From the NCBI RefSeq assembly GCF_002563695.1, contig NZ_PDJI01000004.1, positions 1,488,001 through 1,552,000 on the forward strand: DNA of 64,000 nt, written 5' to 3'. Source of the DNA: Georgenia soli (GTDB lineage Bacteria; Actinomycetota; Actinomycetes; Actinomycetales; Actinomycetaceae). Shown here piece after piece: positions 1-64,000 of this stretch. The notes beneath the pieces are model-generated. The model was not told where the DNA came from and ran no database searches. It was given only the letters and a program-made list of their open reading frames with translations. Positions within the stretch are counted from its first letter, which is position 1; the number at the start of each line of letters is the position of its first letter. Position numbers and translations under genes: made by a program.

Positions 1-1218
1 TCGGAGCGCGGCCGGCTCAAGCAGGTCCTCGTCAAGCTCGGCTGGCCGGCCGAGGACCTCGCCGGCTACGTCGACGGCGAGGCGCACGCCATCGACCTGG
101 CGCAGGACGGCTGGCACCTGCGGCCCTACCAGGAGGAGGCGGTCGAGACGTTCTGGCACGGCGGCTCCGGCGTCGTCGTCCTGCCCTGCGGGGCGGGCAA
201 GACGCTGGTCGGCGCGGGCGCGATGGCGAGGTCGAGGACCACCACGCTGATCCTGGTGACCAACACCGTCTCGGCGCGGCAGTGGCGCGAGGAGCTGGTG
301 CGCCGCACCACCCTGACCGAGGACGAGATCGGCGAGTACTCCGGCGCCCGCAAGGACGTCCGGCCGGTCACGATCGCCACCTACCAGGTCCTCACCACCC
401 GCCGGAAGGGCGTCTACACCCACCTGGAGCTGCTGGACGCCCACGACTGGGGCCTGATCGTCTACGACGAGGTGCACCTCCTCCCCGCGCCGATCTTCCG
501 CATGACGGCGGACCTGCAGGCGCGGCGCCGGCTCGGGCTGACCGCCACGCTCGTGCGTGAGGACGGCCGGGAGGACGAGGTCTTCTCCCTCATCGGCCCG
601 AAGCGCTACGACGCGCCGTGGAAGGACATCGAGGCGCAGGGCTACATCGCGCCGGCCGAGTGCGTCGAGGTCCGCCTGACGCTGCCGGAGAGCGACCGCC
701 TCGTCTACGCGACGGCGGAGCCTGAGGAGCGCTACCGGCTCGCCGCGTCGGCGCCCGGGAAGACGAGGGTGGTGCGGCAGATCCTCGATCGTCACCCGGG
801 CGAGCAGACGCTGGTGATCGGGCAGTACCTCGACCAGCTCGACGAGCTGGCGGAGTCCCTCGACGCCCCGCTGATCACCGGGCAGACGAGCGTGACGGAG
901 CGCCAGCGGCTCTTCGACGCGTTCCGCGCCGGGGAGATCCAGGTGCTCGTGGTGTCCAAGGTCGCGAACTTCTCGATCGACCTGCCCGAGGCGTCGGTCG
1001 CGGTGCAGGTGTCCGGCTCGTTCGGCTCGCGCCAGGAGGAGGCCCAGCGGCTCGGCCGGCTCATGCGACCCAAGGCGGACGGCAAGACCGCGCACTTCTA
1101 CGCCGTGATCGCCCGCGACACCGTCGACCAGGACTTCGCCGCGCACCGCCAGCGTTTCCTCGCCGAGCAGGGCTACGCCTACACGATCGTCGACGCGGAG
1201 GACCTCGCCAGCGCATGA
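1..1218 (+). CDS. DNA repair helicase XPB-like, 5' truncated by window edge
   Basis: Superfamily 2 DNA helicase, 3'-5', of the XPB/Rad25 family, expected to act on damaged or transcribed DNA in the cytoplasm. The reading frame is open from base 1, so the window lacks the start; about 405 residues are visible, and bacterial XPB proteins are roughly 545-560, so about 140-150 N-terminal residues are missing. Seen: RPYQEEAV (Q-like motif, visible residues 41-48), Walker A PCGAGKT (62-68), DEVH box (156-159), TATLVREDG motif III, the XPB-specific stretch FSLIGPKRYDAPWKDIEAQG, and the C-terminal helicase motif ending QEEAQRLGRLMRP. It ends with TGA 30 bp before a convergent gene. The family call is firm; the exact in vivo role in bacteria is not established. 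Confidence 0.93.
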   Translation, partial: SERGRLKQVLVKLGWPAEDLAGYVDGEAHAIDLAQDGWHLRPYQEEAVETFWHGGSGVVVLPCGAGKTLVGAGAMARSRTTTLILVTNTVSARQWREELVRRTTLTEDEIGEYSGARKDVRPVTIATYQVLTTRRKGVYTHLELLDAHDWGLIVYDEVHLLPAPIFRMTADLQARRRLGLTATLVREDGREDEVFSLIGPKRYDAPWKDIEAQGYIAPAECVEVRLTLPESDRLVYATAEPEERYRLAASAPGKTRVVRQILDRHPGEQTLVIGQYLDQLDELAESLDAPLITGQTSVTERQRLFDAFRAGEIQVLVVSKVANFSIDLPEASVAVQVSGSFGSRQEEAQRLGRLMRPKADGKTAHFYAVIARDTVDQDFAAHRQRFLAEQGYAYTIVDAEDLASA

Positions 1219-1248
1219 GCCGAGCGGCGCGAGCGCGGTGCTGCCCAG

Positions 1249-2361
1249 TCACTGCACGGGTTCCGCGGCGCCCCTGACGGCGTCCCCGAGGAGGTCCTCG
1301 ACGGTTGCGGCGAACTTCTCGACCACCCGGGTGACGTCCCGGGGCAGCACCTGGGCGCGCAGGCAGGCCTGGGCGAGCAGCTCGCGGACCTCGGCGGCCC
1401 CCGCCGCGACGGCGCCGGAGTCGACGAAGAAGTGGCGCAGCACCGCGGCGCCGGCGTCGTCGAGCGCGGGGTCGCCCCACAGGTGCTCGACGGCGGACCA
1501 GCCGGGATGCAGGCTCGCCCGCTCGACGAGCGTGGTCACCTTCCCCCGGCGCAGGTCCGAGCGGCGTGCGCGGTCGACGAGGACCTCGCGCACGTCGTCG
1601 ACGATCTGGTAGGCGACGCCGAGGCACTCCCCCACCGCCCACAGGTCGTCCTCCGAGCGGCCGGGGGCACCGGCGACCACGGCCCCGAGGACGAGCGGGC
1701 AGGCGAAGGAGTAGGCGGCGGTCTTGCCGCGGGCGACGGCGCGCACCGAGCCTGCGTCGGCCGGCAGCAGCCCGAGCTCGAGGGCGACGTCGCCGAGCTC
1801 GCCCATCACCGTGGTGCCGAGCGTGCGGGAGACGGTGCGCTGGACGGCGAGCGCCTCGCGGGCGGGCAGCTCCGCCGTCGCGAACAGGTGATGGGCGAGC
1901 CCGAGCGCCAGGTCGCCGGCGAGCACCGCGACGACCTCGCACCATCGCTGGGCGACGGCGACGTCCGCCCCGGCGAGCAGGGCACGCTCCCGGGCGATCG
2001 CGGCGAGGTTCGGGGTGCCGCGCCGCACGGTGTCGCCGTCGATGAGGTCGTCGTGCAGGAGGAACGCGCCGTGGAGCATCTCGATCCCGGCGGCCGCCCG
2101 CACCGCGGCGTCGTGCCGGGTGCCGCCGAACGCGTCGTGCGTGCGCAGGAGCAGCTGGGCGCGCAGGTGCTTGCCGCCGTCGACCAGGCGTCCGATCTCG
2201 TCCCAGACCAGGTGGCCCCACTCGCCGGCCTCGCCCGCGCCCCGGCGGGCCCCTACCTCCTCCGCCAGGAGCGTCCGGACACGGGCGGCCGTCGCCGGTG
2301 AGCCGCGGGCGCCGGTCACGGAGGCGTGCTCGTCGGTGTGCACGAGCCCAGTGAAGCACAT
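1249..2361 (-). CDS. Polyprenyl diphosphate synthase (trans-isoprenyl synthase family)
   Basis: All-alpha isoprenyl synthase that would condense isopentenyl diphosphate onto an allylic diphosphate. Seen: GGKHLRAQLL (conserved GGKxxRP-like element, about residues 63-72), first aspartate-rich motif DDLIDGD (104-110) and GKTAAYSF (about 213). The second aspartate-rich region is QIVDDVRE (252-259), which lacks the last Asp of the usual DDxxD, so catalytic competence is not certain. Start: ATG at 2361 gives 370 aa; GTG codons 7 and 14 codons downstream are possible alternatives and no strong ribosome site decides. It diverges from the ino1-ebo operon with 83 bp between the starts. A supply of the prenyl donor for the UbiA enzyme of that operon is my inference from position. 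Product chain length cannot be read from the sequence. Confidence 0.83.
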   Translation of the reverse strand: MCFTGLVHTDEHASVTGARGSPATAARVRTLLAEEVGARRGAGEAGEWGHLVWDEIGRLVDGGKHLRAQLLLRTHDAFGGTRHDAAVRAAAGIEMLHGAFLLHDDLIDGDTVRRGTPNLAAIARERALLAGADVAVAQRWCEVVAVLAGDLALGLAHHLFATAELPAREALAVQRTVSRTLGTTVMGELGDVALELGLLPADAGSVRAVARGKTAAYSFACPLVLGAVVAGAPGRSEDDLWAVGECLGVAYQIVDDVREVLVDRARRSDLRRGKVTTLVERASLHPGWSAVEHLWGDPALDDAGAAVLRHFFVDSGAVAAGAAEVRELLAQACLRAQVLPRDVTRVVEKFAATVEDLLGDAVRGAAEPVQ

Positions 2362-2409
2362 ACCTCGCCCGGGGCGACAGAAGTGCGTCTCAATTCCGGA
2401 CACATTTGT

Positions 2410-2437
2410 TTGACACTCGACGTAAGTGGACTACCGT
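2410..2437 (+). promoter_or_regulatory. Promoter of the ino1-ebo operon, leaderless
   Basis: A perfect -35 TTGACA (2410-2415), 16-bp spacer and -10 TACCGT (2432-2437) lie directly before the ATG at 2445. Only 7 nt separate the -10 from the start codon, so the transcript should begin at or next to the ATG. Confidence 0.7.
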
Positions 2438-2444
2438 CAGGCCC

Positions 2445-3659
2445 ATGCTCGATGACGACATCCGGACGACGACGTCCGCAACCATCCTGGCCGACGGCGA
2501 CGGGGATTCGCCGCGACGCACCGGCGTGTGGTTCATCGGCGGGCGCGGGTCGGTCGCCACGACCGCGACGCTGGGGCTCCATGCCGTCAGCCGGGGGCTC
2601 GCCCCGGAGACCGGGCTCGTCTCCCAGCTCGAGGAGGTCGCCCAGGCCGGGCTGGTCGGCTTCGACAGTCTCGTCGTCGGCGGGCACGACGTCGGCACGC
2701 ACAGCCTCGCCGACCGCGCGGCCGAGCTGGCCGAGGGCGGGGTCTTCCACCCGGCGCTCGTCGCGGCGCTGCGTGAGGAGCTCGACGCGGCCGACCGCCG
2801 GATCCGTCCCGGCGTCCCCGCCGGCGGCCACCAGCGTGAGGCCTCCGACCGCATCCAGCAGGACCTCACGGCCTTCCGGGACGAGCACGGCCTCGACCGC
2901 GTCGTCGTCGTCGACGTCTCGAGCACGGAGCCGCCCGCGCCCGACCACCCGGCTCTCCACGACCTCGACCGGCTCGAGCAGGAGCTCGACGCGGGGCGGG
3001 CGCCGCTGCCGCCGAGCTCGCTCTACTCCTACGCCGCCTTCCGGGCGGGCTGCCCCGTCGTCGCGTTCACCCCGAGCACGGGCCCGAACATCCCGGCGCT
3101 GGCCGACCTCGCCAAGGAGGCGGAGGTGCCGTGGGCCGGCCGCGACGGCAAGACGGGGGAGACGCTCGTCAAGGCGACCCTCGCGCCCCTCTTCGCCCGC
3201 CGCGCCCTTCACGTCCGTTCGTGGGCGGCGATGAATCTCCTGGGGGGCGGGGACGGCCGCACGCTCGCCGAACCGGCCGCCGCCGTCAGCAAGACGACGA
3301 CGAAGGCACTCACCGTCCAGTCGATCGTGGGGTACCCCGTGGAGGGCCCGGTGCGCATCGACTACGTCGAGGACCTCGGCGACTGGAAGACCGCCTGGGA
3401 CCACATCACCTTCGACGGGTTCCTCGGGACGAGGATGACCATGCAGTTCACGTGGCAGGGGTGCGACTCGGCGCTCGCCGCGCCGCTGGTGCTCGACCTC
3501 GCCCGGCTCGTCGCCCGCGCCCACGAGGTGGGCGAGAGCGGCCCGCTGGCACCGCTGGGCTTCTTCTTCAAGGAGCCGATCGGCGCGAGCACGCACGCCC
3601 TGGACGAGCAGTGGGCCACGCTCACGCGGTGGTGCGCCCGCCTGGCGCCGACGCCGTGA
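2445..3659 (+). CDS. ino1: Inositol-3-phosphate synthase family protein (sugar-phosphate cyclase)
   Basis: NAD-dependent cyclase of the myo-inositol-phosphate synthase family (glucose 6-phosphate to 1D-myo-inositol 3-phosphate), 404 aa. Seen: N-terminal Rossmann glycine motif GGRGSVATT (residues 32-40), the active-site region GRDGKTGETLVK (232-243), NLLGGGDG (264-271), and the family's C-terminal core QGCDSALAAPLVLD (338-351). The ATG at 2445 is chosen because a promoter ends 7 nt upstream. The stop overlaps the GTG of the UbiA gene by 3 nt. It is the first gene of the ebo-like operon, in the role normally held by the dehydroquinate-synthase-like EboD; both are NAD-dependent cyclases of sugar phosphates. 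The gene may serve this pathway rather than general inositol supply, since a housekeeping copy is usual in actinobacteria. Confidence 0.88.
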   Translation: MLDDDIRTTTSATILADGDGDSPRRTGVWFIGGRGSVATTATLGLHAVSRGLAPETGLVSQLEEVAQAGLVGFDSLVVGGHDVGTHSLADRAAELAEGGVFHPALVAALREELDAADRRIRPGVPAGGHQREASDRIQQDLTAFRDEHGLDRVVVVDVSSTEPPAPDHPALHDLDRLEQELDAGRAPLPPSSLYSYAAFRAGCPVVAFTPSTGPNIPALADLAKEAEVPWAGRDGKTGETLVKATLAPLFARRALHVRSWAAMNLLGGGDGRTLAEPAAAVSKTTTKALTVQSIVGYPVEGPVRIDYVEDLGDWKTAWDHITFDGFLGTRMTMQFTWQGCDSALAAPLVLDLARLVARAHEVGESGPLAPLGFFFKEPIGASTHALDEQWATLTRWCARLAPTP

Positions 3660-4573
3660 GCACCGCCCGGGACCTGGCGGAGCTCGTCCGCCTGCCGGCC
3701 GCGCTCTCGGTGCCCGGGGACACCCTGGCGGGCGCTGCGGCCGCCGGCTGGCCGCTCCGGCGGCGGACGCTGCTGGCCCCGCTGTCGTCGGTCTCGCTCT
3801 ACCTCGCCGGCATGGCGCTCAACGACTACGCCGACCGTCACCTCGACGCGACCGAGCGGCCCGAGCGGCCCATCCCGTCCGGCCGGGTCTCCCCGCGGCA
3901 GGCGCTCGCGCTGGCCGCGGGTCTGACCGGCGCGGGGGTCGCCCTCGCGGCCGGCGCGGGCCGAGGTGCCCTCGCCGTGGCCGTCCCGCTCGCCGGCGTC
4001 GTGTGGGGCTACGACATGCTCGCCAAGCCCACCGTGGCCGGGCCGGTGTTCATGGGCGCCGCCCGGGGGCTCGACGTCCTCCTGGGCGCGGGCGGGTCGG
4101 CCCGGGCGCTGCCGCCGGCGCTCGCCCTGGCGGCCCACACGATGGCGGTGACGGCGCTGAGCCGCGGCGAGGTCCACGGCACCCGGCCCGTCGTAGCCCG
4201 GGCCGCGGCGGCGACCACCGGTGCGACGGCGCTCGGCGTCGTCGTCGGGGCCGCGACCGCCGCGCGCGCGGGGGCCCGGGCCGACGCGCCCTCGTGCAGG
4301 GGCCGCGCCGGCACCGTCCGGCGGGTGCTCTCCGCCCTCACGGCCACCGCCCTGGCCGGGTCGTACGCCGCGTCCGTGGGCCGGGCGCAGCTGGCCGCCG
4401 TCGCCTCCCCCGACGCCGGGACGGTCCGCCGGGCCACCGGGACCGGCATCCGCGGCATGCTGCCGCTGCAGGCCGCGCTGGCCTCCGCCGCCGGTCACCC
4501 CGTGCTCGGCGGCGCCCTCGTCGGCGCCGTCCCCGCGCTGCGTGCGGCGGCGCGGAAGGTGGCGACGACGTGA
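3656..4573 (+). CDS. eboC: UbiA family prenyltransferase (EboC-like)
   Basis: Integral membrane prenyltransferase of 305 aa with about eight hydrophobic segments. It carries the first UbiA metal/diphosphate motif NDYADRHLD (residues 56-64) followed by ERPERPIPSGRVS, which is typical of the family. The second aspartate-rich motif of classical UbiA enzymes is not evident; the corresponding loop reads ALSRGEVHG. The GTG start lies in a GTGA overlap with the ino1 stop, and its own stop overlaps the next GTG, so translation is coupled on both sides. Known: EboC of ebo clusters is a UbiA homologue. Inferred: the prenyl donor comes from the divergent polyprenyl synthase and the acceptor is a cyclitol phosphate derived from the ino1 product. 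The substrate is not proven. Confidence 0.85.
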   Translation: MSTARDLAELVRLPAALSVPGDTLAGAAAAGWPLRRRTLLAPLSSVSLYLAGMALNDYADRHLDATERPERPIPSGRVSPRQALALAAGLTGAGVALAAGAGRGALAVAVPLAGVVWGYDMLAKPTVAGPVFMGAARGLDVLLGAGGSARALPPALALAAHTMAVTALSRGEVHGTRPVVARAAAATTGATALGVVVGAATAARAGARADAPSCRGRAGTVRRVLSALTATALAGSYAASVGRAQLAAVASPDAGTVRRATGTGIRGMLPLQAALASAAGHPVLGGALVGAVPALRAAARKVATT

Positions 4574-5433
4574 CGTTCACCCTCGCCTACGGCACCAACG
4601 GCTTCGCGGACCACCGCCTCGCCGACGCCCTCGCCGTCCTCGCCGACCTCGGCTACGGCGGCGTCTCCCTCACGCTCGACCACCAGCACCTCGACCCGTT
4701 CGCGCCGGACCTCTTCGACCGCACCCGGGACGTCGCCGGACTCCTCGACCGGTACGGCTTCGCGGTGGCGGTCGAGACCGGCGCCCGGTACGTGATGGAC
4801 CCGTTCCGCAAGCACGAGCCGACCCTGGTCTCCGACACCGACCGGGACCGGCGCGTCGACCTGCTGAACCGCGCCGTCGCGGTCGCGGCCGACCTGGGCG
4901 CCGACGTCGTCCACCTCTGGTCCGGGATCCTGCCCGACGGCGTGAGCGAGGAGACCGGCTGGGAGCGCGTCCTGGCCGGCGTCGAGACCGTCCTGACGAC
5001 GGCGGAGCGGGCCGGCGTCACCCTCGCCGTCGAGCCCGAGCCGGGCATGTTCCTCGACCGCGCCGCCCGGGTCGACGAGCTGCTCGACCGCCTCGGCCGG
5101 CCCGAGCGCCTGCGCATGACGCTCGACCTCGGCCACCTCACCTGCAACGAGGACGACCCGGTCGAGGTGCTGCGCCGCCACCGCGCGGACGTCGTCCACG
5201 TCCAGGTCGACGACATGCGGCGCGGCGTCCACGAGCACCTCGAGCTCGGGACCGGCGAGGTGGACCTGCCGCCGCTGCTCGGCCTGCTCGCCGAGACCGG
5301 CTACACCGGGCTGGTCGGGGTCGAGCTGCCCCGCCACTCCCACGCCGCGCCGGCCGTCGCCGCGCGCTCCATCGCGGCCCTGCGCGCCGCGATGACCACC
5401 GCCGGCCTTGCCACGCAAGGCGTGAACCAGTGA
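4570..5433 (+). CDS. Sugar phosphate isomerase/epimerase, xylose-isomerase-like TIM barrel
   Basis: Protein of 287 aa with the AP-endonuclease-2/xylose-isomerase-like fold. Candidate metal ligands are E155 or E157 (AVEPEPGMF), D186 and H189 (LDLGHLTCNEDDP), H210 (VVHVQVDD) and E252 (GVELPRHSH), in the order usual for this family. It starts with GTG in a GTGA overlap with the UbiA stop and is followed by eboA after 11 bp. Its place in the operon suggests that it isomerises or epimerises a cyclitol or sugar intermediate made by Ino1. It is distinct from EboE, the second TIM barrel of the operon. The substrate is unknown. Confidence 0.82.
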   Translation: MTFTLAYGTNGFADHRLADALAVLADLGYGGVSLTLDHQHLDPFAPDLFDRTRDVAGLLDRYGFAVAVETGARYVMDPFRKHEPTLVSDTDRDRRVDLLNRAVAVAADLGADVVHLWSGILPDGVSEETGWERVLAGVETVLTTAERAGVTLAVEPEPGMFLDRAARVDELLDRLGRPERLRMTLDLGHLTCNEDDPVEVLRRHRADVVHVQVDDMRRGVHEHLELGTGEVDLPPLLGLLAETGYTGLVGVELPRHSHAAPAVAARSIAALRAAMTTAGLATQGVNQ

Positions 5434-5444
5434 CAGGAGGAAGC

Positions 5445-6083
5445 ATGACCGAGCAGTCCCCACAGCTTCTCGACCTGCTGGCGCCGGACGTCCGGGACCG
5501 GCTCGCCGCGGCGGTCGCCCGGGTCGAGGAGGACCCGGCCGCCGTCGTCCGGCTCTTCGCCTCCGCCGGCCGCAAGGTCGGCCGCGGGCCCACTGATCCC
5601 GACGACGCTCTCGGCGTCGTCCACCCGCTCGTCGAGGACGTCGCCCGCGGCGAGCTGCTCGCGGCCCACGCCCGTGCCGCGGGCGACCGCGCCGCCGTCG
5701 TCGAGACGCTGCGCGACCTGTACGACCACGGCGACGGCGACGAGCGCCGCGCCGTCCTGCGGGCGCTCCCCCGCCTCGACGTCGGCGACGCCGCGGTGGA
5801 CCTGCTCCGCGACGCGCTGCGCACCAACGACGTCCGGCTCGTCGCCGCCGCGATGGGCCCGTACGCGACGGCGCACCTCGACGACGCGGCCTGGCGGCAC
5901 GGGGTCCTCAAGTGCCTCTTCGTCGGCGTGCCGCTGACGGCCGTGGACGGCCTGAAGGCACGCCGCGACGACGAGCTGGTGCGCATGCTCCGCGCCTTCC
6001 GGGAGGAGCGGACCGCCGCCGGGCGCGACTTCCCGGCGGACGGTCAGGCACTCCTCGACGCGGCCGACGCCCCGGCGTCCTGA
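5445..6083 (+). CDS. eboA: EboA domain protein
   Basis: A 212-aa protein, all-helical by appearance and rich in Ala, Asp, Arg and Leu. The signature is the C-terminal segment HLDDAAWRHG-VLKCLFVGVPL at residues 144-164, matching the conserved EboA pattern (HLP...W..AVLKA.F.G.PL). No signal peptide or membrane segment is seen. An AGGAGG site ends 4 nt before the ATG. Known: EboA is encoded in ebo clusters of cyanobacteria, Bacteroidetes and proteobacteria, and the ebo genes were linked to export of a scytonemin precursor in Nostoc; the biochemical role of EboA is not known. About 97 bp separate it from eboB. Confidence 0.85.
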   Translation: MTEQSPQLLDLLAPDVRDRLAAAVARVEEDPAAVVRLFASAGRKVGRGPTDPDDALGVVHPLVEDVARGELLAAHARAAGDRAAVVETLRDLYDHGDGDERRAVLRALPRLDVGDAAVDLLRDALRTNDVRLVAAAMGPYATAHLDDAAWRHGVLKCLFVGVPLTAVDGLKARRDDELVRMLRAFREERTAAGRDFPADGQALLDAADAPAS

Positions 6084-6180
6084 CGCGCGTCCGGGCGACC
6101 TCCCGACCTCTCGCACCCTCACCCCGCCCCGGCGTGCCCCACCCGGCCGAGACCCTCTCAACGACGAACAGGAGACGACC

Positions 6181-7056
6181 ATGCGCATCTTCGACCCGCA
6201 CATCCACATGACGTCGCGCACCACCGACGACTACGAGGCCATGCACGCCGCCGGTGTCCGGGCGGTGACCGAGCCGGCGTTCTGGCTGGGCCAGCCCCGT
6301 ACGTCCGTCGCGTCCTTCGTCGACTACTTCGACAGCCTGCTGGGCTGGGAGCGCTTCCGCGCCGCCCAGTTCGGCATCGTCCACCACGCCACGATCGCGC
6401 TGAACCCCAAGGAGGCGAACGACCCGCGCTGCCGCGAGGTCCTCAAGGTCCTCCCCCGGTACCTGGAGAAGGACGGCGTCGTCGCCGTCGGGGAGCTCGG
6501 GTTCGACTCGATGACGGACGAGGAGGAGGACGTCTTCGTCCGCCAGCTCGAGCTCGCCGGCGAGCACGACCTCCCGGCGCTGGTCCACACCCCGCACCGC
6601 GACAAGGCGGCCGGGACGCGGCGCACGCTCGACGTCGTCGCCAAGGTCGGGCTCGCCCCCGAGCGCGTGCTGGTGGACCACCTCAACGAGCCGACCGTGC
6701 AGATGGTCGCCGACTCGGGGTGCTGGATGGGCTTCTCCATCTACCCGGACACCAAGATGGCGCCGGACCGCATGGTCCGGATCCTGCAGGAGCACGGCCT
6801 GGACCGGATGATCGTCAACTCCGCCGCGGACTGGGGCCGCAGCGACCCGCTGACCACCCTCAGGACCGGGGAGGCGATGCTCGCGGCCGGCTTCTCCGAC
6901 GACGACGTCGACAAGGTGCTCTGGCGCAACCCCGTCGAGTTCTACGGCCAGAGCGGCCGGCTCCTCCTCGCCGAGGAGGACACCGCTCCCACGACCGGCG
7001 CAACCTTCGAGGGCAACTCGATCCTGCGCGGCGAGCCGCTCTCCACGGGGCGCTGA
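6181..7056 (+). CDS. eboB: EboB, TatD-related metal-dependent hydrolase
   Basis: Amidohydrolase-superfamily protein of 291 aa. Predicted metal ligands are H7 and H9 (FDPHIHM), E105 (VGELGFD), H136 (LVHTPHR), H167 (LVDHLNE) and D217 (NSAADWG), all present, so a binuclear metal site is likely intact. AGGAG lies 6-10 nt before the ATG at 6181. Known: EboB proteins form a branch of the TatD family, and their substrate is not established. The stop is 1 nt before the GTG of eboE, so the two are translationally linked. A cytoplasmic phosphoester or amide hydrolysis step is the usual expectation for this fold; that is inference. Confidence 0.87.
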   Translation: MRIFDPHIHMTSRTTDDYEAMHAAGVRAVTEPAFWLGQPRTSVASFVDYFDSLLGWERFRAAQFGIVHHATIALNPKEANDPRCREVLKVLPRYLEKDGVVAVGELGFDSMTDEEEDVFVRQLELAGEHDLPALVHTPHRDKAAGTRRTLDVVAKVGLAPERVLVDHLNEPTVQMVADSGCWMGFSIYPDTKMAPDRMVRILQEHGLDRMIVNSAADWGRSDPLTTLRTGEAMLAAGFSDDDVDKVLWRNPVEFYGQSGRLLLAEEDTAPTTGATFEGNSILRGEPLSTGR

Positions 7057-7057
7057 C

Positions 7058-8221
7058 GTGCGGCTGCGTCATCCCGACGGCTCGACCGTCCACCTCGCGT
7101 ACTGCACCAACGTCCACCCCGCCCAGGACGTCGCCGGGCTCGTCGACCAGATCGACCGGTACTGCGGCGGCGTCCGCGAGCGCCTGGGCGTCGACCGGCT
7201 CGGCGTCGGGCTCTGGCTGCCCGCCGTCGCCGCGCACGCCCTGGCCGCCGACGCCGACGACCTGGCGCGGGTCCGCACGGCGCTCGAGCGGGCCGGCTGC
7301 GAGGTCGTCACGCTCAACGCCTTCCCGTACGGGCACTTCCACGCCCCGGTGGTCAAGCGGGACGTCTACGTCCCGGACTGGACCGAGGACGCCCGGCTGG
7401 ACTACACCCTCGCCTGCGCGGAGGTGCTCGCCGCCCTGATGCCCGACGACGCCGACCGGGGCAGCATCTCCACGCTGCCCCTCGCCTGGCGCACGCCGTG
7501 GGACGACGGCCGCCGCGCTGCGGCCCGGGCGAAGCTGGTCGCCCTCGACGAGGCGCTCGCGGACCTGCGCCGTCGCACCGGGCGCACGGTACGGGTGGCC
7601 CTCGAGGCCGAGCCGGGCTGCGTCGTCGAGACCTCCGAGCAAACGGCCGCGGAGCTGGCCGGCATCGGCGAGCACGTGGGTGCCTGCGTGGACCTGTGCC
7701 ACCTGGCCACCGAGTTCGAGGACCCGGCGGAGGCCGCCGCCACGCTGGCCGACGCCGGGGTGCCGGTCGTGAAGACCCAGGTCTCCGCCGCGCTGCACGC
7801 CGAGCACCCGGCCGAGGAGGCCACCCGCGCCTCGCTCGCCGCGTTCGCCGAGGACCGGTTCCTGCACCAGACGCGGGCCCAGCTGGACGGCCGGGTCGAG
7901 CGCCGCGACGACCTGCCCGAGGCCCTGGCCGGCGACCTGCCCGACGACGGGCCGTGGCGGGTGCACTTCCACGTGCCCCTGCACGCCGGGCCGGAGGCCG
8001 AGGGGCTGCGCAGCACCACCGACGTCCTCGAGGACGGCCTGCGCACGCTCGTGGGCGGGGCGTCCCCGCTCGTCGACCACCTCGAGGTCGAGACGTACAC
8101 GTGGTCCGTGCTGCCCGAGGGCGTACGGCCGAAGACCGACGACGATCTCGTCGCCGGGATCGCCGCCGAGCTGTCCTGGACGGCGGCCCGGCTCGAGACG
8201 ATGGGAGTGACAGCACGGTGA
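7058..8221 (+). CDS. eboE: EboE, TIM-barrel metabolite traffic protein
   Basis: A 387-aa xylose-isomerase-like TIM barrel of the EboE family, opening with the characteristic LAYCTNVHP (residues 13-21). Later come ALEAEPGCVVET (181-192) and CVDLCHLATEFEDP (210-223), supplying likely acidic and histidine ligands, then VHFHVPLH and LEVETYTW near the C terminus. The GTG start follows the eboB stop by 1 nt, and its TGA overlaps the GTG of eboF. Known: EboE proteins occur only with other ebo genes and are annotated as metabolite traffic proteins because an ebo mutant of Nostoc retains a secondary-metabolite precursor in the cytoplasm. The chemistry is unknown. Confidence 0.87.
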   Translation: MRLRHPDGSTVHLAYCTNVHPAQDVAGLVDQIDRYCGGVRERLGVDRLGVGLWLPAVAAHALAADADDLARVRTALERAGCEVVTLNAFPYGHFHAPVVKRDVYVPDWTEDARLDYTLACAEVLAALMPDDADRGSISTLPLAWRTPWDDGRRAAARAKLVALDEALADLRRRTGRTVRVALEAEPGCVVETSEQTAAELAGIGEHVGACVDLCHLATEFEDPAEAAATLADAGVPVVKTQVSAALHAEHPAEEATRASLAAFAEDRFLHQTRAQLDGRVERRDDLPEALAGDLPDDGPWRVHFHVPLHAGPEAEGLRSTTDVLEDGLRTLVGGASPLVDHLEVETYTWSVLPEGVRPKTDDDLVAGIAAELSWTAARLETMGVTAR

Positions 8222-9597
8222 GCGACAAGATCCTCGTCCTCGACGTCGTCGGCCTGACGCCGCGCGCGCTGCAGCACATGAACAGCCTGCGCACGGTCGC
8301 GGCCGCGGGGTTCCAGGCCGAGCTCGGCACGGTCCTGCCGGCCGTGACCTGCTCCGCGCAGTCGACGTTCCTGACCGGGCTCATGCCGCGCGACCACGGG
8401 ATCGTCGGCAACGGCTGGTACTTCCGCGAGCTCGGCGAGGTCTTCCTCTGGCGCCAGCACAACAAGCTGGTCGGCGGGGAGAAGGTCTGGGAGACGATCC
8501 GGCGCGAACGGCCCGACTACAAAGTGGCGAACGTGGGCTGGTGGTACGCCATGGGGTCCACCACCGACACCACCATCACCCCCCGGCCCGTCTACCACGC
8601 GGACGGGCGCAAGGACCCGGACTGCTGGACATGGCCGCCGGAGCTGCACGACGAGCTCGTCGCCGAGCTGGGGCCGTTCCCGCTCTTCACGTACTGGGGG
8701 CCGACGGCCGACATCAGCAGCTCGAGGTGGATCGTCGCCGCGGCACGCCGGCTCATGCCGCAGCACGACATGACGCTGGTCTACGTGCCGCACCTGGACT
8801 ACGACCACCAGCGCTTCGGCCCGGACTCCCCCGAGGCGGTGCGGGCGGCGCAGGAGCTCGACGACACCCTCGCCCCGCTCCTCGCCGACGCGCGGGACTC
8901 CGGCACGACCGTCGTCGTCCTGTCCGAGTACGGGATCACGCCGGTCTCCCGTCCGGTCGACATCAACCGGGCCCTGCGCCGGGCCGGCCTGCTCCACGTC
9001 CACACGAACGCGACCGGCGAGCTGCTGGACCCGTGGACGTCGCGCGCCTTCGCCGTCGCCGACCACCAGGTGGCCCACGTCTACGTCGACGACCCGGCGG
9101 ACCGGGACCACGTGGCCGCGCTCCTGCGGGACCTGCCCGGGGTGGCCGAGGTGCTCGACGACGACGGGAAAACTCGGTACGGGCTGGACCACGCGCGGGC
9201 CGGCGACCTCGTCGCCGTCGCGGAGGCGGACGCGTGGTTCACCTACTACTACTGGCTCGACGACGACCGGGCACCCGACTTCGCCCGGCTGGTCGAGATC
9301 CACAAGAAGCCCGGCTACGACCCGGCCGAGCTGTTCATGGACCCCGAGGACCGTTGGGTCAAGCTCCGCGCCGCCACGGCCCTGGCCCGGAAGAAGGCGG
9401 GGATGCGCTACGCGATGCAGGTCGTCCCGCTCGACCCCTCGCCGGTCCGGGGCAGCCACGGGCGGCTGCCGGACAACCCGGAGGACGCCCCCGTCCTGCT
9501 GTGCTCCGACCCGGCCGCGCGCCGCGAGAGCATGGGCGCGACCGAGGTGCGGGACCTCATCCTCGAGCTCGTCGGGGCGCCGGTCCCGACGCACTGA
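8218..9597 (+). CDS. eboF: EboF-like nucleotide pyrophosphatase/phosphodiesterase family protein
   Basis: Alkaline-phosphatase-superfamily enzyme of 459 aa. Asp9 (VLDVVG) and the nucleophile Thr44 in PAVTCSAQST (41-50) match the phosphodiesterase active site; HLDYDHQRFG (192-201) supplies Asp194 and His197. The usual SDHG metal motif reads SEYG (236-239), a conservative change seen in part of this family. No signal peptide, so it should act in the cytoplasm. The GTG start overlaps the eboE stop (GTGA). It is the last gene of the operon, and a perfect palindrome 130 bp downstream may end the transcript. Inferred role: removal or transfer of a phosphoryl or nucleotidyl group in the ebo pathway. 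Confidence 0.85.
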   Translation: MSDKILVLDVVGLTPRALQHMNSLRTVAAAGFQAELGTVLPAVTCSAQSTFLTGLMPRDHGIVGNGWYFRELGEVFLWRQHNKLVGGEKVWETIRRERPDYKVANVGWWYAMGSTTDTTITPRPVYHADGRKDPDCWTWPPELHDELVAELGPFPLFTYWGPTADISSSRWIVAAARRLMPQHDMTLVYVPHLDYDHQRFGPDSPEAVRAAQELDDTLAPLLADARDSGTTVVVLSEYGITPVSRPVDINRALRRAGLLHVHTNATGELLDPWTSRAFAVADHQVAHVYVDDPADRDHVAALLRDLPGVAEVLDDDGKTRYGLDHARAGDLVAVAEADAWFTYYYWLDDDRAPDFARLVEIHKKPGYDPAELFMDPEDRWVKLRAATALARKKAGMRYAMQVVPLDPSPVRGSHGRLPDNPEDAPVLLCSDPAARRESMGATEVRDLILELVGAPVPTH

Positions 9598-9621
9598 CAG
9601 CCGGTCGCAGCACCGCCGGGG

Positions 9622-9724
9622 GCCGGTTCGCTCCCCGCACCGCGAGCACCTGCACCGCCGTCCGCAGGCCCGCACCACCAGCACGACCCGCACCGCTGAG
9701 GAGCCGGTTCGCTCCCCGCACCGC
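9622..9724. repeat. 22-bp direct repeat pair
   Basis: GCCGGTTCGCTCCCCGCACC plus GC occurs identically at 9622-9643 and 9703-9724, offset by 81 bp, just before the long palindrome. Function unknown; possibly a remnant of a dispersed intergenic repeat. Confidence 0.7.
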
Positions 9725-9725
9725 C

Positions 9726-9779
9726 GAGAACGCCCTAAGTGCCCGTCCGACTGCCGGAACGGGCACTTAGGGCGTTCTC
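9726..9779. terminator. Perfect 21-bp inverted repeat, candidate bidirectional terminator or dispersed palindrome
   Basis: The arm 9726-9746 (GAGAACGCCCTAAGTGCCCG plus T) is exactly complementary to 9759-9779, with a 12-nt loop. It lies between eboF (plus) and the secreted TIM-barrel gene (minus), where it could stop transcription from both sides. It has no T-tract, and such exactness is more than a terminator needs. Confidence 0.55.
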
Positions 9780-9851
9780 GTCCGGGACCAGGGGATCAAC
9801 CGTGCGCCGTGCAGCAGCGCCTCTCTCCGCTCAGGGCGCAGGGAGCGAGAA

Positions 9852-9891
9852 CGGCCGAGGCCCCGTCCGTGTGTGGACGGGGCCTCGGTCG
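9852..9891 (-). terminator. GC-rich hairpin downstream of the secreted TIM-barrel gene
   Basis: A 17-bp stem (9852-9868 with 9875-9891, one G-T wobble) and a 6-nt loop lie 68 bp beyond the stop of the minus-strand gene ending at 9960. Probably a factor-independent terminator of the high-GC type without a long U-tract. Confidence 0.6.
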
Positions 9892-9959
9892 TCTGCAACC
9901 GGTCTGTCGACGACCGGCTCGCTGCTGCGACTGGGTCAGAACTCGCTGCTGCGAGTGAC

Positions 9960-10898
9960 TCAGAAGTTGAAGCAGGTGAGGAAGTCGAAGCTCTCCTCGG
10001 CGAAGTCGATGCTGTTGGGAGCACCGTCCATCTCGATGACGTAGTACTTCACCTTGCCCTGCGCGGCCTTCAGGATCGGGGCCCAGTCGATCTCACCGTC
10101 GCCGACGTTGGTCTGCTTGCCCCGGTTCTCACCGGTCAGGCCGCCGTCCTTGATGTGGAGCAGCTCGATGCGGTCGCCGTACTGCTCGAGCAGCGAGGCC
10201 GTGTCGATGCCGGCCATCTCGGCCCAGTAGATGTCGAGCTGGAAGGTCACGTACCGCGAGTCGGTGTTCTCGACGAGGATCTGCCACGCGGACTTCACCT
10301 CGCCGGTCTCCGGGTCGGTGTACTTGGTGGTGAACTCGCTCTGGTGGTTGTGGCCGTAGATCTTGCCCGTGCCGTTCTTGACCGACGCCTCGCCGAGGCG
10401 GTTGAGCGTCTCGGCGGTGGCGAGCGTGTCCTCGTACGAGCGGATGCCCGGCGAGGCGAACCCGCCGGAGCCGACGTACCGCTGCCCGACCTCCTTGTAG
10501 TACTCGAGGGTGGTCGGCCAGGTGGCCTCGTTCGTGCTGCCGTGGGAGGTCGGCGCCTTGAGGCCGTACTCGTCCAGCAGGGCGTTGACCTCGTCGGCGC
10601 TCTTGCCGGAGAAGGTGCCGCCGAACGGCTCGATGTTCTTGTAGCCGACCTCGGCGAGCTCGGCCAGCAGGGTCTCGGTGCCGACCTGGCGGCCCCAGTT
10701 GTTGTAGCTGTACATCTGGAACGAGATCTTGCTGACCGGGACGCTGCGGCCGGCGCACTTCGCCGCGTCGTTGGCGTTCTCGTTGGCGTTGCCGTTCGTG
10801 GCCGCCGAGGCGGGCGCCGCGAGCAGGCCGGCGGCCATGGCGACGGTGCCGGCCATGCCGAGCAGGGTCTTGCGGCGGGTCTTGGTGGTCAGGGTCAC
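9960..10898 (-). CDS. Exported sugar phosphate isomerase/epimerase-like TIM-barrel protein
   Basis: A 312-aa protein with an N-terminal export signal (residues 1-32; TRRKTLLG resembles a twin-arginine motif, likely cleavage after ASA) followed by a linker rich in Asn, Ala and Gly and a xylose-isomerase-like barrel. Candidate metal ligands are E188 (YGHNHQSEF), D222 (FQLDIYW), H248 (LLHIKDG) and E289 (VIEMDGAPNS). The GTG start is chosen because AGGAGG lies 5 nt upstream and because it yields the signal peptide. Tat export would fit a protein that folds around its metal in the cytoplasm. It follows the PQQ dehydrogenase-like gene on the same strand. An extracytoplasmic role in modifying oxidised (keto) sugars is inferred from context. 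Confidence 0.8.
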   Translation of the reverse strand: MTLTTKTRRKTLLGMAGTVAMAAGLLAAPASAATNGNANENANDAAKCAGRSVPVSKISFQMYSYNNWGRQVGTETLLAELAEVGYKNIEPFGGTFSGKSADEVNALLDEYGLKAPTSHGSTNEATWPTTLEYYKEVGQRYVGSGGFASPGIRSYEDTLATAETLNRLGEASVKNGTGKIYGHNHQSEFTTKYTDPETGEVKSAWQILVENTDSRYVTFQLDIYWAEMAGIDTASLLEQYGDRIELLHIKDGGLTGENRGKQTNVGDGEIDWAPILKAAQGKVKYYVIEMDGAPNSIDFAEESFDFLTCFNF

Positions 10899-11173
10899 GA
10901 TTCCTCCTGGGTGTCGTTCGACGGCGACGATGTCGTCGTCCCTGCGGGTGCATGCACCCTCGGCCGTGCGCGGGGGCCGCGGCGGCCATGGCGCCGGAGC
11001 GCCGTTGGTGGGGGGTCCGGCCGGCGGCCGGGCCCGTGCCCGGCTCAGCGCCGGGCGAGGTGTGCCCGGCTCAGCGCCGGGCGGTGCGCCCGGCACCAGC
11101 CGGGCGGTGCGCCCGACCGTGGTCGGGCCAGCTCCTGGCGGGGCACCCTCCGCGCCCCGCCAGGAGTGGTCAC
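10899..11173. other. Intergenic region with tandem GC-rich units
   Basis: No gene seen. It contains two near-identical copies of GCCCGGCTCAGCGCCGGGCG in tandem at about 11038-11080, further CCGGGCGGTGCGCCCG units, and the terminator hairpin at 11132-11166. Confidence 0.6.
11132..11166 (-). terminator. Terminator of the PQQ dehydrogenase-like gene
   Basis: Perfect 13-bp stem (CTCCTGGCGGGGC at 11132-11144 with 11154-11166) and a 9-nt loop, 8 bp beyond the stop of the minus-strand gene. Confidence 0.75.
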
Positions 11174-14100
11174 TCAGCCGAGGGAGTCGATGACCGCATC
11201 CGCGTCGCGGACGAGCAGCTCGTGGTCGGTGGCCCCGACGAACCGCTCGAGGGCGTCGACGGCCTGAGCCGTGCGGCCGGCCTCGACGTGACGCGCCGCC
11301 TGGTCGAGGAACGCCTCGAGCCGCTTGGCGTCAGAGTTCCTCAGCTCGCCCTCGGTGACCAGCTTCTCGAGGTGCGCCTTCAGCGAGTCGAGGCTGGCCT
11401 CGACCGTGAACGTCACCTCGTGCGTGCTGGCGTGGCCCGCGGCGTCGGTGGCCGTCACGGTGAGCGTGTGCTCGCCGAGGGCCAGCGTCGCCAGGTCGAT
11501 CCTGCCGACCTCGACGGCCTCGCCGTCGATCTGGGCGGTGACCTCGGCGATGCCGGACGTCGCGTCGGTGGCGTCGACCGCCAGCTCGACGACGTCCGCC
11601 GAGCCGTAGGCCTTCTCCTCGATCCCGCTGACCGACAGCTCCGGCGCTACCGTGTCGATGCTGACCGTGACGCTCCCGCTCTCGGAGACGTTCCCGCCCG
11701 AGTCGGTGGCGCGGTAGGTGAGCTCGTGGACGCCGTCCGCGGTCAGACGCACCGGGCTGACGGCCCCGGTCCGGCTGTTGCGGACGTTGGTCCAGGTCGC
11801 ACCGCCGTCGAGCGAGTACTCGACCGACGTGAGCTGGCCGTTGTCCGACGCCGCGAGCTGGACGGTCACCGGGCCGGTGACGTGCCAGCCGTTCTCGCCG
11901 TCGGCCTCCGGGGTCACCGTGTGGGAGACCTCGGGGGCGGTGACGTCGGTGACCCCCGCGCCGACGAAGGTGAGCCGGTCGAGCTCCACCCCGCCGGTGG
12001 AGGTCACGTACACGGTCCCAGAGCCCTCCGGGAACGCGGTCACGGCCGCGTCGACGTCGGACCAGTCGCCGGAGGAGACGTTCGCCGTGGCGAACGGCTC
12101 GGCGTCGGGCGAGCCCCAGCGCAGGGCGATGGTGCCCTCGCCGGCGCCACGGACCGTCACGCCGTCGATGCCGGTGAAGTTGACCGGCTCGAAGGCGATG
12201 TGGTCACCCGCGTCGAGCGACGTCACCTTGGACAGCGCGCCGGCCGTCTCGTCCTCGACCACCTCGACGCCCTCGAGGACGTCGGCGTGCTCCGCCTCCT
12301 TGACGAAGGGGTTGAGGATGATCGACACCTCGCCCTGGGCGGGCGGGATGTCGCCGTGGCCGCTGTCCGTGTACGTGGCGACGACGACGCCGAACAGCTT
12401 CTCGGTCTCGCCGTGCTCGGGCGCGTCGGCCGGGGTGTTCCAGACGCCGGCGCAGCCGGATCCGAGCACCTCGGGGTGGGCGTGGGTGTCGTGCCCGAGA
12501 CCGAAGGTCCAGGACAGGCGCGAGCAGGTCGTCTCGGTGCCGTCCTCCGGGTCGTTCGTGGAGAACTTGAACGGCACCGCGTCGCCCCAGCTGAAGAAGG
12601 CGCCGTCGGCCGGGTAGTCCAGCGTGAGCGTCGGGGCCTGGTTGCCCACGGTGATCACGCGGGAGGTGATGCCCGTCCTGCCCTGCGGGTCGGCGACCCG
12701 CAGGCGGGCGGTGAACTGACCGAGCTCGGTGTAGGTGTGCGTCACCGTGGCGCCGGTGGCGTCGAAGGTGCCGTCACCGTCGAGGTCCCAGTCATAGGTG
12801 AGCGCGCCACCCTCGGGGTCGGAGGAGCCGGAGCCGTCGAACGTGACGGTGAGCGGCGCCTCGCTGCTCGAGATCGGGTCCGCGGCGATGACGGCCTGGG
12901 GAGCCTTGTTCCCCGCGGCGAAGTCGATCCGGTACAGGCCCGCCTCGGGGTTCTGCCGGAAGAAGCCGTTGCCGTAGTCGAGCACGTACAGCGAGCCGTC
13001 GGGACCGAACTCCATGTCGATCGGGCTGTCGGTGATCGCCTGGACGTTGTTCCGCAGCGCCGCGTTGGGCAGGAAGTGCTCGATGTGGGTGACCTCGCCG
13101 TCCGGGTCGTCCTGGCTGAGGACGGCGATGTAGTCCTGGGAGAACTCGTAGAAGAAGGTCTTCCCGTCCCAGTACTCGGGGAACTTGGTCGGGCTGTCGA
13201 GCTCGGGGTCGTACCGGTAGGTCGGTCCGCCCATCGGGCCCTGGCCGCCCTGCGGGTCGAAGTCGGTCAGCTCGGGCCACGGCTGGTCGTCGGTCCGGTC
13301 GCCGTACCACAGCTGAGGAGCCGTGGCGGGCGGCAGGACGTCCAGCCCCGTGTTCCAGCGGGAGTTGTTCTCCGCGCCGGCCTCGCAGTCGAACCACGGG
13401 CCGGGCGTGCCGGTCGCGAAGTCCCACTCGTTGTAGTTGGCGTTCGGGCCGTGGCAGTACGGCCATCCGCCGTTGAGCGGCGTCGTGGTGCGCTGCCACT
13501 CGACGTAGCCCATGGGGCCGCGGTCGTCGCTGGCGGTGCCGGAGTCAGGGCCGTAGTCGCCCCAGCTCACGGCGTCGGTGACCGGGTCGATGGTCATCCG
13601 GAACGGGTTGCGCAGACCGGTGGTGAAGATCTCGGGCCGCGTGCCCTCGGTACCCGGCTCGAACAGGTTCCCCTCAGGGATCGTGTACGAGCCGTCCTCC
13701 TGCACCGAGATTCGCAGGATCGAGCCCCGCAGGTCGTTCGTGCTGCCCGCCCCCCGGCGAGCGTCGAACCCGGGGTTCATGCCCGGGGCGTCGTTGTTCG
13801 GCGCGAACCCGTTCGCGCCCGGCGTTCCGGCCGGGGTGTTGTCGCCCGTGGACAGGTAGAGGTTGCCCTCGGAGTCGAAGTCGACGTCGCCGGCGACGTG
13901 GCAGCACTGGCCGCGCTGGACCTCGACCTTGAGGATGACCTGCTCCGTGCTCAGGTCGAGCGCCTGCGCCTCGGGGTCCCACTTGGCGCGCGTGAGCTGG
14001 TTGTAGCCCTTCCACTGGTCCCAGTAGGAGTCGTCCGCGCCGGCGGGGAGACTGTTCGGCGCCGAGCCGGACGGCGTCGTCGTCGGGTAGCCCTCGCCCT

Positions 14101-14491
14101 CCATCACGCGGGGGGCGTAGTAGAGGTAGACCCAGCCGTTCTCCTCGAAGTCCGGGTCGAGGGTCGCCGTCTGCAGCCCGTCCTCGCTGTTGGCGTAGAC
14201 GTCGATGGTGTTGACGATCTTCGTGACGCCCGAGTCGGGGTCCGTCAGCCGGATGTCACCGTTGCGTGCGGTGTGCAGGACCTTCCCGTCCGGCATCACC
14301 GCCATGCCGATGGGCTCACCGACGTTCTTGGTGAGCAGGATCTTCTCGTAGTTCGACCAGTCGAGGGCCTCGGCGGCCCCCGCCTCCTGCGAGTGGTCGA
14401 CCCCGTCGTGGGCGTACGCCGCCTGGGGCACGGCCAGAGCGGCTGCTGCCGCAATCGCCAGCGCGGCGACGCGCAACCTCTTACTCTTCAA
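11174..14491 (-). CDS. Secreted PQQ-dependent sugar dehydrogenase-like protein with PKD, carbohydrate-binding and Ig-like domains
   Basis: A 1105-aa secreted multidomain protein. Signal peptide 1-27 (cleavage near AYA/HDG); a soluble glucose/sorbosone-dehydrogenase-type six-bladed propeller at about 42-525 (GEPIGMAVMPDGKVL, CCHVAGDVDFDSEGNLYLST, FTTGLRNPFR, MEFGPDGSLYVLDYG); a PKD domain at about 528-614 (FDGSGSSDPEGG, YDWDLDGDG); an unassigned stretch 615-728; a CBM6/35-like module at 729-844 (KEAEHADVLEG); two Ig/OmpL47-like modules at 854-1030; and a helical C-terminal FIVAR-like tail. The TTG start at 14491 is chosen over an ATG 48 bp upstream because AAGGAAG precedes it and the signal peptide has normal length. 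Likely oxidises or binds extracellular polysaccharide-derived sugars; the substrate is unknown. Confidence 0.82.
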   Translation of the reverse strand: MKSKRLRVAALAIAAAAALAVPQAAYAHDGVDHSQEAGAAEALDWSNYEKILLTKNVGEPIGMAVMPDGKVLHTARNGDIRLTDPDSGVTKIVNTIDVYANSEDGLQTATLDPDFEENGWVYLYYAPRVMEGEGYPTTTPSGSAPNSLPAGADDSYWDQWKGYNQLTRAKWDPEAQALDLSTEQVILKVEVQRGQCCHVAGDVDFDSEGNLYLSTGDNTPAGTPGANGFAPNNDAPGMNPGFDARRGAGSTNDLRGSILRISVQEDGSYTIPEGNLFEPGTEGTRPEIFTTGLRNPFRMTIDPVTDAVSWGDYGPDSGTASDDRGPMGYVEWQRTTTPLNGGWPYCHGPNANYNEWDFATGTPGPWFDCEAGAENNSRWNTGLDVLPPATAPQLWYGDRTDDQPWPELTDFDPQGGQGPMGGPTYRYDPELDSPTKFPEYWDGKTFFYEFSQDYIAVLSQDDPDGEVTHIEHFLPNAALRNNVQAITDSPIDMEFGPDGSLYVLDYGNGFFRQNPEAGLYRIDFAAGNKAPQAVIAADPISSSEAPLTVTFDGSGSSDPEGGALTYDWDLDGDGTFDATGATVTHTYTELGQFTARLRVADPQGRTGITSRVITVGNQAPTLTLDYPADGAFFSWGDAVPFKFSTNDPEDGTETTCSRLSWTFGLGHDTHAHPEVLGSGCAGVWNTPADAPEHGETEKLFGVVVATYTDSGHGDIPPAQGEVSIILNPFVKEAEHADVLEGVEVVEDETAGALSKVTSLDAGDHIAFEPVNFTGIDGVTVRGAGEGTIALRWGSPDAEPFATANVSSGDWSDVDAAVTAFPEGSGTVYVTSTGGVELDRLTFVGAGVTDVTAPEVSHTVTPEADGENGWHVTGPVTVQLAASDNGQLTSVEYSLDGGATWTNVRNSRTGAVSPVRLTADGVHELTYRATDSGGNVSESGSVTVSIDTVAPELSVSGIEEKAYGSADVVELAVDATDATSGIAEVTAQIDGEAVEVGRIDLATLALGEHTLTVTATDAAGHASTHEVTFTVEASLDSLKAHLEKLVTEGELRNSDAKRLEAFLDQAARHVEAGRTAQAVDALERFVGATDHELLVRDADAVIDSLG

Positions 14492-14664
14492 TGTGGCACT
14501 TCCTTCTCGCCGATGGGTGTGCTGTGGGGCCCCCGTCATCCCCGTCGCTGCAACGACGGACCTCAGGGTGACGGGGTGCTTCGCGTGGAGGTTCTGTCAG
14601 GTTCCTTTCTTCCGAGGCGCCCGGGCCTGCCGCGGTGCGGGCCCGAGACTGTCGACGAGCGCCG

Positions 14665-14691
14665 GGCGCCGTCCCTGGCGGGTACGGCGCC
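14665..14691 (-). terminator. Weak candidate hairpin downstream of the isomerase gene
   Basis: An 8-bp stem (GGCGCCGT at 14665-14672 with ACGGCGCC at 14684-14691), 21 bp beyond the minus-strand stop at 14713. Short, so only a weak call. Confidence 0.35.
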
Positions 14692-14712
14692 GGCGCCACG
14701 TCCCCTGATGGG

Positions 14713-15717
14713 CTAACGCGTGCTGAACGCCGCGTCGAACGCCGCCGCGGACGGCTCGAAGGAGAGCTTGCGGACGAAGGCCAGCGCCTCCGGCGCCCCC
14801 ACGAGGCGGTCCATCCCGGCGTCCTCCCACTCCACCGAGAGCGGGCCGTCGTAACCGATCGTGTTCAGCATCCGGATCGCGTCCTCCCACGGCACGTCGC
14901 CGTGGCCGGTGCTGATGAAGTCCCAGCCGCGGCGCGGGTCGGCCCACGGCAGGTGCGAGCCGAGCCGCCCGTTGCGGCCGTTGCCGACGCGGCGCTTCGA
15001 GTCCTTGCAGTGCACGTGGTAGATCCGGTCCTTGAAGTCCCACAGGAAGCTCACCGGGTCGAGGTCCTGCCACATGAAGTGGCTGGGGTCCCAGTTGAGC
15101 CCGAAGGCCTCCCGGTGCCCGATCGCCTCGAGGGCCCGCACGGTGGTCCAGTAGTCGTAGGCGATCTCGCTGGGGTGGACCTCGTGGGCGAACCGCACGC
15201 CCACCTCGTCGAAGACGTCGAGGATGGGGTTCCACCGGTCGGCGAAGTCCTGGTAGCCGGCCTCGACCATCTCGTCCGACGCCGGCGGGAACATGGCCAC
15301 GTACTTCCAGATCGAGGAGCCGGTGAACCCGGTGACGGTCCTGACACCGAGCCGGGCGGCGGTGCGCGCCGTCATCTTCAGCTCCTCGGCGGCCCGCTGC
15401 CGGACCCCCTCCGGGTCGCCGTCGCCCCACACGCGGTCGGAGAGGATGTCGCGGTGACGCTGGTCGATGGGGTCGTCACAGACGGCCTGGCCCTTGAGGT
15501 GGTTGGCGATCGTCCAGACCTTCAGGCCGTACCGCTCGAGGATGTCGAGCCGGTCCTGGATGTAGGCGTCGTCCTCGGCGCCGCGCCACGGGTCGAGGTG
15601 GTCGCCCCAGCAGGCGATCTCCAGGCCGTCGTACCCCCACTCCGACGCGAGGCGGGCGACCTCCTCGAAGGGCAGGTCGGCCCACTGGCCGGTGAACAGC
15701 GTGATCGGTCGTGCCAT
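14713..15717 (-). CDS. Sugar phosphate isomerase/epimerase (cytoplasmic TIM barrel)
   Basis: A 334-aa xylose-isomerase-like barrel without a signal peptide. Predicted metal and proton-relay residues are E179 (FAHEVHPSE), D210 and H213 (NWDPSHFMW), H236 (HVHCKDS) and E296 (LSVEWEDAG). GAGGAGAG precedes the ATG, which lies 10 bp after the stop of the Gfo/Idh/MocA gene, so the two form an operon. Pairs of this kind commonly process 3-keto-glycosides, cyclitols or anhydro-sugars; the exact substrate cannot be read here. Confidence 0.85.
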
Positions 15718-15727
15718 CTCACTCTCC

Positions 15728-16984
15728 TCAGCTCTGCCCCGCGGCGGCGGGGACGTCGTGACCGGCGGGTGCCGTGGCCGAGACGTCGCTCGGCCGGCCG
15801 TGCTCCGGGATCTCGGTGAACTCGCTGCGCCGTCCGGCCGAGCGCTCGACGGCGTCGAGGACGCGCTGGACGGCCAGGCCGTCGTCGAACGACGGCGTGG
15901 GCTGCTCGCCCGCGTCGATCGCCCGGACGAGGTCCACGACCTGGTGGACGAACCCGTGCTCGTAGCCGAGGCCGTGGCCGGGCGGCCACCAGCCCTCGAT
16001 GTACGGGTGGTCCGCCTCGGTGACGATGATGCGGCGGAAGCCGCCGGTGCGGGCCGGCTCGCGCGCGTCGTAGTAGTTGAGGACGTTCATGTCCTCGAAG
16101 TCGAAGGCGAGCGCCCCGGCCGACCCGTTGACCTCGATGCGCATGGCGTTCTTGCGGCCCCACGCGAAGCGCGTCGCCTCGAAGATCGCGGGCGCCCCGC
16201 CGGCGAGCTCGCCGGTGAACAGGGCGACGTCGTCGACCGTGACCGGTTCGCGCTCGGTCCCGCCCTTCCCGCTCAGGCCGGCGAAGCTCTCGGCGACCGG
16301 CCGCTCGGTCACGAGGGTGTCGAGCCGGCCGGAGACGCCGGCCACGCGCTGCCCGGTGATGAAGTGGGTGAGGTCGACGATGTGAGCGCCGATGTCTCCC
16401 AGCGCCCCGGAGCCGGCCTTCTCCTTGTCTGTACGCCAGGATCCCGGCGTGCTCTCGTCGGCGAGCCAGTCCTGCAGATACTGGCAGCGGACCTGCCTGA
16501 CCTCGCCGATGCGCCCCTCCGCCACGAGCTGGCGGGCGAGGCTGACGGCGGGGACACGGCGGTAGGTGAACCCGACCATGGACAGCACGCCACGCTCGGC
16601 CGCAGCCGCCGCCGCGGCGGCCATCTGCTCCGCCTCCGCGAGGGTGTTCGCCATCGGCTTCTCGACGAGCACGTGCTTGCCCGCCTCCAGCGCGGCCGTG
16701 GCGATGGCGGCGTGGGTGTCCCCGGGGGTGCAGATGTCGATCAGGTCGATGTCGTCGCGCTCGACGACGCGGCGCCAGTCGGTCTCCACCTCGGCCCAGC
16801 CGAGCGTGTCCGCGGCGTGCGCCGCGCGCTCCGGCGAGCGGCCCACCAGGACCTGCATGACCGGGTCACGCGGAAGGTCGAAGAACCGCGGTGCCCCCCG
16901 CCAGCCCTGGGAGTGCGCCCGCCCCATGAAGGCGTACCCCACCGTCGCCACCCGCAGCGGGCGACGTGCTGCTGCTTCACTCAT
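15728..16984 (-). CDS. Gfo/Idh/MocA family NAD(P)-dependent oxidoreductase
   Basis: A 418-aa sugar/cyclitol dehydrogenase. N-terminal Rossmann fold with [14 protein letters not shown] (residues 12-25), the family hallmark EKP (108-110, LVEKPMANT), and the C-terminal alpha/beta domain containing [16 protein letters not shown] 16984 is chosen because GAGGAAGAG precedes it; an upstream in-frame extension has no ribosome site. The next gene, 10 bp away, is a TIM-barrel isomerase. Located downstream of a ribose-type ABC importer, it probably oxidises the imported sugar or cyclitol. Confidence 0.88.
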
Positions 16985-17000
16985 TGATCTCTTCCTCTCG

Positions 17001-17056
17001 CACCGGCGTCTGCGCGCCGGTGCCACCCGGCCCGGGCCGCGTTCGGCCCGGGCCGG
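17001..17056 (-). terminator. Two back-to-back hairpins after the ABC substrate-binding gene
   Basis: A perfect 12-bp stem (17027-17038 with 17045-17056, 6-nt loop) and a perfect 8-bp stem (17001-17008 with 17015-17022, 6-nt loop) fill the 82-bp gap between the binding-protein gene and the oxidoreductase. Together they look like a terminator or a transcript-stabilising element at the end of the importer operon. Confidence 0.7.
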
Positions 17057-17066
17057 ATCAGCGACG

Positions 17067-18116
17067 TCAGGACTGGAACGCGGTCGGCAGGTACTGGTCG
17101 ACGTTGTCGGCCGTGACCACCGGGGCGTGCAGCTGGACCAGGCGAGGCACCTCGACCTCCACGAGGTCGCTCATGGCCTTGCCCTGCGCGAGGAGGCGGG
17201 CGAGACGGATGCCGTCGGCGGCCTGCGTGGACGGGTAGATCACGGTGGCCTCGACGACGGAGTCGCCGGCCTTGATGTCCTCCATCACGTTCTTCGAGCC
17301 GGCTCCGCCGACGAGGAAGAACTCGTCGCGGCCGGCGTTGTCGATGGCCGCCATGACGCCGACGCCCTGGTCGTCGTCGTGGTTCCAGATCGCGTCGATC
17401 TCCGGGGCCGCCTGGAGCAGGTTGGCGGTCGCCGACTCGCCGCCCTGCACGGTGAAGTCGGCCGCCACGCGGTTGGAGACCTCGAGGCCGCACTCGCCGA
17501 GCGCGTCGGCGAAGCCCTGGCTGCGGTCCTGCGTCAGCGGCAGGTTGTCGATGCCGGCGATCTCGGCGACGACGGCGTCGCCCTGGTCGCCGAGCCGCTC
17601 GCAGATGTACTCGCCCGCGCTGCGGCCCATGCCGTAGTTGTCGCCCAGCACCGTCACGCGGGCGGCCTCGGGCCGGGAGAACTCACGGTCGACGTTGATG
17701 ACCGGGATGCCGGCCTCCATCGCCTCGACGGCGACCTCGGTGAGGGCGGCGCCGTCGAAGGGCAGCAGCACGATGGCGTCGACGCCGTCGTTGATGAACG
17801 TCTCCACCTGGGAGATCTGCACGTTGACGTCGTTGGTGCCCTCGGCGACCTTCAGGTCGATGTCCTCGTACTTGGCGGCCTCGGCCTCCGCGGCGGAGGT
17901 GATGGCGGCCATCCAGCCGTGGTCGGCGGCGGGGGCGGAGAAGCCGATGGTGACGGTGTCGCCGGTCTCGTCGTTGCTGCCGGCGGCGGCCGGGGCGTTG
18001 CCGCCGCCGCCGGTGTTGCTGGTCTCCTCCGGGGTGTTGGAGGTGCACGCGGCGAGCAGGGCCGCGGAGGCGAGCAGGGCCACAGGGGCCGCGAGGCGCC
18101 GGACGGAAACAGACAT
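17067..18116 (-). CDS. Sugar ABC transporter substrate-binding lipoprotein (ribose-type)
   Basis: A 349-aa periplasmic-binding-protein-1-like (RbsB family) lipoprotein. Lipobox LLAAC with Cys24, then a Gly/Asn/Ala-rich linker and the type I fold (TIGFSAPAADHGW, DGVDAIVLLPFDGAAL, IPVINVDREF, AIWNHDDDQGVGV). AAAGGAGA precedes the ATG at 18116. It is the last of three importer genes (ATPase, permease, binding protein) and is set off from the permease by a hairpin, a common device for raising binding-protein abundance. The ligand is likely a monosaccharide or cyclitol. Confidence 0.92.
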   Translation of the reverse strand: MSVSVRRLAAPVALLASAALLAACTSNTPEETSNTGGGGNAPAAAGSNDETGDTVTIGFSAPAADHGWMAAITSAAEAEAAKYEDIDLKVAEGTNDVNVQISQVETFINDGVDAIVLLPFDGAALTEVAVEAMEAGIPVINVDREFSRPEAARVTVLGDNYGMGRSAGEYICERLGDQGDAVVAEIAGIDNLPLTQDRSQGFADALGECGLEVSNRVAADFTVQGGESATANLLQAAPEIDAIWNHDDDQGVGVMAAIDNAGRDEFFLVGGAGSKNVMEDIKAGDSVVEATVIYPSTQAADGIRLARLLAQGKAMSDLVEVEVPRLVQLHAPVVTADNVDQYLPTAFQS

Positions 18117-18182
18117 GTGGGTCTCCTTTGACGTGAGGACGATCGGGGTAGGGGGTGGGTGTCGCTCGGTGGTCGGGCACCG

Positions 18183-18218
18183 CGCGGATCCCGGATCGGT
18201 ACCCGGCCGGGATCCGCG
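18183..18218 (-). other. Intergenic hairpin inside the ABC operon
   Basis: Perfect 12-bp stem (CGCGGATCCCGG at 18183-18194 with 18207-18218) and a 12-nt loop between the permease stop and the binding-protein start. Probably an mRNA stability element or partial terminator. Confidence 0.55.
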
Positions 18219-18223
18219 TGGCG

Positions 18224-19297
18224 TCAGCTGGATCTGGCTCGGGTGGCGAAGCGCTGCTGGAGCAGGACGGCGAGGACGATGATCGCGCCCTTGGCCAGCG
18301 CCTGCGTCGAGATGGACAGGTTGTTCTGGATGAAGATGTTGTTGAGGACCGCGAAGACGAGGACTCCGAGGACGGTGCCGACGATGGTGCCGCGCCCGCC
18401 GATGAGCAGCGTGCCGCCGATGACGACCGCGGCGATGGCGTCCAGCTCCATGAGATAGCCGTTGGTCGAGCTGCCCGCGGTGGTCCGGGCCAGCATCATC
18501 ACGGCCCCGATCCCGGCGGTGAGCCCGGAGAGGGCGAAGACCCACATCGTGTGCCGCTGAACCTTGATGCCGGCCAGGCGGGCGGCCTCAGGGTTGCCGC
18601 CGACGGCGATGGTGCGCCGTCCGAAGGTCGTGCGGGCGAGGAGCACCCACCCGCCGACGGCGACCAGGAGGAAGATCCACACGATGACGGGGATGCCGAT
18701 GAAGTCGCCGCGGAAGAAGTCCTTGTAGCCGTCGACCTCGACGATCTGCGTGCGGCGGTTGGAGATGATCTCCGCCAGTCCGCGCGCCGCCACCAGCATG
18801 GCCAGGGTGGCGATGAACGACACGACCTTCCCGTAGGCGATGATGACCCCGTTGACGAGCCCGGCCACCGTGCCGACGGCGAGCGCCGTGAACACCATGA
18901 CGATCCAGTGGCTGTTCTCCGCCATCGTCTGCGTGGCGAGGGTCGACGCCCACACCGTCGCCAGGCCCAGCACCGACCCGACGGAGAGGTCGATGCCCGC
19001 GGCAGTGATGACGAACGTGACGCCGATGCTCACGACCCCGATGACGGCGGTCTGCTCGAGGATGACCATGACGTTGCTCATCCCGACGAACCGCTGACCC
19101 GACGTCGCGACGCCGATCACGATCAGCAGCACGAGGGCGATGATGAGGCCGAGGCTGTGGCCGAGGCCCCCCAGCTGGAACTTCGGCGTGCGCCTGCTCC
19201 CGTTCGTGGACGGGCTGACGTCACGGTTGGTCGGTGGCAGCCCCGTCCCCTCGGGGGTGCTTCCGGCCGGCACGGTGGCCGACGGGGTCTCGCTCAT
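18224..19297 (-). CDS. Sugar ABC transporter permease (RbsC family)
   Basis: A 357-aa integral membrane protein with a roughly 45-residue hydrophilic N terminus and 8-10 hydrophobic segments. Family motifs are ITAAGIDLSVGS and VNGVIIAYGKVVSFIATLA, plus the EAA-type loop FGRRTIAVGGNPEAARLAGI. The ATG overlaps the ATPase stop (ATGA). Works with the adjacent two-domain ATPase and the binding protein. Confidence 0.92.
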   Translation of the reverse strand: MSETPSATVPAGSTPEGTGLPPTNRDVSPSTNGSRRTPKFQLGGLGHSLGLIIALVLLIVIGVATSGQRFVGMSNVMVILEQTAVIGVVSIGVTFVITAAGIDLSVGSVLGLATVWASTLATQTMAENSHWIVMVFTALAVGTVAGLVNGVIIAYGKVVSFIATLAMLVAARGLAEIISNRRTQIVEVDGYKDFFRGDFIGIPVIVWIFLLVAVGGWVLLARTTFGRRTIAVGGNPEAARLAGIKVQRHTMWVFALSGLTAGIGAVMMLARTTAGSSTNGYLMELDAIAAVVIGGTLLIGGRGTIVGTVLGVLVFAVLNNIFIQNNLSISTQALAKGAIIVLAVLLQQRFATRARSS

Positions 19298-20814
19298 ACG
19301 TGGGTTCCTTCCATGACGAGGTCGAGCACGCGGTGCTCGTCGATCTGGTCAGCCGGCCCGGAGTGGACGACCGCGCCGTCGGCGACGACGAGGACGTGGT
19401 CGGCGAGGCCGAGCACCTCCTCGATCTCGCTGGAGACGACGACGATCGCGGCGCCCTGGGCGGCGAGCCGGCGGATGAGCGTGTAGATCTCTGCGCGGGC
19501 GCCGACGTCGACACCGCGGGTGGGCTCGTCGAGCAGCAGCACCTTGCAGCCGTGCACGAGCCAGCGCGCCAGCATGGCCTTCTGCTGGTTGCCGCCCGAG
19601 AGGGTGCGGATGACCCGACGCGGGTCGGCGGGCGCGAGCTGGAGCGCCTTGATCTGTTCCTCGGCGGCGAGGCGCTCGCCGCGCTCGTCGAGGAAGCCGC
19701 CCCGGGCGAACCGGCTGAAGGTGGACAGCGTGATGTTGCGGAAGACGGGCTCGTCCAGGAGCAGGCCCTGGCTCTTGCGCTCCTCGGGGGCCAGTCCCAC
19801 ACCGGCGGCGACGGCGGCCGGCACCGAGCCGCGCCGGAGCTGTCTGCCGCCGACCTTGACCGTCCCGCCGGTGGCGTGACGCGCGCCGTAGACCGTCTCG
19901 AGGATCTCCGACCGGCCCGCACCCACGAGCCCCGCGAGGCCGACGATCTCGCCCGGCCGCACGCTGAAGGAGACGTCGGAGAAGACGCCGGCAAGCGTGA
20001 GCCCGTCGACCTCCAGGACGGGCTCGTCCGAGGTGGCGCCGCTCGACGCACCCCCGAAGTTCGTCGCGACCTCGCGGCCGGTCATGAGGGGGATGAGCTT
20101 CGCCGTCGGGGTGTCCGCCACGGCGAGTCCGGTGGCCACCGTCCGACCGTCCTTCAGGACGGTGATCCGGTCCCCGATCTGGCGGATCTCCTCCAGCCGG
20201 TGGGAGATGTAGATGATCGCCACGCCCTCGGCGCTCAGCGAGCGGACGACGCGGAAGAGATTCGAGACCTCCTCCGGGTCGAGCACCGCCGACGGCTCGT
20301 CCATGACGATCACCTTGGCGTCGTGCGAGAGGGCGCGGGCCATGGACACGATCTGCTTCCCGGCGGCGGAGAGCCGGCCGACCTCCCGTGACGGCGGGAT
20401 CTCCGGGTGGCCCAGCCGACGGAGCAGCTCGCGCGTCCGCTCGTGCGCCTCGGCGCGCCGGAGGAACCCTCCGTTGGCCAGCTCGTGGCCGAGATAGATG
20501 TTCTCGGCCACGCTCAGCCCGTCGACGACGTCGAGCTCCTGGTACATGGTCGCGACGCCGAGCTCGAGGGCGGCCTGCGGCGAGTCGATGGTGGCAGGCT
20601 CGCCCTGCCACAGGATCTCGCCGCGGTCGGGACGGTGGGCTCCGGCGAGCGTCTTGATGAGAGTGGACTTGCCGGCGCCGTTCTGCCCGAGGAGGCAGTG
20701 CACCTCGCCGGCGCGGATCTCGAGGTCCACGCCGTCGAGCGCCTTGGCTCCCGGGAAGTGCTTGACGATGCCGCGCATCTGCAGCAACGGCGGTGCGGGG
20801 TCTGCTGTGACCAT
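19294..20814 (-). CDS. Sugar ABC transporter ATP-binding protein, two-domain (RbsA/MglA type)
   Basis: A 506-aa protein with two fused nucleotide-binding domains. First domain: Walker A GQNGAGKST (43-51), signature LSAAGKQIVSMARAL, Walker B VIVMDEPSAVLD. Second domain: degenerate Walker A GLVGAGRSE, signature LSGGNQQKAMLARWL, Walker B LLLDEPTRGVDVGA, as usual for monosaccharide importers. ATG 20814 is chosen because a promoter -10 ends 6 nt upstream. First gene of the importer operon and divergent from the ROK regulator. Confidence 0.93.
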   Translation of the reverse strand: MVTADPAPPLLQMRGIVKHFPGAKALDGVDLEIRAGEVHCLLGQNGAGKSTLIKTLAGAHRPDRGEILWQGEPATIDSPQAALELGVATMYQELDVVDGLSVAENIYLGHELANGGFLRRAEAHERTRELLRRLGHPEIPPSREVGRLSAAGKQIVSMARALSHDAKVIVMDEPSAVLDPEEVSNLFRVVRSLSAEGVAIIYISHRLEEIRQIGDRITVLKDGRTVATGLAVADTPTAKLIPLMTGREVATNFGGASSGATSDEPVLEVDGLTLAGVFSDVSFSVRPGEIVGLAGLVGAGRSEILETVYGARHATGGTVKVGGRQLRRGSVPAAVAAGVGLAPEERKSQGLLLDEPVFRNITLSTFSRFARGGFLDERGERLAAEEQIKALQLAPADPRRVIRTLSGGNQQKAMLARWLVHGCKVLLLDEPTRGVDVGARAEIYTLIRRLAAQGAAIVVVSSEIEEVLGLADHVLVVADGAVVHSGPADQIDEHRVLDLVMEGTHV

Positions 20815-20820
20815 GGGCAC

Positions 20821-20850
20821 AACGTATCCAGGACTTTCGTCACACGTCAA
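20821..20850 (-). promoter_or_regulatory. Promoter of the sugar ABC operon, leaderless
   Basis: On the minus strand -35 TTGACG (20845-20850), 18-bp spacer, -10 TACGTT (20821-20826), then 6 nt to the ATG of the ATPase gene. Confidence 0.72.
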
Positions 20851-20863
20851 GCAAAAGGTGACG
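20838..20863. promoter_or_regulatory. Candidate operator of the ROK regulator
   Basis: Inverted repeat CGTCAC (20838-20843), 14-bp spacer, GTGACG (20858-20863) overlapping the -35 of the ABC promoter in the divergent region. A plausible binding site for the adjacent ROK repressor. Confidence 0.4.
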
Positions 20864-20896
20864 ATCTTGATCACGACAAACGCTGAAGTGCGTGGT

Positions 20897-20902
20897 TAAC
20901 TA
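20897..20902 (+). promoter_or_regulatory. -10 element of the ROK gene, leaderless
   Basis: TAACTA, 6 nt before the ATG at 20909. No Shine-Dalgarno sequence is present and no good -35 is seen at normal spacing. Confidence 0.45.
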
Positions 20903-20908
20903 ATCGAC

Positions 20909-22129
20909 ATGGCGATTCTGCAGACCGCGGACAACGGCGTCGCCCGGCACTGGAACCAGCCCGCCCTGCCCAGCAGCGCCGGCAGTCTCTTCCAGCTGCT
21001 CCGGGACGGCAGCCCCCGCACCCGCGCCGAGCTCGCGGCCGTCACCGGCCTGGCTCGGTCCACCATCTCCGCACGCGTGGACGACCTCCTCGCGTCGTCC
21101 CTCGTCACGCCGACCGGCGAGGCGGCCTCCACGGGCGGTCGGCCACCGGCGACCTTCGCGTTCAACCCCGGCGCACGCATCGTCGTCGCCGTCGACCTCG
21201 GCGTCAGCCACGCACGCGTCGCCGTGACCGACCTCGCGAGCCACGTCCTCGCCGAGGAGACGTTCGACCGGTCGATCGCCGACGGCCCGGTCGCCGTCCT
21301 CGGCGCCGTCACGAAGACGGCAGTGCGCCTCGTGGAGAAGGTGGGCAGGCCGCTGACCGACCTCGCGGGCGTCGGGATCGGGCTCCCGGGCCCGGTCGAG
21401 TACGAGACCGGCCGCCCCACGAGCCCGCCGGTCATGCCCGGCTGGGACCGCTTCGACGTCCCCGGGCACCTGCGCGAGACCTTCCCGGTGCCGATCCTCG
21501 TCGACAACGACGTCAACATCATGGCCCTGGGCGAGCACGAGGCCGTGTACCGCGACGTCGAGGACATGATCCTCGTCAAGATCGCGTCCGGCATCGGCGC
21601 CGGAATCATCAGCGACGGCCAGCTCCAGCGCGGGGCGCAGGGCGCCGCCGGCGACCTCGGCCACATCGCGGTGCCCGACGGCAACAGCACACCGTGCACC
21701 TGCGGCAACGTCGGCTGCCTCGAGGCGGTCGCCTCCGGCCCGGCGGTCGCCGGGCGGCTGCGCGAGGAGGGGTACACCGTCGAGACCAACTCCCAGCTGG
21801 TCGAGCTGGTCCGGTCCGGCGACCGTGGCGCCGTCCAGGCCGTGCGACAGGCCGGTCGGGACATCGGGTCGGTGCTCGCCGGCTGCGTCAACATGCTCAA
21901 CCCCTCGGTCATCGTCATCGGCGGCGTCGTGGCCGCCGTCGGCGAGCATCTGCTCGCCGGCATCCGGGAGTCGGTCTACAGCCGCTCCCTGCCCCTGGCC
22001 ACGCAGCACCTGCGGATCGTCAGCTCCCGCACCGAGGGGCGCGCGGGGATCCTTGGCGCCTCCGCGCTCGTCACGCAGCACGCGCTGTCCGCCGAGGGCG
22101 TCAACGCCCTCACCGACGCGACTGCCTGA
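20909..22129 (+). CDS. ROK family transcriptional regulator (NagC/XylR type)
   Basis: A 406-aa repressor. N-terminal winged helix-turn-helix (about residues 20-75, RAELAAVTGLARSTISARVDDL) followed by the ROK sugar-kinase-like domain (VAVDLGVSHARVAVTDL, IGLPGPV, DNDVNIMALGEHE). The zinc-binding signature GHIAVPDG with CTCGNVGCLE is complete. Divergent from the ABC importer and therefore the likely sugar-responsive repressor of that operon. Confidence 0.9.
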   Translation: MAILQTADNGVARHWNQPALPSSAGSLFQLLRDGSPRTRAELAAVTGLARSTISARVDDLLASSLVTPTGEAASTGGRPPATFAFNPGARIVVAVDLGVSHARVAVTDLASHVLAEETFDRSIADGPVAVLGAVTKTAVRLVEKVGRPLTDLAGVGIGLPGPVEYETGRPTSPPVMPGWDRFDVPGHLRETFPVPILVDNDVNIMALGEHEAVYRDVEDMILVKIASGIGAGIISDGQLQRGAQGAAGDLGHIAVPDGNSTPCTCGNVGCLEAVASGPAVAGRLREEGYTVETNSQLVELVRSGDRGAVQAVRQAGRDIGSVLAGCVNMLNPSVIVIGGVVAAVGEHLLAGIRESVYSRSLPLATQHLRIVSSRTEGRAGILGASALVTQHALSAEGVNALTDATA

Positions 22130-22324
22130 CGCGCGGCGCCCGCTGAGCCGTCCGCACCCGCGCCCGCAGCCAACGCGCCGCGGCACGGCGCAGACTTAGC
22201 GCGACTGACCGGCCCCATGCCGAGACTCCCGTGAGCAGCATCGTCGACGTTCGATCAGCGCCTCTTCGCTGCCATAGGTTCGACACTGCCTGCCCCGTGA
22301 CATCTGCTACGTCCAACCCATAAC

Positions 22325-22343
22325 TTGCGCTCTCAACGCGCAA
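22325..22343. promoter_or_regulatory. Palindrome upstream of the multicopper oxidase promoter
   Basis: TTGCGC (22325-22330), 7-bp spacer, GCGCAA (22338-22343), centred about 50 bp upstream of the -35. Candidate activator or metal-regulator site. Confidence 0.35.
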
Positions 22344-22381
22344 AGCATCTGGCGTTAGAGGGGCAATGCGGCAGCTTTTGG

Positions 22382-22410
22382 TTGACCTTCGGCATAAGCC
22401 CCTCTACAGT
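22382..22410 (+). promoter_or_regulatory. Promoter upstream of the multicopper oxidase gene
   Basis: -35 TTGACC (22382-22387), 17-bp spacer, -10 TACAGT (22405-22410). It would give a leader of about 325 nt before the oxidase ATG, containing the small ORF at 22558. Confidence 0.6.
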
Positions 22411-22557
22411 CACGGCTGCACACAAGCACCACAAACGGGCCGTACGCCGAGCGCGACGGATGACCGACCCCCTCCGTCGGCCGCCCCGGGCACCACGGCC
22501 TCCACGCGCAACGACCGCGCGGTCGGCCGAGCCCGTCCGACTCGAGGGGGAATCGAC

Positions 22558-22746
22558 ATGGCGCCGAGCACGCACCGCCGGTCTGCGAACGACACCGCAC
22601 AGCGCGACGCGCGGCCGTTCCCGTTGAGCCGCACGGCCCCGTGCCGTGCCTTCCGTGCAGCCGTCGGCGGACCTCCCCGCGTCCGCCGCTCACCACGCCT
22701 CCGGCCGCTGGGCCGGGGCGCCACTCGGATCGGAGAGATCTCATGA
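22558..22746 (+). CDS. Possible 62-aa leader peptide overlapping the multicopper oxidase start
   Basis: ATG 22558 follows GAGGGGG by 7 nt, and the frame ends with a TGA that overlaps the oxidase ATG (ATGA). The peptide is Arg/Pro-rich with three His and one Cys, and resembles no family I know. Third-position GC is about 80 percent, lower than in real neighbours, so it may be a translated leader or simply an open stretch. Confidence 0.3.
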
Positions 22747-23801
22747 CTCAAGCAGAAGCGAACACCGGGACGTCGGCGCGCCCCTTCTCTCGACGCTCGA
22801 TGATGGCCGGTGCCGCCGCCGGCCTCGTCCCTGCTCTCGCGGCCACGTTCGCCGGTCCTCCGGCGGCCGCGGACCCAGCAGGAAGGCCGAACCCGGGCGA
22901 CGGGAACGCGGCCGGCCGAGGCGGTGAGACCCGGCGGATCACGATGTACGCCGAGAAGCTGCCGGGCAACATGGTCGGCTACGGACTCGCCCCCGGCGAG
23001 GCCACCGTGCCGGGGCCGGTGCTGGAGATGTGGGAGGGCGACACCCTCGAGATCGAGCTGGTCAACACCACGGACAAGCGCCTGTCGATCCACCCGCACG
23101 GCGTCGACTACGACGTCGACTCCGACGGCAGCCCGTTCAACGGCTCCTTCAACGAGCCGGGCGAGACCCGCACGTACGTGTGGCGCTCGCACGCCCCGTA
23201 CCGCTCGGGCAACCAGTGGGTGCCAGGGAGCGCGGGGTACTGGCACTACCACGACCACGCGATGGGGACCGACCACGGCACCGGCGGCATCAAGGCCGGG
23301 CTGTACGGAGCGCTCGTGGTGCGGCGCAAGGGCGACGTGCTCCCCGACCGCCAGTTCACGGTCGTCTTCAACGACATGACGATCAACAACCGTGTCGCCC
23401 CGCACGCCCCGATGTTCGAGGCCAACCTCGGCGAGCGCGTGGAGTTCATCGCCATCGGCCACGGCAACGCCCTGCACACGTTCCACCTGCACGCGCACCG
23501 CTGGGCATACAACCGCACGGGCATCCTCGAGGGCCCGAACGACCCCAGCCAGGTGATCGACAACCGCGACCTCAACCCAGGCGACTCCTTCGGCTTCCAG
23601 GTGCTCGCCGGCGAGATGGTCGGGGCCGGAGCGTGGATGTACCACTGCCACGTCCAGTTCCACTCCGACGGCGGGATGGCCGGGATCTTCCTGGTGCGCA
23701 ACGCCGACGGCTCCATGCCCGACGGCGCACAGGAGGCGATCGACCGGTTCCAGGACCACGGCTCAGGCGGCCGCACCGGCCACACCACGCAGAACGACTG
23801 A
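22743..23801 (+). CDS. Two-domain multicopper oxidase, small laccase type
   Basis: A 352-aa secreted copper oxidase. Tat signal peptide ([12 protein letters not shown], cleavage near AAA/DPA). The four copper motifs are present in order: [27 protein letters not shown] and the T1-containing [10 protein letters not shown]. The length and two-cupredoxin layout match bacterial small laccases (SLAC, about 340 aa), which work as trimers, rather than three-domain laccases. GGAGAG precedes the ATG by 5 nt. Expected to oxidise phenolic or metal substrates outside the membrane. The promoter and long leader upstream suggest regulated expression. Confidence 0.93.
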
Positions 23802-23803
23802 CC

Positions 23804-23989
23804 ATCAAGGCGGACAACCTCGACGACTACGGCAACGTGGTGTTCCACCGGCACCCAGGACGACGACGTCGGGACAGCCACCATCGCCCTGACCGAGACC
23901 GCCGGCAACACCTCCGAGGCTCAGGCGGTCACGTTCACCGTCATCGCCGACAAGCCTGGCACGGACCCGAGCCGGGCGACGAGTGCCAG
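23804..23989 (+). pseudogene. Degenerate remnant of an extracellular beta-sandwich (Ig-like) protein
   Basis: Directly after the oxidase stop, frame 2 reads IKADNLDDYGNVVFHR. From 23841, frame 3 reads TGTQDDDVGTATIALTET, then AGNTSEAQAVTFTVIADKPG, the style of bacterial Ig-like adhesion or carbohydrate-binding modules. No start codon, ribosome site or single frame joins them, so I read this as a decayed fragment. It is too short for a confident family assignment. Confidence 0.35.
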
Positions 23990-24218
23990 CCGGTGCCGGG
24001 CGCGGCAGCATCGTGAGCGCCGCCGCTCGCAGCGACGTCGGGCGGTAATACTCGACTCGCGGCAGCACCGGAACCACAGCCACCTGGGCCCCAGGTCCCG
24101 CAGGCACACCAGCTGCGGGACCGGGGGCTCGGGCGTTCCCGCAGTTCCCGTTCTCCTCCCTGGGCGAAAGCGACGCGTATTCGTTGCGCCGCCGCGCCGA
24201 TCCCGAAAGGATCACGGT
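23990..24218. other. Intergenic region, nothing recognised
   Basis: The rest of the gap before the TPM-domain gene. An open frame runs through it into that gene, but the residues are Arg/Ser-rich and non-coding in character. GAAAGGA lies shortly before the GTG at 24219. Confidence 0.5.
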
Positions 24219-26234
24219 GTGAGACTCGTCGCCGTCGTGAGGTCGCTGGCCGCGGCCGCCCTGGTCACCGCTTCCGCCGTCGCGATCGCGGGGCCCGCGG
24301 CGGCCGAGCCGCCGACCAACCTCGCGGACCAGGTCACCGACACGGCCGACGTCCTCAGCGACAGCGACGTGGCCGAGATCCAGGCCGCGTTCGACAAGGT
24401 GCAGAACGACACCGGTCAGATGGTCTTCGTGGCCTTCGTCGACAACTTCGACGGCATGAGCGCGAAGCAGTGGTCCGTCGACACGGCGAAGCAGTCCAAC
24501 CTGGGGCCTGACAACGTGCTGCTCTCGGTCGCCGTCGGCGAAGGCGCGTACGGCTACGGACTCCACTCCGACTCGCCTGTCAGCGACGCCGAGGTTCAAC
24601 AGATCATCCGGGAGGACGTGGTCCCGGCTCTCCGCTCCGAGGACTGGACGCAGGCGTCCATCGCCTTCGCCCAGGGCGTCGGCGACGCGGCCCAGGGCGG
24701 CCTGTCCGGTTCAGGCGGCGCGGGGATGGGCGGAGGGATGGGCGGCTTCCTCACCATCGCCCTGATCGGGCTGGTCGTCATCGGCGGCATCGGGCTCATC
24801 TCCGTCTTCCGCCGCCGCAAGGGTGGGGAGGCCCAGCCCCGCCAGGCCCGTCAGCAGCTCCCCCCGGACCACCCGCTCAACCTGCCCACCCCCGAGCTCG
24901 CGAAGCGCGCCGGGACCGCGCTCCTCGGGGCCGACGACGCCGTCCGCAGCTCCGAGGAGGAGCTCGGCTTCGCCAAGGCGCAGTTCGGGCTCCAGGCCAC
25001 CGACCAGTTCAGCGCGGCGCTCGAGGAGGCGAAGCGGAAGGCGCAGCGCGCCTTCGCCCTGCGCCAGCAGCTCGACGACGACGTCCCCGAGACCGAGCCG
25101 CAGCAGCGGCAGATGTACGCCGAGATCCTCCAGCTCACCTCCGAGATCGACCAGACCCTGTCGGCCCAGGCCGAGCACTTCGTGAAGCTGCGTGACATGC
25201 AGGCCCGCGCACCCCAGGTGCTCTCCGAGCTGGACCAGCGGGCCACCGAGGTCGAGCGACAGATCGAGGGGGCCCGCGCCCAGCTGGCCCAGCTCCGGAC
25301 GCAGTACCCGGACACCGCGCTGGCCTCGGTGCTGAAGAACCCGGACCACGCGAAGGCGCTGCTCGTCTCGGCCCACGAGTCCGTGGCCACCGGCCGGGCG
25401 AAGGTCGAGGCCGGGGACCGGCAGACCGCCGTCACCCACGCCCGCGTGGCGGAGGAGGCGATCGCCCAGGCCAGCACGCTGCTGGGCGCCGTCAACGGCG
25501 CTGGCGCGGCCCTCGCCGACGCCGGCAACCGCCTCGACGCAGCCCTGGCCTCCATCACCCGCGACGTCCAGGACGCGAACCGGCTGGCGCCGAACGACCC
25601 CGCCGTCATCGCGCGCCGCAAGGAGGCCGAGGCGGCCATCGCCCAGGGGCACCACGCGCGCACCGGCGGGGACCCGCTCGCCGCGCTCCAGCGGCTCCAC
25701 TCCGCGGAGACGGCGATCGACGCCGTCCTCGCACCGGCCCGGGACGCCGACGAGAACCGCCGCCGGGCCTCGGCCCAGCTGCAGGACCGGCTCGGCCGCC
25801 TCAACTCCCAGATCCGCGCGGTCTCCGACTACATCTCCACCCGCCGCGGCACCGTCGGCACCGAGGCCCGCACGCGGCTCTCCGAGGCGGCCCGCCTGGC
25901 GTCCGAGGCGAACCACCTCTCCACCACCGACCCGGTCGCCGCCATGCAGAAGGTGGCACAGGCCGAGCAGATGGCTGCCGACGCCCAGCGCCTCGCCGAG
26001 CGTGACAGCGACCGCTACGACCCGTGGGGCGGCGGCGGCTGGGGCGGCGGCTACGGCGGCGGGCGGCGTGGCGGCATCGACGTCGGCTCCCTGATCCTCG
26101 GCGGCATCCTCCTCGGGGGCGGCGGCCACGGCGGCGGCTGGGGCGGCGGCGGAGGCTTCGGCGGCGGGGGCTTCGGCGGCGGGGGCGGGGGCTTCGGCGG
26201 TGGAGGCTTCGGCGGCGGCGGAGGTCGCTTCTGA
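24219..26234 (+). CDS. TPM-domain (YgcG/Psb32-like) membrane protein with long coiled coil and Gly-rich tail
   Basis: A 671-aa protein. Signal peptide 1-29 (PAAAEPP), TPM domain at about 33-150 (VTDTADVLSDSDVAEIQ, GQMVFVAFVDNFDG, DNVLLSVAVGEGAYGY), a Gly/Met-rich linker, one transmembrane helix at 172-193, then a cytoplasmic helical coiled-coil region of some 400 residues, and a tail at about 600-671 of nearly pure Gly with Trp, Phe and Arg. GTG start with GAAAGGA upstream. Followed after 137 bp by pspA on the same strand. Known: TPM proteins and PspA are repeatedly found together. A membrane-stress role is inferred. Confidence 0.85.
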   Translation: MRLVAVVRSLAAAALVTASAVAIAGPAAAEPPTNLADQVTDTADVLSDSDVAEIQAAFDKVQNDTGQMVFVAFVDNFDGMSAKQWSVDTAKQSNLGPDNVLLSVAVGEGAYGYGLHSDSPVSDAEVQQIIREDVVPALRSEDWTQASIAFAQGVGDAAQGGLSGSGGAGMGGGMGGFLTIALIGLVVIGGIGLISVFRRRKGGEAQPRQARQQLPPDHPLNLPTPELAKRAGTALLGADDAVRSSEEELGFAKAQFGLQATDQFSAALEEAKRKAQRAFALRQQLDDDVPETEPQQRQMYAEILQLTSEIDQTLSAQAEHFVKLRDMQARAPQVLSELDQRATEVERQIEGARAQLAQLRTQYPDTALASVLKNPDHAKALLVSAHESVATGRAKVEAGDRQTAVTHARVAEEAIAQASTLLGAVNGAGAALADAGNRLDAALASITRDVQDANRLAPNDPAVIARRKEAEAAIAQGHHARTGGDPLAALQRLHSAETAIDAVLAPARDADENRRRASAQLQDRLGRLNSQIRAVSDYISTRRGTVGTEARTRLSEAARLASEANHLSTTDPVAAMQKVAQAEQMAADAQRLAERDSDRYDPWGGGGWGGGYGGGRRGGIDVGSLILGGILLGGGGHGGGWGGGGGFGGGGFGGGGGGFGGGGFGGGGGRF

Positions 26235-26371
26235 CAGCCGGGCCGACGACGGCGCCTCGCCCGCACGCCGCCCTCGGCGTCCCGTGCCCGGCGCGGTGGC
26301 CGGAACCTTCCGGCATCTGCACCACGAGACCCACAATCGTGAACGAGACCCAACCACAGAAGGGCATCACC

Positions 26372-27172
26372 ATGGCAGAGAAGCAGAGCATCCTGGGACG
26401 CATCGCCCAGCTGACCCGCGCGAACATCAACGCCCTCCTCGACCGTGCCGAGGATCCGCAGAAGATGCTCGACCAGCTGGTGCGTGACTACACCTCCTCG
26501 ATCGCCGAGGCCGAGGACGCGGTGGCCGTGACCATCGGCAACCTCCGTCTGGCGGAGCAGGACCACGCCGCCGATCTCGCCGAGGCCCGCGACTGGGGTC
26601 AGAAGGCGCTCGCCGCCGCGAACAAGGCGGAGGAGCTGCGCGCCGCCGGCAACGCCGGCGAGGCCGGCCGGTTCGACAACCTGGCCAAGATCGCCATCGG
26701 CAAGCAGATCACCGCCGAGAACGAGGCCAAGGCGGCCGAGCCGATGATCGACTCGCAGAACGAGGTCGTCGAGAAGCTCAAGACCGGCCTGACGCAGATG
26801 CGGGTGAAGCTCGACGAGCTCAAGAGCAAGCGCGACCAGCTGGTCGCCCGCGCCAAGACCGCCGAGGCCCAGGCCACCGTGCAGGGCGCCATCTCCTCCA
26901 TCAACATCATGGACCCGACCAGCGAGATCGCCCGCTACGAGGAGCAGGTGCGCCGCGAGGAGGCCCGGGTGGCCGGCCACGCCGAGCTGCAGGGCGCCTC
27001 GCTGGAGGCGCAGTTCGCCGAGCTCGAGGACTACGGCCGTGACGCCGAGGTCGAGGCCCGGCTCGCCGCCCTCAAGGGCGGCGGCACCCCCGCACCGCAG
27101 CTGGGTGCCGCCGGCGCGACCGACGAGGGCTCCGCCGTCCCGGCGCCCGAGGAGGACCGCACCACTTACTGA
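26372..27172 (+). CDS. pspA: PspA/IM30 (ESCRT-III-like) family protein
   Basis: A 266-aa, almost entirely helical protein: SILGRIAQLTRANINALLDR at the N terminus, then DPQKMLDQLVRDY and long coiled-coil helices with many Glu, Ala, Lys and Arg, ending in a short Gly/Pro/Ala tail. This is the PspA/IM30 fold, which polymerises on damaged membrane. AGAAGGG precedes the ATG. The partner gene upstream is the TPM protein, whose cytoplasmic coiled coil could interact with PspA. A strong terminator follows. Confidence 0.92.
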   Translation: MAEKQSILGRIAQLTRANINALLDRAEDPQKMLDQLVRDYTSSIAEAEDAVAVTIGNLRLAEQDHAADLAEARDWGQKALAAANKAEELRAAGNAGEAGRFDNLAKIAIGKQITAENEAKAAEPMIDSQNEVVEKLKTGLTQMRVKLDELKSKRDQLVARAKTAEAQATVQGAISSINIMDPTSEIARYEEQVRREEARVAGHAELQGASLEAQFAELEDYGRDAEVEARLAALKGGGTPAPQLGAAGATDEGSAVPAPEEDRTTY

Positions 27173-27190
27173 GCCGGCCGTCCGGCTCCC

Positions 27191-27228
27191 GCGAGGCCCT
27201 CGACCCGAGACCGGGTCGAGGGCCTCGC
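27191..27228 (+). terminator. Strong intrinsic terminator after pspA
   Basis: Perfect 17-bp stem (27191-27207 with 27212-27228) and a 4-nt loop AGAC, 18 bp after the pspA stop. Confidence 0.85.
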
Positions 27229-27234
27229 CCGTGG

Positions 27235-27292
27235 GTCCCGCCCGTCGCCAACTGGCCCGCGCCCCTCGTCCCGCCCGTCGCCAACTGGCCCG
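27235..27292. repeat. 25-bp direct repeat, two copies
   Basis: GTCCCGCCCGTCGCCAACTG followed by GCCCG occurs at 27235-27259 and 27268-27292, a 33-bp period, between the pspA terminator and the next gene. Confidence 0.7.
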
Positions 27293-27359
27293 TACCCCCC
27301 GGAGGCCTCGCCGCGCCCACCGATGGCGGGAGGCACCGGCGGGCGGGACACTCACCTCC

Positions 27360-28928
27360 ATGAGGTGGACGACGGCGTTCCTGCCCCTCGCCGGCCTGGC
27401 CGGTGTCGCGGCGCACGACCTCCTGCAACGGCGCCACACCCTCCTTCGCAACTTCCCCGTCGTCGGCCACGCGAGGTTCGCGATCGAGAAGATCGGTCCG
27501 GAGCTGCGCCAGTACGTCGTCGCCGGGAACGACGAGGAGCGGCCCTTCACCCGGGACCAGCGGCGGTGGATCTACGCCTCGGCCAAGGGCGAGAACAACT
27601 ACTTCGGCTTCGGCACGGACAACGACGTCGAGAACACCGACGGCTACCCGATCATCAAGCACCGCACCTTCTCCGCCGTCGCGCCGCCCTCGCACCCCCG
27701 GTCCGGCGAGGAGGTCCGGCTGCCGTGCGCCAAGGTGCTGGGCGCCGCGCGCGGCCGGACCGGCGCCTTCCGCCCCGAGTCGGTGGTCAACGTCTCGGCG
27801 ATGAGCTTCGGCTCCCTCTCCGGCAACGCGGTCCGAGCGATCAACGAGGGCTGCGCCATGACCGGCGCCCTCCACAACACCGGCGAGGGTGGCCTCTCCC
27901 CGCACCACCTCCACGGCGGCGACCTCATCTTCCAGATCGGCACCGCCTACTTCGGGTGCCGCGACCTCGACGGCGCCTTCGACCTCGAGCGCCTCAAGGA
28001 CCTCGTCGCCTCCGCGCCGGTCCGGGCGCTCGAGATCAAGCTCAGCCAGGGCGCCAAGCCAGGTCTCGGCGGGGTGCTGCCGGCGGCGAAGGTGTCCGCG
28101 GAGATCGCGGAGATCCGTGGGGTACGGCAGGGCGAGGACTGCATCAGCCCGTCCCGGCACGCCGAGTTCAGCGACGTGGACAGCCTGCTCGACTGGGTGG
28201 AGCTGCTCGCGGACGCCACCGGCCTGCCGGTCGGCATCAAGTCCGCCGTCGGAGACCTCGAGGTCTGGCGCGACCTGGCCGCCGCCATGGCGGACGGGCA
28301 GCGCGGGGTCGACTTCATCACCATCGACGGCGGAGAGGGCGGCACCGGCGCCGCTCCCCTGACCTTCAGCGACTCCGTCGCCCTGCCCTTCCGGGTCGGG
28401 TTCCCGCGGGTGTACGGCATCTTCGCCGAGGCGGGGCTGACGGACGACGTCGTGTTCGTCGGCTCGGGCAAGCTGGGCCTGGCCGACAACGCGATCGTCG
28501 CGCTCGCGCTGGGGTGCGACCTCCTCGGCGTCGCCCGCGAGGCCATGCTGTCGATCGGGTGCATCCAGGCGCAGAAGTGCCACACCGACACCTGCCCCGT
28601 GGGGGTGGCCACCCAGAACGCCTGGCTGGCCCACGGGCTGGACCCGGCCCAGAAGTCGGTCCGGTTCGCCGGCTACCTCCGCACCCTGCGCCGCGACCTG
28701 CTCAAGGTCGCCGAGTCGTGCGGCGTGCTGCACCCCGGGCTCATCGACGTCGACGACGTCGAGATCCTGGCGGGCAACCAGGAGGGGCGCCCGCTGCGCG
28801 AGGTCGTCGGCTACCGGCCGGGCTGGGGCATGCCGTCGGCCGCCCAGCAGGCCGAGCTGAGCGCCCTCATGACGGCGGAGGCGCCGACGGGCGGTACCGC
28901 GCCGGGGTCACGGACCGGCCAGGGCTGA
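27360..28928 (+). CDS. FMN-binding glutamate synthase-like protein
   Basis: A 522-aa stand-alone glutamate-synthase central/FMN domain protein with an N-terminal hydrophobic segment (residues 3-18) that probably anchors it to the membrane. Seen: VVNVSAMSFGSLSGNAVRAINEG, HNTGEGGLSPHH, LEIKLSQGAKPGLGG (FMN site), DFITIDGGEGGTGAAP and the cysteine cluster CIQAQKCHTDTCPVGVATQ that would carry a 3Fe-4S centre. It lacks the glutaminase domain of true GltB. The ATG follows GACACT by 7 nt, so it could be leaderless. The physiological reaction of this group is not known. Confidence 0.88.
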   Translation: MRWTTAFLPLAGLAGVAAHDLLQRRHTLLRNFPVVGHARFAIEKIGPELRQYVVAGNDEERPFTRDQRRWIYASAKGENNYFGFGTDNDVENTDGYPIIKHRTFSAVAPPSHPRSGEEVRLPCAKVLGAARGRTGAFRPESVVNVSAMSFGSLSGNAVRAINEGCAMTGALHNTGEGGLSPHHLHGGDLIFQIGTAYFGCRDLDGAFDLERLKDLVASAPVRALEIKLSQGAKPGLGGVLPAAKVSAEIAEIRGVRQGEDCISPSRHAEFSDVDSLLDWVELLADATGLPVGIKSAVGDLEVWRDLAAAMADGQRGVDFITIDGGEGGTGAAPLTFSDSVALPFRVGFPRVYGIFAEAGLTDDVVFVGSGKLGLADNAIVALALGCDLLGVAREAMLSIGCIQAQKCHTDTCPVGVATQNAWLAHGLDPAQKSVRFAGYLRTLRRDLLKVAESCGVLHPGLIDVDDVEILAGNQEGRPLREVVGYRPGWGMPSAAQQAELSALMTAEAPTGGTAPGSRTGQG

Positions 28929-28988
28929 GGAGGCCCCGCCCAGCAGACCTGCCGAGCGAGCGCCCCGACACCGACCGGCCGCTCTCCC

Positions 28989-30131
28989 TCAGCGCCGCCC
29001 GGGCAGGTACATCCGGGAGGAGCCGATCGCGGTGATGCGTTCCTCGGCGAGGTGGTCCGCGGCGCGGGCGGGGCTGATGCCCTGCTCCTCGGCCCGCTCC
29101 AGGACCGCCTTGGTGGCGCCGTAGAGCTTCTCCACCCGGTGCTTGGCACGCTGGAAGTCGAACCCCTCCAGTTCGTCCGACACCTGGATCACGCCACCGG
29201 AGTTGACCAGGTAGTCGGGGGCGTAGGTGATCCCCCGGGCGAGGAGGCGTTCGGGGATGCCGCCCTCGCCGTCGTCGGCGAGCTGGTTGTTGGCGGAGCC
29301 GCACACGACGCGCGCGCGCAGCGCCTCCACCGTGGCGGCGTCGAGGGCGCCGCCGAGCGCGCAGGGGGCGTAGACGTCGAGGTCGGCGTGGACGAGGGCG
29401 TCGGTGTCCACAGCCACCTCGACCTCGGGGTGCTCCCGGCGGACGGCGTCGACGGCCTGGTCGCTGACGTCGGTGACCACGACGGTGGCGCCCGCCTCGA
29501 GGGCGTGGCCCACCAGGAGGTGACCGACCTTGCCGACGCCCGCCACGCCGACCGTGCGGCCGCGCAGCGACCCGGTGCCCCACACGTGCTCCGCGCACGC
29601 CCGCATCGCGGTGAAGACGCCGAAGGCGGTCAGCACCGACGGGTCGCCGGCGCCGCCGTGCGGCTGGCTGCGTCCGACGACGAAGCTGGTCTCGCGGTGG
29701 ATGACGTCCATGTCCGTCACGTACGTGCCGACGTCGCAGGCCGTCACGTACCGGCCGCCGAGGGACTCGACGAAGCGGCCGTACGCGCGCAGGAGCGCCT
29801 CGGACTTCTCACGGGTCGGGTCGCCGATAATCACGGCCTTGCCGCCGCCGAGGTCGAGGCCGGCGAGGGCGTTCTTGTACGTCATGCCCTTCGACAGGCG
29901 CAGCACGTCCGCGAGCGCGGCGTCCTCCGAGTCGTAGGGGTAGTACCGGGTGCCGCCCAGGGCAGGGCCCAGCGCGGTGCTGTGGACGGCGATGATGGCA
30001 CGCAGGCCGCTGGCGGCGTCGTTGCAGTAGACGACCTGCTCGTGGCCGTGCGCGGGGTCGAACGGGCCGGGGACCCGGAACGAGGCAAGAGGGGCGGTGC
30101 GGGGCGCCTCAGGGCGCGACAGGGTGGTCAC
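28989..30131 (-). CDS. Valine/leucine dehydrogenase (Glu/Leu/Phe/Val dehydrogenase family)
   Basis: NAD-dependent branched-chain amino acid dehydrogenase, 380 aa. Active-site region [20 protein letters not shown] contains both catalytic lysines, with ACDVGT and the Rossmann motif GVAGVGKVG further on. GTG 30131 is chosen because AAGGAG sits 9 nt before it; an ATG 7 codons upstream has no site. [11 protein letters not shown] matches valine/leucine dehydrogenases better than glutamate dehydrogenase. Likely deaminates Val, Leu and Ile to the keto acids used for branched fatty-acid primers. Monocistronic, no close neighbour on its strand. Confidence 0.9.
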
Positions 30132-30392
30132 GGCGTCTGACTCCTTCGTCATCTTGTGGATGAGCGGCGCCGCGCCAGGGGTGTCGGCCCGGTCACCGTC
30201 AGAACCAGGGTAGTCCGGACCTACCGGACGGGCAGCGCGGACGGACTCGCTGCCAGGTCCCTTGGTCCTAGGCGCACCGGTCCCCGCTCGCCGGGCGGGC
30301 CCGGGACACCACCGCGGCCACGTGGCGGTGACGGGGTGCCCGGTGCCGGACGCCGCTCCGGACACCACCACTGTCGTCGCGTGAGCCCTGCC

Positions 30393-31043
30393 ATGATTTC
30401 TGGCGTGGAGTTCCAGGAGGTCGTGCGACAACGGCGGATGGTGCGCCGGTACTCCCCCGAGCCCGTCGATCCCGCCGTGGTCGACCGGCTTCTGCGGCAC
30501 GCGGTCCGAGCCCCGAGCGCCGGCTTCTCCCAGGGCTGGGGCTTCCTCGTGCTCGACCGGCCCGACGACGTCGCGCGGTTCTGGGCGGCCGCCACCCCGC
30601 CGGCCCGCGCCGCCCGGCCGGACAGCTGGCTGCGCGGCATGCGGACGGCACCGGTGGTGGTGGTCCCGTTCTCCTCCGAGGCCGCCTACCGCCGTCGCTA
30701 CGCCGAGCCCGACAAGGCGGGCGCCGGTCCGGCGCGGGATGCTGCCGCGGGAGCTGGCGGCCCTCGCTGGGGCGTGCCCTACTGGCACGTCGACGCCGGG
30801 ATGGCCTCGCTCCTCATCCTCCAGACGGCCGTGGACGAAGGCCTCGGGGCCTGCTTCTTCGGCGTCCCGCCGGGGCGGGTGGCGGCCCTGCGCGCGGAGT
30901 TCGGCGTGCCGGAGGAGTACGCGCCCGTCGGGGCGATCACGGTCGGGCACCCGGCGCCGGAGGAGCGGCCGGGCGGCTCGGCGACCAGTCGGCGGCGCCG
31001 CCCGCTCGACGAGGTCGTCCATCGGGGCCGCTGGACGACCTGA
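30393..31043 (+). CDS. Nitroreductase family protein
   Basis: FMN-dependent nitroreductase of 216 aa: [15 protein letters not shown] at the N terminus (FMN phosphate contacts), [14 protein letters not shown], and [14 protein letters not shown] with the conserved C-terminal FMN loop. A second possible start, GTG at 30405, lies 7 nt after CATGAT and could be leaderless. Convergent with the F420 genes 240 bp away; that may be chance. The substrate is unknown. Confidence 0.85.
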
Positions 31044-31096
31044 CGGGCGACCCCTGCACGCCCGCCAGGTGCCCGGGATATCGACGTCGGGGTGCG

Positions 31097-31146
31097 CCGG
31101 CCGGATGCCCCGACGCCACGCGCGCCCGGCCGGATGCCCCGACGCC
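31097..31146. repeat. 21-bp direct repeat, two copies
   Basis: CCGGCCGGATGCCCCGACGC followed by C at 31097-31117 and 31126-31146. The neighbouring 31160-31184 holds an inverted repeat GACGAAC/GTTCGTC that might act as a weak terminator. No gene in this 237-bp convergent gap. Confidence 0.6.
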
Positions 31147-31280
31147 CCGTGCTTCGGCCGACGAACTGGCCCAATCGGTTCGTCATCGCGCGAATCCTGA
31201 CCAGAATGGCCATCTCGGTCGCCTTGCACCGAGGGTCCCAGCCGGTCCAGCCCCGATCTGACGCCGCGAGCGCCAGCTCG

Positions 31281-31991
31281 TCATCCCTCGACCGCGCGCC
31301 GCAGCGCGGTCCGCACGGCCTCGGGGAGCGCGGCCCAGTCGGCCGCCGTGTCCAGGTCGGTCGACGTGCCGGCCCGGAGCACCACGTCCGGCACCACGCC
31401 CAGCCGCCGCGCCTCGCGCTCGTGCGCCTCGCGGCTCCCGGGGCCGAACCGGAAGCGGAAGCCGCTGACCGAGCCGTCGAGCACGAGCGCGTTGGTGCCC
31501 GTACCCGACCGGTCCGGCGCGACGACGACCCGTCCCGCCGGGGCCAGCAGCGCACCGACGTCCTCGGCCGTCAGCAGGGGCAGGTCGGCGTGGGCCACCA
31601 GCACGCGCCGGGCCCCGGCCTCGAGCGCCAGCTCCTGGCCGACGGCCACCGCCTCGTTCAGCCCCGGCCGGCCGCCCGGCTGCGGGACCACCCGGACCCG
31701 GCGGTCGCTCCCCATGACGCCCGCGGCGAACTCCGGGTCGCCGGTGACCACGAGGACCCGGGCGACCGGCCCGGCGAGCAGCGCGCCGAGCACGTGGCCG
31801 GCGAGCGTGGCCACCAGGCGGGTCCGCTCGGCGGGGCCCAGCTCGTCGGCGAGCCGGGTCTTGCCCGCCCCGCCGCCTCTCAGCGGCACGACGGCGATCA
31901 CGGGTCGGCGCTGATCCGGCCGGACCCGCTGACTCCCGGCATCTCGTCCGGCTGCCGGGTCCTGCACCCCGGCCTCGTGCGACGTCGTCAT
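31281..31991 (-). CDS. fbiD: 2-phospho-L-lactate/phosphoenolpyruvate guanylyltransferase (F420 biosynthesis)
   Basis: A 236-aa CofC/FbiD nucleotidyltransferase that activates phospholactate or, in actinobacteria, phosphoenolpyruvate with GTP. Seen: IAVVPLRGGGAGKTRLADELG (a variant of the nucleotide-binding loop), VAHADLPLLTAEDV (metal-binding Asp), VVVAPDRSGTGTNAL, and FRFGPGSREAHEREA. An N-terminal extension of about 28 residues precedes the domain. ATG overlaps the cofD stop (ATGA); the two form an operon. Confidence 0.9.
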   Translation of the reverse strand: MTTSHEAGVQDPAAGRDAGSQRVRPDQRRPVIAVVPLRGGGAGKTRLADELGPAERTRLVATLAGHVLGALLAGPVARVLVVTGDPEFAAGVMGSDRRVRVVPQPGGRPGLNEAVAVGQELALEAGARRVLVAHADLPLLTAEDVGALLAPAGRVVVAPDRSGTGTNALVLDGSVSGFRFRFGPGSREAHEREARRLGVVPDVVLRAGTSTDLDTAADWAALPEAVRTALRRAVEG

Positions 31992-32914
31992 CCCGCGGCG
32001 AGGAGCTCGCGGGCCAGCCGCTCCCGGTCCTCGGGACCGCCCATGACGGTCCGGGTCACCAGCGCCGCCATGCCCAGCTCCCCGACGGCGGGTGCCAGGT
32101 CGCGGTCGCTCTCGTCGAGGACGTAGACGTCGGCCAGCCCGGCGTAGAGGCGGGCGACCCCGAGGGCCGAGACCTCGTGGCCCATCGCGCCGAGCATGGC
32201 AGCGGCCGGCCCCTTCAGGGCTCGCCCGCCCACGATCGGGCTGACGGCGACCCGGCGGGCGCGTGAGGACGCCAGCCGCTCGCGCACGCCCGGGACGGCG
32301 AGCACCGGGCCGATGCTGACGAACGGGTTCGACGGCCCGATCACCACGACGTCGGCGTCGAGCGCGTCGAGCACCCCGGGCGCCGGCCGGGCCTCCTCGA
32401 TGCCGCCGAGGACGATGCCGAGCACCTCGTCCTCGTGGCGGCGCCTGACGAAGTAGTCCTGGAACTCCAGGCGGCCGGCGGGCGTGTCGACGAAGGTGGC
32501 GACGGCGTCGTCGGTCATGGGGAGCAGCCGGGCGCGGACGCCCAGCGCGGCGGCGAGCTCCGCCGTCGTCGCCGAGAGCGGGGCGCCCGCGCGCAGGCGT
32601 GCGGTGCGCAGGACGAGCGTGGCGAGGTCCCGGTCCCCCAGGCGGAACCAGGTGTCCTCGCCGAGGCGGGCCATCGCCTCGAGGGTGGCGAAGGTGTCGC
32701 CGGCGATTCCCCAGCCGGTCTCCGGGTTCGCCGTCCCGGCGAGGGTGTACATGACGGTGTCGAGGTCGGGGCTGACGCTGAGCCCGTAGATCACGGCGTC
32801 GTCGCCCGTGTTGACGACGACGGTGAGGTCGTCGGTCGCACGGTCGAGGCCCTGGGCGAGCTTGGCCCCGCCCACCCCACCCGCCAGCAGGGTCACGCTC
32901 CGGTCGTCTCGCAC
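31988..32914 (-). CDS. fbiA: 2-phospho-L-lactate transferase CofD/FbiA (F420 biosynthesis)
   Basis: A 308-aa CofD family enzyme that moves the phospholactyl (or phosphoenolpyruvyl) group onto Fo. N-terminal GGVGGAKLAQGL, then NTGDDAVIYGLSVSPDLDTV, GDRDLATLVLRTA, IGPSNPFVSIGPVLAV and VSPIVGGRALKGPAA, all characteristic. The GTG start is 6 nt after a -10 TAGGCT, so it is leaderless. Together with fbiD it indicates that this organism makes coenzyme F420. Confidence 0.93.
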   Translation of the reverse strand: MRDDRSVTLLAGGVGGAKLAQGLDRATDDLTVVVNTGDDAVIYGLSVSPDLDTVMYTLAGTANPETGWGIAGDTFATLEAMARLGEDTWFRLGDRDLATLVLRTARLRAGAPLSATTAELAAALGVRARLLPMTDDAVATFVDTPAGRLEFQDYFVRRRHEDEVLGIVLGGIEEARPAPGVLDALDADVVVIGPSNPFVSIGPVLAVPGVRERLASSRARRVAVSPIVGGRALKGPAAAMLGAMGHEVSALGVARLYAGLADVYVLDESDRDLAPAVGELGMAALVTRTVMGGPEDRERLARELLAAG

Positions 32915-32920
32915 CGGGGC

Positions 32921-32926
32921 AGCCTA
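32921..32926 (-). promoter_or_regulatory. -10 of the fbiA-fbiD operon, leaderless
   Basis: TAGGCT on the minus strand, 6 nt before the GTG of fbiA. Confidence 0.5.
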
Positions 32927-32982
32927 TGACGTCGGCGCGCCTGGGCCGGGGCGCGGTGCGCCGTACGGACGGACGTCCCCAC

Positions 32983-32988
32983 TACTGT
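32983..32988 (+). promoter_or_regulatory. -10 of the NYN-domain gene, leaderless
   Basis: TACTGT, 6 nt before the ATG at 32995. No ribosome site. Confidence 0.55.
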
Positions 32989-32994
32989 GGCCCC

Positions 32995-33564
32995 ATGCCC
33001 GACTCCCGCACCACGTACCTTCTCGTCGACGGCGAGAACATCGACGCCACCCTCGGCATGAGCGTGCTCGGCCGGCGCCCCGCGCCGGAGGAGCGCCCGC
33101 GCTGGGACCGCGTGATGCACTTCGCGGAGGACGTGTGGGAGGACGAGAACGCGCGCGGCCTGTTCTTCCTCAACGCCACGTCGGGGCAGATGCCGATGGG
33201 GTTCGTCCAGGCGCTGCTGGCCATGGACTTCCACCCGATCCCGCTGGCCGGCACGGTCCACGAGAAGGTCGTGGACATCGGCATCCAGCGCACGATGGAC
33301 GCCATCCTCGAGCAGGGCCAGGGGGACGTGCTGCTCGCCTCGCACGACGGCGACTACATCCCCCAGGTCGAGAAGCTCCTGGACGCCGGGCGGCGCGTCG
33401 GCGTGCTGTGCTTCCGCGAGTTCCTCAACTCCGAGCTCGCGGGGCTGACCGAGCGGGGGCTGCGGATCTTCGACCTCGAGGACGACCTCGGCGCCTTCAC
33501 CTCCGTGCTGCCGCGCGTGCGCATCATCCCGCTCGCCGCGTTCGACCCCAGCCGCTACCTCTGA
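32995..33564 (+). CDS. NYN (PIN-like) domain protein
   Basis: A 189-aa protein of the NYN/LabA-like PIN-domain superfamily, predicted metal-dependent ribonuclease. Acidic residues in the expected places: LLVDGENID (first Asp), DVLLASHDGDYIPQVEKLLDAG (central Asp pair) and RGLRIFDLEDD at the end. Its stop overlaps the ATG of the amidohydrolase gene (TGATG), so the two are co-translated. The RNA target is unknown. Confidence 0.85.
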   Translation: MPDSRTTYLLVDGENIDATLGMSVLGRRPAPEERPRWDRVMHFAEDVWEDENARGLFFLNATSGQMPMGFVQALLAMDFHPIPLAGTVHEKVVDIGIQRTMDAILEQGQGDVLLASHDGDYIPQVEKLLDAGRRVGVLCFREFLNSELAGLTERGLRIFDLEDDLGAFTSVLPRVRIIPLAAFDPSRYL

Positions 33565-35192
33565 TGGCCCCTGCCTCCACCGGGACACCGGGCGCGGGGC
33601 GGGGAGGGGACGCGCTCACCGGCTCCGTGCTGCTGCGGCGCGTCCGGCTCGTCCCGGTGGACGACGGCGGAGCGGCGCCCGGCGAGCCCGTCGACCTGCG
33701 CATCACCGACGGCACGGTCACCGCCGTCGCCCCCGCGCTCGGCCGCCTGCCGGGCGAGGAGGAGATCGACGCCGACGGCCGCTGGGCCGTGCCCGGGCTG
33801 TGGGACCAGCACGTCCACCTCACCCAGTGGGCGCAGACGCTCACCCGGCTCGACGTCTCCGCGGCCCGCAGCGCCGCCGAGGCGCTCGAGCTGCTGGCCG
33901 CGCACCTCGCCGCCGTCCCGCCCGCCGGCCACGCCCCGGTGCGCGAGGAGCCCGTCCTCGCCTACGGGTTCCGCCACGCCACCTGGGCGGACCGGCCCAC
34001 CCTGAGCGCCCTCGACGCCGTCGCGGGCGGCCGCCCCGTGGTCCTGCTCTCCGGCGACGTGCACAGCGGCTGGGTCTCCACCCGCGCCCGCACGCTCCTC
34101 GGCCTGCCGGTCCCGTCCGGCGCGGACGTCGCGGACGACGACGGCCTGGTCCGCGAGAACGAGTGGTTCGCGGCCCTCGGGCGGCTCGCCGAGCTGCCCG
34201 GTCCCGACCCGGCCGAGGGGCTGCGCGAGGCGATGCGGCACGCGGCGGCGCGCGGCGTCGTCGGCGTCACGGACATGGAGTGGGCGCGCAACGAGCTCGA
34301 CTGGCCGGGGCGCGTGGCCGCCGGGCTCGACCTGCTCCGCATCCGCACCGCCACCTACGCCGACCACCTCGACGCCGTGCTCGCGGCCGGGCTCCGCACG
34401 GGGGACCCGCTCCCGGGCGGCCGGGGCCTGCTGACCATGGGACCGCTGAAGGTCATCTCCGACGGATCGCTCAACACCGCCACCGCGCACACGCTGCACG
34501 CCTACGCCCACCCGCACGACGCCGCGCACCCGCACGGCGTGCAGAACGTGCCGGCGGGCGAGCTCGCCGAGCTGGCGCGGCGGGCGACGGCCGGCGGCCT
34601 GGAGGTGGCCATCCACGCCATCGGCGACGCCGCCGTCGCCATCGCCCTGGACGCGATCGAGGCCGCCGGTGCCCGCGGCTCCGTCGAGCACGCCCAGCTC
34701 CTCGCCCCCGACCAGCCCGCGCGGTTCGCCCGGCTGGGCGTCGTGGCCAGCGTGCAGCCCGCGCACCTGCTCGACGACCGCGACGTCTCGGAGCGGACCT
34801 GGCCCGGCAGCGGCGCGCGGAGCTTCCCGCTGCGCTCGCTGCTCGACGCCGGGGCGCGGCTGGCGTTCGGCTCGGACGCCCCGGTCGCCCCGCTGGACCC
34901 GTGGCTGGCCATGGCCGCGGCCGTGCACCGCAGCGGCGACGAGCGCGAGCCGTGGCACCCGGAGCAGCAGATCAGCGCGGCGGAGGCGCTGGCGGCCTCG
35001 ACCGGTGGCGCGGGCACGCTGCGGCCAGGGTCCCGGGGCGACGTCGTCCTCCTCGACGCCGACCCGCTCGCCCCGCCGCGCCCGCCGGGCGGGGCCGGTG
35101 CCGCCGGGACCTCCGCGGCCGTGGCGGCCCACCTGCGTGCGACGCCGGTCGCGGCGACGTTCGTGGCCGGCCGCGCCACCCACCCGCTGTGA
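33564..35192 (+). CDS. YtcJ-like amidohydrolase
   Basis: A 542-aa metal-dependent amidohydrolase of the Amidohydro_3 group. Metal ligands: HVH in LWDQHVHL, catalytic Lys in LKVISDGSLNT, His in AIHAIGDAA and SVEHAQLL, and Asp in FGSDAPVAPLDPW. No signal peptide. ATG overlaps the NYN stop by 1 nt. The family hydrolyses cyclic or linear amides of varied kinds; the substrate cannot be told. Confidence 0.87.
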   Translation: MAPASTGTPGAGRGGDALTGSVLLRRVRLVPVDDGGAAPGEPVDLRITDGTVTAVAPALGRLPGEEEIDADGRWAVPGLWDQHVHLTQWAQTLTRLDVSAARSAAEALELLAAHLAAVPPAGHAPVREEPVLAYGFRHATWADRPTLSALDAVAGGRPVVLLSGDVHSGWVSTRARTLLGLPVPSGADVADDDGLVRENEWFAALGRLAELPGPDPAEGLREAMRHAAARGVVGVTDMEWARNELDWPGRVAAGLDLLRIRTATYADHLDAVLAAGLRTGDPLPGGRGLLTMGPLKVISDGSLNTATAHTLHAYAHPHDAAHPHGVQNVPAGELAELARRATAGGLEVAIHAIGDAAVAIALDAIEAAGARGSVEHAQLLAPDQPARFARLGVVASVQPAHLLDDRDVSERTWPGSGARSFPLRSLLDAGARLAFGSDAPVAPLDPWLAMAAAVHRSGDEREPWHPEQQISAAEALAASTGGAGTLRPGSRGDVVLLDADPLAPPRPPGGAGAAGTSAAVAAHLRATPVAATFVAGRATHPL

Positions 35193-35216
35193 GCGCGGCA
35201 GCGGCTGCAGGGCCAC

Positions 35217-35222
35217 TACCGT
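35217..35222 (+). promoter_or_regulatory. -10 of the phzF-like gene, leaderless
   Basis: TACCGT, 7 nt before the GTG at 35230. Confidence 0.55.
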
Positions 35223-35229
35223 GGGGCCC

Positions 35230-36081
35230 GTGAACGAACGCCGTTTCGCCCAGGTCGACGTCTTCTCCTCCGTGCCCTTCGCCGGCAACCCGGTGGCCGT
35301 CGTGGTCGACGGCGAGGGCCTCACCGACGCCGAGATGCAGCGCTTCGCGGCGTGGACCAACCTCTCCGAGACCACGTTCCTGCTCCCGCCCACCAGCGGC
35401 GACGCCGACTACCGGGTCCGCATCTTCACCACCGACGAGGAGCTGCCCTTCGCGGGGCACCCCACCCTCGGCTCCGCGCACGCCTGGCTGGAGGCCGGCG
35501 GCACGCCGCGCACACCCGGTCACCTGGTGCAGGAGTGCGCCAAGGGGCTGGTGCCGCTGCGGGAGTCGGCCGGCCGGTGGGCCTTCGCCGGTCCGGAGCT
35601 CAGCAGGTACGAGCCACCGTCGTCCGACGAGCTCGAGCGCGCCACCCGCGGCCTCGGCCTCACGCCCGAGGACGTGCTCGACGCCTCCTGGCTCGTCAAC
35701 GGCCCGGAGTGGCTCGCGGTCCGGGTGGCCTCGGCCGACGTCGTCCTCGGGCTCCGCCCGGCCTACGCCGAGCTCAGCGACCTCTTCGTCGGCGTCGTGG
35801 GGCCGCACCCCGCCGACGACGGCGCCCCGGGCGAGGACGACCGCCCCACCTTCGAGGTGCGGGCCGTCATGGGCACCGGAACCGAGGACCCGGTCACCGG
35901 CAGCCTCAACGCAGGGCTGGCGCGCTGGCTGCGCGACACCGGGGTCGCGCCCGCCTCCTACGTCGCGGCGCAGGGCACGGTGCAGGGCCGTGCCGGCCGC
36001 GTGCACGTGACCGAGGAGGACGGCCGGATCTGGGTGGCGGGCGACGCCGTCACCGGCGTCGCCGGGACGGTGCGGCTGTGA
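35230..36081 (+). CDS. PhzF family isomerase
   Basis: A 283-aa PhzF/YddE-like protein with two diaminopimelate-epimerase-like halves. Conserved: QVDVFSSVPFAGNPVAVV, LSETTFLLPP (catalytic Glu), GHPTLGSAHAWL and GTEDPVTGSLNAGLARWL. No phenazine genes are near, so it is not phenazine PhzF. GTG overlaps nothing upstream; its stop overlaps the GTG of the following small gene. Confidence 0.88.
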   Translation: MNERRFAQVDVFSSVPFAGNPVAVVVDGEGLTDAEMQRFAAWTNLSETTFLLPPTSGDADYRVRIFTTDEELPFAGHPTLGSAHAWLEAGGTPRTPGHLVQECAKGLVPLRESAGRWAFAGPELSRYEPPSSDELERATRGLGLTPEDVLDASWLVNGPEWLAVRVASADVVLGLRPAYAELSDLFVGVVGPHPADDGAPGEDDRPTFEVRAVMGTGTEDPVTGSLNAGLARWLRDTGVAPASYVAAQGTVQGRAGRVHVTEEDGRIWVAGDAVTGVAGTVRL

Positions 36082-36227
36082 ACGGGCTGCCGGAGGAGCT
36101 GCGCGGCGCGGGCGAGGACCTCCCGCCGCGGCGCAAGCGACCCGTGTGGCACCGGGTGCTGGCGGCGGTGGTCGTCGCGGCGATGCTGCTCTCCGTCATC
36201 TACTACTCGGCGGCCGCCCTGCTCTAG
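36078..36227 (+). CDS. Small single-pass membrane protein, 49 aa
   Basis: The GTG start overlaps the phzF-like stop (GTGA), which argues for real, coupled translation. The sequence is a charged N terminus (NGLPEELRGAGEDLPPRRKR), one hydrophobic helix (about residues 26-44) and a very short tail, so the topology is probably N-in. Function unknown. Confidence 0.6.
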   Translation: MNGLPEELRGAGEDLPPRRKRPVWHRVLAAVVVAAMLLSVIYYSAAALL

Positions 36228-36293
36228 CCGCCCCGCAGCCACCTGGCAGGCCGGAACCGGCACGCCGGCACGGTCGCCCTCCACCCGGGAGGG

Positions 36294-36326
36294 TCCCAGA
36301 GAGCTCCCAGGCAATCCTCAGGCGAG
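36294..36326 (+). promoter_or_regulatory. Triple 11-bp direct repeat upstream of the response regulator gene
   Basis: TCCCAG (36294-36299), TCCCAG (36305-36310) and CCTCAG (36316-36321) are spaced by exactly 11 bp, one helical turn, the arrangement bound by OmpR/PhoB-type regulators. It ends about 20 bp before the response regulator ATG, so autoregulation is likely. Confidence 0.6.
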
Positions 36327-36343
36327 CGCGGGACACTGGGCGC

Positions 36344-37111
36344 ATGAACGCCATGCTCACCGGCCGCGCCGACGCCGCCCGGACGGCCGAGGCGCGCCTG
36401 CTGGTGGTCGACGACGAGCCGAGCATCCGCGAGCTGCTCTCGGCGTCGCTGCGTTTCGCCGGGTTCGACGTCGTCACGGCGGAGGACGGCAACGCCGCCC
36501 TGCGGGCCGCCGCGCAGGAACCGCCGGACCTCGTCGTGCTCGACGTCATGCTGCCGGACATGGACGGCTTCACCGTGCTGCGGCGGCTGCGGTCGCACGG
36601 GCAGAGCGTCCCGGTCCTCTTCCTCACCGCCCGGGACGACATGTCCGACAAGGTGCAGGGCCTGACGGTCGGCGGCGACGACTACGTGACGAAGCCGTTC
36701 AGCCTCGAGGAGGTCGTGGCCCGCATCCGGGCCGTGCTCCGCCGCACCCAGCCGCCGTCCGAGAACGACGGCGCGCACCTGACCTACGCCGACCTCGAGC
36801 TCGACGAGGACGCCCACGAGGTGCGCCGGGCGGGCCGCCCCGTGGAGCTCTCCCCCACCGAGTTCAAGCTCCTGCGCTACCTGATGATCAACGCCGAGCG
36901 GGTGGTGTCGAAGACGCAGATCCTCGATCACGTGTGGGACTACGACTTCGCCGGCGACCCCGCGATCGTGGAGTCCTACATCTCCTACCTGCGCCGCAAG
37001 ATCGACTCCGCGGAGAACCTCGGCCTGGCCGGGGACGCGGCGGTCACCCTCGCGCCCCTCATCCACACCCGGCGCGGCGTGGGCTACGTGCTGCGCCGGA
37101 TCCCGGCCTGA
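36344..37111 (+). CDS. OmpR/PhoB-family response regulator
   Basis: A 255-aa two-domain regulator. Receiver domain: acidic pocket D23-D24 (VVDDEPS), phospho-acceptor D67 (VVLDVMLPD), Lys117 (TKPFS). C-terminal winged helix with ELSPTEFKLLRYL and RRGVGYVLR. ATG 36344 follows GACACT by 7 nt, so the transcript may be leaderless. Its stop overlaps the kinase ATG. Regulates its own promoter through the repeats upstream, by inference; the wider regulon is unknown. Confidence 0.93.
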   Translation: MNAMLTGRADAARTAEARLLVVDDEPSIRELLSASLRFAGFDVVTAEDGNAALRAAAQEPPDLVVLDVMLPDMDGFTVLRRLRSHGQSVPVLFLTARDDMSDKVQGLTVGGDDYVTKPFSLEEVVARIRAVLRRTQPPSENDGAHLTYADLELDEDAHEVRRAGRPVELSPTEFKLLRYLMINAERVVSKTQILDHVWDYDFAGDPAIVESYISYLRRKIDSAENLGLAGDAAVTLAPLIHTRRGVGYVLRRIPA

Positions 37112-38844
37112 TGGTCTCGCGCCTGCACGACCGCTGGCGCGCCGTCCCGCTCAGCGCCCGCCTCGTCGCGATCATCACGACCCTCCTGCTCGTGGGTCTG
37201 ACGACGGCGGCCCTGGTCACCGTCGCGGTGCTGCGTGCCAACCTCATCGGCCAGGTGGACCGCCAGCTCGAGGCCTCGGCGCACGACCTCGCCCAGCGCA
37301 CCGTCGACCAGCTCACGGGCAGCCGACCCCTCTCCGACACCAGCGTGCTGCCGTCGGAGTACTACGTGCGTGTGCAGGTCTCCGGGCTGGGGGTCGAGGA
37401 GATCATGAGCCCGCGGACGGCGGAGGAGGTGGGCCGCCCGCGGCTCGGGCCGGTCGACCTCGGCTCCCTCTCCGCGGCCGACGCCGAGCCGGTGACGGTC
37501 CTCGGCGACGGCGGTGACGAGGGGCGCGTGCGGTGGCGCGCCACCACCATGCCGCTGCGCGCCCCCGGCGGCAGCCAGGTCCTCGGCGCGGTCACCGTCG
37601 CGCTCCCGATGGTCGGGGTCGACGAGACGCTGGCGGGCACCAGCAAGCTCATCATGCTCTCCGGCCTCGTGATCGTCGGCGGCGGCGGGCTCGCCGCCTG
37701 GGCCGCGGTGCGCCGCTCCCTCGCCCCGCTGCGCGAGATCGAGGCCACCGCCGGCGCCATCGCCGACGGCGACCTCTCCCGCCGCATCCCCGCCCTGCCG
37801 GCGACGACGGAGGTGGGCTCCGTGGCGCGCTCGCTCAACGTCATGCTCGCCCAGATCGAGGAGTCGTTCGCGGCGCGGACGGCGTCCGAGCAGCGCATGC
37901 GTCGCTTCGTCTCCGACGCCTCGCACGAGCTGCGCACCCCGCTGTCGACGATCCGCGGCTACGGAGAGCTGTACCGGATGGGCGGGGTCCCGCCGGAGCG
38001 GCTCCCGCAGGCCATGGGACGGATCGAGTCCGAGGCCACGCGCATGGGCAACCTCGTCGAGGACCTGCTCCAGCTGGCGCGGCTCGACGAGGGCCGCCCG
38101 CTCGTGCTGACGGACGTCGACCTGGTCGCCGTCGCCCGCGACTCCGCCGCCGACCTGCATGCCCAGGCGCCCGACCGCACGGTTACCGTGGTGCCGCTCG
38201 CCGGGACGCGCGCCCCGCAGGTGCCGGTGGTCGTCCGCGCGGACCGGGACCGCATCAGCCAGGTGGTCGCCAACCTCATGGGCAACGTGCTGCAGCACAC
38301 CCCCGCCGGAACACCGGTCGAGATCGGGGTGGGCGTGGTGGAGCCGGGCTGGGCGCAGCTCGAGGTGCGCGACCACGGTCCGGGGATCGCGGAGGAGGAC
38401 GCGGAGCGGGTGTTCGAGCGCTTCTACCGGATCGACCCCTCCCGGACGCGCAGCTCCGGCGGGTCCGGCCTCGGGCTCGCGATCGTGGCCAGCATCGTCG
38501 GCGCCCACGGCGGGGCGGTGCGCGTCGTGCCGACGCCGGGCGGCGGAACCACCGTGCAGGTGGCCCTGCCGGCCGGCGAGGCACAGCCCGCGGCACCGCC
38601 TTCCGCCGCGACGGAGGCCGCACCTCCGGCGTCGGACGCAGACCCCGCAGGCGCCGAGCGCTCAGGCGCCGGCGACCGGGGCGTGCCGGACCCGGCCCGC
38701 CCGGTGGTGGGCGCCGTGGGACGAGTACAGGCGGAACCGCGGGATCATCACGGCGAGCATGACCGGGCAGGCCAGGCTCGTCTGAACCTCGATCAGGCTG
38801 GCCTGGGGCACGGCACCGGTCAGGTAGCCGACGATCAGCAGTAG
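37111..38844 (+). CDS. Sensor histidine kinase with a C-terminal tail overlapping the convergent gene
   Basis: A 577-aa membrane kinase: TM1 at about 18-41, an extracytoplasmic domain of about 135 residues, TM2 at 178-200, HAMP at about 202-255, HisKA with phospho-acceptor H272 (SDASHELRTPLST), and HATPase (NLMGNVLQHTP, DHGPGIAE, GGSGLGLAIV). The kinase core ends at about residue 488 (TTVQVALPAG). The remaining 90 residues are Ala/Pro/Asp/Arg-rich, and from residue 517 they lie antisense to the next gene, so they are unlikely to be a conserved domain. ATG shares one base with the response regulator TGA. Confidence 0.92.
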   Translation: MVSRLHDRWRAVPLSARLVAIITTLLLVGLTTAALVTVAVLRANLIGQVDRQLEASAHDLAQRTVDQLTGSRPLSDTSVLPSEYYVRVQVSGLGVEEIMSPRTAEEVGRPRLGPVDLGSLSAADAEPVTVLGDGGDEGRVRWRATTMPLRAPGGSQVLGAVTVALPMVGVDETLAGTSKLIMLSGLVIVGGGGLAAWAAVRRSLAPLREIEATAGAIADGDLSRRIPALPATTEVGSVARSLNVMLAQIEESFAARTASEQRMRRFVSDASHELRTPLSTIRGYGELYRMGGVPPERLPQAMGRIESEATRMGNLVEDLLQLARLDEGRPLVLTDVDLVAVARDSAADLHAQAPDRTVTVVPLAGTRAPQVPVVVRADRDRISQVVANLMGNVLQHTPAGTPVEIGVGVVEPGWAQLEVRDHGPGIAEEDAERVFERFYRIDPSRTRSSGGSGLGLAIVASIVGAHGGAVRVVPTPGGGTTVQVALPAGEAQPAAPPSAATEAAPPASDADPAGAERSGAGDRGVPDPARPVVGAVGRVQAEPRDHHGEHDRAGQARLNLDQAGLGHGTGQVADDQQ

Positions 38845-39174
38845 CCCGACGGCGAGGGTCGCCCCGGCCATCTCGAGCGTCGGGCGCCAGTCCATGCCCC
38901 GGAACCGCATCCAGGCCGCCATCGGGACCGACAGGTTCACGGCGATCACCGCGACGGACAGGACGGGAGCCTGCTCGGGCAGGTTCGTGCGACCCAGGGA
39001 CGCCGCTCCCTGGAAGAACAGCACGGACAGCGCGACGGCGCCGACGCACATCACCACGCACATCTCCGCGTAGTGGAGGAGGAACCGGCCGACCGGTGCG
39101 GCGACCCTCCGGACGGTTCCGTCGTGGTCGTGCGCGCGGACCTGCGGCCCGTGCGCGGCAGCTGTGGTGCGCAT
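38662..39174 (-). CDS. Small integral membrane protein, convergent with the histidine kinase
   Basis: A 170-aa protein with four hydrophobic segments (about residues 28-52, 64-84, 92-112 and 116-138), and a His-rich N terminus and C-terminal tail (SSHGAHHRAGRVRHAP). GGGAGG precedes the ATG at 39174 by 6 nt. Its last 61 codons overlap the 3' end of the histidine kinase on the other strand. The MCVGAVALSVLFF and MDWRPTLEMAGATL segments resemble uncharacterised actinobacterial membrane proteins. Function unknown. Confidence 0.72.
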   Translation of the reverse strand: MRTTAAAHGPQVRAHDHDGTVRRVAAPVGRFLLHYAEMCVVMCVGAVALSVLFFQGAASLGRTNLPEQAPVLSVAVIAVNLSVPMAAWMRFRGMDWRPTLEMAGATLAVGLLLIVGYLTGAVPQASLIEVQTSLACPVMLAVMIPRFRLYSSHGAHHRAGRVRHAPVAGA

Positions 39175-39305
39175 GCTGACCTCCCTTCGGCCGAGGCGGG
39201 ACCCAGGGTGGGCCCCGCTCGCCAGACCGACGGGCCGGGCACCGCGCCCCGCGGGACGGTGCGCCGGTGATGCGGCCATTGTCGTCCTTGCCCGGTTCGT
39301 CGTCC

Positions 39306-39320
39306 GGGGACGAAGGTCCC
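39306..39320. promoter_or_regulatory. Inverted repeat resembling a DosR-type box
   Basis: GGGGAC-GAA-GGTCCC at 39306-39320, in the 211-bp gap between the divergent membrane protein and SRPBCC genes. The outline resembles dormancy-regulator boxes of actinobacteria, but the centre does not match the classical consensus well. Confidence 0.3.
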
Positions 39321-39385
39321 GCGATGCCCCACCGGCGACGGTGTGCTTCCCTGGACCTAGGTCTGCTCCGACGCTGGAGGTCCTG

Positions 39386-40069
39386 ATGCCGGTCCGCCCC
39401 CTCGCCCGGCCCGCCGCCGCGCTGCTGCTGCCGCTGCTCCTCGCCTACGACGTCGCACTCCGCCCGTGGATGAGCGCGTGGGGCAGCACGCCGGAGGAAC
39501 GGCGTGAGCCGCTGCCGGGCGACGAGATCGTCGCCGACGTCATGACCCACTGCACCAAGGCGGTCACCATCGAGGCGCCGCCGGAGCGCGTGTGGCCGTG
39601 GCTGGTCCAGATCGGGGACCGCCGCGCCGGCTTCTACAGCCACGACCGGGTGGAGCGGTTCGTGTTCCCGGGCACCGTCCACTACGTCGAGCGCACGCAC
39701 TCCGCCACCCGCATCCACCCCGAGCTCCAGCACCTCCGGCTCGGCGACCGCGTCAACACCGGCTCGGTCGGGCGGTTCAGCTTCGGCAACCCCGTCACGG
39801 TGCTCGAGCCGAACCGGGCGCTGGTCATCGGCACGTGGGCGTTCGTCCTGCGCCCGCTCCCCGGCGGCCGGACGCGGCTGCTCGTGCGGGAGCGCGACGG
39901 CGGGTACCTGCGGCCCATGGTGCCCCGCCGGTTCGCGCTGGCCCGCGCCGCGCTGGGTGTCGTGGACTACGTCGTCGGCGACCCGCTGCACTTCGTGATG
40001 GACCGCGGGATGATGCTCGGCCTGAAGGAGCGCAGCGAGCGCGCTCCGGCAGCCTCGCAGGCCCGGTGA
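39386..40069 (+). CDS. SRPBCC (START/polyketide cyclase-like) protein with N-terminal membrane segment
   Basis: A 227-aa protein. A hydrophobic N-terminal segment (residues 8-24) is followed by a helix-grip domain at about 55-200 (AVTIEAPPERVWPWLVQIGD, RAGFYSHDRVERF, GNPVTVLEPNRALVIGTWAFVL, LVRERDGGYLRP). GGAGG lies 5 nt before the ATG. Such proteins bind hydrophobic ligands; the ligand is not known. No operon partner. Confidence 0.75.
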   Translation: MPVRPLARPAAALLLPLLLAYDVALRPWMSAWGSTPEERREPLPGDEIVADVMTHCTKAVTIEAPPERVWPWLVQIGDRRAGFYSHDRVERFVFPGTVHYVERTHSATRIHPELQHLRLGDRVNTGSVGRFSFGNPVTVLEPNRALVIGTWAFVLRPLPGGRTRLLVRERDGGYLRPMVPRRFALARAALGVVDYVVGDPLHFVMDRGMMLGLKERSERAPAASQAR

Positions 40070-40118
40070 CGCCCTCTGCTCCGGGACGAGCCGGTCAGCG
40101 GGGGGTCACCGTGCTCCG

Positions 40119-40140
40119 GCGCGCACCTTCAGGTGCGCGC
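40119..40140 (-). terminator. Terminator of the ether-lipid-like operon
   Basis: Perfect 9-bp stem (GCGCGCACC at 40119-40127 with GGTGCGCGC at 40132-40140) and a TTCA loop, touching the TGA of the last gene. Confidence 0.75.
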
Positions 40141-41829
40141 TCACCACTCCCGGTGCGCCGGGAGCAGGGTGCCCGGGTTGAGGTTGCGGCCCGGGTCGAC
40201 CCCGCGCAGCAGCGCGACCATCACGTCGGTGCCGGCCTCGGAGATGTCCTCCTCGAGCCAGTGCGCGTGGTCGGTGCCGACCCCGTGGTGGTGCGAGATG
40301 GTGGCGCCGGTGTCCACGAACGACTGCTGGATCGCCTTCTTGACCACCCAGTACTTCTCCAGCTGCCCCTCCACCGACTCCACGCCCGGCGCGAACGCGA
40401 ACGTGAAGTAGAGGCAGGCGCCGGAGTGGTAGCTGTGCGAGAGGTGGCACATGATGAAGCCCTTGACCCCCAGCTCGTCGAACGCCTCGCGCGCGGACCG
40501 GATGGTGCCGGTGTAGACGTCCATGAGCCTCGACCACGGCGCCGCGGTCTCCGAGACGTCGCCCATCGCCCCGATGTCGAGGAGGAAGTCGCGGATGTAG
40601 GGGGTGTCGAACTTCTTCTGGTCGTACAGGGCGCCCGGCCCGCGGCCGAGCTTGATGCCGCCGTGCTTCTTGACGATCTTGCCGATGATGTTCTTCTCGG
40701 CCTTGACCCGGGCGCTGCCGCCCTCGTAGCCGACGTAGGAGAGGCACACCGCGTCGAGGTCCCAGCCGCGCTTCTCGAGCACGTCGAAGAGCACGGTCTG
40801 CACCTTGCCGGAGATGCCCTTCTTCGCCTTCTGCGTGGAGAAGGAGAAGGCGGTCTCGTTGGCGTCGGAGACGCGGGTGACGGTGGGGTGCGCGTCGGAG
40901 GTCGAGATCTCCTGCATCGCCGCCAGCGCGGCGCTCCACGAGGGGTACAGGTAGGCGATGATGTCGCGGTTCTCCGGGAGGCGGTGCACGTGCACCCACG
41001 CCTCGGTGATGACGCCCAGGCGCCCCTCGGAGCCGAGGATCATCTCGCGCACGGACGGCCCCGACGACGTCGAGGGCAGCGGCCGCAGCACCACGACCTT
41101 GCCGGGCTGGACCAGGCGCAGGCCGCGGGTGATGTCGGCGATGTCGCCGTACTTGTCGGACTGCATGCCCGACGAGCGCGTCGCGATCCAGCCGCCGAGC
41201 GTGGAGTGGCGGAAGCTGTCCGGCTGGTGGCCCATGGTCCACCCGCGGGCGTTGAGCTGCTCCTCCATGTCCGGGCCCAGCACGCCCGCCTGGATGCGGG
41301 CGAGACCGGCGTGCTCGTCGACCTCGAGCACGCGGTTGAGCCGGCCGAGGTCGAGCGAGACCACGGTGCGCTCCTCCGCCGGCGGCGGGGTCAGCGAGCC
41401 GGAGATGTTCGACCCGCCCCCGAAGGGGATGAGGACGGCGTCGGCCGCGACGACGGCGTCGACGACGGCGCGCACCTCGTCCTCGTCGGCGGGGTAGACG
41501 ACGACGTCGGGCACGCGCGGCAGGTCACCGGCCCGGACCCGCACCAGGTCCGCCAGGCCCTTGCCGTAGGTGTGCACCACCCGGTCCAGGTCGTCGGTGA
41601 CCACGTGCTCCTGGCCGACGGCGGAGCCGAGGGTCGCGGCGAGCTCCTCGCCCAGCCGGGTGGCCGGGACGTCGAGCTCCTCGAACGCCGGCGGCGGCGT
41701 GCCCGGCGCCGAGAGGTCGATGCCGACCTTGTCCATCACGAACGGTGCCATCCTGGGCTTGTCGCGGTAGTTGAACGCGACGCCCTCCACACCCCAGCCC
41801 CACCACTTCTGGTGTGCGACACCCTTCAC
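40141..41829 (-). CDS. FAD-binding oxidase, alkylglycerone-phosphate synthase-like
   Basis: A 562-aa flavoprotein of the VAO family, closest in layout to alkyldihydroxyacetonephosphate synthase (AGPS), which swaps the acyl chain of acyl-DHAP for a fatty alcohol to form the ether bond. Seen: PFGGGSNISGSL (FAD pyrophosphate loop, 135-146), SFRHSTLGGWIATRSSGMQS (205-224), the Tyr-bearing GACLYFTFAF, and HHHGVGTDHAHW (about 510-521), which corresponds to the AGPS active-site histidine cluster. GTG 41829 follows AGGAGGAGG by 5 nt and overlaps the acyltransferase stop. Last of four overlapping genes. The AGPS assignment is strong by motif and by operon partners; a D-lactate-dehydrogenase-type oxidase is less likely. 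Confidence 0.85.
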   Translation of the reverse strand: MKGVAHQKWWGWGVEGVAFNYRDKPRMAPFVMDKVGIDLSAPGTPPPAFEELDVPATRLGEELAATLGSAVGQEHVVTDDLDRVVHTYGKGLADLVRVRAGDLPRVPDVVVYPADEDEVRAVVDAVVAADAVLIPFGGGSNISGSLTPPPAEERTVVSLDLGRLNRVLEVDEHAGLARIQAGVLGPDMEEQLNARGWTMGHQPDSFRHSTLGGWIATRSSGMQSDKYGDIADITRGLRLVQPGKVVVLRPLPSTSSGPSVREMILGSEGRLGVITEAWVHVHRLPENRDIIAYLYPSWSAALAAMQEISTSDAHPTVTRVSDANETAFSFSTQKAKKGISGKVQTVLFDVLEKRGWDLDAVCLSYVGYEGGSARVKAEKNIIGKIVKKHGGIKLGRGPGALYDQKKFDTPYIRDFLLDIGAMGDVSETAAPWSRLMDVYTGTIRSAREAFDELGVKGFIMCHLSHSYHSGACLYFTFAFAPGVESVEGQLEKYWVVKKAIQQSFVDTGATISHHHGVGTDHAHWLEEDISEAGTDVMVALLRGVDPGRNLNPGTLLPAHREW

Positions 41830-42572
41830 GAGGCCTCCTCCTGCTTGTGGTCCGTACCGGCCTCCTGGCCGGGAGCTGCGCCGTCGGCGAGCACGTACGG
41901 GGTCTGCATCTCGAGCATGGTGCGCACGCGGGCAGCCACGCGGTCGTTGAACTCGCGGGGCTTCTCGCCGGGCCGCGGGCGCATGGGGCGGCCGACGAGC
42001 ATGCGCACGCGCGGGCGTCCGGGCACCGGCCACGACCGGCCCACGGGCATGGCCTCGTGGGTGCCGAGCAGCGCCACCGGCACGCACGGGACGTTCTTGG
42101 CGACGCACAGGGCCGCGGCACCGGGCTTGAACGCGCGCATGACGCCGTCGCGGGAGCGGGTGCCCTCGGGGAAGATCAGCACCGGCACGTCCTCGGCCAC
42201 CAGGCGCTGGGACAGACCCTTGCGGGTGCGCTTGCCGCCGGAGGTGCGGTGGATGGGGTAGGTGTTGAAGAACAGCGACGTCGCCGCCTTCGTCCACCAG
42301 CGGGAGTAGAAGTAGTCGGCGGCCGCGCCGACCGCGAGGTGCTCGGTGACGTGGCGCGGCAGCATGCTCATCAGGACGCCGGTGTCCAGGTGGCTGGAGT
42401 GGTTGGCGACGACGACGAACGGGCGGCTCAGCCCCTCGAGGTTGTCCAGCCCCTCGACGACGGTCCTCGTCACGGTCCGCACGACGGGTCGCAGGACCAT
42501 CCGCTGCGCGACGAACCGCGCAGCCCGGTGCCAGCCGGCGTGGTAGCGCCTCAGGCTCGGTGCACCTGTCAT
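41826..42572 (-). CDS. 1-acyl-glycerol-3-phosphate acyltransferase family (PlsC-like)
   Basis: A 248-aa acyltransferase with the catalytic NHSSHLD (H58 and D63, HX4D), FFNTYPIHR (motif II) and FPEGTRS (134-140, motif III), then VPCVPVALLGTHE. No long transmembrane segment; probably a membrane-peripheral enzyme. ATG 42572 overlaps the SDR stop (ATGA), and its own stop overlaps the AGPS-like GTG. In this operon it could acylate DHAP or glycerol phosphate before the alkyl exchange, or acylate the sn-2 position afterwards. Confidence 0.88.
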   Translation of the reverse strand: MTGAPSLRRYHAGWHRAARFVAQRMVLRPVVRTVTRTVVEGLDNLEGLSRPFVVVANHSSHLDTGVLMSMLPRHVTEHLAVGAAADYFYSRWWTKAATSLFFNTYPIHRTSGGKRTRKGLSQRLVAEDVPVLIFPEGTRSRDGVMRAFKPGAAALCVAKNVPCVPVALLGTHEAMPVGRSWPVPGRPRVRMLVGRPMRPRPGEKPREFNDRVAARVRTMLEMQTPYVLADGAAPGQEAGTDHKQEEAS

Positions 42573-43378
42573 TTCCGGCTCCCCTTGATGATCGCCGTCG
42601 CGCGACGGACCAGCGGGCGCGGCGCGTGCTCGGCGAGGAACGCCAGCGTCGCGAACCGCCTGGACGGGACGGAACGTACCCGACCCTTCTCGACGTCGGC
42701 GAGGCAGTCCTCGACGACGCGGTCGGCCTCGAGCCAGAGGGCGTCGGGGATCGAGCTCGCCCGGATCCCGGCCCGGTCGTGGAACTCGGTGCGCACCCAA
42801 CCCGGCAGCAGCGCCGTGACGGTCACCCCGGTGCCGTCGAGCTCGAGGGAGAGGGACTCGGAGTACGTGCGCACCCACGACTTGATCGCGGAGTAGCCGC
42901 CCATCGGGATCAGGCCGGCGACGGAGGCGACGTTGACGATCACCCCGTGCCCGCGGGCCTTCATCGCCCGGCCGGCGGCGCCGCCGAGCACGAGGACGGC
43001 CCGCACCATGAGGTCGAGCGCCTCCTCGTGCTCGCTCGGGTCCTCGGCCAGCAGCGGGACGTGCAGGCCCCTGCCGGCGTTGTTGACCAGGATCTCCACC
43101 GGGGAGACGGGGTCGGCCAGCCGGGCGGCGACCGCGCCGACGGCGTCCCGGCGGGACAGGTCGGCGACGATGGTCTCCACCTCGACGCCGTAGCGCCAGC
43201 GCAGCTGCTCGGCCGTCTTGGCGAGGCGGGCCTCGTCGCGCGCGACGAGCACCAGGTCGCAGCCCCGGGAGGCCAGCGCCCGGGCGAAGCTCAGCCCGAT
43301 GCCGGACGTCCCGCCGGTCACGAGCGCACGCCCGTGGAGCCGGGACCCCGCGGTCGGGCTCTCGCTCCCCTGCGTCAC
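42569..43378 (-). CDS. Short-chain dehydrogenase/reductase
   Basis: A 269-aa classical SDR: TGGTSGIG (21-28, NADPH site), NNAG (99-102), catalytic S152, Y162 and K166 (YSAIKSW), and a C-terminal lipid-enzyme-like hydrophobic tail. GTG 43378 overlaps the stop of the acyl reductase gene (GTGA). In an ether-lipid route it would be the acyl/alkyl-DHAP reductase or a fatty aldehyde reductase; that is inferred from the operon. Confidence 0.87.
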   Translation of the reverse strand: MTQGSESPTAGSRLHGRALVTGGTSGIGLSFARALASRGCDLVLVARDEARLAKTAEQLRWRYGVEVETIVADLSRRDAVGAVAARLADPVSPVEILVNNAGRGLHVPLLAEDPSEHEEALDLMVRAVLVLGGAAGRAMKARGHGVIVNVASVAGLIPMGGYSAIKSWVRTYSESLSLELDGTGVTVTALLPGWVRTEFHDRAGIRASSIPDALWLEADRVVEDCLADVEKGRVRSVPSRRFATLAFLAEHAPRPLVRRATAIIKGSRK

Positions 43379-45639
43379 TGGCGTTCTCCCTTGATGCTGC
43401 GCAGGACGGGGGTGAGCCGTCCCTCGGCCGTGGCGGTCCACTGGTGGGTGGGCCAGCGCCGAGCCCGGGCGTAGCGGTAGAGGCCTGCGTCGGGATTGAC
43501 GGCGTTGGGATACCCGACGACCTCCAGCCACGGCCGGTCGGCATAGCTGTCCCCGTAAGCATAGGACCCCGTCAGGTCCATACCCTGCTCACGCGCGTAG
43601 CGGCGCAGCCACGCGGCGCGCGCCTCGCCCACCAGCGGGGAGGTGGCGAGGTGGCCGGTCCAGCGCCCGTCGCCGTCGGTCTCCATCCGCCCGGCCACGA
43701 TCTCGTCGAAGAGCGGTGCGAGCGGCTCGACGAAGACGTCGATCTCACCGGTGACGAGCACGGTGCGGTGGCCCGCCTCGCGGTGCGCCCGGATCCGCTC
43801 GACGGCCTCCACGAGAAGACCGCGGCGCAGCGACGGGGTCACCTTCCGCGCGATGACGGCCCGCAGCTCCTGCTCGCTGGCCCCCTCGTAGCGGCGCATG
43901 AAGGTGCGGATGAAGTCGCCGCGGTCCCGGCGCTCGGCCTGCAGGTAGCGCGGGCCGAGGGCGACGAGGTTGGCCAGGGACGCCGGCCAGCGCGACGCCG
44001 GCTTCGCGGCGAGCTCGACCCAGAGGTACTGCTCGACGAGGGTGGCCGCGGCGACCGTGCGCTGCAGGTCGAAGACGGCGAGCACGTCCTTGCGGCGCGG
44101 CAGCTCCGCGGGCGCGCCGGGCGCCTCCTTGGGGGTGCGGTCGCGCATCAGCCCGGGGACGCCGGGGATGTGCACGTCCAGGAGGTAGTGGCGCCAGTCG
44201 ATCTCGGCGACGTCGAAGCCGTGCTCGGCCTGCCGCTCGGCGGGCAGGGCGGCGTGCAGCGCGCGGGTGCGGGCGTCGTCGAAGATCACCTCGGTCTGCG
44301 TGTACGGCTGGTACAGCGAGGTGAACTTGCGGAGTGTCCCGAGGTCGCGGCGCGCCTTGTACAGCGCGGAGATCCACTGCCGGGTGCGCCGGTTGGCGGG
44401 CAGGTAGCCCAGCGCCCGGTCGGCCACGTCCACGGCCAGCTCGCGCCGCCCCAGCGCGCGCTCCACGGCGCCGCGGTGCGGGAAGGACCACGCCGGCACG
44501 GCCACGTGGGCGCCCTCGGCGTCCTTGAGCGGGTTGGCGGAGAAGTACTCGCGCACCATGTGCACCAGCGAACCGAGGCGCAGGGGGTTCGTGATCCCGG
44601 AGCTGACCTGGTAGTAGTTCGCGCCGCCGGGTGCGGGCGGTGCCGCGGCGGCGGCGAGGATCGCGTTGACGACGAAGTCGACGGGGATGATGTCGAGCAC
44701 CGTGTCGGCGAGGGCGGGGAACTCCGGCAGGAGGCCGCGGCCGTAGGCGGCGATCAGCGGGTCGGCCACCTTGAAGCCGTCGATCCAGCCCGGGTAGGGG
44801 TGCCTGAGGGAGGACTCGATGATGGTGGGGCGCACCACCGAGAGACGGTGGCCCGCACCCGCCCACATCTCCTCGGCGACGCGCTCGCCCATCGCCTTGG
44901 TGAAGGTGTAGACGTCGGGCCAGCCGAGGGAGAGTGCGCGGGTGCGGCCGTGCTCGACGAGCTGCTCACGCACCCACTCGGACCGGGCCGTCTCGGCGGC
45001 CTCGGCGACGGCGCGCGCCCCGGCACGCCGGTGCTCCTTCTCTGCCTCGCGGAGCAGGCGGCCCAGCACCTCGGGGGTGCGGGACTCCTTCTCCGCCGCC
45101 TCCCGCGCGGCGACGGCGGAGGCGAGCTCGACCTCGCGGTCGATCTCGTGGTCCAGGGCCCGCTCCTCGGCCACGCCCTTGCGCAGGCCGGCTACGTAGC
45201 TCGTGGAGACGTGGACGACGTGCGGGTCGGCCCCGGTGGCGGCCAGCGCCTCGTAGAGCGAGATGGGACCGCCGACGTTGGCGGCGAACGCCTCGTCGAC
45301 CGGCAGGTCGAAGGAGACGGTGGAGGCGGAGTGGAGGACGACGTCGACGTCGTCGGGCAGCGGCGGCAGGTCTCCCAGGTCGCCGGAGATCACGGAGACA
45401 CGCTCGGCGAAGGCGGCCGCCGCCGACTCCTCGCCCACCGACCGGCGCCACGCCTTGAAGACGGGCTTGCGCAGCAGCTTGGCCACGCGCTGCTCGGCGG
45501 AGAGGTCTCCCCGGGGGCGGACGAGCACGCTGACGCGCGTGCTGGGGTAGGCGGAGAGGAGCTTCTCGAGCACGGCCTGCCCGACGAAGCCCGTGGCGCC
45601 CGTGAGCAGGACGTGCGCCTGGTCCAACGGTTGTGACAT
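43375..45639 (-). CDS. Fatty acyl-CoA reductase-like protein fused to a HAD-like domain
   Basis: A 754-aa fusion. N-terminal extended-SDR reductase of the FAR type (about 1-480): GATGFVG (14-20), STVSFDLPVDEAF, VHVSTSYVAG, YTFTK (244-248, catalytic Tyr and Lys), RPTIIESS. C-terminal HAD-IB-like domain (about 515-740): motif I reads FDLQRT (523-528), with Gln526 where the second Asp of DxD should be, motif II VTGEIDVF (Thr630), motif IV YGDSYADRPWL (D697, D701). The ATG 45639 follows a -10 TAGAGT by 7 nt. First gene of the operon; it would supply the fatty alcohol for the AGPS-like enzyme. An internal coiled-coil insert (about 160-225) is unusual. Confidence 0.85.
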   Translation of the reverse strand: MSQPLDQAHVLLTGATGFVGQAVLEKLLSAYPSTRVSVLVRPRGDLSAEQRVAKLLRKPVFKAWRRSVGEESAAAAFAERVSVISGDLGDLPPLPDDVDVVLHSASTVSFDLPVDEAFAANVGGPISLYEALAATGADPHVVHVSTSYVAGLRKGVAEERALDHEIDREVELASAVAAREAAEKESRTPEVLGRLLREAEKEHRRAGARAVAEAAETARSEWVREQLVEHGRTRALSLGWPDVYTFTKAMGERVAEEMWAGAGHRLSVVRPTIIESSLRHPYPGWIDGFKVADPLIAAYGRGLLPEFPALADTVLDIIPVDFVVNAILAAAAAPPAPGGANYYQVSSGITNPLRLGSLVHMVREYFSANPLKDAEGAHVAVPAWSFPHRGAVERALGRRELAVDVADRALGYLPANRRTRQWISALYKARRDLGTLRKFTSLYQPYTQTEVIFDDARTRALHAALPAERQAEHGFDVAEIDWRHYLLDVHIPGVPGLMRDRTPKEAPGAPAELPRRKDVLAVFDLQRTVAAATLVEQYLWVELAAKPASRWPASLANLVALGPRYLQAERRDRGDFIRTFMRRYEGASEQELRAVIARKVTPSLRRGLLVEAVERIRAHREAGHRTVLVTGEIDVFVEPLAPLFDEIVAGRMETDGDGRWTGHLATSPLVGEARAAWLRRYAREQGMDLTGSYAYGDSYADRPWLEVVGYPNAVNPDAGLYRYARARRWPTHQWTATAEGRLTPVLRSIKGERQ

Positions 45640-45646
45640 TCCGCGA

Positions 45647-45652
45647 ACTCTA
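45647..45652 (-). promoter_or_regulatory. -10 of the ether-lipid-like operon, leaderless
   Basis: TAGAGT on the minus strand, 7 nt before the ATG of the first gene. Confidence 0.5.
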
Positions 45653-45759
45653 CCGGGAGCCGCACCGTTTCCCGGGCCACCGTCCGCATCCCGCCGGGGC
45701 GTGGCCGTGAGCCTCGACACGGGTGGTCCCCATCCGTCCCACCGCCGCGCCGGGCGGGT

Positions 45760-45765
45760 CTACGA
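45760..45765 (+). promoter_or_regulatory. -10 of the first HD-domain gene
   Basis: TACGAT, which would give a leader of about 30 nt containing AAGGA before the ATG at 45804. Confidence 0.4.
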
Positions 45766-45803
45766 TCGGGCGACCGCACGATCAGCATGCAAGGATCTGA
45801 GCC

Positions 45804-47444
45804 ATGGGCGTCATCGACGTACCTCAATGGTTGCCCGCCGCGTTCGTCCGCAGCGTTCTCGCCGTCGGGGCCACCGCCCCGCGTGAGGAGATCGAGGCCA
45901 CGTGCCGCCGACTCCTCGAGCGGTGGCAGGAGCCGGACCGGCACTTCCACAACCTCAAGCACCTCGTCGACGTGCTCGCCCGCGTCGACGAGCTCGCCGA
46001 GGAGACCCACCACCCCGACACCGTGCGGCTCGCCGCGTGGTACCACGGCGCGGTGTTCAGCTCCACGCCCGGCAAGGCTTACTCGCGGAGCGGCGGGGAG
46101 GACGAGGGCGCCTCGGCCGAGCTCGCCCGGGAGGAGCTGGGCGCCCTCGGGGTGCCCCCGGCCACCCGGGACCGGATCGCGGAGCTCATCCTCAACCTCA
46201 AGCGGCACGAGATCCGGAGCCGCGACATCGACTGCCTCGCCCTCTCCGACGCGGACCTGGCGGTGCTGGCGGCCGACCCTCAGCACTACCAGGCGTACCG
46301 CAAGGCGGTGCGGGCCGAGTACGCCCACCTGCCCGCCCGTCACTACGTCGAGGCCCGGCTCGCCATCGTCACCAAGCTGCTCGCGAGGCGGAACCTCTTC
46401 GTCTCGCCGATGGGTGCGCAGTGGGAGGACGCGGCTCGCGAGAACCTCTCCGCGGAGCTCGCCCGGCTGCAGGCGGAGCTGGCGGCCATGGGCGAGGCCG
46501 GGCCCGAGGAGTCCGTCGCTGCGGCCGAGGCAGCGCAGGGTGAGGTCGTCGAGGAGAGCCACCGCCGCGACGACACCGGGTCCCACGTCTTCACCGCGCC
46601 GGTCCGCGCCGCCACCGAGGCTCCGGCCGACTCTGCCCTGCCCGCCGGCCCCGGCGCCTCCATGCCATCAGGCTCCGGTGCATCCGCCACCTCCGGCGAC
46701 GAGGCGGCCCGGCCGGCTCCCGCCGCCAAGTCCGCCGCCGACGCCGGCCCGGCCGCGCGTCCGACGTGGGGGCCCGTTCCCGGCCAGGGCCGAGGGCCCG
46801 GGGCCGCGACACCCGACGCGGTGCCTTCCGAGGTCGCGCCTGCAGGCGCCGTGACGCCTGGCACCGCGATCCCTGGCACCGTCACTCCCGCAGCCGTGAC
46901 CCCTGGCGCCGTCACCCCTGGCAGCACGCCGACGCCGTCGGAGGCCGCGGCCGAGCGCGGACAGCGTCCTACCCGGACGTCCTCCCTCGAGTCCGAGCCC
47001 GACGACCTGGCCGCCCGGCCCCGTGCCGGCGCAGAGACCACGCGGGCGACCAGGGACGCCGTCGCACGATCCTCCCGCGAGCTCATCGAGCAGGCGGCGC
47101 GCGACCGCCGCGAGCGGGCGGACCGGGAGCGGCTGCAGCGGGAGCGGCGGCTGGCCGCCCGGGCGGAGCGCGAGCAGATGCTGGTCCCGGTCCGGGAGCG
47201 CCGTGCGAGTGCGGCGTCCACGCTCACGCCGCCCACGCCGCCCAGCCCGGGGACGCCGGACTCCGCAGGCCGCCGCGTCACGCCGGAACAGCCCCGCGGC
47301 ACGGTCGAGCCGGTCCCGCCCCTCGTCGACGCGCAACCGGTGACCGGGCAGCGGCCGACCGAGGACGGCGCCCCGCAGCACGGCATGGAGCGCGAGCCCG
47401 ACTTCTTCGACCGACCCCGCCGGAAGAAGGACAAGAGGAGGTAG
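45804..47444 (+). CDS. HD-domain-like protein with degenerate metal motif and long disordered tail
   Basis: A 546-aa protein. Residues 1-235 match predicted HD-type metal-dependent phosphohydrolases: ERWQEPDRHFHNLKHLVDVL (H49, H53) and LAAWYHGAVF. The HD dyad is HG here (H81-G82), so one metal ligand is missing; the paralogue at 48050 keeps HD. Residues about 250-546 are a low-complexity Ala/Pro/Thr/Val-rich region (repeated VTPG units at about 350-375), then a charged Arg-rich helix (about 425-475) and a basic end RRKKDKRR. Catalytic activity is doubtful. ATG has AAGGA 9 nt upstream. Confidence 0.75.
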   Translation: MGVIDVPQWLPAAFVRSVLAVGATAPREEIEATCRRLLERWQEPDRHFHNLKHLVDVLARVDELAEETHHPDTVRLAAWYHGAVFSSTPGKAYSRSGGEDEGASAELAREELGALGVPPATRDRIAELILNLKRHEIRSRDIDCLALSDADLAVLAADPQHYQAYRKAVRAEYAHLPARHYVEARLAIVTKLLARRNLFVSPMGAQWEDAARENLSAELARLQAELAAMGEAGPEESVAAAEAAQGEVVEESHRRDDTGSHVFTAPVRAATEAPADSALPAGPGASMPSGSGASATSGDEAARPAPAAKSAADAGPAARPTWGPVPGQGRGPGAATPDAVPSEVAPAGAVTPGTAIPGTVTPAAVTPGAVTPGSTPTPSEAAAERGQRPTRTSSLESEPDDLAARPRAGAETTRATRDAVARSSRELIEQAARDRRERADRERLQRERRLAARAEREQMLVPVRERRASAASTLTPPTPPSPGTPDSAGRRVTPEQPRGTVEPVPPLVDAQPVTGQRPTEDGAPQHGMEREPDFFDRPRRKKDKRR

Positions 47445-47449
47445 CAGGA

Positions 47450-47478
47450 CGGCCGTCCACAGGTGCGCCGGACGGCCG
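47450..47478 (+). terminator. Candidate terminator after the first HD-domain gene
   Basis: Perfect 9-bp stem (CGGCCGTCC at 47450-47458 with GGACGGCCG at 47470-47478), 11-nt loop, 6 bp after the stop. Confidence 0.55.
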
Positions 47479-47582
47479 TGGTGTCCACAGACCCGGACGC
47501 CGCTCCCCCGGCAGTGCCGGTCGTCTCCGTAACGTCCCGATGCGTACCCGCGCCACCGGGGCGCGGACGGGAGGAGCACACC

Positions 47583-47873
47583 ATGGCACGGTTCCAGGTC
47601 GACAGCGCCGAGGTGGCGCTCGCCGCCGCGCAGACCCGCACCACCACCGCGACCCTCCGGGCGGAGGCGGCCGCGATGATGAACCACCTCGTCCAGCTCC
47701 AGGCCTCCTGGACCGGCTCGGCGTCGGCGGCGTTCGGCGCATGCGCGGACCAGTGGCGGGCCACGCAGGCGCAGGTGGAGGCCTCCCTGGAGCAGATCAC
47801 GATCGCCCTCGACGCCGCGTCGCGCACCTACGCCGACGCCGAGGCCTCCGCCCAGGGTCTCTTCGCGCGCTGA
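47583..47873 (+). CDS. WXG100 family protein (ESAT-6-like)
   Basis: A 96-aa helical hairpin protein with the central WTG turn (residues 43-45, QASWTGSASAAF) and the flanking heptad helices of WXG100 effectors, exported as dimers by type VII secretion. GGGAGGAG precedes the ATG. No EccC-type ATPase or other secretion gene lies in the window; it is a stand-alone gene between two HD-domain paralogues. It lacks the YxxxD/E tail motif of classical substrates. Confidence 0.88.
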   Translation: MARFQVDSAEVALAAAQTRTTTATLRAEAAAMMNHLVQLQASWTGSASAAFGACADQWRATQAQVEASLEQITIALDAASRTYADAEASAQGLFAR

Positions 47874-47923
47874 CCACGGGCGGCGGCCGACGAGGACGGC
47901 CGGGACGGACGGGGACGGCGACC

Positions 47924-48031
47924 GGGACGAGGACGGCCACCGGGACGAGGACGGCCACCGGGACGAGGACGGCCACCGGGACGAGGACGGCCACCGGGAC
48001 GAGGACGGCCACCGGGACGAGGACGGCCACC
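47924..48031. repeat. Perfect 18-bp tandem repeat, six copies
   Basis: GGGACGAGGACGGCCACC is repeated six times without a mismatch from 47924 to 48031, ending 5 bp before the -10 (48037) of the second HD-domain gene. Partly similar degenerate units precede it from about 47890. The unit is a multiple of three but the array is outside any convincing gene. Confidence 0.95.
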
Positions 48032-48036
48032 GGCCG

Positions 48037-48042
48037 TAGCAT
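48037..48042 (+). promoter_or_regulatory. -10 of the DUF4031/HD gene, leaderless
   Basis: TAGCAT, 7 nt before the GTG at 48050. A -35 at 17-bp spacing would fall on 48014-48019, inside the last tandem unit. Confidence 0.5.
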
Positions 48043-48049
48043 CGGGATC

Positions 48050-49036
48050 GTGGCCATCCTCGTCGACCAGCCGCGCTGGCCCGCCCACGGGACGGTCTGG
48101 GCCCATCTGGTCTCTGACCGGTCGCTGGAGGAGCTGCACCGCTTCGCCCGCGCCAACGGCCTTCCGCCACGGTCGTTCGACCTGGACCACTACGACGTCC
48201 CGGCCGAGCGCCTCGAGTCCCTGGTGGCCGCGGGCGCCGAGCTCGTCCCCGGCCGCGAACTGGTGGCCCGGCTGCGCGCGTCGGGCCTGCGGGTCCGGGC
48301 TTCCGACCGGCTCCAGGAGAAGCACCGCCGGCTCACCGCGGACCTGGCCCTGCGCTGGGCAGCGCTCGCTGCCCGGACCCCGGCCGGCCGTATGGGACCC
48401 GACCGGGACCGCCGAGACGTCCGAGAGGTTCGGGCCGCCGCTCCGGCGTCGACCGAGTGGGTCGACGCCGGTGCCGAGCTGCTCCGCCGGTGGGACGAGC
48501 CGCACCGCCACTACCACGACCTGACGCACCTGGACGACGTGCTGCAGCACCTCGACGTCCTCCGTGCCGACGGGGAGGCGGTCCCCGTCACGGCGGAGCT
48601 CGCCGCCTGGTTCCACGACGCCGTGTACGACCTGGTGCCCGGCGCCGACGAGCAGCGGTCCGCCGAGCTCGCCCGCGAACGGCTGTCAGACCTGGGCGCG
48701 GGTCCGGCGACCGTCGCGGAGGTGGAGCGCCTCGTGATGCTCACGGCGAGCCACGCGCCGGCCCGGGGCGACGCGGCCGGCGCCGCGCTGTGCGACGCGG
48801 ACCTGGCGATCCTCGCCTCCTCGCCGCGTCGCTACGCGCGGTACTCCGCCGCCGTGCGCGCCGAGTACGCGGGAGTGCCGGACGAGGACTTCCGGCGTGG
48901 ACGTTCGGCCGTGCTCGGCGGCCTGCTCGCTCACGAGCACATCTTCGCGACCGCGTCCGGCCGCGCACGCTGGGAGACGCCGGCCCGGGAGAACCTCCGC
49001 CGCGAGCTTGCCCTGCTGGACCGACCGCACGACTGA
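48050..49036 (+). CDS. DUF4031 plus HD-domain protein
   Basis: A 328-aa protein in two parts. Residues 1-92 match DUF4031 (AILVDQPRWPAHGTVWAHLV, ELHRFARANGLPPRSFDLDHYDVP), and 135-328 form an HD-type phosphohydrolase (RRWDEPHRHYHDLTHLDDVL with H156 and H160, AAWFHDAVYDL with H189-D190, then DADLAILAS and YARYSAAVRAEYA). The metal ligands are intact, unlike the paralogue at 45804. GTG start inferred from the leaderless -10. Substrate unknown. Confidence 0.83.
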   Translation: MAILVDQPRWPAHGTVWAHLVSDRSLEELHRFARANGLPPRSFDLDHYDVPAERLESLVAAGAELVPGRELVARLRASGLRVRASDRLQEKHRRLTADLALRWAALAARTPAGRMGPDRDRRDVREVRAAAPASTEWVDAGAELLRRWDEPHRHYHDLTHLDDVLQHLDVLRADGEAVPVTAELAAWFHDAVYDLVPGADEQRSAELARERLSDLGAGPATVAEVERLVMLTASHAPARGDAAGAALCDADLAILASSPRRYARYSAAVRAEYAGVPDEDFRRGRSAVLGGLLAHEHIFATASGRARWETPARENLRRELALLDRPHD

Positions 49037-49212
49037 CCGGCCTCGCAGCCGGCTCCCGGTGGCCGGCGCGCGCGACGGTCAGACCTGCACCCGGTGGCCT
49101 GACACGAGCCACCGGGAGTCCCCTGGACTCGCCGCAACGAGCGACGGACCATGGAGGGACCACTCCGGCGCCGCACCGCCGCGTGCGCCGGGCACCCACT
49201 CGAGGAGCCGTC

Positions 49213-49494
49213 ATGACGAAGACGTGGAACGTGCGGATCGAAATCTTCGACGCGGAGGAGGTGCGCTCGGACGAGGCCGTCACCACCGCGCACGCCGTCC
49301 TGACCACGTCGGCACCCACGCCGATCCACGGCTACGGCCGCGCCCGGCGCAACCCGGAGGACCAGGACGTCCCGGAGATCGGCGAGGAGCTCGCCACGGC
49401 ACGCGCCCTCCGGGACCTCGCGGACCGGCTGCTGAAGGCGACGTCGGACGACCTGGCCGCCATCGAGCACCACAAGATCCATCTCCGGCGCTGA
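49213..49494 (+). CDS. DUF1876 family protein (Rv1738-like)
   Basis: A 93-aa protein of the DUF1876 family, which in Mycobacterium tuberculosis (Rv1738) is induced by hypoxia and resembles ribosome-hibernation factors. Seen: WNVRIEIFDAEE, HGYGRARRNPEDQDVPEIG and ELATARALRDLADRLLKAT, all well conserved. AGGAG lies 5 nt before the ATG. A role in stress dormancy is inferred from family knowledge. Confidence 0.9.
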   Translation: MTKTWNVRIEIFDAEEVRSDEAVTTAHAVLTTSAPTPIHGYGRARRNPEDQDVPEIGEELATARALRDLADRLLKATSDDLAAIEHHKIHLRR

Positions 49495-49527
49495 CCCGCG
49501 CCCGCCGGAACGTGGCCGGGTACGCCG

Positions 49528-49560
49528 AAGGGCGGCACCCCTTCGCGGGGTGCCGCCCTT
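49528..49560. terminator. Bidirectional terminator between DUF1876 gene and groEL
   Basis: Perfect 14-bp stem (AAGGGCGGCACCCC at 49528-49541 with 49547-49560) and a 5-nt TTCGC loop, serving both converging genes. Confidence 0.88.
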
Positions 49561-49606
49561 GCGGTCTGTGCTGCTCCGACGTCGTCCGCCGGTCAGCGGG
49601 GCGGGA

Positions 49607-51373
<1,767 letters not shown>

Positions 51374-51380
51374 CTCGATA

Positions 51381-51407
51381 TTGGCACTCTCACCGGCCGA
51401 GTGCAAG
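51381..51407. promoter_or_regulatory. CIRCE operator 2 of groEL
   Basis: TTGGCACTC, 9-bp spacer, GAGTGCAAG, an imperfect second copy 7 bp beyond the first. Its far arm contains TTGCAC on the minus strand (51401-51406), a likely groEL -35. Confidence 0.75.
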
Positions 51408-51483
51408 GTGCTGTCCGCCGAGAGGGAACAGGCGTGCGGCGCACGACGGCGTGCCCGACAGGCCCGTCCCGTGACGGCCGACG

Positions 51484-52233
51484 TCAGAGCGCCGCGTCGG
51501 CCCAGGCGCGGCCGTCTCCCGTGACGAGACGCACGGCCGTCACGCCGGGGTCGGTCACCACCCAGGTGGCCGACCGCTCGGGGCCGACGGTCCACGCGCC
51601 GAGCGGCACCTCGGTGCCGTCGGGCATCACGCCCCGGCACTCGTAACGCACGCCCTCCGGCGCCCCGACGACGTCCACCACCAGCACGTCCCTGCCGCCG
51701 AACCGGCTCCCGCTGACACGGCCGACGACGGCGCCGTCCGCCCGCACCAGGTCTGCGCCGGTGTACGGCGCACCGGCCGACGGGGGCGGTGCCGCGGGAC
51801 CCGTGCCGGGGCCTCCCGCGTCCTGGGTGACGAGGAACGCGCCGCCGGCACCGACCGCAAGACCGGCGACGCCTGCGGCCGCCGCGACCAGCACGGCGCG
51901 GCGCCGCACCCCGGACCTGCTGGGACCCACCCCGGACCTGCCGGCGTCCCTGGGATGCTCTCGTGCACCGGCGGCGGCCGGCGCCCCCGCCATGCCCATG
52001 GCCGTCAGCACCCGTCCCTCGAACCCCGGGGGCGGCGCGACGGTCGGGGCCGCGGCGAGGACCTGCTCGAGCCCGGCGACCACCGCCGAGTACTCCTCGC
52101 GGCACGGCTCACAAGCGGCGAGGTGGCGCGCCAGCTCGCTCCGGCCCGGCTCGTGGACCTCCCCGAGCGCGAGGGTCACGATCTCGTCCGGCTCCGGGTG
52201 GTCGGGGACGGGCCCGCCCGGCTGCTCAGCCAC
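51484..52233 (-). CDS. Zinc-binding anti-sigma factor (ZAS/RskA-like)
   Basis: A 249-aa membrane anti-sigma factor. N-terminal zinc motif H37-x3-C41-x2-C44 (RHLAACEPCREEY), a linker, one transmembrane helix (113-135) and an extracytoplasmic C-terminal domain of about 110 residues (SRFGGRDVLVVDV, WVVTDPGVTAVRLV). The GTG start at 52233 overlaps the sigma gene end by 8 nt and has GGAGG upstream. Holds the adjacent ECF sigma factor at the membrane, by family analogy. Confidence 0.88.
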   Translation of the reverse strand: MAEQPGGPVPDHPEPDEIVTLALGEVHEPGRSELARHLAACEPCREEYSAVVAGLEQVLAAAPTVAPPPGFEGRVLTAMGMAGAPAAAGAREHPRDAGRSGVGPSRSGVRRRAVLVAAAAGVAGLAVGAGGAFLVTQDAGGPGTGPAAPPPSAGAPYTGADLVRADGAVVGRVSGSRFGGRDVLVVDVVGAPEGVRYECRGVMPDGTEVPLGAWTVGPERSATWVVTDPGVTAVRLVTGDGRAWADAAL

Positions 52234-52936
52234 GTTCGTCCTCCATCGCCTGCCGCACGCGCATGAGCCCCGTGCGGATCCTCGTCTTGGCCGTCCCCAC
52301 CGGGACGCCCTCGTGCTCACCGACCTCCTTGGCCGTCAGGCCACCGACGGCGGCCAGCACCACCGCCCGGGCCTGCTCGGGCGGGATCTCCATCAGCCGG
52401 CGCGCCGCACGCTCACCGTCGACGCCGCGCAGCGCCAGCTCCTCCGGGTCCGGCGGGCGGAGCGTGGCGTCCACGAGCTGCTCGAGCACCTCCGCGTCGG
52501 TCGGGGCCTGGCGCCGGGCCCGCACCGCGTCGATGGCGGCGTTGCGGGTGATCGTCAGCAGCCACGTCAGCACCGAGGCCCGGCGGACGTCGTAGCTCGC
52601 CGCGGCCCGCCAGGCACGGACGAAGACCTCCTGGCTGACGTCCTCCGCCAGTGCACGGTCCCGGGTGATCGAGACGGCCAGCCCGAACACCGCGCCCTGG
52701 AAACGCCGCACGAAGGCCGCCGCCGCGTCGGGGTCGTCCAGGGCGAGGCCGTCGACCAGCGCCGCGTCGGCCGCGCGGTCCGTCCGCGGGAAGAGCTGCA
52801 CGCCCTGAGGTACGTCCGACGGCGCACCCGGGATTGCGCCGTCCGCCCGCCAGCTCGGCGGCCGTGCGGGACGTATCTCCTTCGACGCGCCGTCCGGCCC
52901 CTCCACGGAGCCGTCCGGCCGCCACGACCTCGGCAT
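52226..52936 (-). CDS. ECF sigma factor (SigK-like)
   Basis: A 236-aa sigma-70 family ECF factor with a roughly 55-residue N-terminal extension. Region 2: AFVRRFQGAVFGLAVSITRD, AEDVSQEVFVRAWRAA. Region 4: LAAVGGLTAKEVGEHEGVPV (helix-turn-helix), GTAKTRIRTGLMRVRQAM. GGAGG lies 10 nt before the ATG. Co-encoded with its anti-sigma factor. The divergent lipoprotein gene, 24 bp away, is a probable target. Confidence 0.9.
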   Translation of the reverse strand: MPRSWRPDGSVEGPDGASKEIRPARPPSWRADGAIPGAPSDVPQGVQLFPRTDRAADAALVDGLALDDPDAAAAFVRRFQGAVFGLAVSITRDRALAEDVSQEVFVRAWRAAASYDVRRASVLTWLLTITRNAAIDAVRARRQAPTDAEVLEQLVDATLRPPDPEELALRGVDGERAARRLMEIPPEQARAVVLAAVGGLTAKEVGEHEGVPVGTAKTRIRTGLMRVRQAMEDERG

Positions 52937-52960
52937 CGGGACACGACCTCCGGAGGAGTC

Positions 52961-53284
52961 ATGCGTGCACGATCCGGCCTGCGGGCCGTGACTGCGGTCG
53001 TCCTGCTCGCCAGCGTCCTCACGGCCTGCGCTGCCGGCAGCGGCGATGGCGGCGGCACCGCGACAGGTGGCGGTGAACCCGGGACCTCTGCGCCCGGCGG
53101 CTACATGTCCGGAGGCCCCGCCACCGGGACCGCGGACGGGACCGACGGTAGCGCGGCTGCGGCGACCACGCTGCAGGTCGCACAGACCGATCTCGGTCCG
53201 ATCCTCGTGGACGGGAACGTCGGGGGCGTGTGGTTCGTCGTCGGCCCGGACGGCAGGCCGATCACCACGTCACCGTCGAAGTGA
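52961..53284 (+). CDS. Short lipoprotein with a truncated Lipoprotein_15-like repeat
   Basis: A 107-aa lipoprotein: lipobox LTAC (Cys23), a long Gly/Thr/Ala/Ser linker, then TDLGPILVDGNVGGVWFVVG, which resembles the opening of the COG4315 secreted repeat (usually LGxILVDGxGxTLYLF followed by a Cys-containing loop). Here the protein ends soon after, so only half a repeat is present. CGGAGG lies 4 nt before the ATG. Divergent from the sigma/anti-sigma pair. Confidence 0.7.
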   Translation: MRARSGLRAVTAVVLLASVLTACAAGSGDGGGTATGGGEPGTSAPGGYMSGGPATGTADGTDGSAAAATTLQVAQTDLGPILVDGNVGGVWFVVGPDGRPITTSPSK

Positions 53285-53361
53285 GCTCCTGCCAGGTCGG
53301 GCCTGAGGGTGAGGTGCGTCCGGGCCCATACCTGCGATGAATCTCCGTTAACCCCCTGACG

Positions 53362-53367
53362 TACCCT
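53362..53367 (+). promoter_or_regulatory. -10 of the GH15-like gene, leaderless
   Basis: TACCCT, 6 nt before the GTG at 53374. Confidence 0.5.
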
Positions 53368-53373
53368 GCTGCG

Positions 53374-54831
53374 GTGACCACCGTCGTCCTGCCAGATCGC
53401 CGCACGACGGCCCCCGCCTCCGCCCCCGCCCCGGAGCGCCGGCGGCGGCGCCGCACCCGTCGGGTGCTCGGCTGGTCCCTCGCGGTCGTGCTGTACGTGG
53501 CCACCGCCCTGTGGTCGGTGCACCTGAAGGCGAACGAGTCGACCGAGGAGTTCATCGACCTCTATCTCGACGGCGTCCACCTCCAGCCGGACGGCCGGGT
53601 CGCGGACGTGCCCGCCCACGAGCCCGCCGAGTACCTGCCCGGCTCCCGCGTGCTCGCCGCCCACGCGGGCGACGCCGACGCCGAGGCCCTCGCCCAGGCC
53701 CAGCGGGACTGGCTGGCCGAGGGCAGCGTCCCCGGCGCGGGGACCGCCTACGAGGAGCTCGTCACGAACGCGCTGCTGGACATCCACACCCTCACGGGGG
53801 CCGCCTTCGACGATGACGGTGCCACGACCGAGGCCGCCCCCGGCGCCGTCGTGGCCGGGTGGACGGACCGATGGCGCTACGTCTGGCCCCGCGACGCCTC
53901 GTTCGTCGCCGCGGCCCTGGCCCGCACCGGGCACGTGGAGGACGCGGTGGCGGTGCTCCGCTTCGTCGGCGAGGTGCAGAGCAGCCAGGGCGGGTTCCAG
54001 GCCCGCTACCTGCCGGACGGCTCGGGCGTGCCCGACGGGCGCGGCATCCAGCTCGACGGCAACGGGTGGGTCCTGTGGTCCGCCGCCACCGTGCTGGCGC
54101 AGATCGAGGACGAGGGCGAGCGCCGCACCGCGTTCCGGCAGCTGCGCCCCCTGATCGACACCGCCACCGACCACGTCCTCGAGCTCACGGCCGAGGCTCC
54201 GCACCTGCCCCCGCCGTCGGCGGACTACTGGGAGGTCCGCGAGAAGGACCTGACGCTCGGCACCGCGGCACCCATGCTCGCCGGCCTCGAGCACGCGGCC
54301 ACGCTCTACGCCGACCAGGGCATGCACGACCGCGCCGAGCGGGTGGGCCGCCGGTCCGGCCAGCTCCGCTCCGCCGTCGTCACGACCTTCGGTCCCGGCG
54401 GCTACGAGCGGTACGCCGGGGACGCGCCCATGACCTCGCTGCTCGGGTCCGACGGGCGGGACGCCGCGACGGCGATGCTCCTGCCCCCGTTCACCACCGG
54501 GGCCCTGCCCGGGGCCGAGGAGGCGTGGCTGGTCTCCGCGGAGGAGATGGCACGTCCCGCGGGCGGGGTGGCCCCGGGGGCGGGGTGGAAGCGGGACGGG
54601 ATCTCGTGGACGCCCGAGACCACCCTGTACGCGCTCACGGCCGCGGAGAACGGCCACCCCCGCCGGGCGACGGCGTGGCTGGACTGGGTGGTCGAGCACC
54701 GCACCGCCTCGGGCGCGATCCCGGAGAAGGTGCTCGCCAACGGGGCACCCGCGGCCGTCGCGCCGTTGACCTGGTCGAGCGCCAATGTGGTCCTGACCGT
54801 CGCCGCACTGGAGGAGGCTGGTGCACTGTGA
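53374..54831 (+). CDS. Membrane-anchored glycoside hydrolase family 15-like protein
   Basis: A 485-aa protein: Arg-rich N terminus, TM helix at 31-50 (signal anchor) and an (alpha/alpha)6 barrel of glucoamylase type outside. Conserved: WRYVWPRDASFVAAALARTG, the general-acid region YWEVREKD (about residue 284), ISWTPETTLYAL, and GAIPEKVLANG with a likely catalytic base at about 448. Its stop overlaps the GTG of the SGNH hydrolase. It may act on starch-, trehalose- or dextran-like glucans; the substrate is not told. Confidence 0.82.
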   Translation: MTTVVLPDRRTTAPASAPAPERRRRRRTRRVLGWSLAVVLYVATALWSVHLKANESTEEFIDLYLDGVHLQPDGRVADVPAHEPAEYLPGSRVLAAHAGDADAEALAQAQRDWLAEGSVPGAGTAYEELVTNALLDIHTLTGAAFDDDGATTEAAPGAVVAGWTDRWRYVWPRDASFVAAALARTGHVEDAVAVLRFVGEVQSSQGGFQARYLPDGSGVPDGRGIQLDGNGWVLWSAATVLAQIEDEGERRTAFRQLRPLIDTATDHVLELTAEAPHLPPPSADYWEVREKDLTLGTAAPMLAGLEHAATLYADQGMHDRAERVGRRSGQLRSAVVTTFGPGGYERYAGDAPMTSLLGSDGRDAATAMLLPPFTTGALPGAEEAWLVSAEEMARPAGGVAPGAGWKRDGISWTPETTLYALTAAENGHPRRATAWLDWVVEHRTASGAIPEKVLANGAPAAVAPLTWSSANVVLTVAALEEAGAL

Positions 54832-55634
54832 GCACCGCACCCGGACCCGCCGCACGGTGGGAGCGCTACGTGGCACTCGGCGACTCCATGACGGAGGGGC
54901 TTTGGGACGTCGACCCGGCCGCGCCGGAGACTCTCCGCGGCTGGGCAGACCTGCTGGCCAGCCGCCTCGCGGAGCGGCGTGACGGCCCGCTGGAGTACGC
55001 CAACCTCGCCGTGCGGGGCCGGTTGCTCGGCGAGATCGTCACCGAGCAGCTGCCCGCCGCGCTGGCGCTGCGGCCGGACCTGGTCTCCCTCGTCGGCGGG
55101 GGCAACGACCTGCTGCGCCCCGGCTCGGACCCTGACGCCCTCGCCGCCCTCATGGAGTCCGCGGTGGAGAAGGTGCGCGCCACCGGCGCCGACGTGCTCC
55201 TCGCGACCGGCATGGACGCCCACGACTCCCCCGTCATCCGGGCCACGAGGCCACGCGTGGCCGTGTTCAACGCGCACCTGTGGACGATCGCCCGCCGGCA
55301 CGGCGCTCACGTGCTCGACGTGTGGGGCATGCGCTCGCTGAGGGACTGGCGCATGTGGGCCGAGGACCGCATCCACCTCTCGACCGAGGGGCACGAGCGG
55401 GTGACGCAGGGCGCCCTCGTGGCGCTGGGCCTCGGCGCCGAGACCCCGGACTGGGACGACCCGCTCGAGCCCCTGCCGCCGGCGGCCCGGGCCGAGCGGC
55501 TGCGCGAGGACCTGACCTGGCTGCGCACCTACGCCGGCCCGTGGGTGGGGCGACGGCTCCGCCGTCGGTCCTCCGGGGACGCACGGGCACCGAAGCGCCC
55601 CCGGCCCCAGGTGGTGGAGATCCCCGGCCGCTGA
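54828..55634 (+). CDS. SGNH/GDSL hydrolase
   Basis: A 268-aa esterase/lipase-like protein: block I ALGDSMTEG with Ser20, block III GGGNDLL, block V DRIHLSTEGHERV with the Asp-His pair. Arg-rich, disordered C-terminal 40 residues. No signal peptide. GTG overlaps the GH15-like stop (GTGA). Confidence 0.9.
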   Translation: MSTAPGPAARWERYVALGDSMTEGLWDVDPAAPETLRGWADLLASRLAERRDGPLEYANLAVRGRLLGEIVTEQLPAALALRPDLVSLVGGGNDLLRPGSDPDALAALMESAVEKVRATGADVLLATGMDAHDSPVIRATRPRVAVFNAHLWTIARRHGAHVLDVWGMRSLRDWRMWAEDRIHLSTEGHERVTQGALVALGLGAETPDWDDPLEPLPPAARAERLREDLTWLRTYAGPWVGRRLRRRSSGDARAPKRPRPQVVEIPGR

Positions 55635-55680
55635 CGGCCCCGGCGGCGGCGCAGCGCCCGCCCCGTCCCCTCGGCCGCCG

Positions 55681-57165
55681 CTACGCCGTCGGGCCGAGGG
55701 CCGGTGGCCGGGAGCTGCCGAACCGGACCTTCAGCGCGCGCCGGGCCGCGTGCCAGCCGGCCATGCCGTGCACGCCGGGCCCCGGCGGGGTCGAGGAGGA
55801 GCACAGGTACACACCGGGCACCCCGGCGTCGTAGACGTGCCACGCCAGCCTCGGGCGGGCCACCATCCGGTACATGGACACCGCCCCGGAGGCGATGTCG
55901 CCGGCGACGTAGCTGGCGTTGTGCGCGGGCATCTCGGCCGCGGGGATGCACCGCGAGGTGACGACGACGTCGCGGAAGCCGGGCGCGAACCGCTCGATCT
56001 GGGCGGTGACGTCCTCCCTCACGTCCCGGGTCGAGCCCTTGGGCACGTGCGCGTACGTCCACAGCGGACGCAGGCCGCCGACCTCCCGGCCGGGGTCCGC
56101 CACCGTGGGGTCGGAGACCAGCACGACCGGCCGCTCGGCGTGCCGGCCCGCCTTGACGGCGGCCTCGGACGCGACCATCTCGGCGCGGGTGCCCGCGACG
56201 TGGACGGTGCTGGCCCCGTTCACCCGCGGGTCGGTCCACGGGACCGGCCCGGAGAGGACGAAGTCGACCTTGGCGGCGGCGTCGCCGTACCGGAACCGCG
56301 AGAGCGCCGCACGCACGGAGGGTGCCATCCGCTCCCCCCAGACCTCGACCAGCGTCCGGGGCGTGGTGTCGAAGAGGTAGGCCCGCGCCCGGGGCAGCTC
56401 GCGCCACCCCGTCACCGGCGTGTCCGCGCGGATCTCCCCGCCGTGCGCGCGCAGGTCCGCGACGAGGGCGTCGGTGATGGCCTGGCTCCCGCCGACCGGC
56501 AGGGCCCACCCGTCGGCGTGGGCCATCGAGCCGAGCAGGAGCGCGGTGCCGGCACCGGCGAGGGAGGGCAGCGCGGAGATCGTGTGGGCGGCGACGCCCG
56601 TGAGCAGCGCGGGTGCGACGTCGCCGGAGAACCGCAGGTCCCACAGGCCGGTGCCCTGCTCGAGCAGGGTCGTGCCGAAGGCGAGGGCCGCGCGGACGCC
56701 GCTCGGGCTGAGCACCTCGGGCGGCACGCTGCGGTGGTCGCCGAGCCCGAGGGCCGTGACCGCCCGCGCGTCGTCGACGAGCGGAGCCATCAGCCGGCGC
56801 CACGCCGGCCCGTCCTCGCCGAGCGCGGCGGCGGTGCGCTCGAGCGAGTGGTACGCGATGCCGGCGTCACGCCCCTCGAGCGGCTGCGCGTAGGAGGTCT
56901 CGGGGACGACGATGTCGACGCCGCGCGCCCGCAGGTCGAAGGCGCGCAGGAACGGGCTGGCCAGGGCGAGGGGGTGCACCGCGGAGCACACGTCGTGCAC
57001 CAGGCCGGGCGCGAGCCCAAGGTCCAGGGTGCGCGCCCCGCCCCCGAGCGTGGGCCGGGCCTCCAGCACGAGGACGTCGAGGCCCGCGCGTGCGAGGGTG
57101 ACGGCGGCGGCCAGGCCGTTGGGGCCCGAGCCGACGACGACGGCGTCCCGCACCTCGCGGGTCAT
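55681..57165 (-). CDS. FAD-dependent oxidoreductase, phytoene-desaturase-like (COG1233)
   Basis: A 494-aa flavoprotein. N-terminal dinucleotide motif GSGPNGLAAA (12-21) with LEARPTLGGGARTLDL, and the C-terminal FAD-contact YDAGVPGVYLCSSSTPPGPG. Carotenoid genes are absent nearby, so the substrate is open. 1 bp separates its ATG from the TGA of the LytR_C gene. Confidence 0.88.
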   Translation of the reverse strand: MTREVRDAVVVGSGPNGLAAAVTLARAGLDVLVLEARPTLGGGARTLDLGLAPGLVHDVCSAVHPLALASPFLRAFDLRARGVDIVVPETSYAQPLEGRDAGIAYHSLERTAAALGEDGPAWRRLMAPLVDDARAVTALGLGDHRSVPPEVLSPSGVRAALAFGTTLLEQGTGLWDLRFSGDVAPALLTGVAAHTISALPSLAGAGTALLLGSMAHADGWALPVGGSQAITDALVADLRAHGGEIRADTPVTGWRELPRARAYLFDTTPRTLVEVWGERMAPSVRAALSRFRYGDAAAKVDFVLSGPVPWTDPRVNGASTVHVAGTRAEMVASEAAVKAGRHAERPVVLVSDPTVADPGREVGGLRPLWTYAHVPKGSTRDVREDVTAQIERFAPGFRDVVVTSRCIPAAEMPAHNASYVAGDIASGAVSMYRMVARPRLAWHVYDAGVPGVYLCSSSTPPGPGVHGMAGWHAARRALKVRFGSSRPPALGPTA

Positions 57166-57166
57166 G

Positions 57167-57808
57167 TCACCGGCCCTGGTAGTCCGAGCGGAGCACGATG
57201 GCGATGGACTGCGTGGCGCTCGAGCTCTCGACCACGTTCCCGATGTTCAGCGTCCTCGCCACGTCCTCGGCGGTCGCCTGCAGGTCGGGGTTGTTGTAGT
57301 ACAGCGTGGTGGTGGCCGGCGCCCCGGAGGTGTAGTCGTCCGCCACGCCGCCCGTGTAACCCGCCCCCGAGAGGGTCCCAACGACGTCGCTCGCCAGCCC
57401 GTTGATCCCGGCGCCGTTGAGGACCGCGATCGGCGCGCCGTACTGGATGTCGCCGCTCGGCGCCTCGGTGGTCGTCTCCTCGGTCGGCTCCTCGCTGGTC
57501 GCCTCGTCCGAGGGTGCCTCCGTCCCCTCGGCGGGGGCCTCGCTGGTCGCGGCCGTCCCGGTGCCGTCGCCGCCCGGCTCGGCCGTCGCGGTCGCGGCTG
57601 GCGCGCCCGCCGTCGGGGCAGGTTCCCCGCCGTCGCCCAGGAGCGCGATGGCCCCCCAGGCGAGGAGCGGGGCGAGGACGACGACGGCGAGGATCGGCAG
57701 CAGCGTGCGCAGCGGCGAGCGCGGCCCGCGGTGCACACCCTGCGGGGTGCGGTCGCGGCCGGCGACGTCGAACTCGTCCTCGGGGAAGTCCTCGTGTGGC
57801 GTGCTCAC
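57167..57808 (-). CDS. LytR C-terminal domain (LytR_C) protein
   Basis: A 213-aa membrane protein: cytoplasmic N terminus, TM helix at 35-57, an Ala/Thr/Glu/Pro-rich linker (58-120) and a LytR_C domain (IAVLNGAGINGLASDVVGTL, TTLYYNNPDLQATAEDVAR). Lacks the phosphotransferase domain of LytR-CpsA-Psr. GTG start 6 nt after TAACCT, leaderless. Likely a cell-wall-associated accessory. Confidence 0.85.
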   Translation of the reverse strand: MSTPHEDFPEDEFDVAGRDRTPQGVHRGPRSPLRTLLPILAVVVLAPLLAWGAIALLGDGGEPAPTAGAPAATATAEPGGDGTGTAATSEAPAEGTEAPSDEATSEEPTEETTTEAPSGDIQYGAPIAVLNGAGINGLASDVVGTLSGAGYTGGVADDYTSGAPATTTLYYNNPDLQATAEDVARTLNIGNVVESSSATQSIAIVLRSDYQGR

Positions 57809-57814
57809 GGGCTG

Positions 57815-57820
57815 AGGTTA
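57815..57820 (-). promoter_or_regulatory. -10 of the LytR_C gene, leaderless
   Basis: TAACCT on the minus strand, 6 nt before GTG 57808. Confidence 0.5.
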
Positions 57821-57853
57821 TCCGTTCCGGCGTCGTGGGCGCTGAGGGCGCTC

Positions 57854-58150
57854 CTAGAGCGAGGACCCGAGGCGGCGGGAGGACCGCTCCCGCTGGCGGG
57901 ACGACCGCATGCGGCGCAGGCGCTTGACCAGCATCGGGTCCGCCGCGAGCGCGGCCTCGGAGTCGAGGAGCTGGTTGAGCACCTGGTAGTAGCGGGTGGC
58001 GCTCATGTCGAACAGCTCACGGATCGCCGTCTCCTTGGCGCCGGCGTACTTCCACCACTGCCGCTCGAAGCCCAGGATCGCGGCCTCCGTCTCGCTCAGC
58101 CCGGTGCTCGCCGACCCGGCGGCGTCGGCCTCCGCGTGCGTTGCGGCCAT
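57854..58150 (-). CDS. DUF3263 family protein
   Basis: A 98-aa protein conserved across actinobacteria. FERQWWKYAGAKETAIREL and DMSATRYYQVLNQLLD form a predicted helix-turn-helix, with a basic C terminus (RRMRSSRQRERSSRRLG). GGAGGAG precedes the ATG. Small DNA-binding protein is the usual inference; the target is unknown. Confidence 0.92.
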   Translation of the reverse strand: MAATHAEADAAGSASTGLSETEAAILGFERQWWKYAGAKETAIRELFDMSATRYYQVLNQLLDSEAALAADPMLVKRLRRMRSSRQRERSSRRLGSSL

Positions 58151-58195
58151 GCTCTCCTCCGTAGGTCTCGGGCGTGCTCGTGCGGTCCGGGTTCC

Positions 58196-58225
58196 ATGCT
58201 AGGGCGCGAACGACACCGGTGTCAT
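58196..58225 (-). promoter_or_regulatory. Promoter of the DUF3263 gene
   Basis: On the minus strand -35 ATGACA (58220-58225), 18-bp spacer, -10 TAGCAT (58196-58201). A perfect 12-bp palindrome GACACCGGTGTC (58212-58223) covers the -35 and part of the spacer. Confidence 0.5.
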
Positions 58226-58270
58226 TCCTCCGCGTGGCGCCACGCCGGTCGGCCGGGGGCCCCGCGTGGT

Positions 58271-58276
58271 TACCCT
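58271..58276 (+). promoter_or_regulatory. -10 of ung, leaderless
   Basis: TACCCT, 7 nt before the GTG at 58284; this decides the start against an in-frame GTG at 58266. Confidence 0.55.
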
Positions 58277-58283
58277 CCCTTGC

Positions 58284-58961
58284 GTGACAGCCACCGCCCT
58301 GGAGAACCTGCTCGACCCCGGCTGGGCCCGCGCGCTCGGCCCCGTCTCGGACCGCATCGGCGCGATGGGCGAGTTCCTGCGTGCCGAGATCGCGGCCGGC
58401 CGGAGCTACCTGCCCGCGGGCACCGACGTGCTGCGGGCCTTCACCTACCCGCTCGCCGATGTGCGCGTGCTGATCGTCGGGCAGGACCCCTACCCGACGC
58501 CGGGGCACCCCATGGGCCTGTCCTTCAGCGTGCAGCCCGACGTGCGCCCGGTGCCGCGCTCGCTGCAAAACATCTACCGCGAGCTCCACGACGACCTCGG
58601 CCTGCCGGTCCCCTCCACCGGTGACCTCACGCCGTGGTCGCGCCACGGTGTGATGCTGCTCAACCGGGTCCTGACTGTCCGCCCGGGCGAGCCGGCGTCG
58701 CACCGGGGCAAGGGCTGGGAGGAGATCACGGAGCACGCCATCCGGGCGCTCGTGGCCCGCGGCACGCCCCTGGTCGCCATCCTGTGGGGGCGCCACGCCG
58801 CCACGCTGCGCCCGATGCTCGGCTCCACCCCGGTGATCACCTCCGCCCACCCGAGCCCCCTCTCGGCCTCCCGCGGGTTCTTCGGCTCCCGGCCGTTCTC
58901 ACGCGCGAACGCGCTCCTCGCCGAGCTCGGCGGCGAGCCGGTGGACTGGTCCCTCACGTAG
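58284..58961 (+). CDS. ung: Uracil-DNA glycosylase, family 1
   Basis: A 225-aa base-excision repair enzyme. Catalytic water-activating D68 in [18 protein letters not shown] (positions 66-83), and the DNA-intercalating [21 protein letters not shown] region near the C terminus (His about 188). Divergent from DUF3263. Confidence 0.96.
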
Positions 58962-59020
58962 CATTCGCGGCAGGAGGGCGCCGGGACCCGGCGCCCCGCA
59001 CCGACCGAGGAGTGGTGAGC

Positions 59021-59275
59021 ATGACCCCCCGCGAGTCCGTCCGGCGGCCCGACCTGGTCACCGAGGCCCTCGTCCACCGCGGCCTCGTCCGTCCGGACCA
59101 GGACGTCGACCGCTACCGCTCGCGGGACGTCCTCGGCGGTGGCCGCCCCTCCGGCGCGCCCCGCACCGACGCCGAGCGCTCCGGTCCCGACGCCGAGCTG
59201 GTGGGCGCCGGGCCGGACGTCGAGGAGGACTTCGTGCACGGCGACTCGGGGCAGGACGACGGCGTCATCGAATGA
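59021..59275 (+). CDS. Hypothetical protein, 84 aa
   Basis: A small hydrophilic, acidic protein with an Arg/Asp-rich sequence (RPDQDVDRYRSRDVLGG) and an acidic end (VEEDFVHGDSGQDDGVIE). GAGGAG lies 8 nt before the ATG, and its stop overlaps the ATG of the Crp-like regulator (ATGA), so it is translated together with that gene. No recognised domain. Confidence 0.6.
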   Translation: MTPRESVRRPDLVTEALVHRGLVRPDQDVDRYRSRDVLGGGRPSGAPRTDAERSGPDAELVGAGPDVEEDFVHGDSGQDDGVIE

Positions 59276-60036
59276 GCACCGACGGCGCGGCGCGTCGTCG
59301 CGTCCCGCTGCGCAGCACCTGCGCGGAGCCGCACCACTGCCCCCGCCCGGTGCGCATGAAGGTGCTCGGCCAGGTCCCCTACTTCGCCGGGCTCGACGAG
59401 AGCGAGCTCGCCGACATCGACCGGCGCATGGTCTCGCTCTCCTGGGCCGAGGGCGACCCGCTGTACGAGGCCGGCGCCCCCGCCGACCATCTCTACGTCC
59501 TCGCCGCCGGCCGGGTGCGGGTAACCCAGCCCACGCCGACCGGCCAGGACGTCCTCACGGACATCCTCACACCCGGGGACCTCTTCGGTGCGCTGAGCAG
59601 CCTCGGTGAGCCCAGGTACCCGGAGAGCGCCGAGGCCATGACCACCGCCTGCGCGCTGCGGATCGACCCGGCCGCCTTCCGGGCCGTGCTGACCGAGCAT
59701 CCCCAGGTGGCGCTGCGCGTCCTCGACGACGTCGCGGGCCGGCTCGCCCGGGCCCGTTCCGACGTCGGCCGGATCTCCACCGGCTCCGTCGCCCAACGGG
59801 TGGCGACGACGCTGCTGCGACTGTCGGGCGAGCTCGGGCAGTCGCGGGCCGACGGCAGCACCTTGCTGCAGGTCCCGCTCAGCCGTGCCGATCTCGCCGG
59901 GATGACGGGGTCCACACCCGAGTCGGTCTCCCGGGTGATGAGCAGGCTGCGCCAGGACGGCGTCGTGGAGTCCGGCCGGCGCTGGACCGCGATCCTCGAC
60001 GCGGAGCGGCTGCGGGAGATCGCCGACGCGGCCTGA
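59272..60036 (+). CDS. Crp/Fnr family transcriptional regulator
   Basis: A 254-aa regulator. Cyclic-nucleotide-type sensor domain at about 28-150 (YFAGLDESELADID, HLYVLAAGRVRVTQ, GDLFGALSSLG) and a Crp winged helix at about 170-245 (SRADLAGMTGSTPESVSRVMSRL). The N-terminal leader carries C17 and C23 (STCAEPHHCPR), a position where Fnr proteins hold cluster ligands, but only two cysteines are present there. The usual cAMP-binding phosphate cassette Arg is not obvious. Ligand unknown. Confidence 0.88.
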   Translation: MSTDGAARRRVPLRSTCAEPHHCPRPVRMKVLGQVPYFAGLDESELADIDRRMVSLSWAEGDPLYEAGAPADHLYVLAAGRVRVTQPTPTGQDVLTDILTPGDLFGALSSLGEPRYPESAEAMTTACALRIDPAAFRAVLTEHPQVALRVLDDVAGRLARARSDVGRISTGSVAQRVATTLLRLSGELGQSRADGSTLLQVPLSRADLAGMTGSTPESVSRVMSRLRQDGVVESGRRWTAILDAERLREIADAA

Positions 60037-60054
60037 GGCCACGTCGGCGACCCG

Positions 60055-60130
60055 TGGAGCCGCCTGTCGGACTCGAACCGACGACCGTCCGCTTACAAGG
60101 CGGGTGCTCTACCAGCTGAGCTAAGGCGGC
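60055..60130 (-). tRNA. tRNA-Thr (anticodon TGT)
   Basis: A 76-nt cloverleaf on the minus strand, with acceptor GCCGCCT/AGGCGGC, D-arm AGCTCAGCTGGTAGAGC, anticodon loop CTTGTAA, T-arm GTCGGTTCGAGTCCGAC, discriminator T and encoded CCA. Anticodon TGT reads ACA and other Thr codons. Confidence 0.97.
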
Positions 60131-60136
60131 GTGACC

Positions 60137-60177
60137 GGGGACGAGTCTGCCACGACGGGCGCGGCACGCTCGTCCCC
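60137..60177 (-). terminator. Candidate hairpin between the DsbA-like gene and tRNA-Thr
   Basis: 9-bp stem GGGGACGAG (60137-60145) with CTCGTCCCC (60169-60177) and a 23-nt loop, 11 bp beyond the DsbA-like stop. Confidence 0.4.
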
Positions 60178-60188
60178 GTCCGTCCTGA

Positions 60189-60980
60189 CTACTGGTTCTT
60201 GAGCGCCTCGACCAGGGCGCCGGGCTCGCTCCAGCCGTCGAACTCCTTGCCGTTGATGAGCACGGTGGGCGTGCCCGTGAAGCCGTCACGGCTGAACTGC
60301 TTGGTCGTGGCCGCGACCCAGTCCTTGTACGGGTGCTCGCCCGCGGCGATGGTGTCCGCAACCTTCTGCGGCACGCCGGCCTCGACCGCCGTCGCGGCGA
60401 TCTCCTTGTCCGTGGGCTCGGCGCTCGCACCGGCGAAGAGCTTGAACATGCCTTCCTGGAAGGCGTTGTACGCCTCGGGCGCCTGGTCGGCGACGATGCC
60501 GGCCGCGTTCACCGCACGGCCGGAGAAGCCGGTGTACTCGCCGCCGCTGCCGTCGAGGATCGCGACGGGGTGGTAGACGACGGTGGCCTCGCCGGCCGCC
60601 ACGAGCGAGTCGATGTCGTCGGCGTTGATCTCCTCGAAGGTGGCGCAGTGGGGGCACGAGAAGTCGAGGTAGACGTCGAGCACCGGCGCCCCGGAGTTCT
60701 CCGTGCCGGCCACCAGGTCCGACCCGAGCGAGATGCCACCGTCCTGGACCGAGGTGTTCGCGGGGACGTCCGCGACGGACTCGATGACGGACTTGTTGCC
60801 CTGGCTGATGATCACGTAGAGCGCGATGCCGACGACGACCACGAGGGCGAGCACGCCGGCGATGATGAGACTGCGGTTGCGCTTCTCGCGCTTGGCCTGG
60901 GCCTCACGGAGCTTGCGGGCCTGCTCGCGCGCGGCGTCGCGGCGCTGGGCCTTGGTGTTGGAGGACGAGCTGGAGGACAT
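60189..60980 (-). CDS. DsbA-family thiol oxidoreductase, membrane anchored
   Basis: A 263-aa protein with a Lys/Arg-rich cytoplasmic N terminus, TM helix at 38-59, and a thioredoxin/DsbA domain outside. Active site CPHC (109-112, LDFSCPHCATFEE), cis-Pro loop FTGTPTVLINGKE. AGGAAG precedes the ATG. Forms or isomerises disulfides in exported proteins. In actinobacteria it partners with a VKOR protein, which is not in this window. Confidence 0.92.
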   Translation of the reverse strand: MSSSSSSNTKAQRRDAAREQARKLREAQAKREKRNRSLIIAGVLALVVVVGIALYVIISQGNKSVIESVADVPANTSVQDGGISLGSDLVAGTENSGAPVLDVYLDFSCPHCATFEEINADDIDSLVAAGEATVVYHPVAILDGSGGEYTGFSGRAVNAAGIVADQAPEAYNAFQEGMFKLFAGASAEPTDKEIAATAVEAGVPQKVADTIAAGEHPYKDWVAATTKQFSRDGFTGTPTVLINGKEFDGWSEPGALVEALKNQ

Positions 60981-61043
60981 CGGTTCTTCCTGTCAGGGGT
61001 GGGTCGGGGGCGGCGTCCGCTGGACGCCCGGCGGGAAGGCTGC

Positions 61044-61529
61044 TTACGCGCCGACCCACGCCGGAGGGCCGCGCCGCAGCGGGCGGCGCGCGAGGAGCAG
61101 GCGCACCGGCCGGGCCGGCTGCACAGGCAGGACCACGTCGCCCCCGTCGTCGGGGACGGGCGGAGCGGCGGCCGGCAGGAGGACCCGCACGAACCGGCGG
61201 ACCTCCGCGGCCATGACGCGCCGGGCGGAGCCGACGAGCCCGGCCGCCCCGGTGAGCAGGGCGAGGTGCCCCAGCAGCGCGGGCAGGGCCACGGCGGCGA
61301 CGACCGTGAGGGCCTGCTCCGGTGCGGCGCCGGCTCCGAGCGTGCCCTCGGGGCAGGCCGCGTCGGGGTGCAGCAGCGCCAGGCGGAGCGCCACCTGCGA
61401 CCACGCGCCGGAGGCCGGCACGCACGCCTGGATGACGGCCGCGCCGCTCGCCAGGGCGGCAGCCACGGGCGCGACGACGACGGCGAGCAGGACCAGTCCC
61501 GTCCGCCACGCAGGGTGCCGCGCGATCAC
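61044..61529 (-). CDS. Actinobacterial membrane protein of unknown function
   Basis: A 161-aa protein with two hydrophobic segments (about 10-32 and 70-100), two cysteines in the loop (QACVPASG, DAACPEG) that could pair outside, and an Arg/Pro-rich cytoplasmic tail (LLARRPLRRGPP). GTG start 6 nt after TACCCT, leaderless. Upstream of the DsbA-like gene on the same strand; a link to disulfide chemistry is possible but not shown. Confidence 0.6.
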   Translation of the reverse strand: MIARHPAWRTGLVLLAVVVAPVAAALASGAAVIQACVPASGAWSQVALRLALLHPDAACPEGTLGAGAAPEQALTVVAAVALPALLGHLALLTGAAGLVGSARRVMAAEVRRFVRVLLPAAAPPVPDDGGDVVLPVQPARPVRLLLARRPLRRGPPAWVGA

Positions 61530-61535
61530 CGCACC

Positions 61536-61541
61536 AGGGTA
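61536..61541 (-). promoter_or_regulatory. -10 of the 161-aa membrane protein gene, leaderless
   Basis: TACCCT on the minus strand, 6 nt before GTG 61529. Confidence 0.5.
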
Positions 61542-61595
61542 ACGGTCGGGGGGTGGGCGAGATGCCCGGTTCCGGCACCGCCGCGCCGGGCGCGG

Positions 61596-63662
61596 TCAGG
61601 GCAGCGGGGGCTCCGGCAGCGGCGCCCAGGAGGCGACCGGTGCGGCACCCAGCGCGACCTGCACGGCCACGACGGCCGCGACCCCCAGCACGAGGACGAC
61701 GAGCAGCGCACGGAAGCCGCGGGTGGGCGTGAGGACGTCGATCATCGCGCGGGCCCCCTCGCGGGCGGACCGGCTCGAGGGCATCAGCCAGGCGACGAGC
61801 AGCGCGACGAGCGCGCCCGCCCAGAGCGCGGCGGGCTCCTGCACGGCCGGCTCCAGCGACAGCGGCGCCCGCCCGGCGACCCACCAGGCCACCCCGCCGA
61901 GCAGCACGCCGAGGACCACGCCGGGCAGAAGCGCGAGCAGCCCGCGGACGAGGTGCCACGGCAGACCGGCGAGCATCCTCGCGTCGTCGCCGGACCGGGG
62001 GCCGCGCCGGAGCCGAGAGGAGCGGCGGGCCCGACCGGCCCACCCGGTTGTCGCCGTCAGGACGAGGAGCGCCGCCGCCACCAGGGCGAAGACCCCGGGG
62101 AAGGAGGCCGCGGCCGCGCTGACGCCCAGCCCGACGGCCGCCACGGTGAGCGTGCGCCGGCGCGGCGGGACCGCCCAGCGCGGCGGCCGCGGGTCCTGCG
62201 GCGGGTACGGGTAGGCCACGTCGCCGTGGGGGGACGGACCGGGCGGGCCGGGCCACCGCCCGTCTCCCGCGTACGGCTGCTGGCTGTCGGGGTACGGCTG
62301 CCGGGTATCCGGGTACGGCTGCACGGCGCCGGGGCGCTGCGCCACGTCGCCGGTCACCGGGGGCAGCATCCGGGTGGGCGGCTCCTGGGTCGGCGTGCCG
62401 GCACGCCCCACGGGATAGCTGGGCGGGGCGGCCGGCATGACGCGGGTCGCCGGCTCGGCGGGGAGCGCCCTGGTCGCCGGCTCGGCCGGGATGGCCCGGG
62501 TCGCCGGCTCGGCCTGGAGTGCCCGCGTCGCCGGCTCGGCGGGGATGGCCCGGGTCTCCGGCTCGGCGGGGACGCCCCGGGGCTCGGCCGGGAGCGCCCG
62601 GGTCGCGGCCCCCGCGCTGGTGTCCTCCGCCGTCGCGCCCGGGAGCGCGGAGGTGGCGTGGTCGTCACGGAACGCGCGCGTGCCGTCGGCGAAGGGGTGG
62701 GTCGCGGGGCCCGCGGTGACGAGACCCGTGGCGGCTGCGCCGGCACCCGCGGCCCCGGCCGCACCACCAGCGGCCCCGGCCGCACCAGCCACGGCGCCCG
62801 CCGCGCCAGCGGCGGCGGCGTGCCCGGACGTCGTCCCGATCACCTGGGTGAGCTGGTCGTCCCCCCAGGTCCGGTCCAGCACGGCGAGCACGCCGTCGGG
62901 GTCGAGACGCCTGGCCGGGTCGGGGTCGAGCGCGGCGCGCAGCGCGCGTGCGGTCACCTCGGGCAGCCCGTCGGTGTCCACCTTCCCGGTGGCCACGCGG
63001 GCGAGCACCGCCCCGGTGGGTCCGCGACCGAACGGCGGCCGACCCGTGGCGGCGAAGACGAGCACGGCGGCCCAGCCCCACCAGTCGCACTCCGGGGCGG
63101 GCTCGGCGCCGGCGATGACCTCCGGGTCGAGGTAGCCGGGGGTGCCGGTGACCATGCCGGTCTGGGTGAGCCGGGCGTCGTCGGCCACCTGGGCGATGCC
63201 GAAGTCGATGACCACCGGGCCGTGCTCTGACATCATCACGTTGCCGGGCTTGAGGTCGCGGTGGACGACGCCGACCGCGTGGATGGCCCGCAGCGCCTCC
63301 GCCAGTCCGTGGGCGAGGTTCGACAGCTCGTGCGAGGAGAAGGGCCCGTCCGCGGCCACGTCCTCCTCGAGCGTCGGGCCGTCGACGAGCTCGGTGACGA
63401 CGAACGCCTCGGCGTCCTCGACCTCGGCGTCGAGCACGCGGGCCACCCCGGCGTCGCGCACGCGGTGGAGGAGCGAGACCTCCCGCGCGAGCCGGCGGCG
63501 CGCCTGGGGGTCGGTGCCGATGTGGGGGTGGAGGAGCTTCAGCGCCACGTGGCGCCCGTCTGCGTCGACGGCCTCGTGGACGGTGCCCATGCCGCCGGAA
63601 CCGAGGCGGCGCAGCAGGCGGTAGCCGCCCACCTCGCGCACCTGCTGCTCCGGCTCCGTCAT
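61596..63662 (-). CDS. Serine/threonine protein kinase with repeat linker and C-terminal membrane domain
   Basis: A 688-aa Hanks-type kinase. Kinase domain at about 12-270: GSGGMG (21-26), catalytic Lys42 (VALKLL), HRDLKPGN (134-141; D136), DFG (153-155). The linker (275-480) is Ala/Gly-rich, then has 9-residue units of the TRAIPAEPA type (residues about 361-405), and then Pro/Tyr-rich repeats (QPYPDTRQPYPDS). The C-terminal part has 4-5 hydrophobic segments (about 505-680), instead of the usual single TM with PASTA or sensor domain. ATG 63662 lies 6 nt after TAGCGT. Confidence 0.9.
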   Translation of the reverse strand: MTEPEQQVREVGGYRLLRRLGSGGMGTVHEAVDADGRHVALKLLHPHIGTDPQARRRLAREVSLLHRVRDAGVARVLDAEVEDAEAFVVTELVDGPTLEEDVAADGPFSSHELSNLAHGLAEALRAIHAVGVVHRDLKPGNVMMSEHGPVVIDFGIAQVADDARLTQTGMVTGTPGYLDPEVIAGAEPAPECDWWGWAAVLVFAATGRPPFGRGPTGAVLARVATGKVDTDGLPEVTARALRAALDPDPARRLDPDGVLAVLDRTWGDDQLTQVIGTTSGHAAAAGAAGAVAGAAGAAGGAAGAAGAGAAATGLVTAGPATHPFADGTRAFRDDHATSALPGATAEDTSAGAATRALPAEPRGVPAEPETRAIPAEPATRALQAEPATRAIPAEPATRALPAEPATRVMPAAPPSYPVGRAGTPTQEPPTRMLPPVTGDVAQRPGAVQPYPDTRQPYPDSQQPYAGDGRWPGPPGPSPHGDVAYPYPPQDPRPPRWAVPPRRRTLTVAAVGLGVSAAAASFPGVFALVAAALLVLTATTGWAGRARRSSRLRRGPRSGDDARMLAGLPWHLVRGLLALLPGVVLGVLLGGVAWWVAGRAPLSLEPAVQEPAALWAGALVALLVAWLMPSSRSAREGARAMIDVLTPTRGFRALLVVLVLGVAAVVAVQVALGAAPVASWAPLPEPPLP
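62446..62580. repeat. 27-bp in-frame tandem repeat in the kinase gene
   Basis: Five imperfect units of 27 bp starting at 62446, 62473, 62500, 62527 and 62554, each containing GTCGCCGGCTCGGC or a near match (the fifth has TCTCC). They encode the nonapeptide repeat of the kinase linker. Confidence 0.85.
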
Positions 63663-63668
63663 GCTCCA

Positions 63669-63674
63669 ACGCTA
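63669..63674 (-). promoter_or_regulatory. -10 of the Ser/Thr kinase gene, leaderless
   Basis: TAGCGT on the minus strand, 6 nt before ATG 63662. Confidence 0.5.
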
Positions 63675-63744
63675 CCTACCCGCACACCCTCGTGATCCAT
63701 GCCTCCTCCAGGTACCCCGCCGGGCATCGGCGTCACGGCGCCGG

Positions 63745-63750
63745 TACGGT
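63745..63750 (+). promoter_or_regulatory. -10 of the otsA gene
   Basis: TACGGT, followed after about 12 nt by AAGGAG and the TTG start at 63783. Confidence 0.35.
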
Positions 63751-63782
63751 GGCAGGAACCGAGTGAAGGAGCACAGATCCCC

Positions 63783-64000
63783 TTGCCTGCCGGAGAACAC
63801 GAGTTCGTCGTCGTGGCCAACCGCCTCCCGGTCGACATCACGGTCGCCGCGGACGGGTCGCTGAGCTGGGAGCGTTCGCCCGGCGGCCTCGTGACGGCGC
63901 TCGCGCCGATCATGCAGAAGAACGACGGCGCCTGGGTCGGCTGGTCCGGCCAGGCCGGCTTCGAGCACGAGCCCTTCGACGGCGAGGGCATGCGCCTGTG
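63783..64000 (+). CDS. otsA: Alpha,alpha-trehalose-phosphate synthase, N-terminal fragment (3' truncated by window edge)
   Basis: The first 72 codons of a GT20 glycosyltransferase that joins UDP- or ADP-glucose with glucose 6-phosphate. Visible: [11 protein letters not shown] (9-19 or so), [14 protein letters not shown] and WVGWSGQAG, all typical of OtsA. TTG start at 63783 with AAGGAG 11 nt upstream. The rest of the gene lies outside the window. Confidence 0.88.

Follow-up and report, generated by a model that had tools for sequence, protein, structure and literature searches.

The usual form of the ebo cluster in Actinobacteria, phylum-wide, carries Ino1, and our comparisons of gene content show that Ino1, together with a second, xylose-isomerase-like TIM barrel (TIM2), takes up the place that EboD holds in other ebo clusters. 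This form is described here from the window, a stretch of 64,000 nucleotides of the Georgenia soli genome, and the explanation that best accounts for the whole, to which we give about even chances, is that the Ino1 form of ebo makes a prenylated cyclitol membrane lipid.

The operon in the window runs on the forward strand through Ino1, an archaeal-type myo-inositol-1-phosphate synthase (2445..3659; PF07994, 151 bits; PF01658, 108 bits), a UbiA-superfamily prenyltransferase that is an EboC of SCO3242 type (3656..4573), TIM2 (4570..5433; PF01261, 147.6 bits), the HEAT-like helical protein EboA (5445..6083; NF035938, 156 bits, cut-off 50), the TatD-like metallo-hydrolase EboB (6181..7056; PF01026, 50 bits), EboE (7058..8221; NF035939, 424.2 bits, cut-off 250), and EboF, a type I phosphodiesterase/alkaline-phosphatase-like protein (8218..9597; PF01663, 210.6 bits). 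Divergent from it, on the reverse strand, lies a prenyl diphosphate synthase gene (PPS; 1249..2403; PF00348, 113.5 bits), for which the listed GTG start is the most upstream option, so that the real start may lie downstream of 2403; its best NCBIfam model, the family-2 encapsulin cargo polyprenyl transferase, scored below cut-off. The genes named in a preliminary description of this DNA are all present at these coordinates by Pfam and NCBIfam profile matches, but that description overlooked TIM2, between UbiA and EboA, which belongs to the variant. The overlaps of 1–8 nt that it reported hold as three 4-nt overlaps (Ino1/UbiA, UbiA/TIM2, and EboE/EboF), whereas gaps of 1 nt (EboB/EboE), 11 nt (TIM2/EboA), and 97 nt (EboA/EboB) separate other pairs. 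EboA scored 62.9 bits against the narrower EboA_family model NF035937 (cut-off 320), and its HEAT match was weak and below cut-off. Similarly, the window UbiA falls short of the EboC equivalog model NF035940 (122.2 bits, cut-off 250) and passes the sister model NF045897 (356.6 bits, cut-off 260), whose designation, SCO3242 family prenyltransferase, is a family name with no function attached. Identities of the window EboB are 66–83% to actinobacterial EboBs and 42–56% to those of haloarchaea, Gemmatirosa, Nitrospirota, and Algoriphagus; for EboF, the identities to this latter set are 36–58%.

Relative to the eboABCDEF operon (Yurchenko et al. 2016, PMC5133447; in Nostoc, Klicki et al. 2018, PMC6282210), the window likewise holds homologues of EboA, EboB, UbiA/EboC, EboE, and EboF in one operon, and the predicted product class, isoprenoid-cyclitol, is the same; it differs in having Ino1 and TIM2 and no EboD, a UbiA of SCO3242 type, and GSDH-type neighbors, and, in some lineages of the Ino1 form, an adjacent prenyl synthase. 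A whole-genome search recovered no EboD, in keeping with its reported absence: the sole dehydroquinate (DHQ)-synthase homologue, at C4:173908 and 1.3 Mb from the window, scores 112–131 bits against three EboDs that score 369–407 bits among themselves, and, with no other such match in the genome, we identify it as AroB. Among 92 HMM-sampled actinobacterial clusters, all with EboB and EboF, Ino1 was found in 84 and EboD in none (nor was EboD found in 98 fetched HMM-sampled loci), and Ino1 and TIM2 occurred together in 81, which is beyond chance. Three Ino1-bearing clusters thus have no detected TIM2 (81/84 with it), two second-copy clusters (L020 and L228) have UbiA and TIM2 without Ino1, and two others (L264 and L032) have neither Ino1 nor TIM2; the Ino1–TIM2 pair also occurs in three opened YcaO clusters. 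Outside Actinobacteria, where whole clusters were opened at ten bacterial loci, nine had EboD, none of them with Ino1 and none with a TIM2 match, and the tenth, Gemmatirosa, had Ino1 and no EboD. Ino1-type clusters were also found on three haloarchaeal plasmids, there without EboA or a clear EboE, and in a Nitrospirota MAG, where the cluster is split over contigs. EboD and Ino1 never occur side by side at a fetched locus, and are mutually exclusive in these data. The idea that one cyclase replaces another therefore survives in part, with Ino1 in and EboD out, except that the exchange is of EboD for Ino1 plus a second TIM barrel.

Evolutionarily, Gemmatirosa EboB, EboE, and EboF group with Deinococcus rows of the EboD type (support 100/100), and a single clade of Ino1-type core genes was rejected (p-AU 3.9e-14), with Gemmatirosa nesting among EboD-type rows. 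From this nesting, the trees show that EboD and Ino1 plus TIM2 were exchanged at least twice. The Ino1s of actinobacterial clusters form a clade (100/98) that excludes the Gemmatirosa Ino1, and the housekeeping, mycothiol-type Ino1s (TIGR03450; PDB 1gr0), although of the same superfamily, branch off deeply on their own (18 rows, 100/100). The window genome carries both types: its cluster Ino1 scores 27.8 bits against mycothiol_INO1 TIGR03450 (cut-off 638), a second Ino1 elsewhere scores 705.8, and the two copies are 29% identical over 195 residues. The question of whether the window Ino1 would group with housekeeping copies is thus settled in favor of a clade of its own, distant from this genome's housekeeping enzyme.

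Structurally, the window Ino1 resembles archaeal myo-inositol-1-phosphate synthase (PDB 1u1i, its closest solved structure, and 3qvs) over residues 28–400 of 404; its setting here is an ebo operon with TIM2. All tested catalytic residues, read from comparison with solved structures (the MIPS Lys/Asn/Asp set), are kept, and they are invariant in 159/159 rows. TIM2, a PF01261 barrel that counts IolE and ketose or ribulose-phosphate 3-epimerases among its relatives, has E155, D186, H189, and E252 invariant in 27 rows. These relatives, and the company that TIM2 keeps with Ino1, could point to an altered Ino1 chemistry, in which the enzyme releases a keto-cyclitol phosphate, or uses a sugar phosphate isomerized by TIM2, such that the ring would be nearer to the EboD product than to myo-inositol phosphate; this would account for the need of a second enzyme, and Ino1 also matches a synthase of five-membered cyclitol phosphates (6k96). 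The invariance of the MIPS catalytic lysines and Asn, however, favors the complete MIPS reaction, and we regard an altered chemistry as unlikely.

Turning to the prenyltransferase, the Asp-rich motif NDxxDxxxD and the second motif are present in the window UbiA. An alignment of 41 UbiAs from the two types has N56, D57, D60, D64, and Y119 invariant and D120 and K124 almost invariant; N56, D57, D60, D64, R71, Y119, and R137 are common to the window UbiA and EboD-type EboC. Prenyl synthase homologues adjoin some other actinobacterial clusters as a divergent, first, or last gene, and they lie within the fetched stretch at a minority of loci (17/207 scanned). Three weak structure matches to UbiA include digeranylgeranylglyceryl phosphate (DGGGP) synthase, a fellow member of the UbiA superfamily of weak similarity (PDB 6m31, 22.7 bits). 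That enzyme prenylates the alcohol of a polyol phosphate, its acceptor being glycerol-based. For EboC itself, the closest relatives given in print are DGGGP synthases and archaeal UbiA (PMC6282210). Whether EboC homologues depend on a prenyl donor has a published answer in the affirmative, in that UbiA-297, an EboD-type EboC, farnesylates 8-HQA and quinaldic acid with FPP (PMC9235831). This same activity favors a reading in which UbiA/EboC prenylates an aromatic acceptor, and the metabolite receives a sugar-like part of its own from Ino1 and TIM2 (or EboD), which is attached afterwards or serves as a glycoside or cyclitol decoration. The sole EboC homologues to have been assayed prenylate quinolines, the 14 described acceptors being aromatic with no cyclitol among them (PMC9235831), and on a Streptomyces camelliae plasmid an aromatic prenyltransferase and a methyltransferase lie beside the cluster. 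Against it, the conserved core of both types is without aromatic-ring enzymes, and the Nostoc ebo mutants studied (eboD not included) all build up one and the same monomer, already complete, with no phenol-indolic metabolites specific to single genes (PMC6282210), so that we hold an aromatic acceptor to be improbable.

Beyond EboF, 1.6 kb from its end and on the opposite strand, the window encodes a large, presumably secreted GSDH + PKD + CBM6 protein (11174..14539, reverse strand; Pfam), and then TIM4, a further xylose-isomerase-like TIM barrel (14713..15717, reverse strand; PF01261, 147 bits). GSDH-type homologues lie within 3 kb of 46/92 HMM-sampled actinobacterial clusters and at only 2/13 non-actinobacterial loci, and TIM4 homologues within 3 kb of 28/92 (in 21 of these with an overlap or no more than 30 bases away). 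Next to the cluster, the window also has Gfo/Idh/MocA and two TIM barrels and, as read from ORFs, a sugar-type ABC transporter; sugar-uptake genes are found near haloarchaeal and Azospirillum clusters. These neighborhoods would suit a catabolic cluster, in which the neighbors and ebo together take up and degrade oxidized sugars or cyclitols, with UbiA and Ino1 serving an accessory lipid. Such a role is very unlikely given that Ino1 is a biosynthetic cyclase, that just 8/92 clusters have Gfo/Idh/MocA at a distance of up to 3 kb, and that the best-studied ebo cluster serves the export of a pigment precursor.

Returning to the prenylated cyclitol lipid, we posit that Ino1, its catalytic residues intact, would convert glucose 6-phosphate to myo-inositol phosphate; that TIM2, by fold and residues a putative metal-dependent sugar or inosose isomerase, would alter the sugar phosphate or the cyclitol; that the membrane-bound UbiA would attach a prenyl chain, here with prenyl diphosphate from the adjacent synthase; and that EboF, EboB, and EboE may trim or remodel the phosphate and ring. 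An inositol(-phosphate) head group is the specific prediction of the Ino1 form. In favor of this explanation stand the mutual exclusion and repeated exchange of EboD and Ino1, the Ino1-type clusters of haloarchaea and Nitrospirota, the conserved catalytic residues, the pairing of Ino1 with TIM2, the prenyl synthases beside some clusters, the use of FPP by UbiA-297, the kinship of EboC with DGGGP synthases, and the export defect of the Nostoc mutants. The same role would be filled in EboD-type clusters by another ring, whose source is probably sedoheptulose 7-phosphate, and the conserved element would therefore be an isoprenoid-anchored ring polyol. Sugar-phosphate-cyclase products, though, carry no phosphate and keep a ketone, whereas inositol phosphate keeps its phosphate and has no ketone; the two rings are thus not simple equivalents, which counts against this explanation. 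So do the aromatic acceptors of the assayed EboC homologues, the clusters without Ino1 or without a detected TIM2, the haloarchaeal clusters with neither EboA nor a clear EboE, the minority of loci with PPS, and the scarcity of GSDH at non-actinobacterial loci. Least certain of all, the lipid might assist in carrying small molecules to the outside or displaying them there, to be acted on by secreted beta-propeller enzymes (ScyE in scytonemin; the GSDH-type proteins here).

The preliminary description had offered a putative polyprenyl-cyclitol carrier lipid as a concrete model for ebo. A prenyl-cyclitol product was proposed in 2016 (PMC5133447), the cyclitol lipid-carrier idea has been in print since 2018 (PMC6282210), and the variant is no peculiarity but phylum-wide. 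TIM-barrel/EboA fusions in Actinobacteria were also noted in 2016, in a main text with no word beginning "inositol" (PMC5133447), and our literature search turned up no publication that deals with ebo of the Ino1 form. Physiologically, ebo determines whether Nostoc exports its sunscreen precursor, the scytonemin monomer remaining in the cytoplasm of the mutants studied (PMC6282210), and whether nematodes eat Pseudomonas fluorescens (as related in PMC6282210). More tentatively, and with less confidence than in the lipid itself, ebo could be a single prenyl-cyclitol lipid system shared by prokaryotes at large, bacteria and archaea alike, whose ring modules are interchangeable and have been swapped time and again (a C7 ring by way of EboD, an inositol-type ring by way of Ino1 plus TIM2). 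In this reading the lipid would serve secreted beta-propeller enzymes (ScyE-like and GSDH-type), and "metabolite traffic" would mean that small molecules are handed to such enzymes beyond the membrane.

What the widespread ebo cluster makes has been a question ever since the operon received its name in 2016. The exchange, at least twice, of one cyclase for an unrelated one within this operon is the kind of natural experiment that reveals the requirement of a pathway, here a ring polyol. As commercial inositol could be used to label the head group of the Ino1 form, and laboratory actinobacteria to study it, the ebo system becomes directly testable, and the Ino1 form, in pointing to a prenylated ring-sugar lipid, tells chemists what to seek.

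The ebo operon of the window comprises seven plus-strand genes, namely those for Ino1 (myo-inositol-1-phosphate synthase, MIPS; 2445-3659), a UbiA-superfamily prenyltransferase (3656-4573), TIM2 (a PF01261 xylose-isomerase-like TIM barrel; 4570-5433), EboA (5445-6083), EboB (6181-7056), EboE (7058-8221) and EboF (8218-9597), with a prenyl diphosphate synthase gene (PPS, 1249-2403) diverging from it on the minus strand and an ORF read from the sequence as helicase-like running off the left end of the window. The preliminary description had named these operon genes correctly apart from TIM2, which was missing from its list, and what it observed, Ino1 in an ebo operon without the dehydroquinate (DHQ) synthase-like cyclase EboD, is real and general beyond this genome. 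The window UbiA protein scored above the cut-off of the NCBI "SCO3242 family prenyltransferase" model and below that of the sister EboC model, and its alignment is only suggestive of residues specific to the Ino1 or EboD type (A15/N15, D22, S45).

No EboD was found elsewhere in the genome either, where the sole DHQ-synthase homologue lies 1.3 Mb from the window, is taken to be AroB, and scores 112-131 bits against three EboDs that score 369-407 bits among themselves. Comparable DHQ-synthase family members of 13 EboE-bearing relatives and a Nitrospirota metagenome-assembled genome (MAG) were mostly closer to AroB than to EboD; those of two genomes (G150 and G204) were slightly closer to EboD, with best scores of 162 and 104 bits that fall far under the EboD level, and are distant from the ebo clusters there, and the match at one locus (L149) was very weak (22.9 bits). 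Within Actinomycetota, EboE was sampled by HMM in two evenly drawn sets, one of 296 genomes from the phylum and one of 394 from the class (the latter re-including the class members of the former), which gave matches in 14 and 98 genomes, respectively, and about 9-10 kb was fetched on each side of EboE where the contig permitted. Among the resulting 98 loci, which are all above-cut-off EboE places except that of the window, plus one broken match in genome G279, Ino1 was present in 85 and EboD in none; once six loci with EboB or EboF undetected (L244, L251, L280, L283, L294 and L295) are set aside, Ino1 was present in 84 of 92. Likewise, a similarity-seeded set of 78 actinobacterial loci contained Ino1 in 69 and EboD in none, the remaining nine all being cut at a contig end with 0-2 bases left upstream; because this set shares at least 14 loci with the HMM-sampled one, the two counts are kept separate. 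Outside the phylum, EboD without Ino1 was found in nine loci, i.e., Algoriphagus and eight plasmid loci from Azospirillum, Ketogulonicigenium, Deinococcus (two), Salipiger, Mycetohabitans, Roseivivax and Aureibacter. The plasmid records examined were ten of the 48 with EboE (9 of 16 non-actinobacterial and 1 of 32 actinobacterial) and 11 of the 44 with Ino1, along with Streptomyces camelliae, reached via EboE. No fetched locus held both Ino1 and EboD, in line with the mutual exclusion that had been proposed. Searching the 394 class genomes with EboD proteins gave no match at E 1e-40, but with no positive control and at most four candidates scored in the genomes shown this result carries little weight by itself, and some Actinobacteria may have an EboD-type cluster, the Saccharomonospora clusters drawn in Fig. 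3 of PMC9235831 being candidates. As a side observation, a ferritin-like protein (PF12902 in Mycetohabitans) and an unknown protein precede the EboD-type clusters of two unrelated bacteria, Mycetohabitans (L186:2069-5087) and Aureibacter (L191:1043-4103).

Eight of the 92 clusters had no complete Ino1. In three (L236, L269, L270) the contig ends upstream, and in L232 the start of Ino1 is followed by a run of N, leaving four with room upstream. Two of these (L020 and L228) keep TIM2 and are second-copy clusters in two genomes of one genus, each of which holds another cluster with Ino1 (L021 and L240); the other two (L264 and L032) have neither Ino1 nor TIM2. Upstream of L020 and L228 lies an inositol-monophosphatase family gene (L020:16366-17301, matching PF00459, and L228:15390-16325) that is absent from all other loci of the scanned set and, since the two are close relatives, probably reflects one event. 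The L032 cluster, from G279, looks damaged, with the middle part of EboE also gone, and this genome has an Ino1-TIM2 pair on another contig (L207) whose Ino1 groups with those of the YcaO clusters described below, no YcaO gene being found beside it. A further 16 loci with EboE relatives under the cut-off (L296-L311) had no other ebo gene in the fetched stretch; most match the first 242 positions only, and their genomes all belong to one actinobacterial family (group f90).

The exchange is not the swap of one cyclase for another that the preliminary description had put forward, as TIM2 accompanies Ino1 and two genes therefore stand in for one. TIM2 was present in 81 of the 84 HMM-sampled Ino1 clusters, as well as in Gemmatirosa and the Nitrospirota MAG, with weaker relatives (29-34%) in three haloarchaeal clusters and no match in the nine EboD-type loci searched, although in one of them (Ketogulonicigenium) a different sugar isomerase is annotated close by. 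The nearest solved relatives of TIM2 are IolE and L-ribulose-5-phosphate 3-epimerase, and its E155, D186, H189 and E252, kept in all 27 aligned sequences, fit the residues that serve metal binding and acid-base catalysis in ketose epimerases. Frames matching both TIM2 and EboA occur in 10 of 176 actinobacterial loci (from overlapping sets); these are likely fusions and suggest that the two proteins touch one another. Fusions of this kind were already reported for Actinobacteria in 2016 (PMC5133447). The Ino1-TIM2 pair also occurs outside ebo, in three plasmid-borne clusters examined (L195, Roseomonas; L196, Hymenobacter; L198, Methylobacterium) that hold Ino1, a TIM2-like barrel 41-43% identical to that of the window, and a YcaO-like protein, the gene for which was located by BLAST in the unannotated Methylobacterium record. 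The two annotated records additionally contain Gfo/Idh/MocA and PIG-L deacetylase genes, with a glycosyltransferase in Roseomonas, and these clusters resemble a pathway to an inositol-based pseudo-disaccharide or of the thiol type.

A PF07994 search returned only one Ino1 in the genome, yet the same model is silent in Corynebacterium glutamicum, and TIGR03450 detects a second, housekeeping copy (29% identity to the cluster copy, E 9e-14), so that the cluster Ino1 is not the genome's only inositol-phosphate synthase. Its closest solved relative is the archaeal MIPS 1u1i; 3qvw, 3qvx and 3qw2, structures of the same protein, differ from 1u1i at a Lys, a Lys and an Asn, all three of which the window Ino1 keeps. 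All 159 cluster Ino1 rows (drawn from overlapping sets and including near-duplicates) share these and further sites without variation (in archaeal numbering, Lys 274, 278, 306 and 367 and Asn 255), and by its residues the cluster Ino1 looks active.

The Ino1-type cluster is not special to this organism, being phylum-wide, and it also occurs outside Actinomycetota. A plasmid of Gemmatirosa kalamazoonensis (Gemmatimonadota) encodes EboE, EboB, EboF, UbiA, Ino1 and TIM2 together and, in a search of the plasmid only, no DHQ synthase; three haloarchaeal plasmids (Halocatena, Halobaculum, Natronococcus) carry EboB, two TIM barrels, UbiA, Ino1 and EboF, with neither EboA nor a clear EboE in these clusters, and the fourth haloarchaeal Ino1 examined, of Halomarina, sits among glycosyltransferases. 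In the Nitrospirota MAG the genes are spread over three contigs, the first with TIM2-UbiA-EboA-EboB, another with EboE-EboF and the last with Ino1, so that this genome supports the gene content of the cluster and not its adjacency.

Evolutionarily, a joined EboB, EboE and EboF tree (33 rows) groups the Nitrospirota row with the actinobacterial Ino1 type (100/100) and places Gemmatirosa within the EboD-type clade as sister to the two Deinococcus rows (100/100). A single origin of Ino1-type clusters is rejected, since constraining them to one clade costs 179.5 log-likelihood units (p-AU 3.9e-14); the constrained group was defined by cyclase type, and an EboF tree of like outcome, also placing Gemmatirosa within EboD-type rows (100/99 and 100/97), had been seen beforehand, with EboF being part of the joined alignment. 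An Ino1 tree of 65 rows unites the actinobacterial cluster copies (31 rows, made up of 30 of 82 drawn at random and that of the window) in one clade (100/98), apart, as had been predicted, from a clade of the 18 housekeeping rows, including that of this genome, on a very long branch (100/100). The Gemmatirosa Ino1 falls outside the actinobacterial cluster clade, its exact place being unsure (88/77). Together, the Gemmatirosa positions indicate that its cluster is no simple inheritance of the actinobacterial Ino1 or core and, as these trees read, the exchange between EboD and Ino1 is one that happened at least twice.

PPS homologues were found in 17 of 207 scanned loci in varied arrangements. 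The gene is divergent upstream in the window, L042, L045, L048, L059 and L064; shares the operon's strand as its first gene in L019, L216 and L239 or as its last in L026, L277, L213 and L214; converges on the operon in L031; and lies at greater distance in L067, L079, L089 and L226. Such placement at different operon ends suggests that the gene was recruited more than once and that prenyl diphosphate is needed. EboC homologues of EboD-type clusters farnesylate quinolines using FPP (PMC9235831).

Of the 92 HMM-sampled clusters, 46 have a glucose/sorbosone-dehydrogenase-type (GSDH) protein no more than 3 kb away, abutting the cluster upstream on the same strand in 13 cases, while none of the 21 loci that have only EboE contains one. 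With 0-14 family matches per genome (22 genomes searched), chance placement would, by an informal estimate, yield far fewer than 46. Those scanned combine the glucose/sorbosone-dehydrogenase fold with PKD or cupredoxin domains and are presumably secreted; only two of 13 non-actinobacterial loci have one, Algoriphagus (EboD-type) and Natronococcus. In seven actinobacterial loci, the operon is preceded by a protein resembling the annotated ScyD/ScyE of S. camelliae, with a weak NHL match. In Nostoc, ebo genes serve periplasmic ScyE (PMC6282210), and we infer that ebo lipids may be linked to secreted beta-propeller enzymes. Beside the window cluster, an opposite-strand block (9960-20874) encodes a TIM barrel that is considerably extended at its N terminus, a GSDH-PKD-CBM6 protein, another PF01261 barrel (TIM4, 14713-15717), Gfo/Idh/MocA and a sugar-type ABC transporter, followed by a ROK-type regulator (20909-22129, plus strand) and a multicopper-oxidase-like ORF (22641-23801), the last three being named from the sequence.

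The ideas of an isoprenoid-cyclitol as the ebo product (PMC5133447) and of a cyclitol-headed lipid carrier (PMC6282210) are already published; among open-licence papers, none describing the Ino1 form was found, and "inositol" appears nowhere in those found naming Ebo proteins. The core of the earlier model, that a cyclitol is what the ebo system needs, gains strong comparative support from these genomes, a support that reaches as far as this core, the actual polyprenyl-cyclitol carrier lipid being a prediction.
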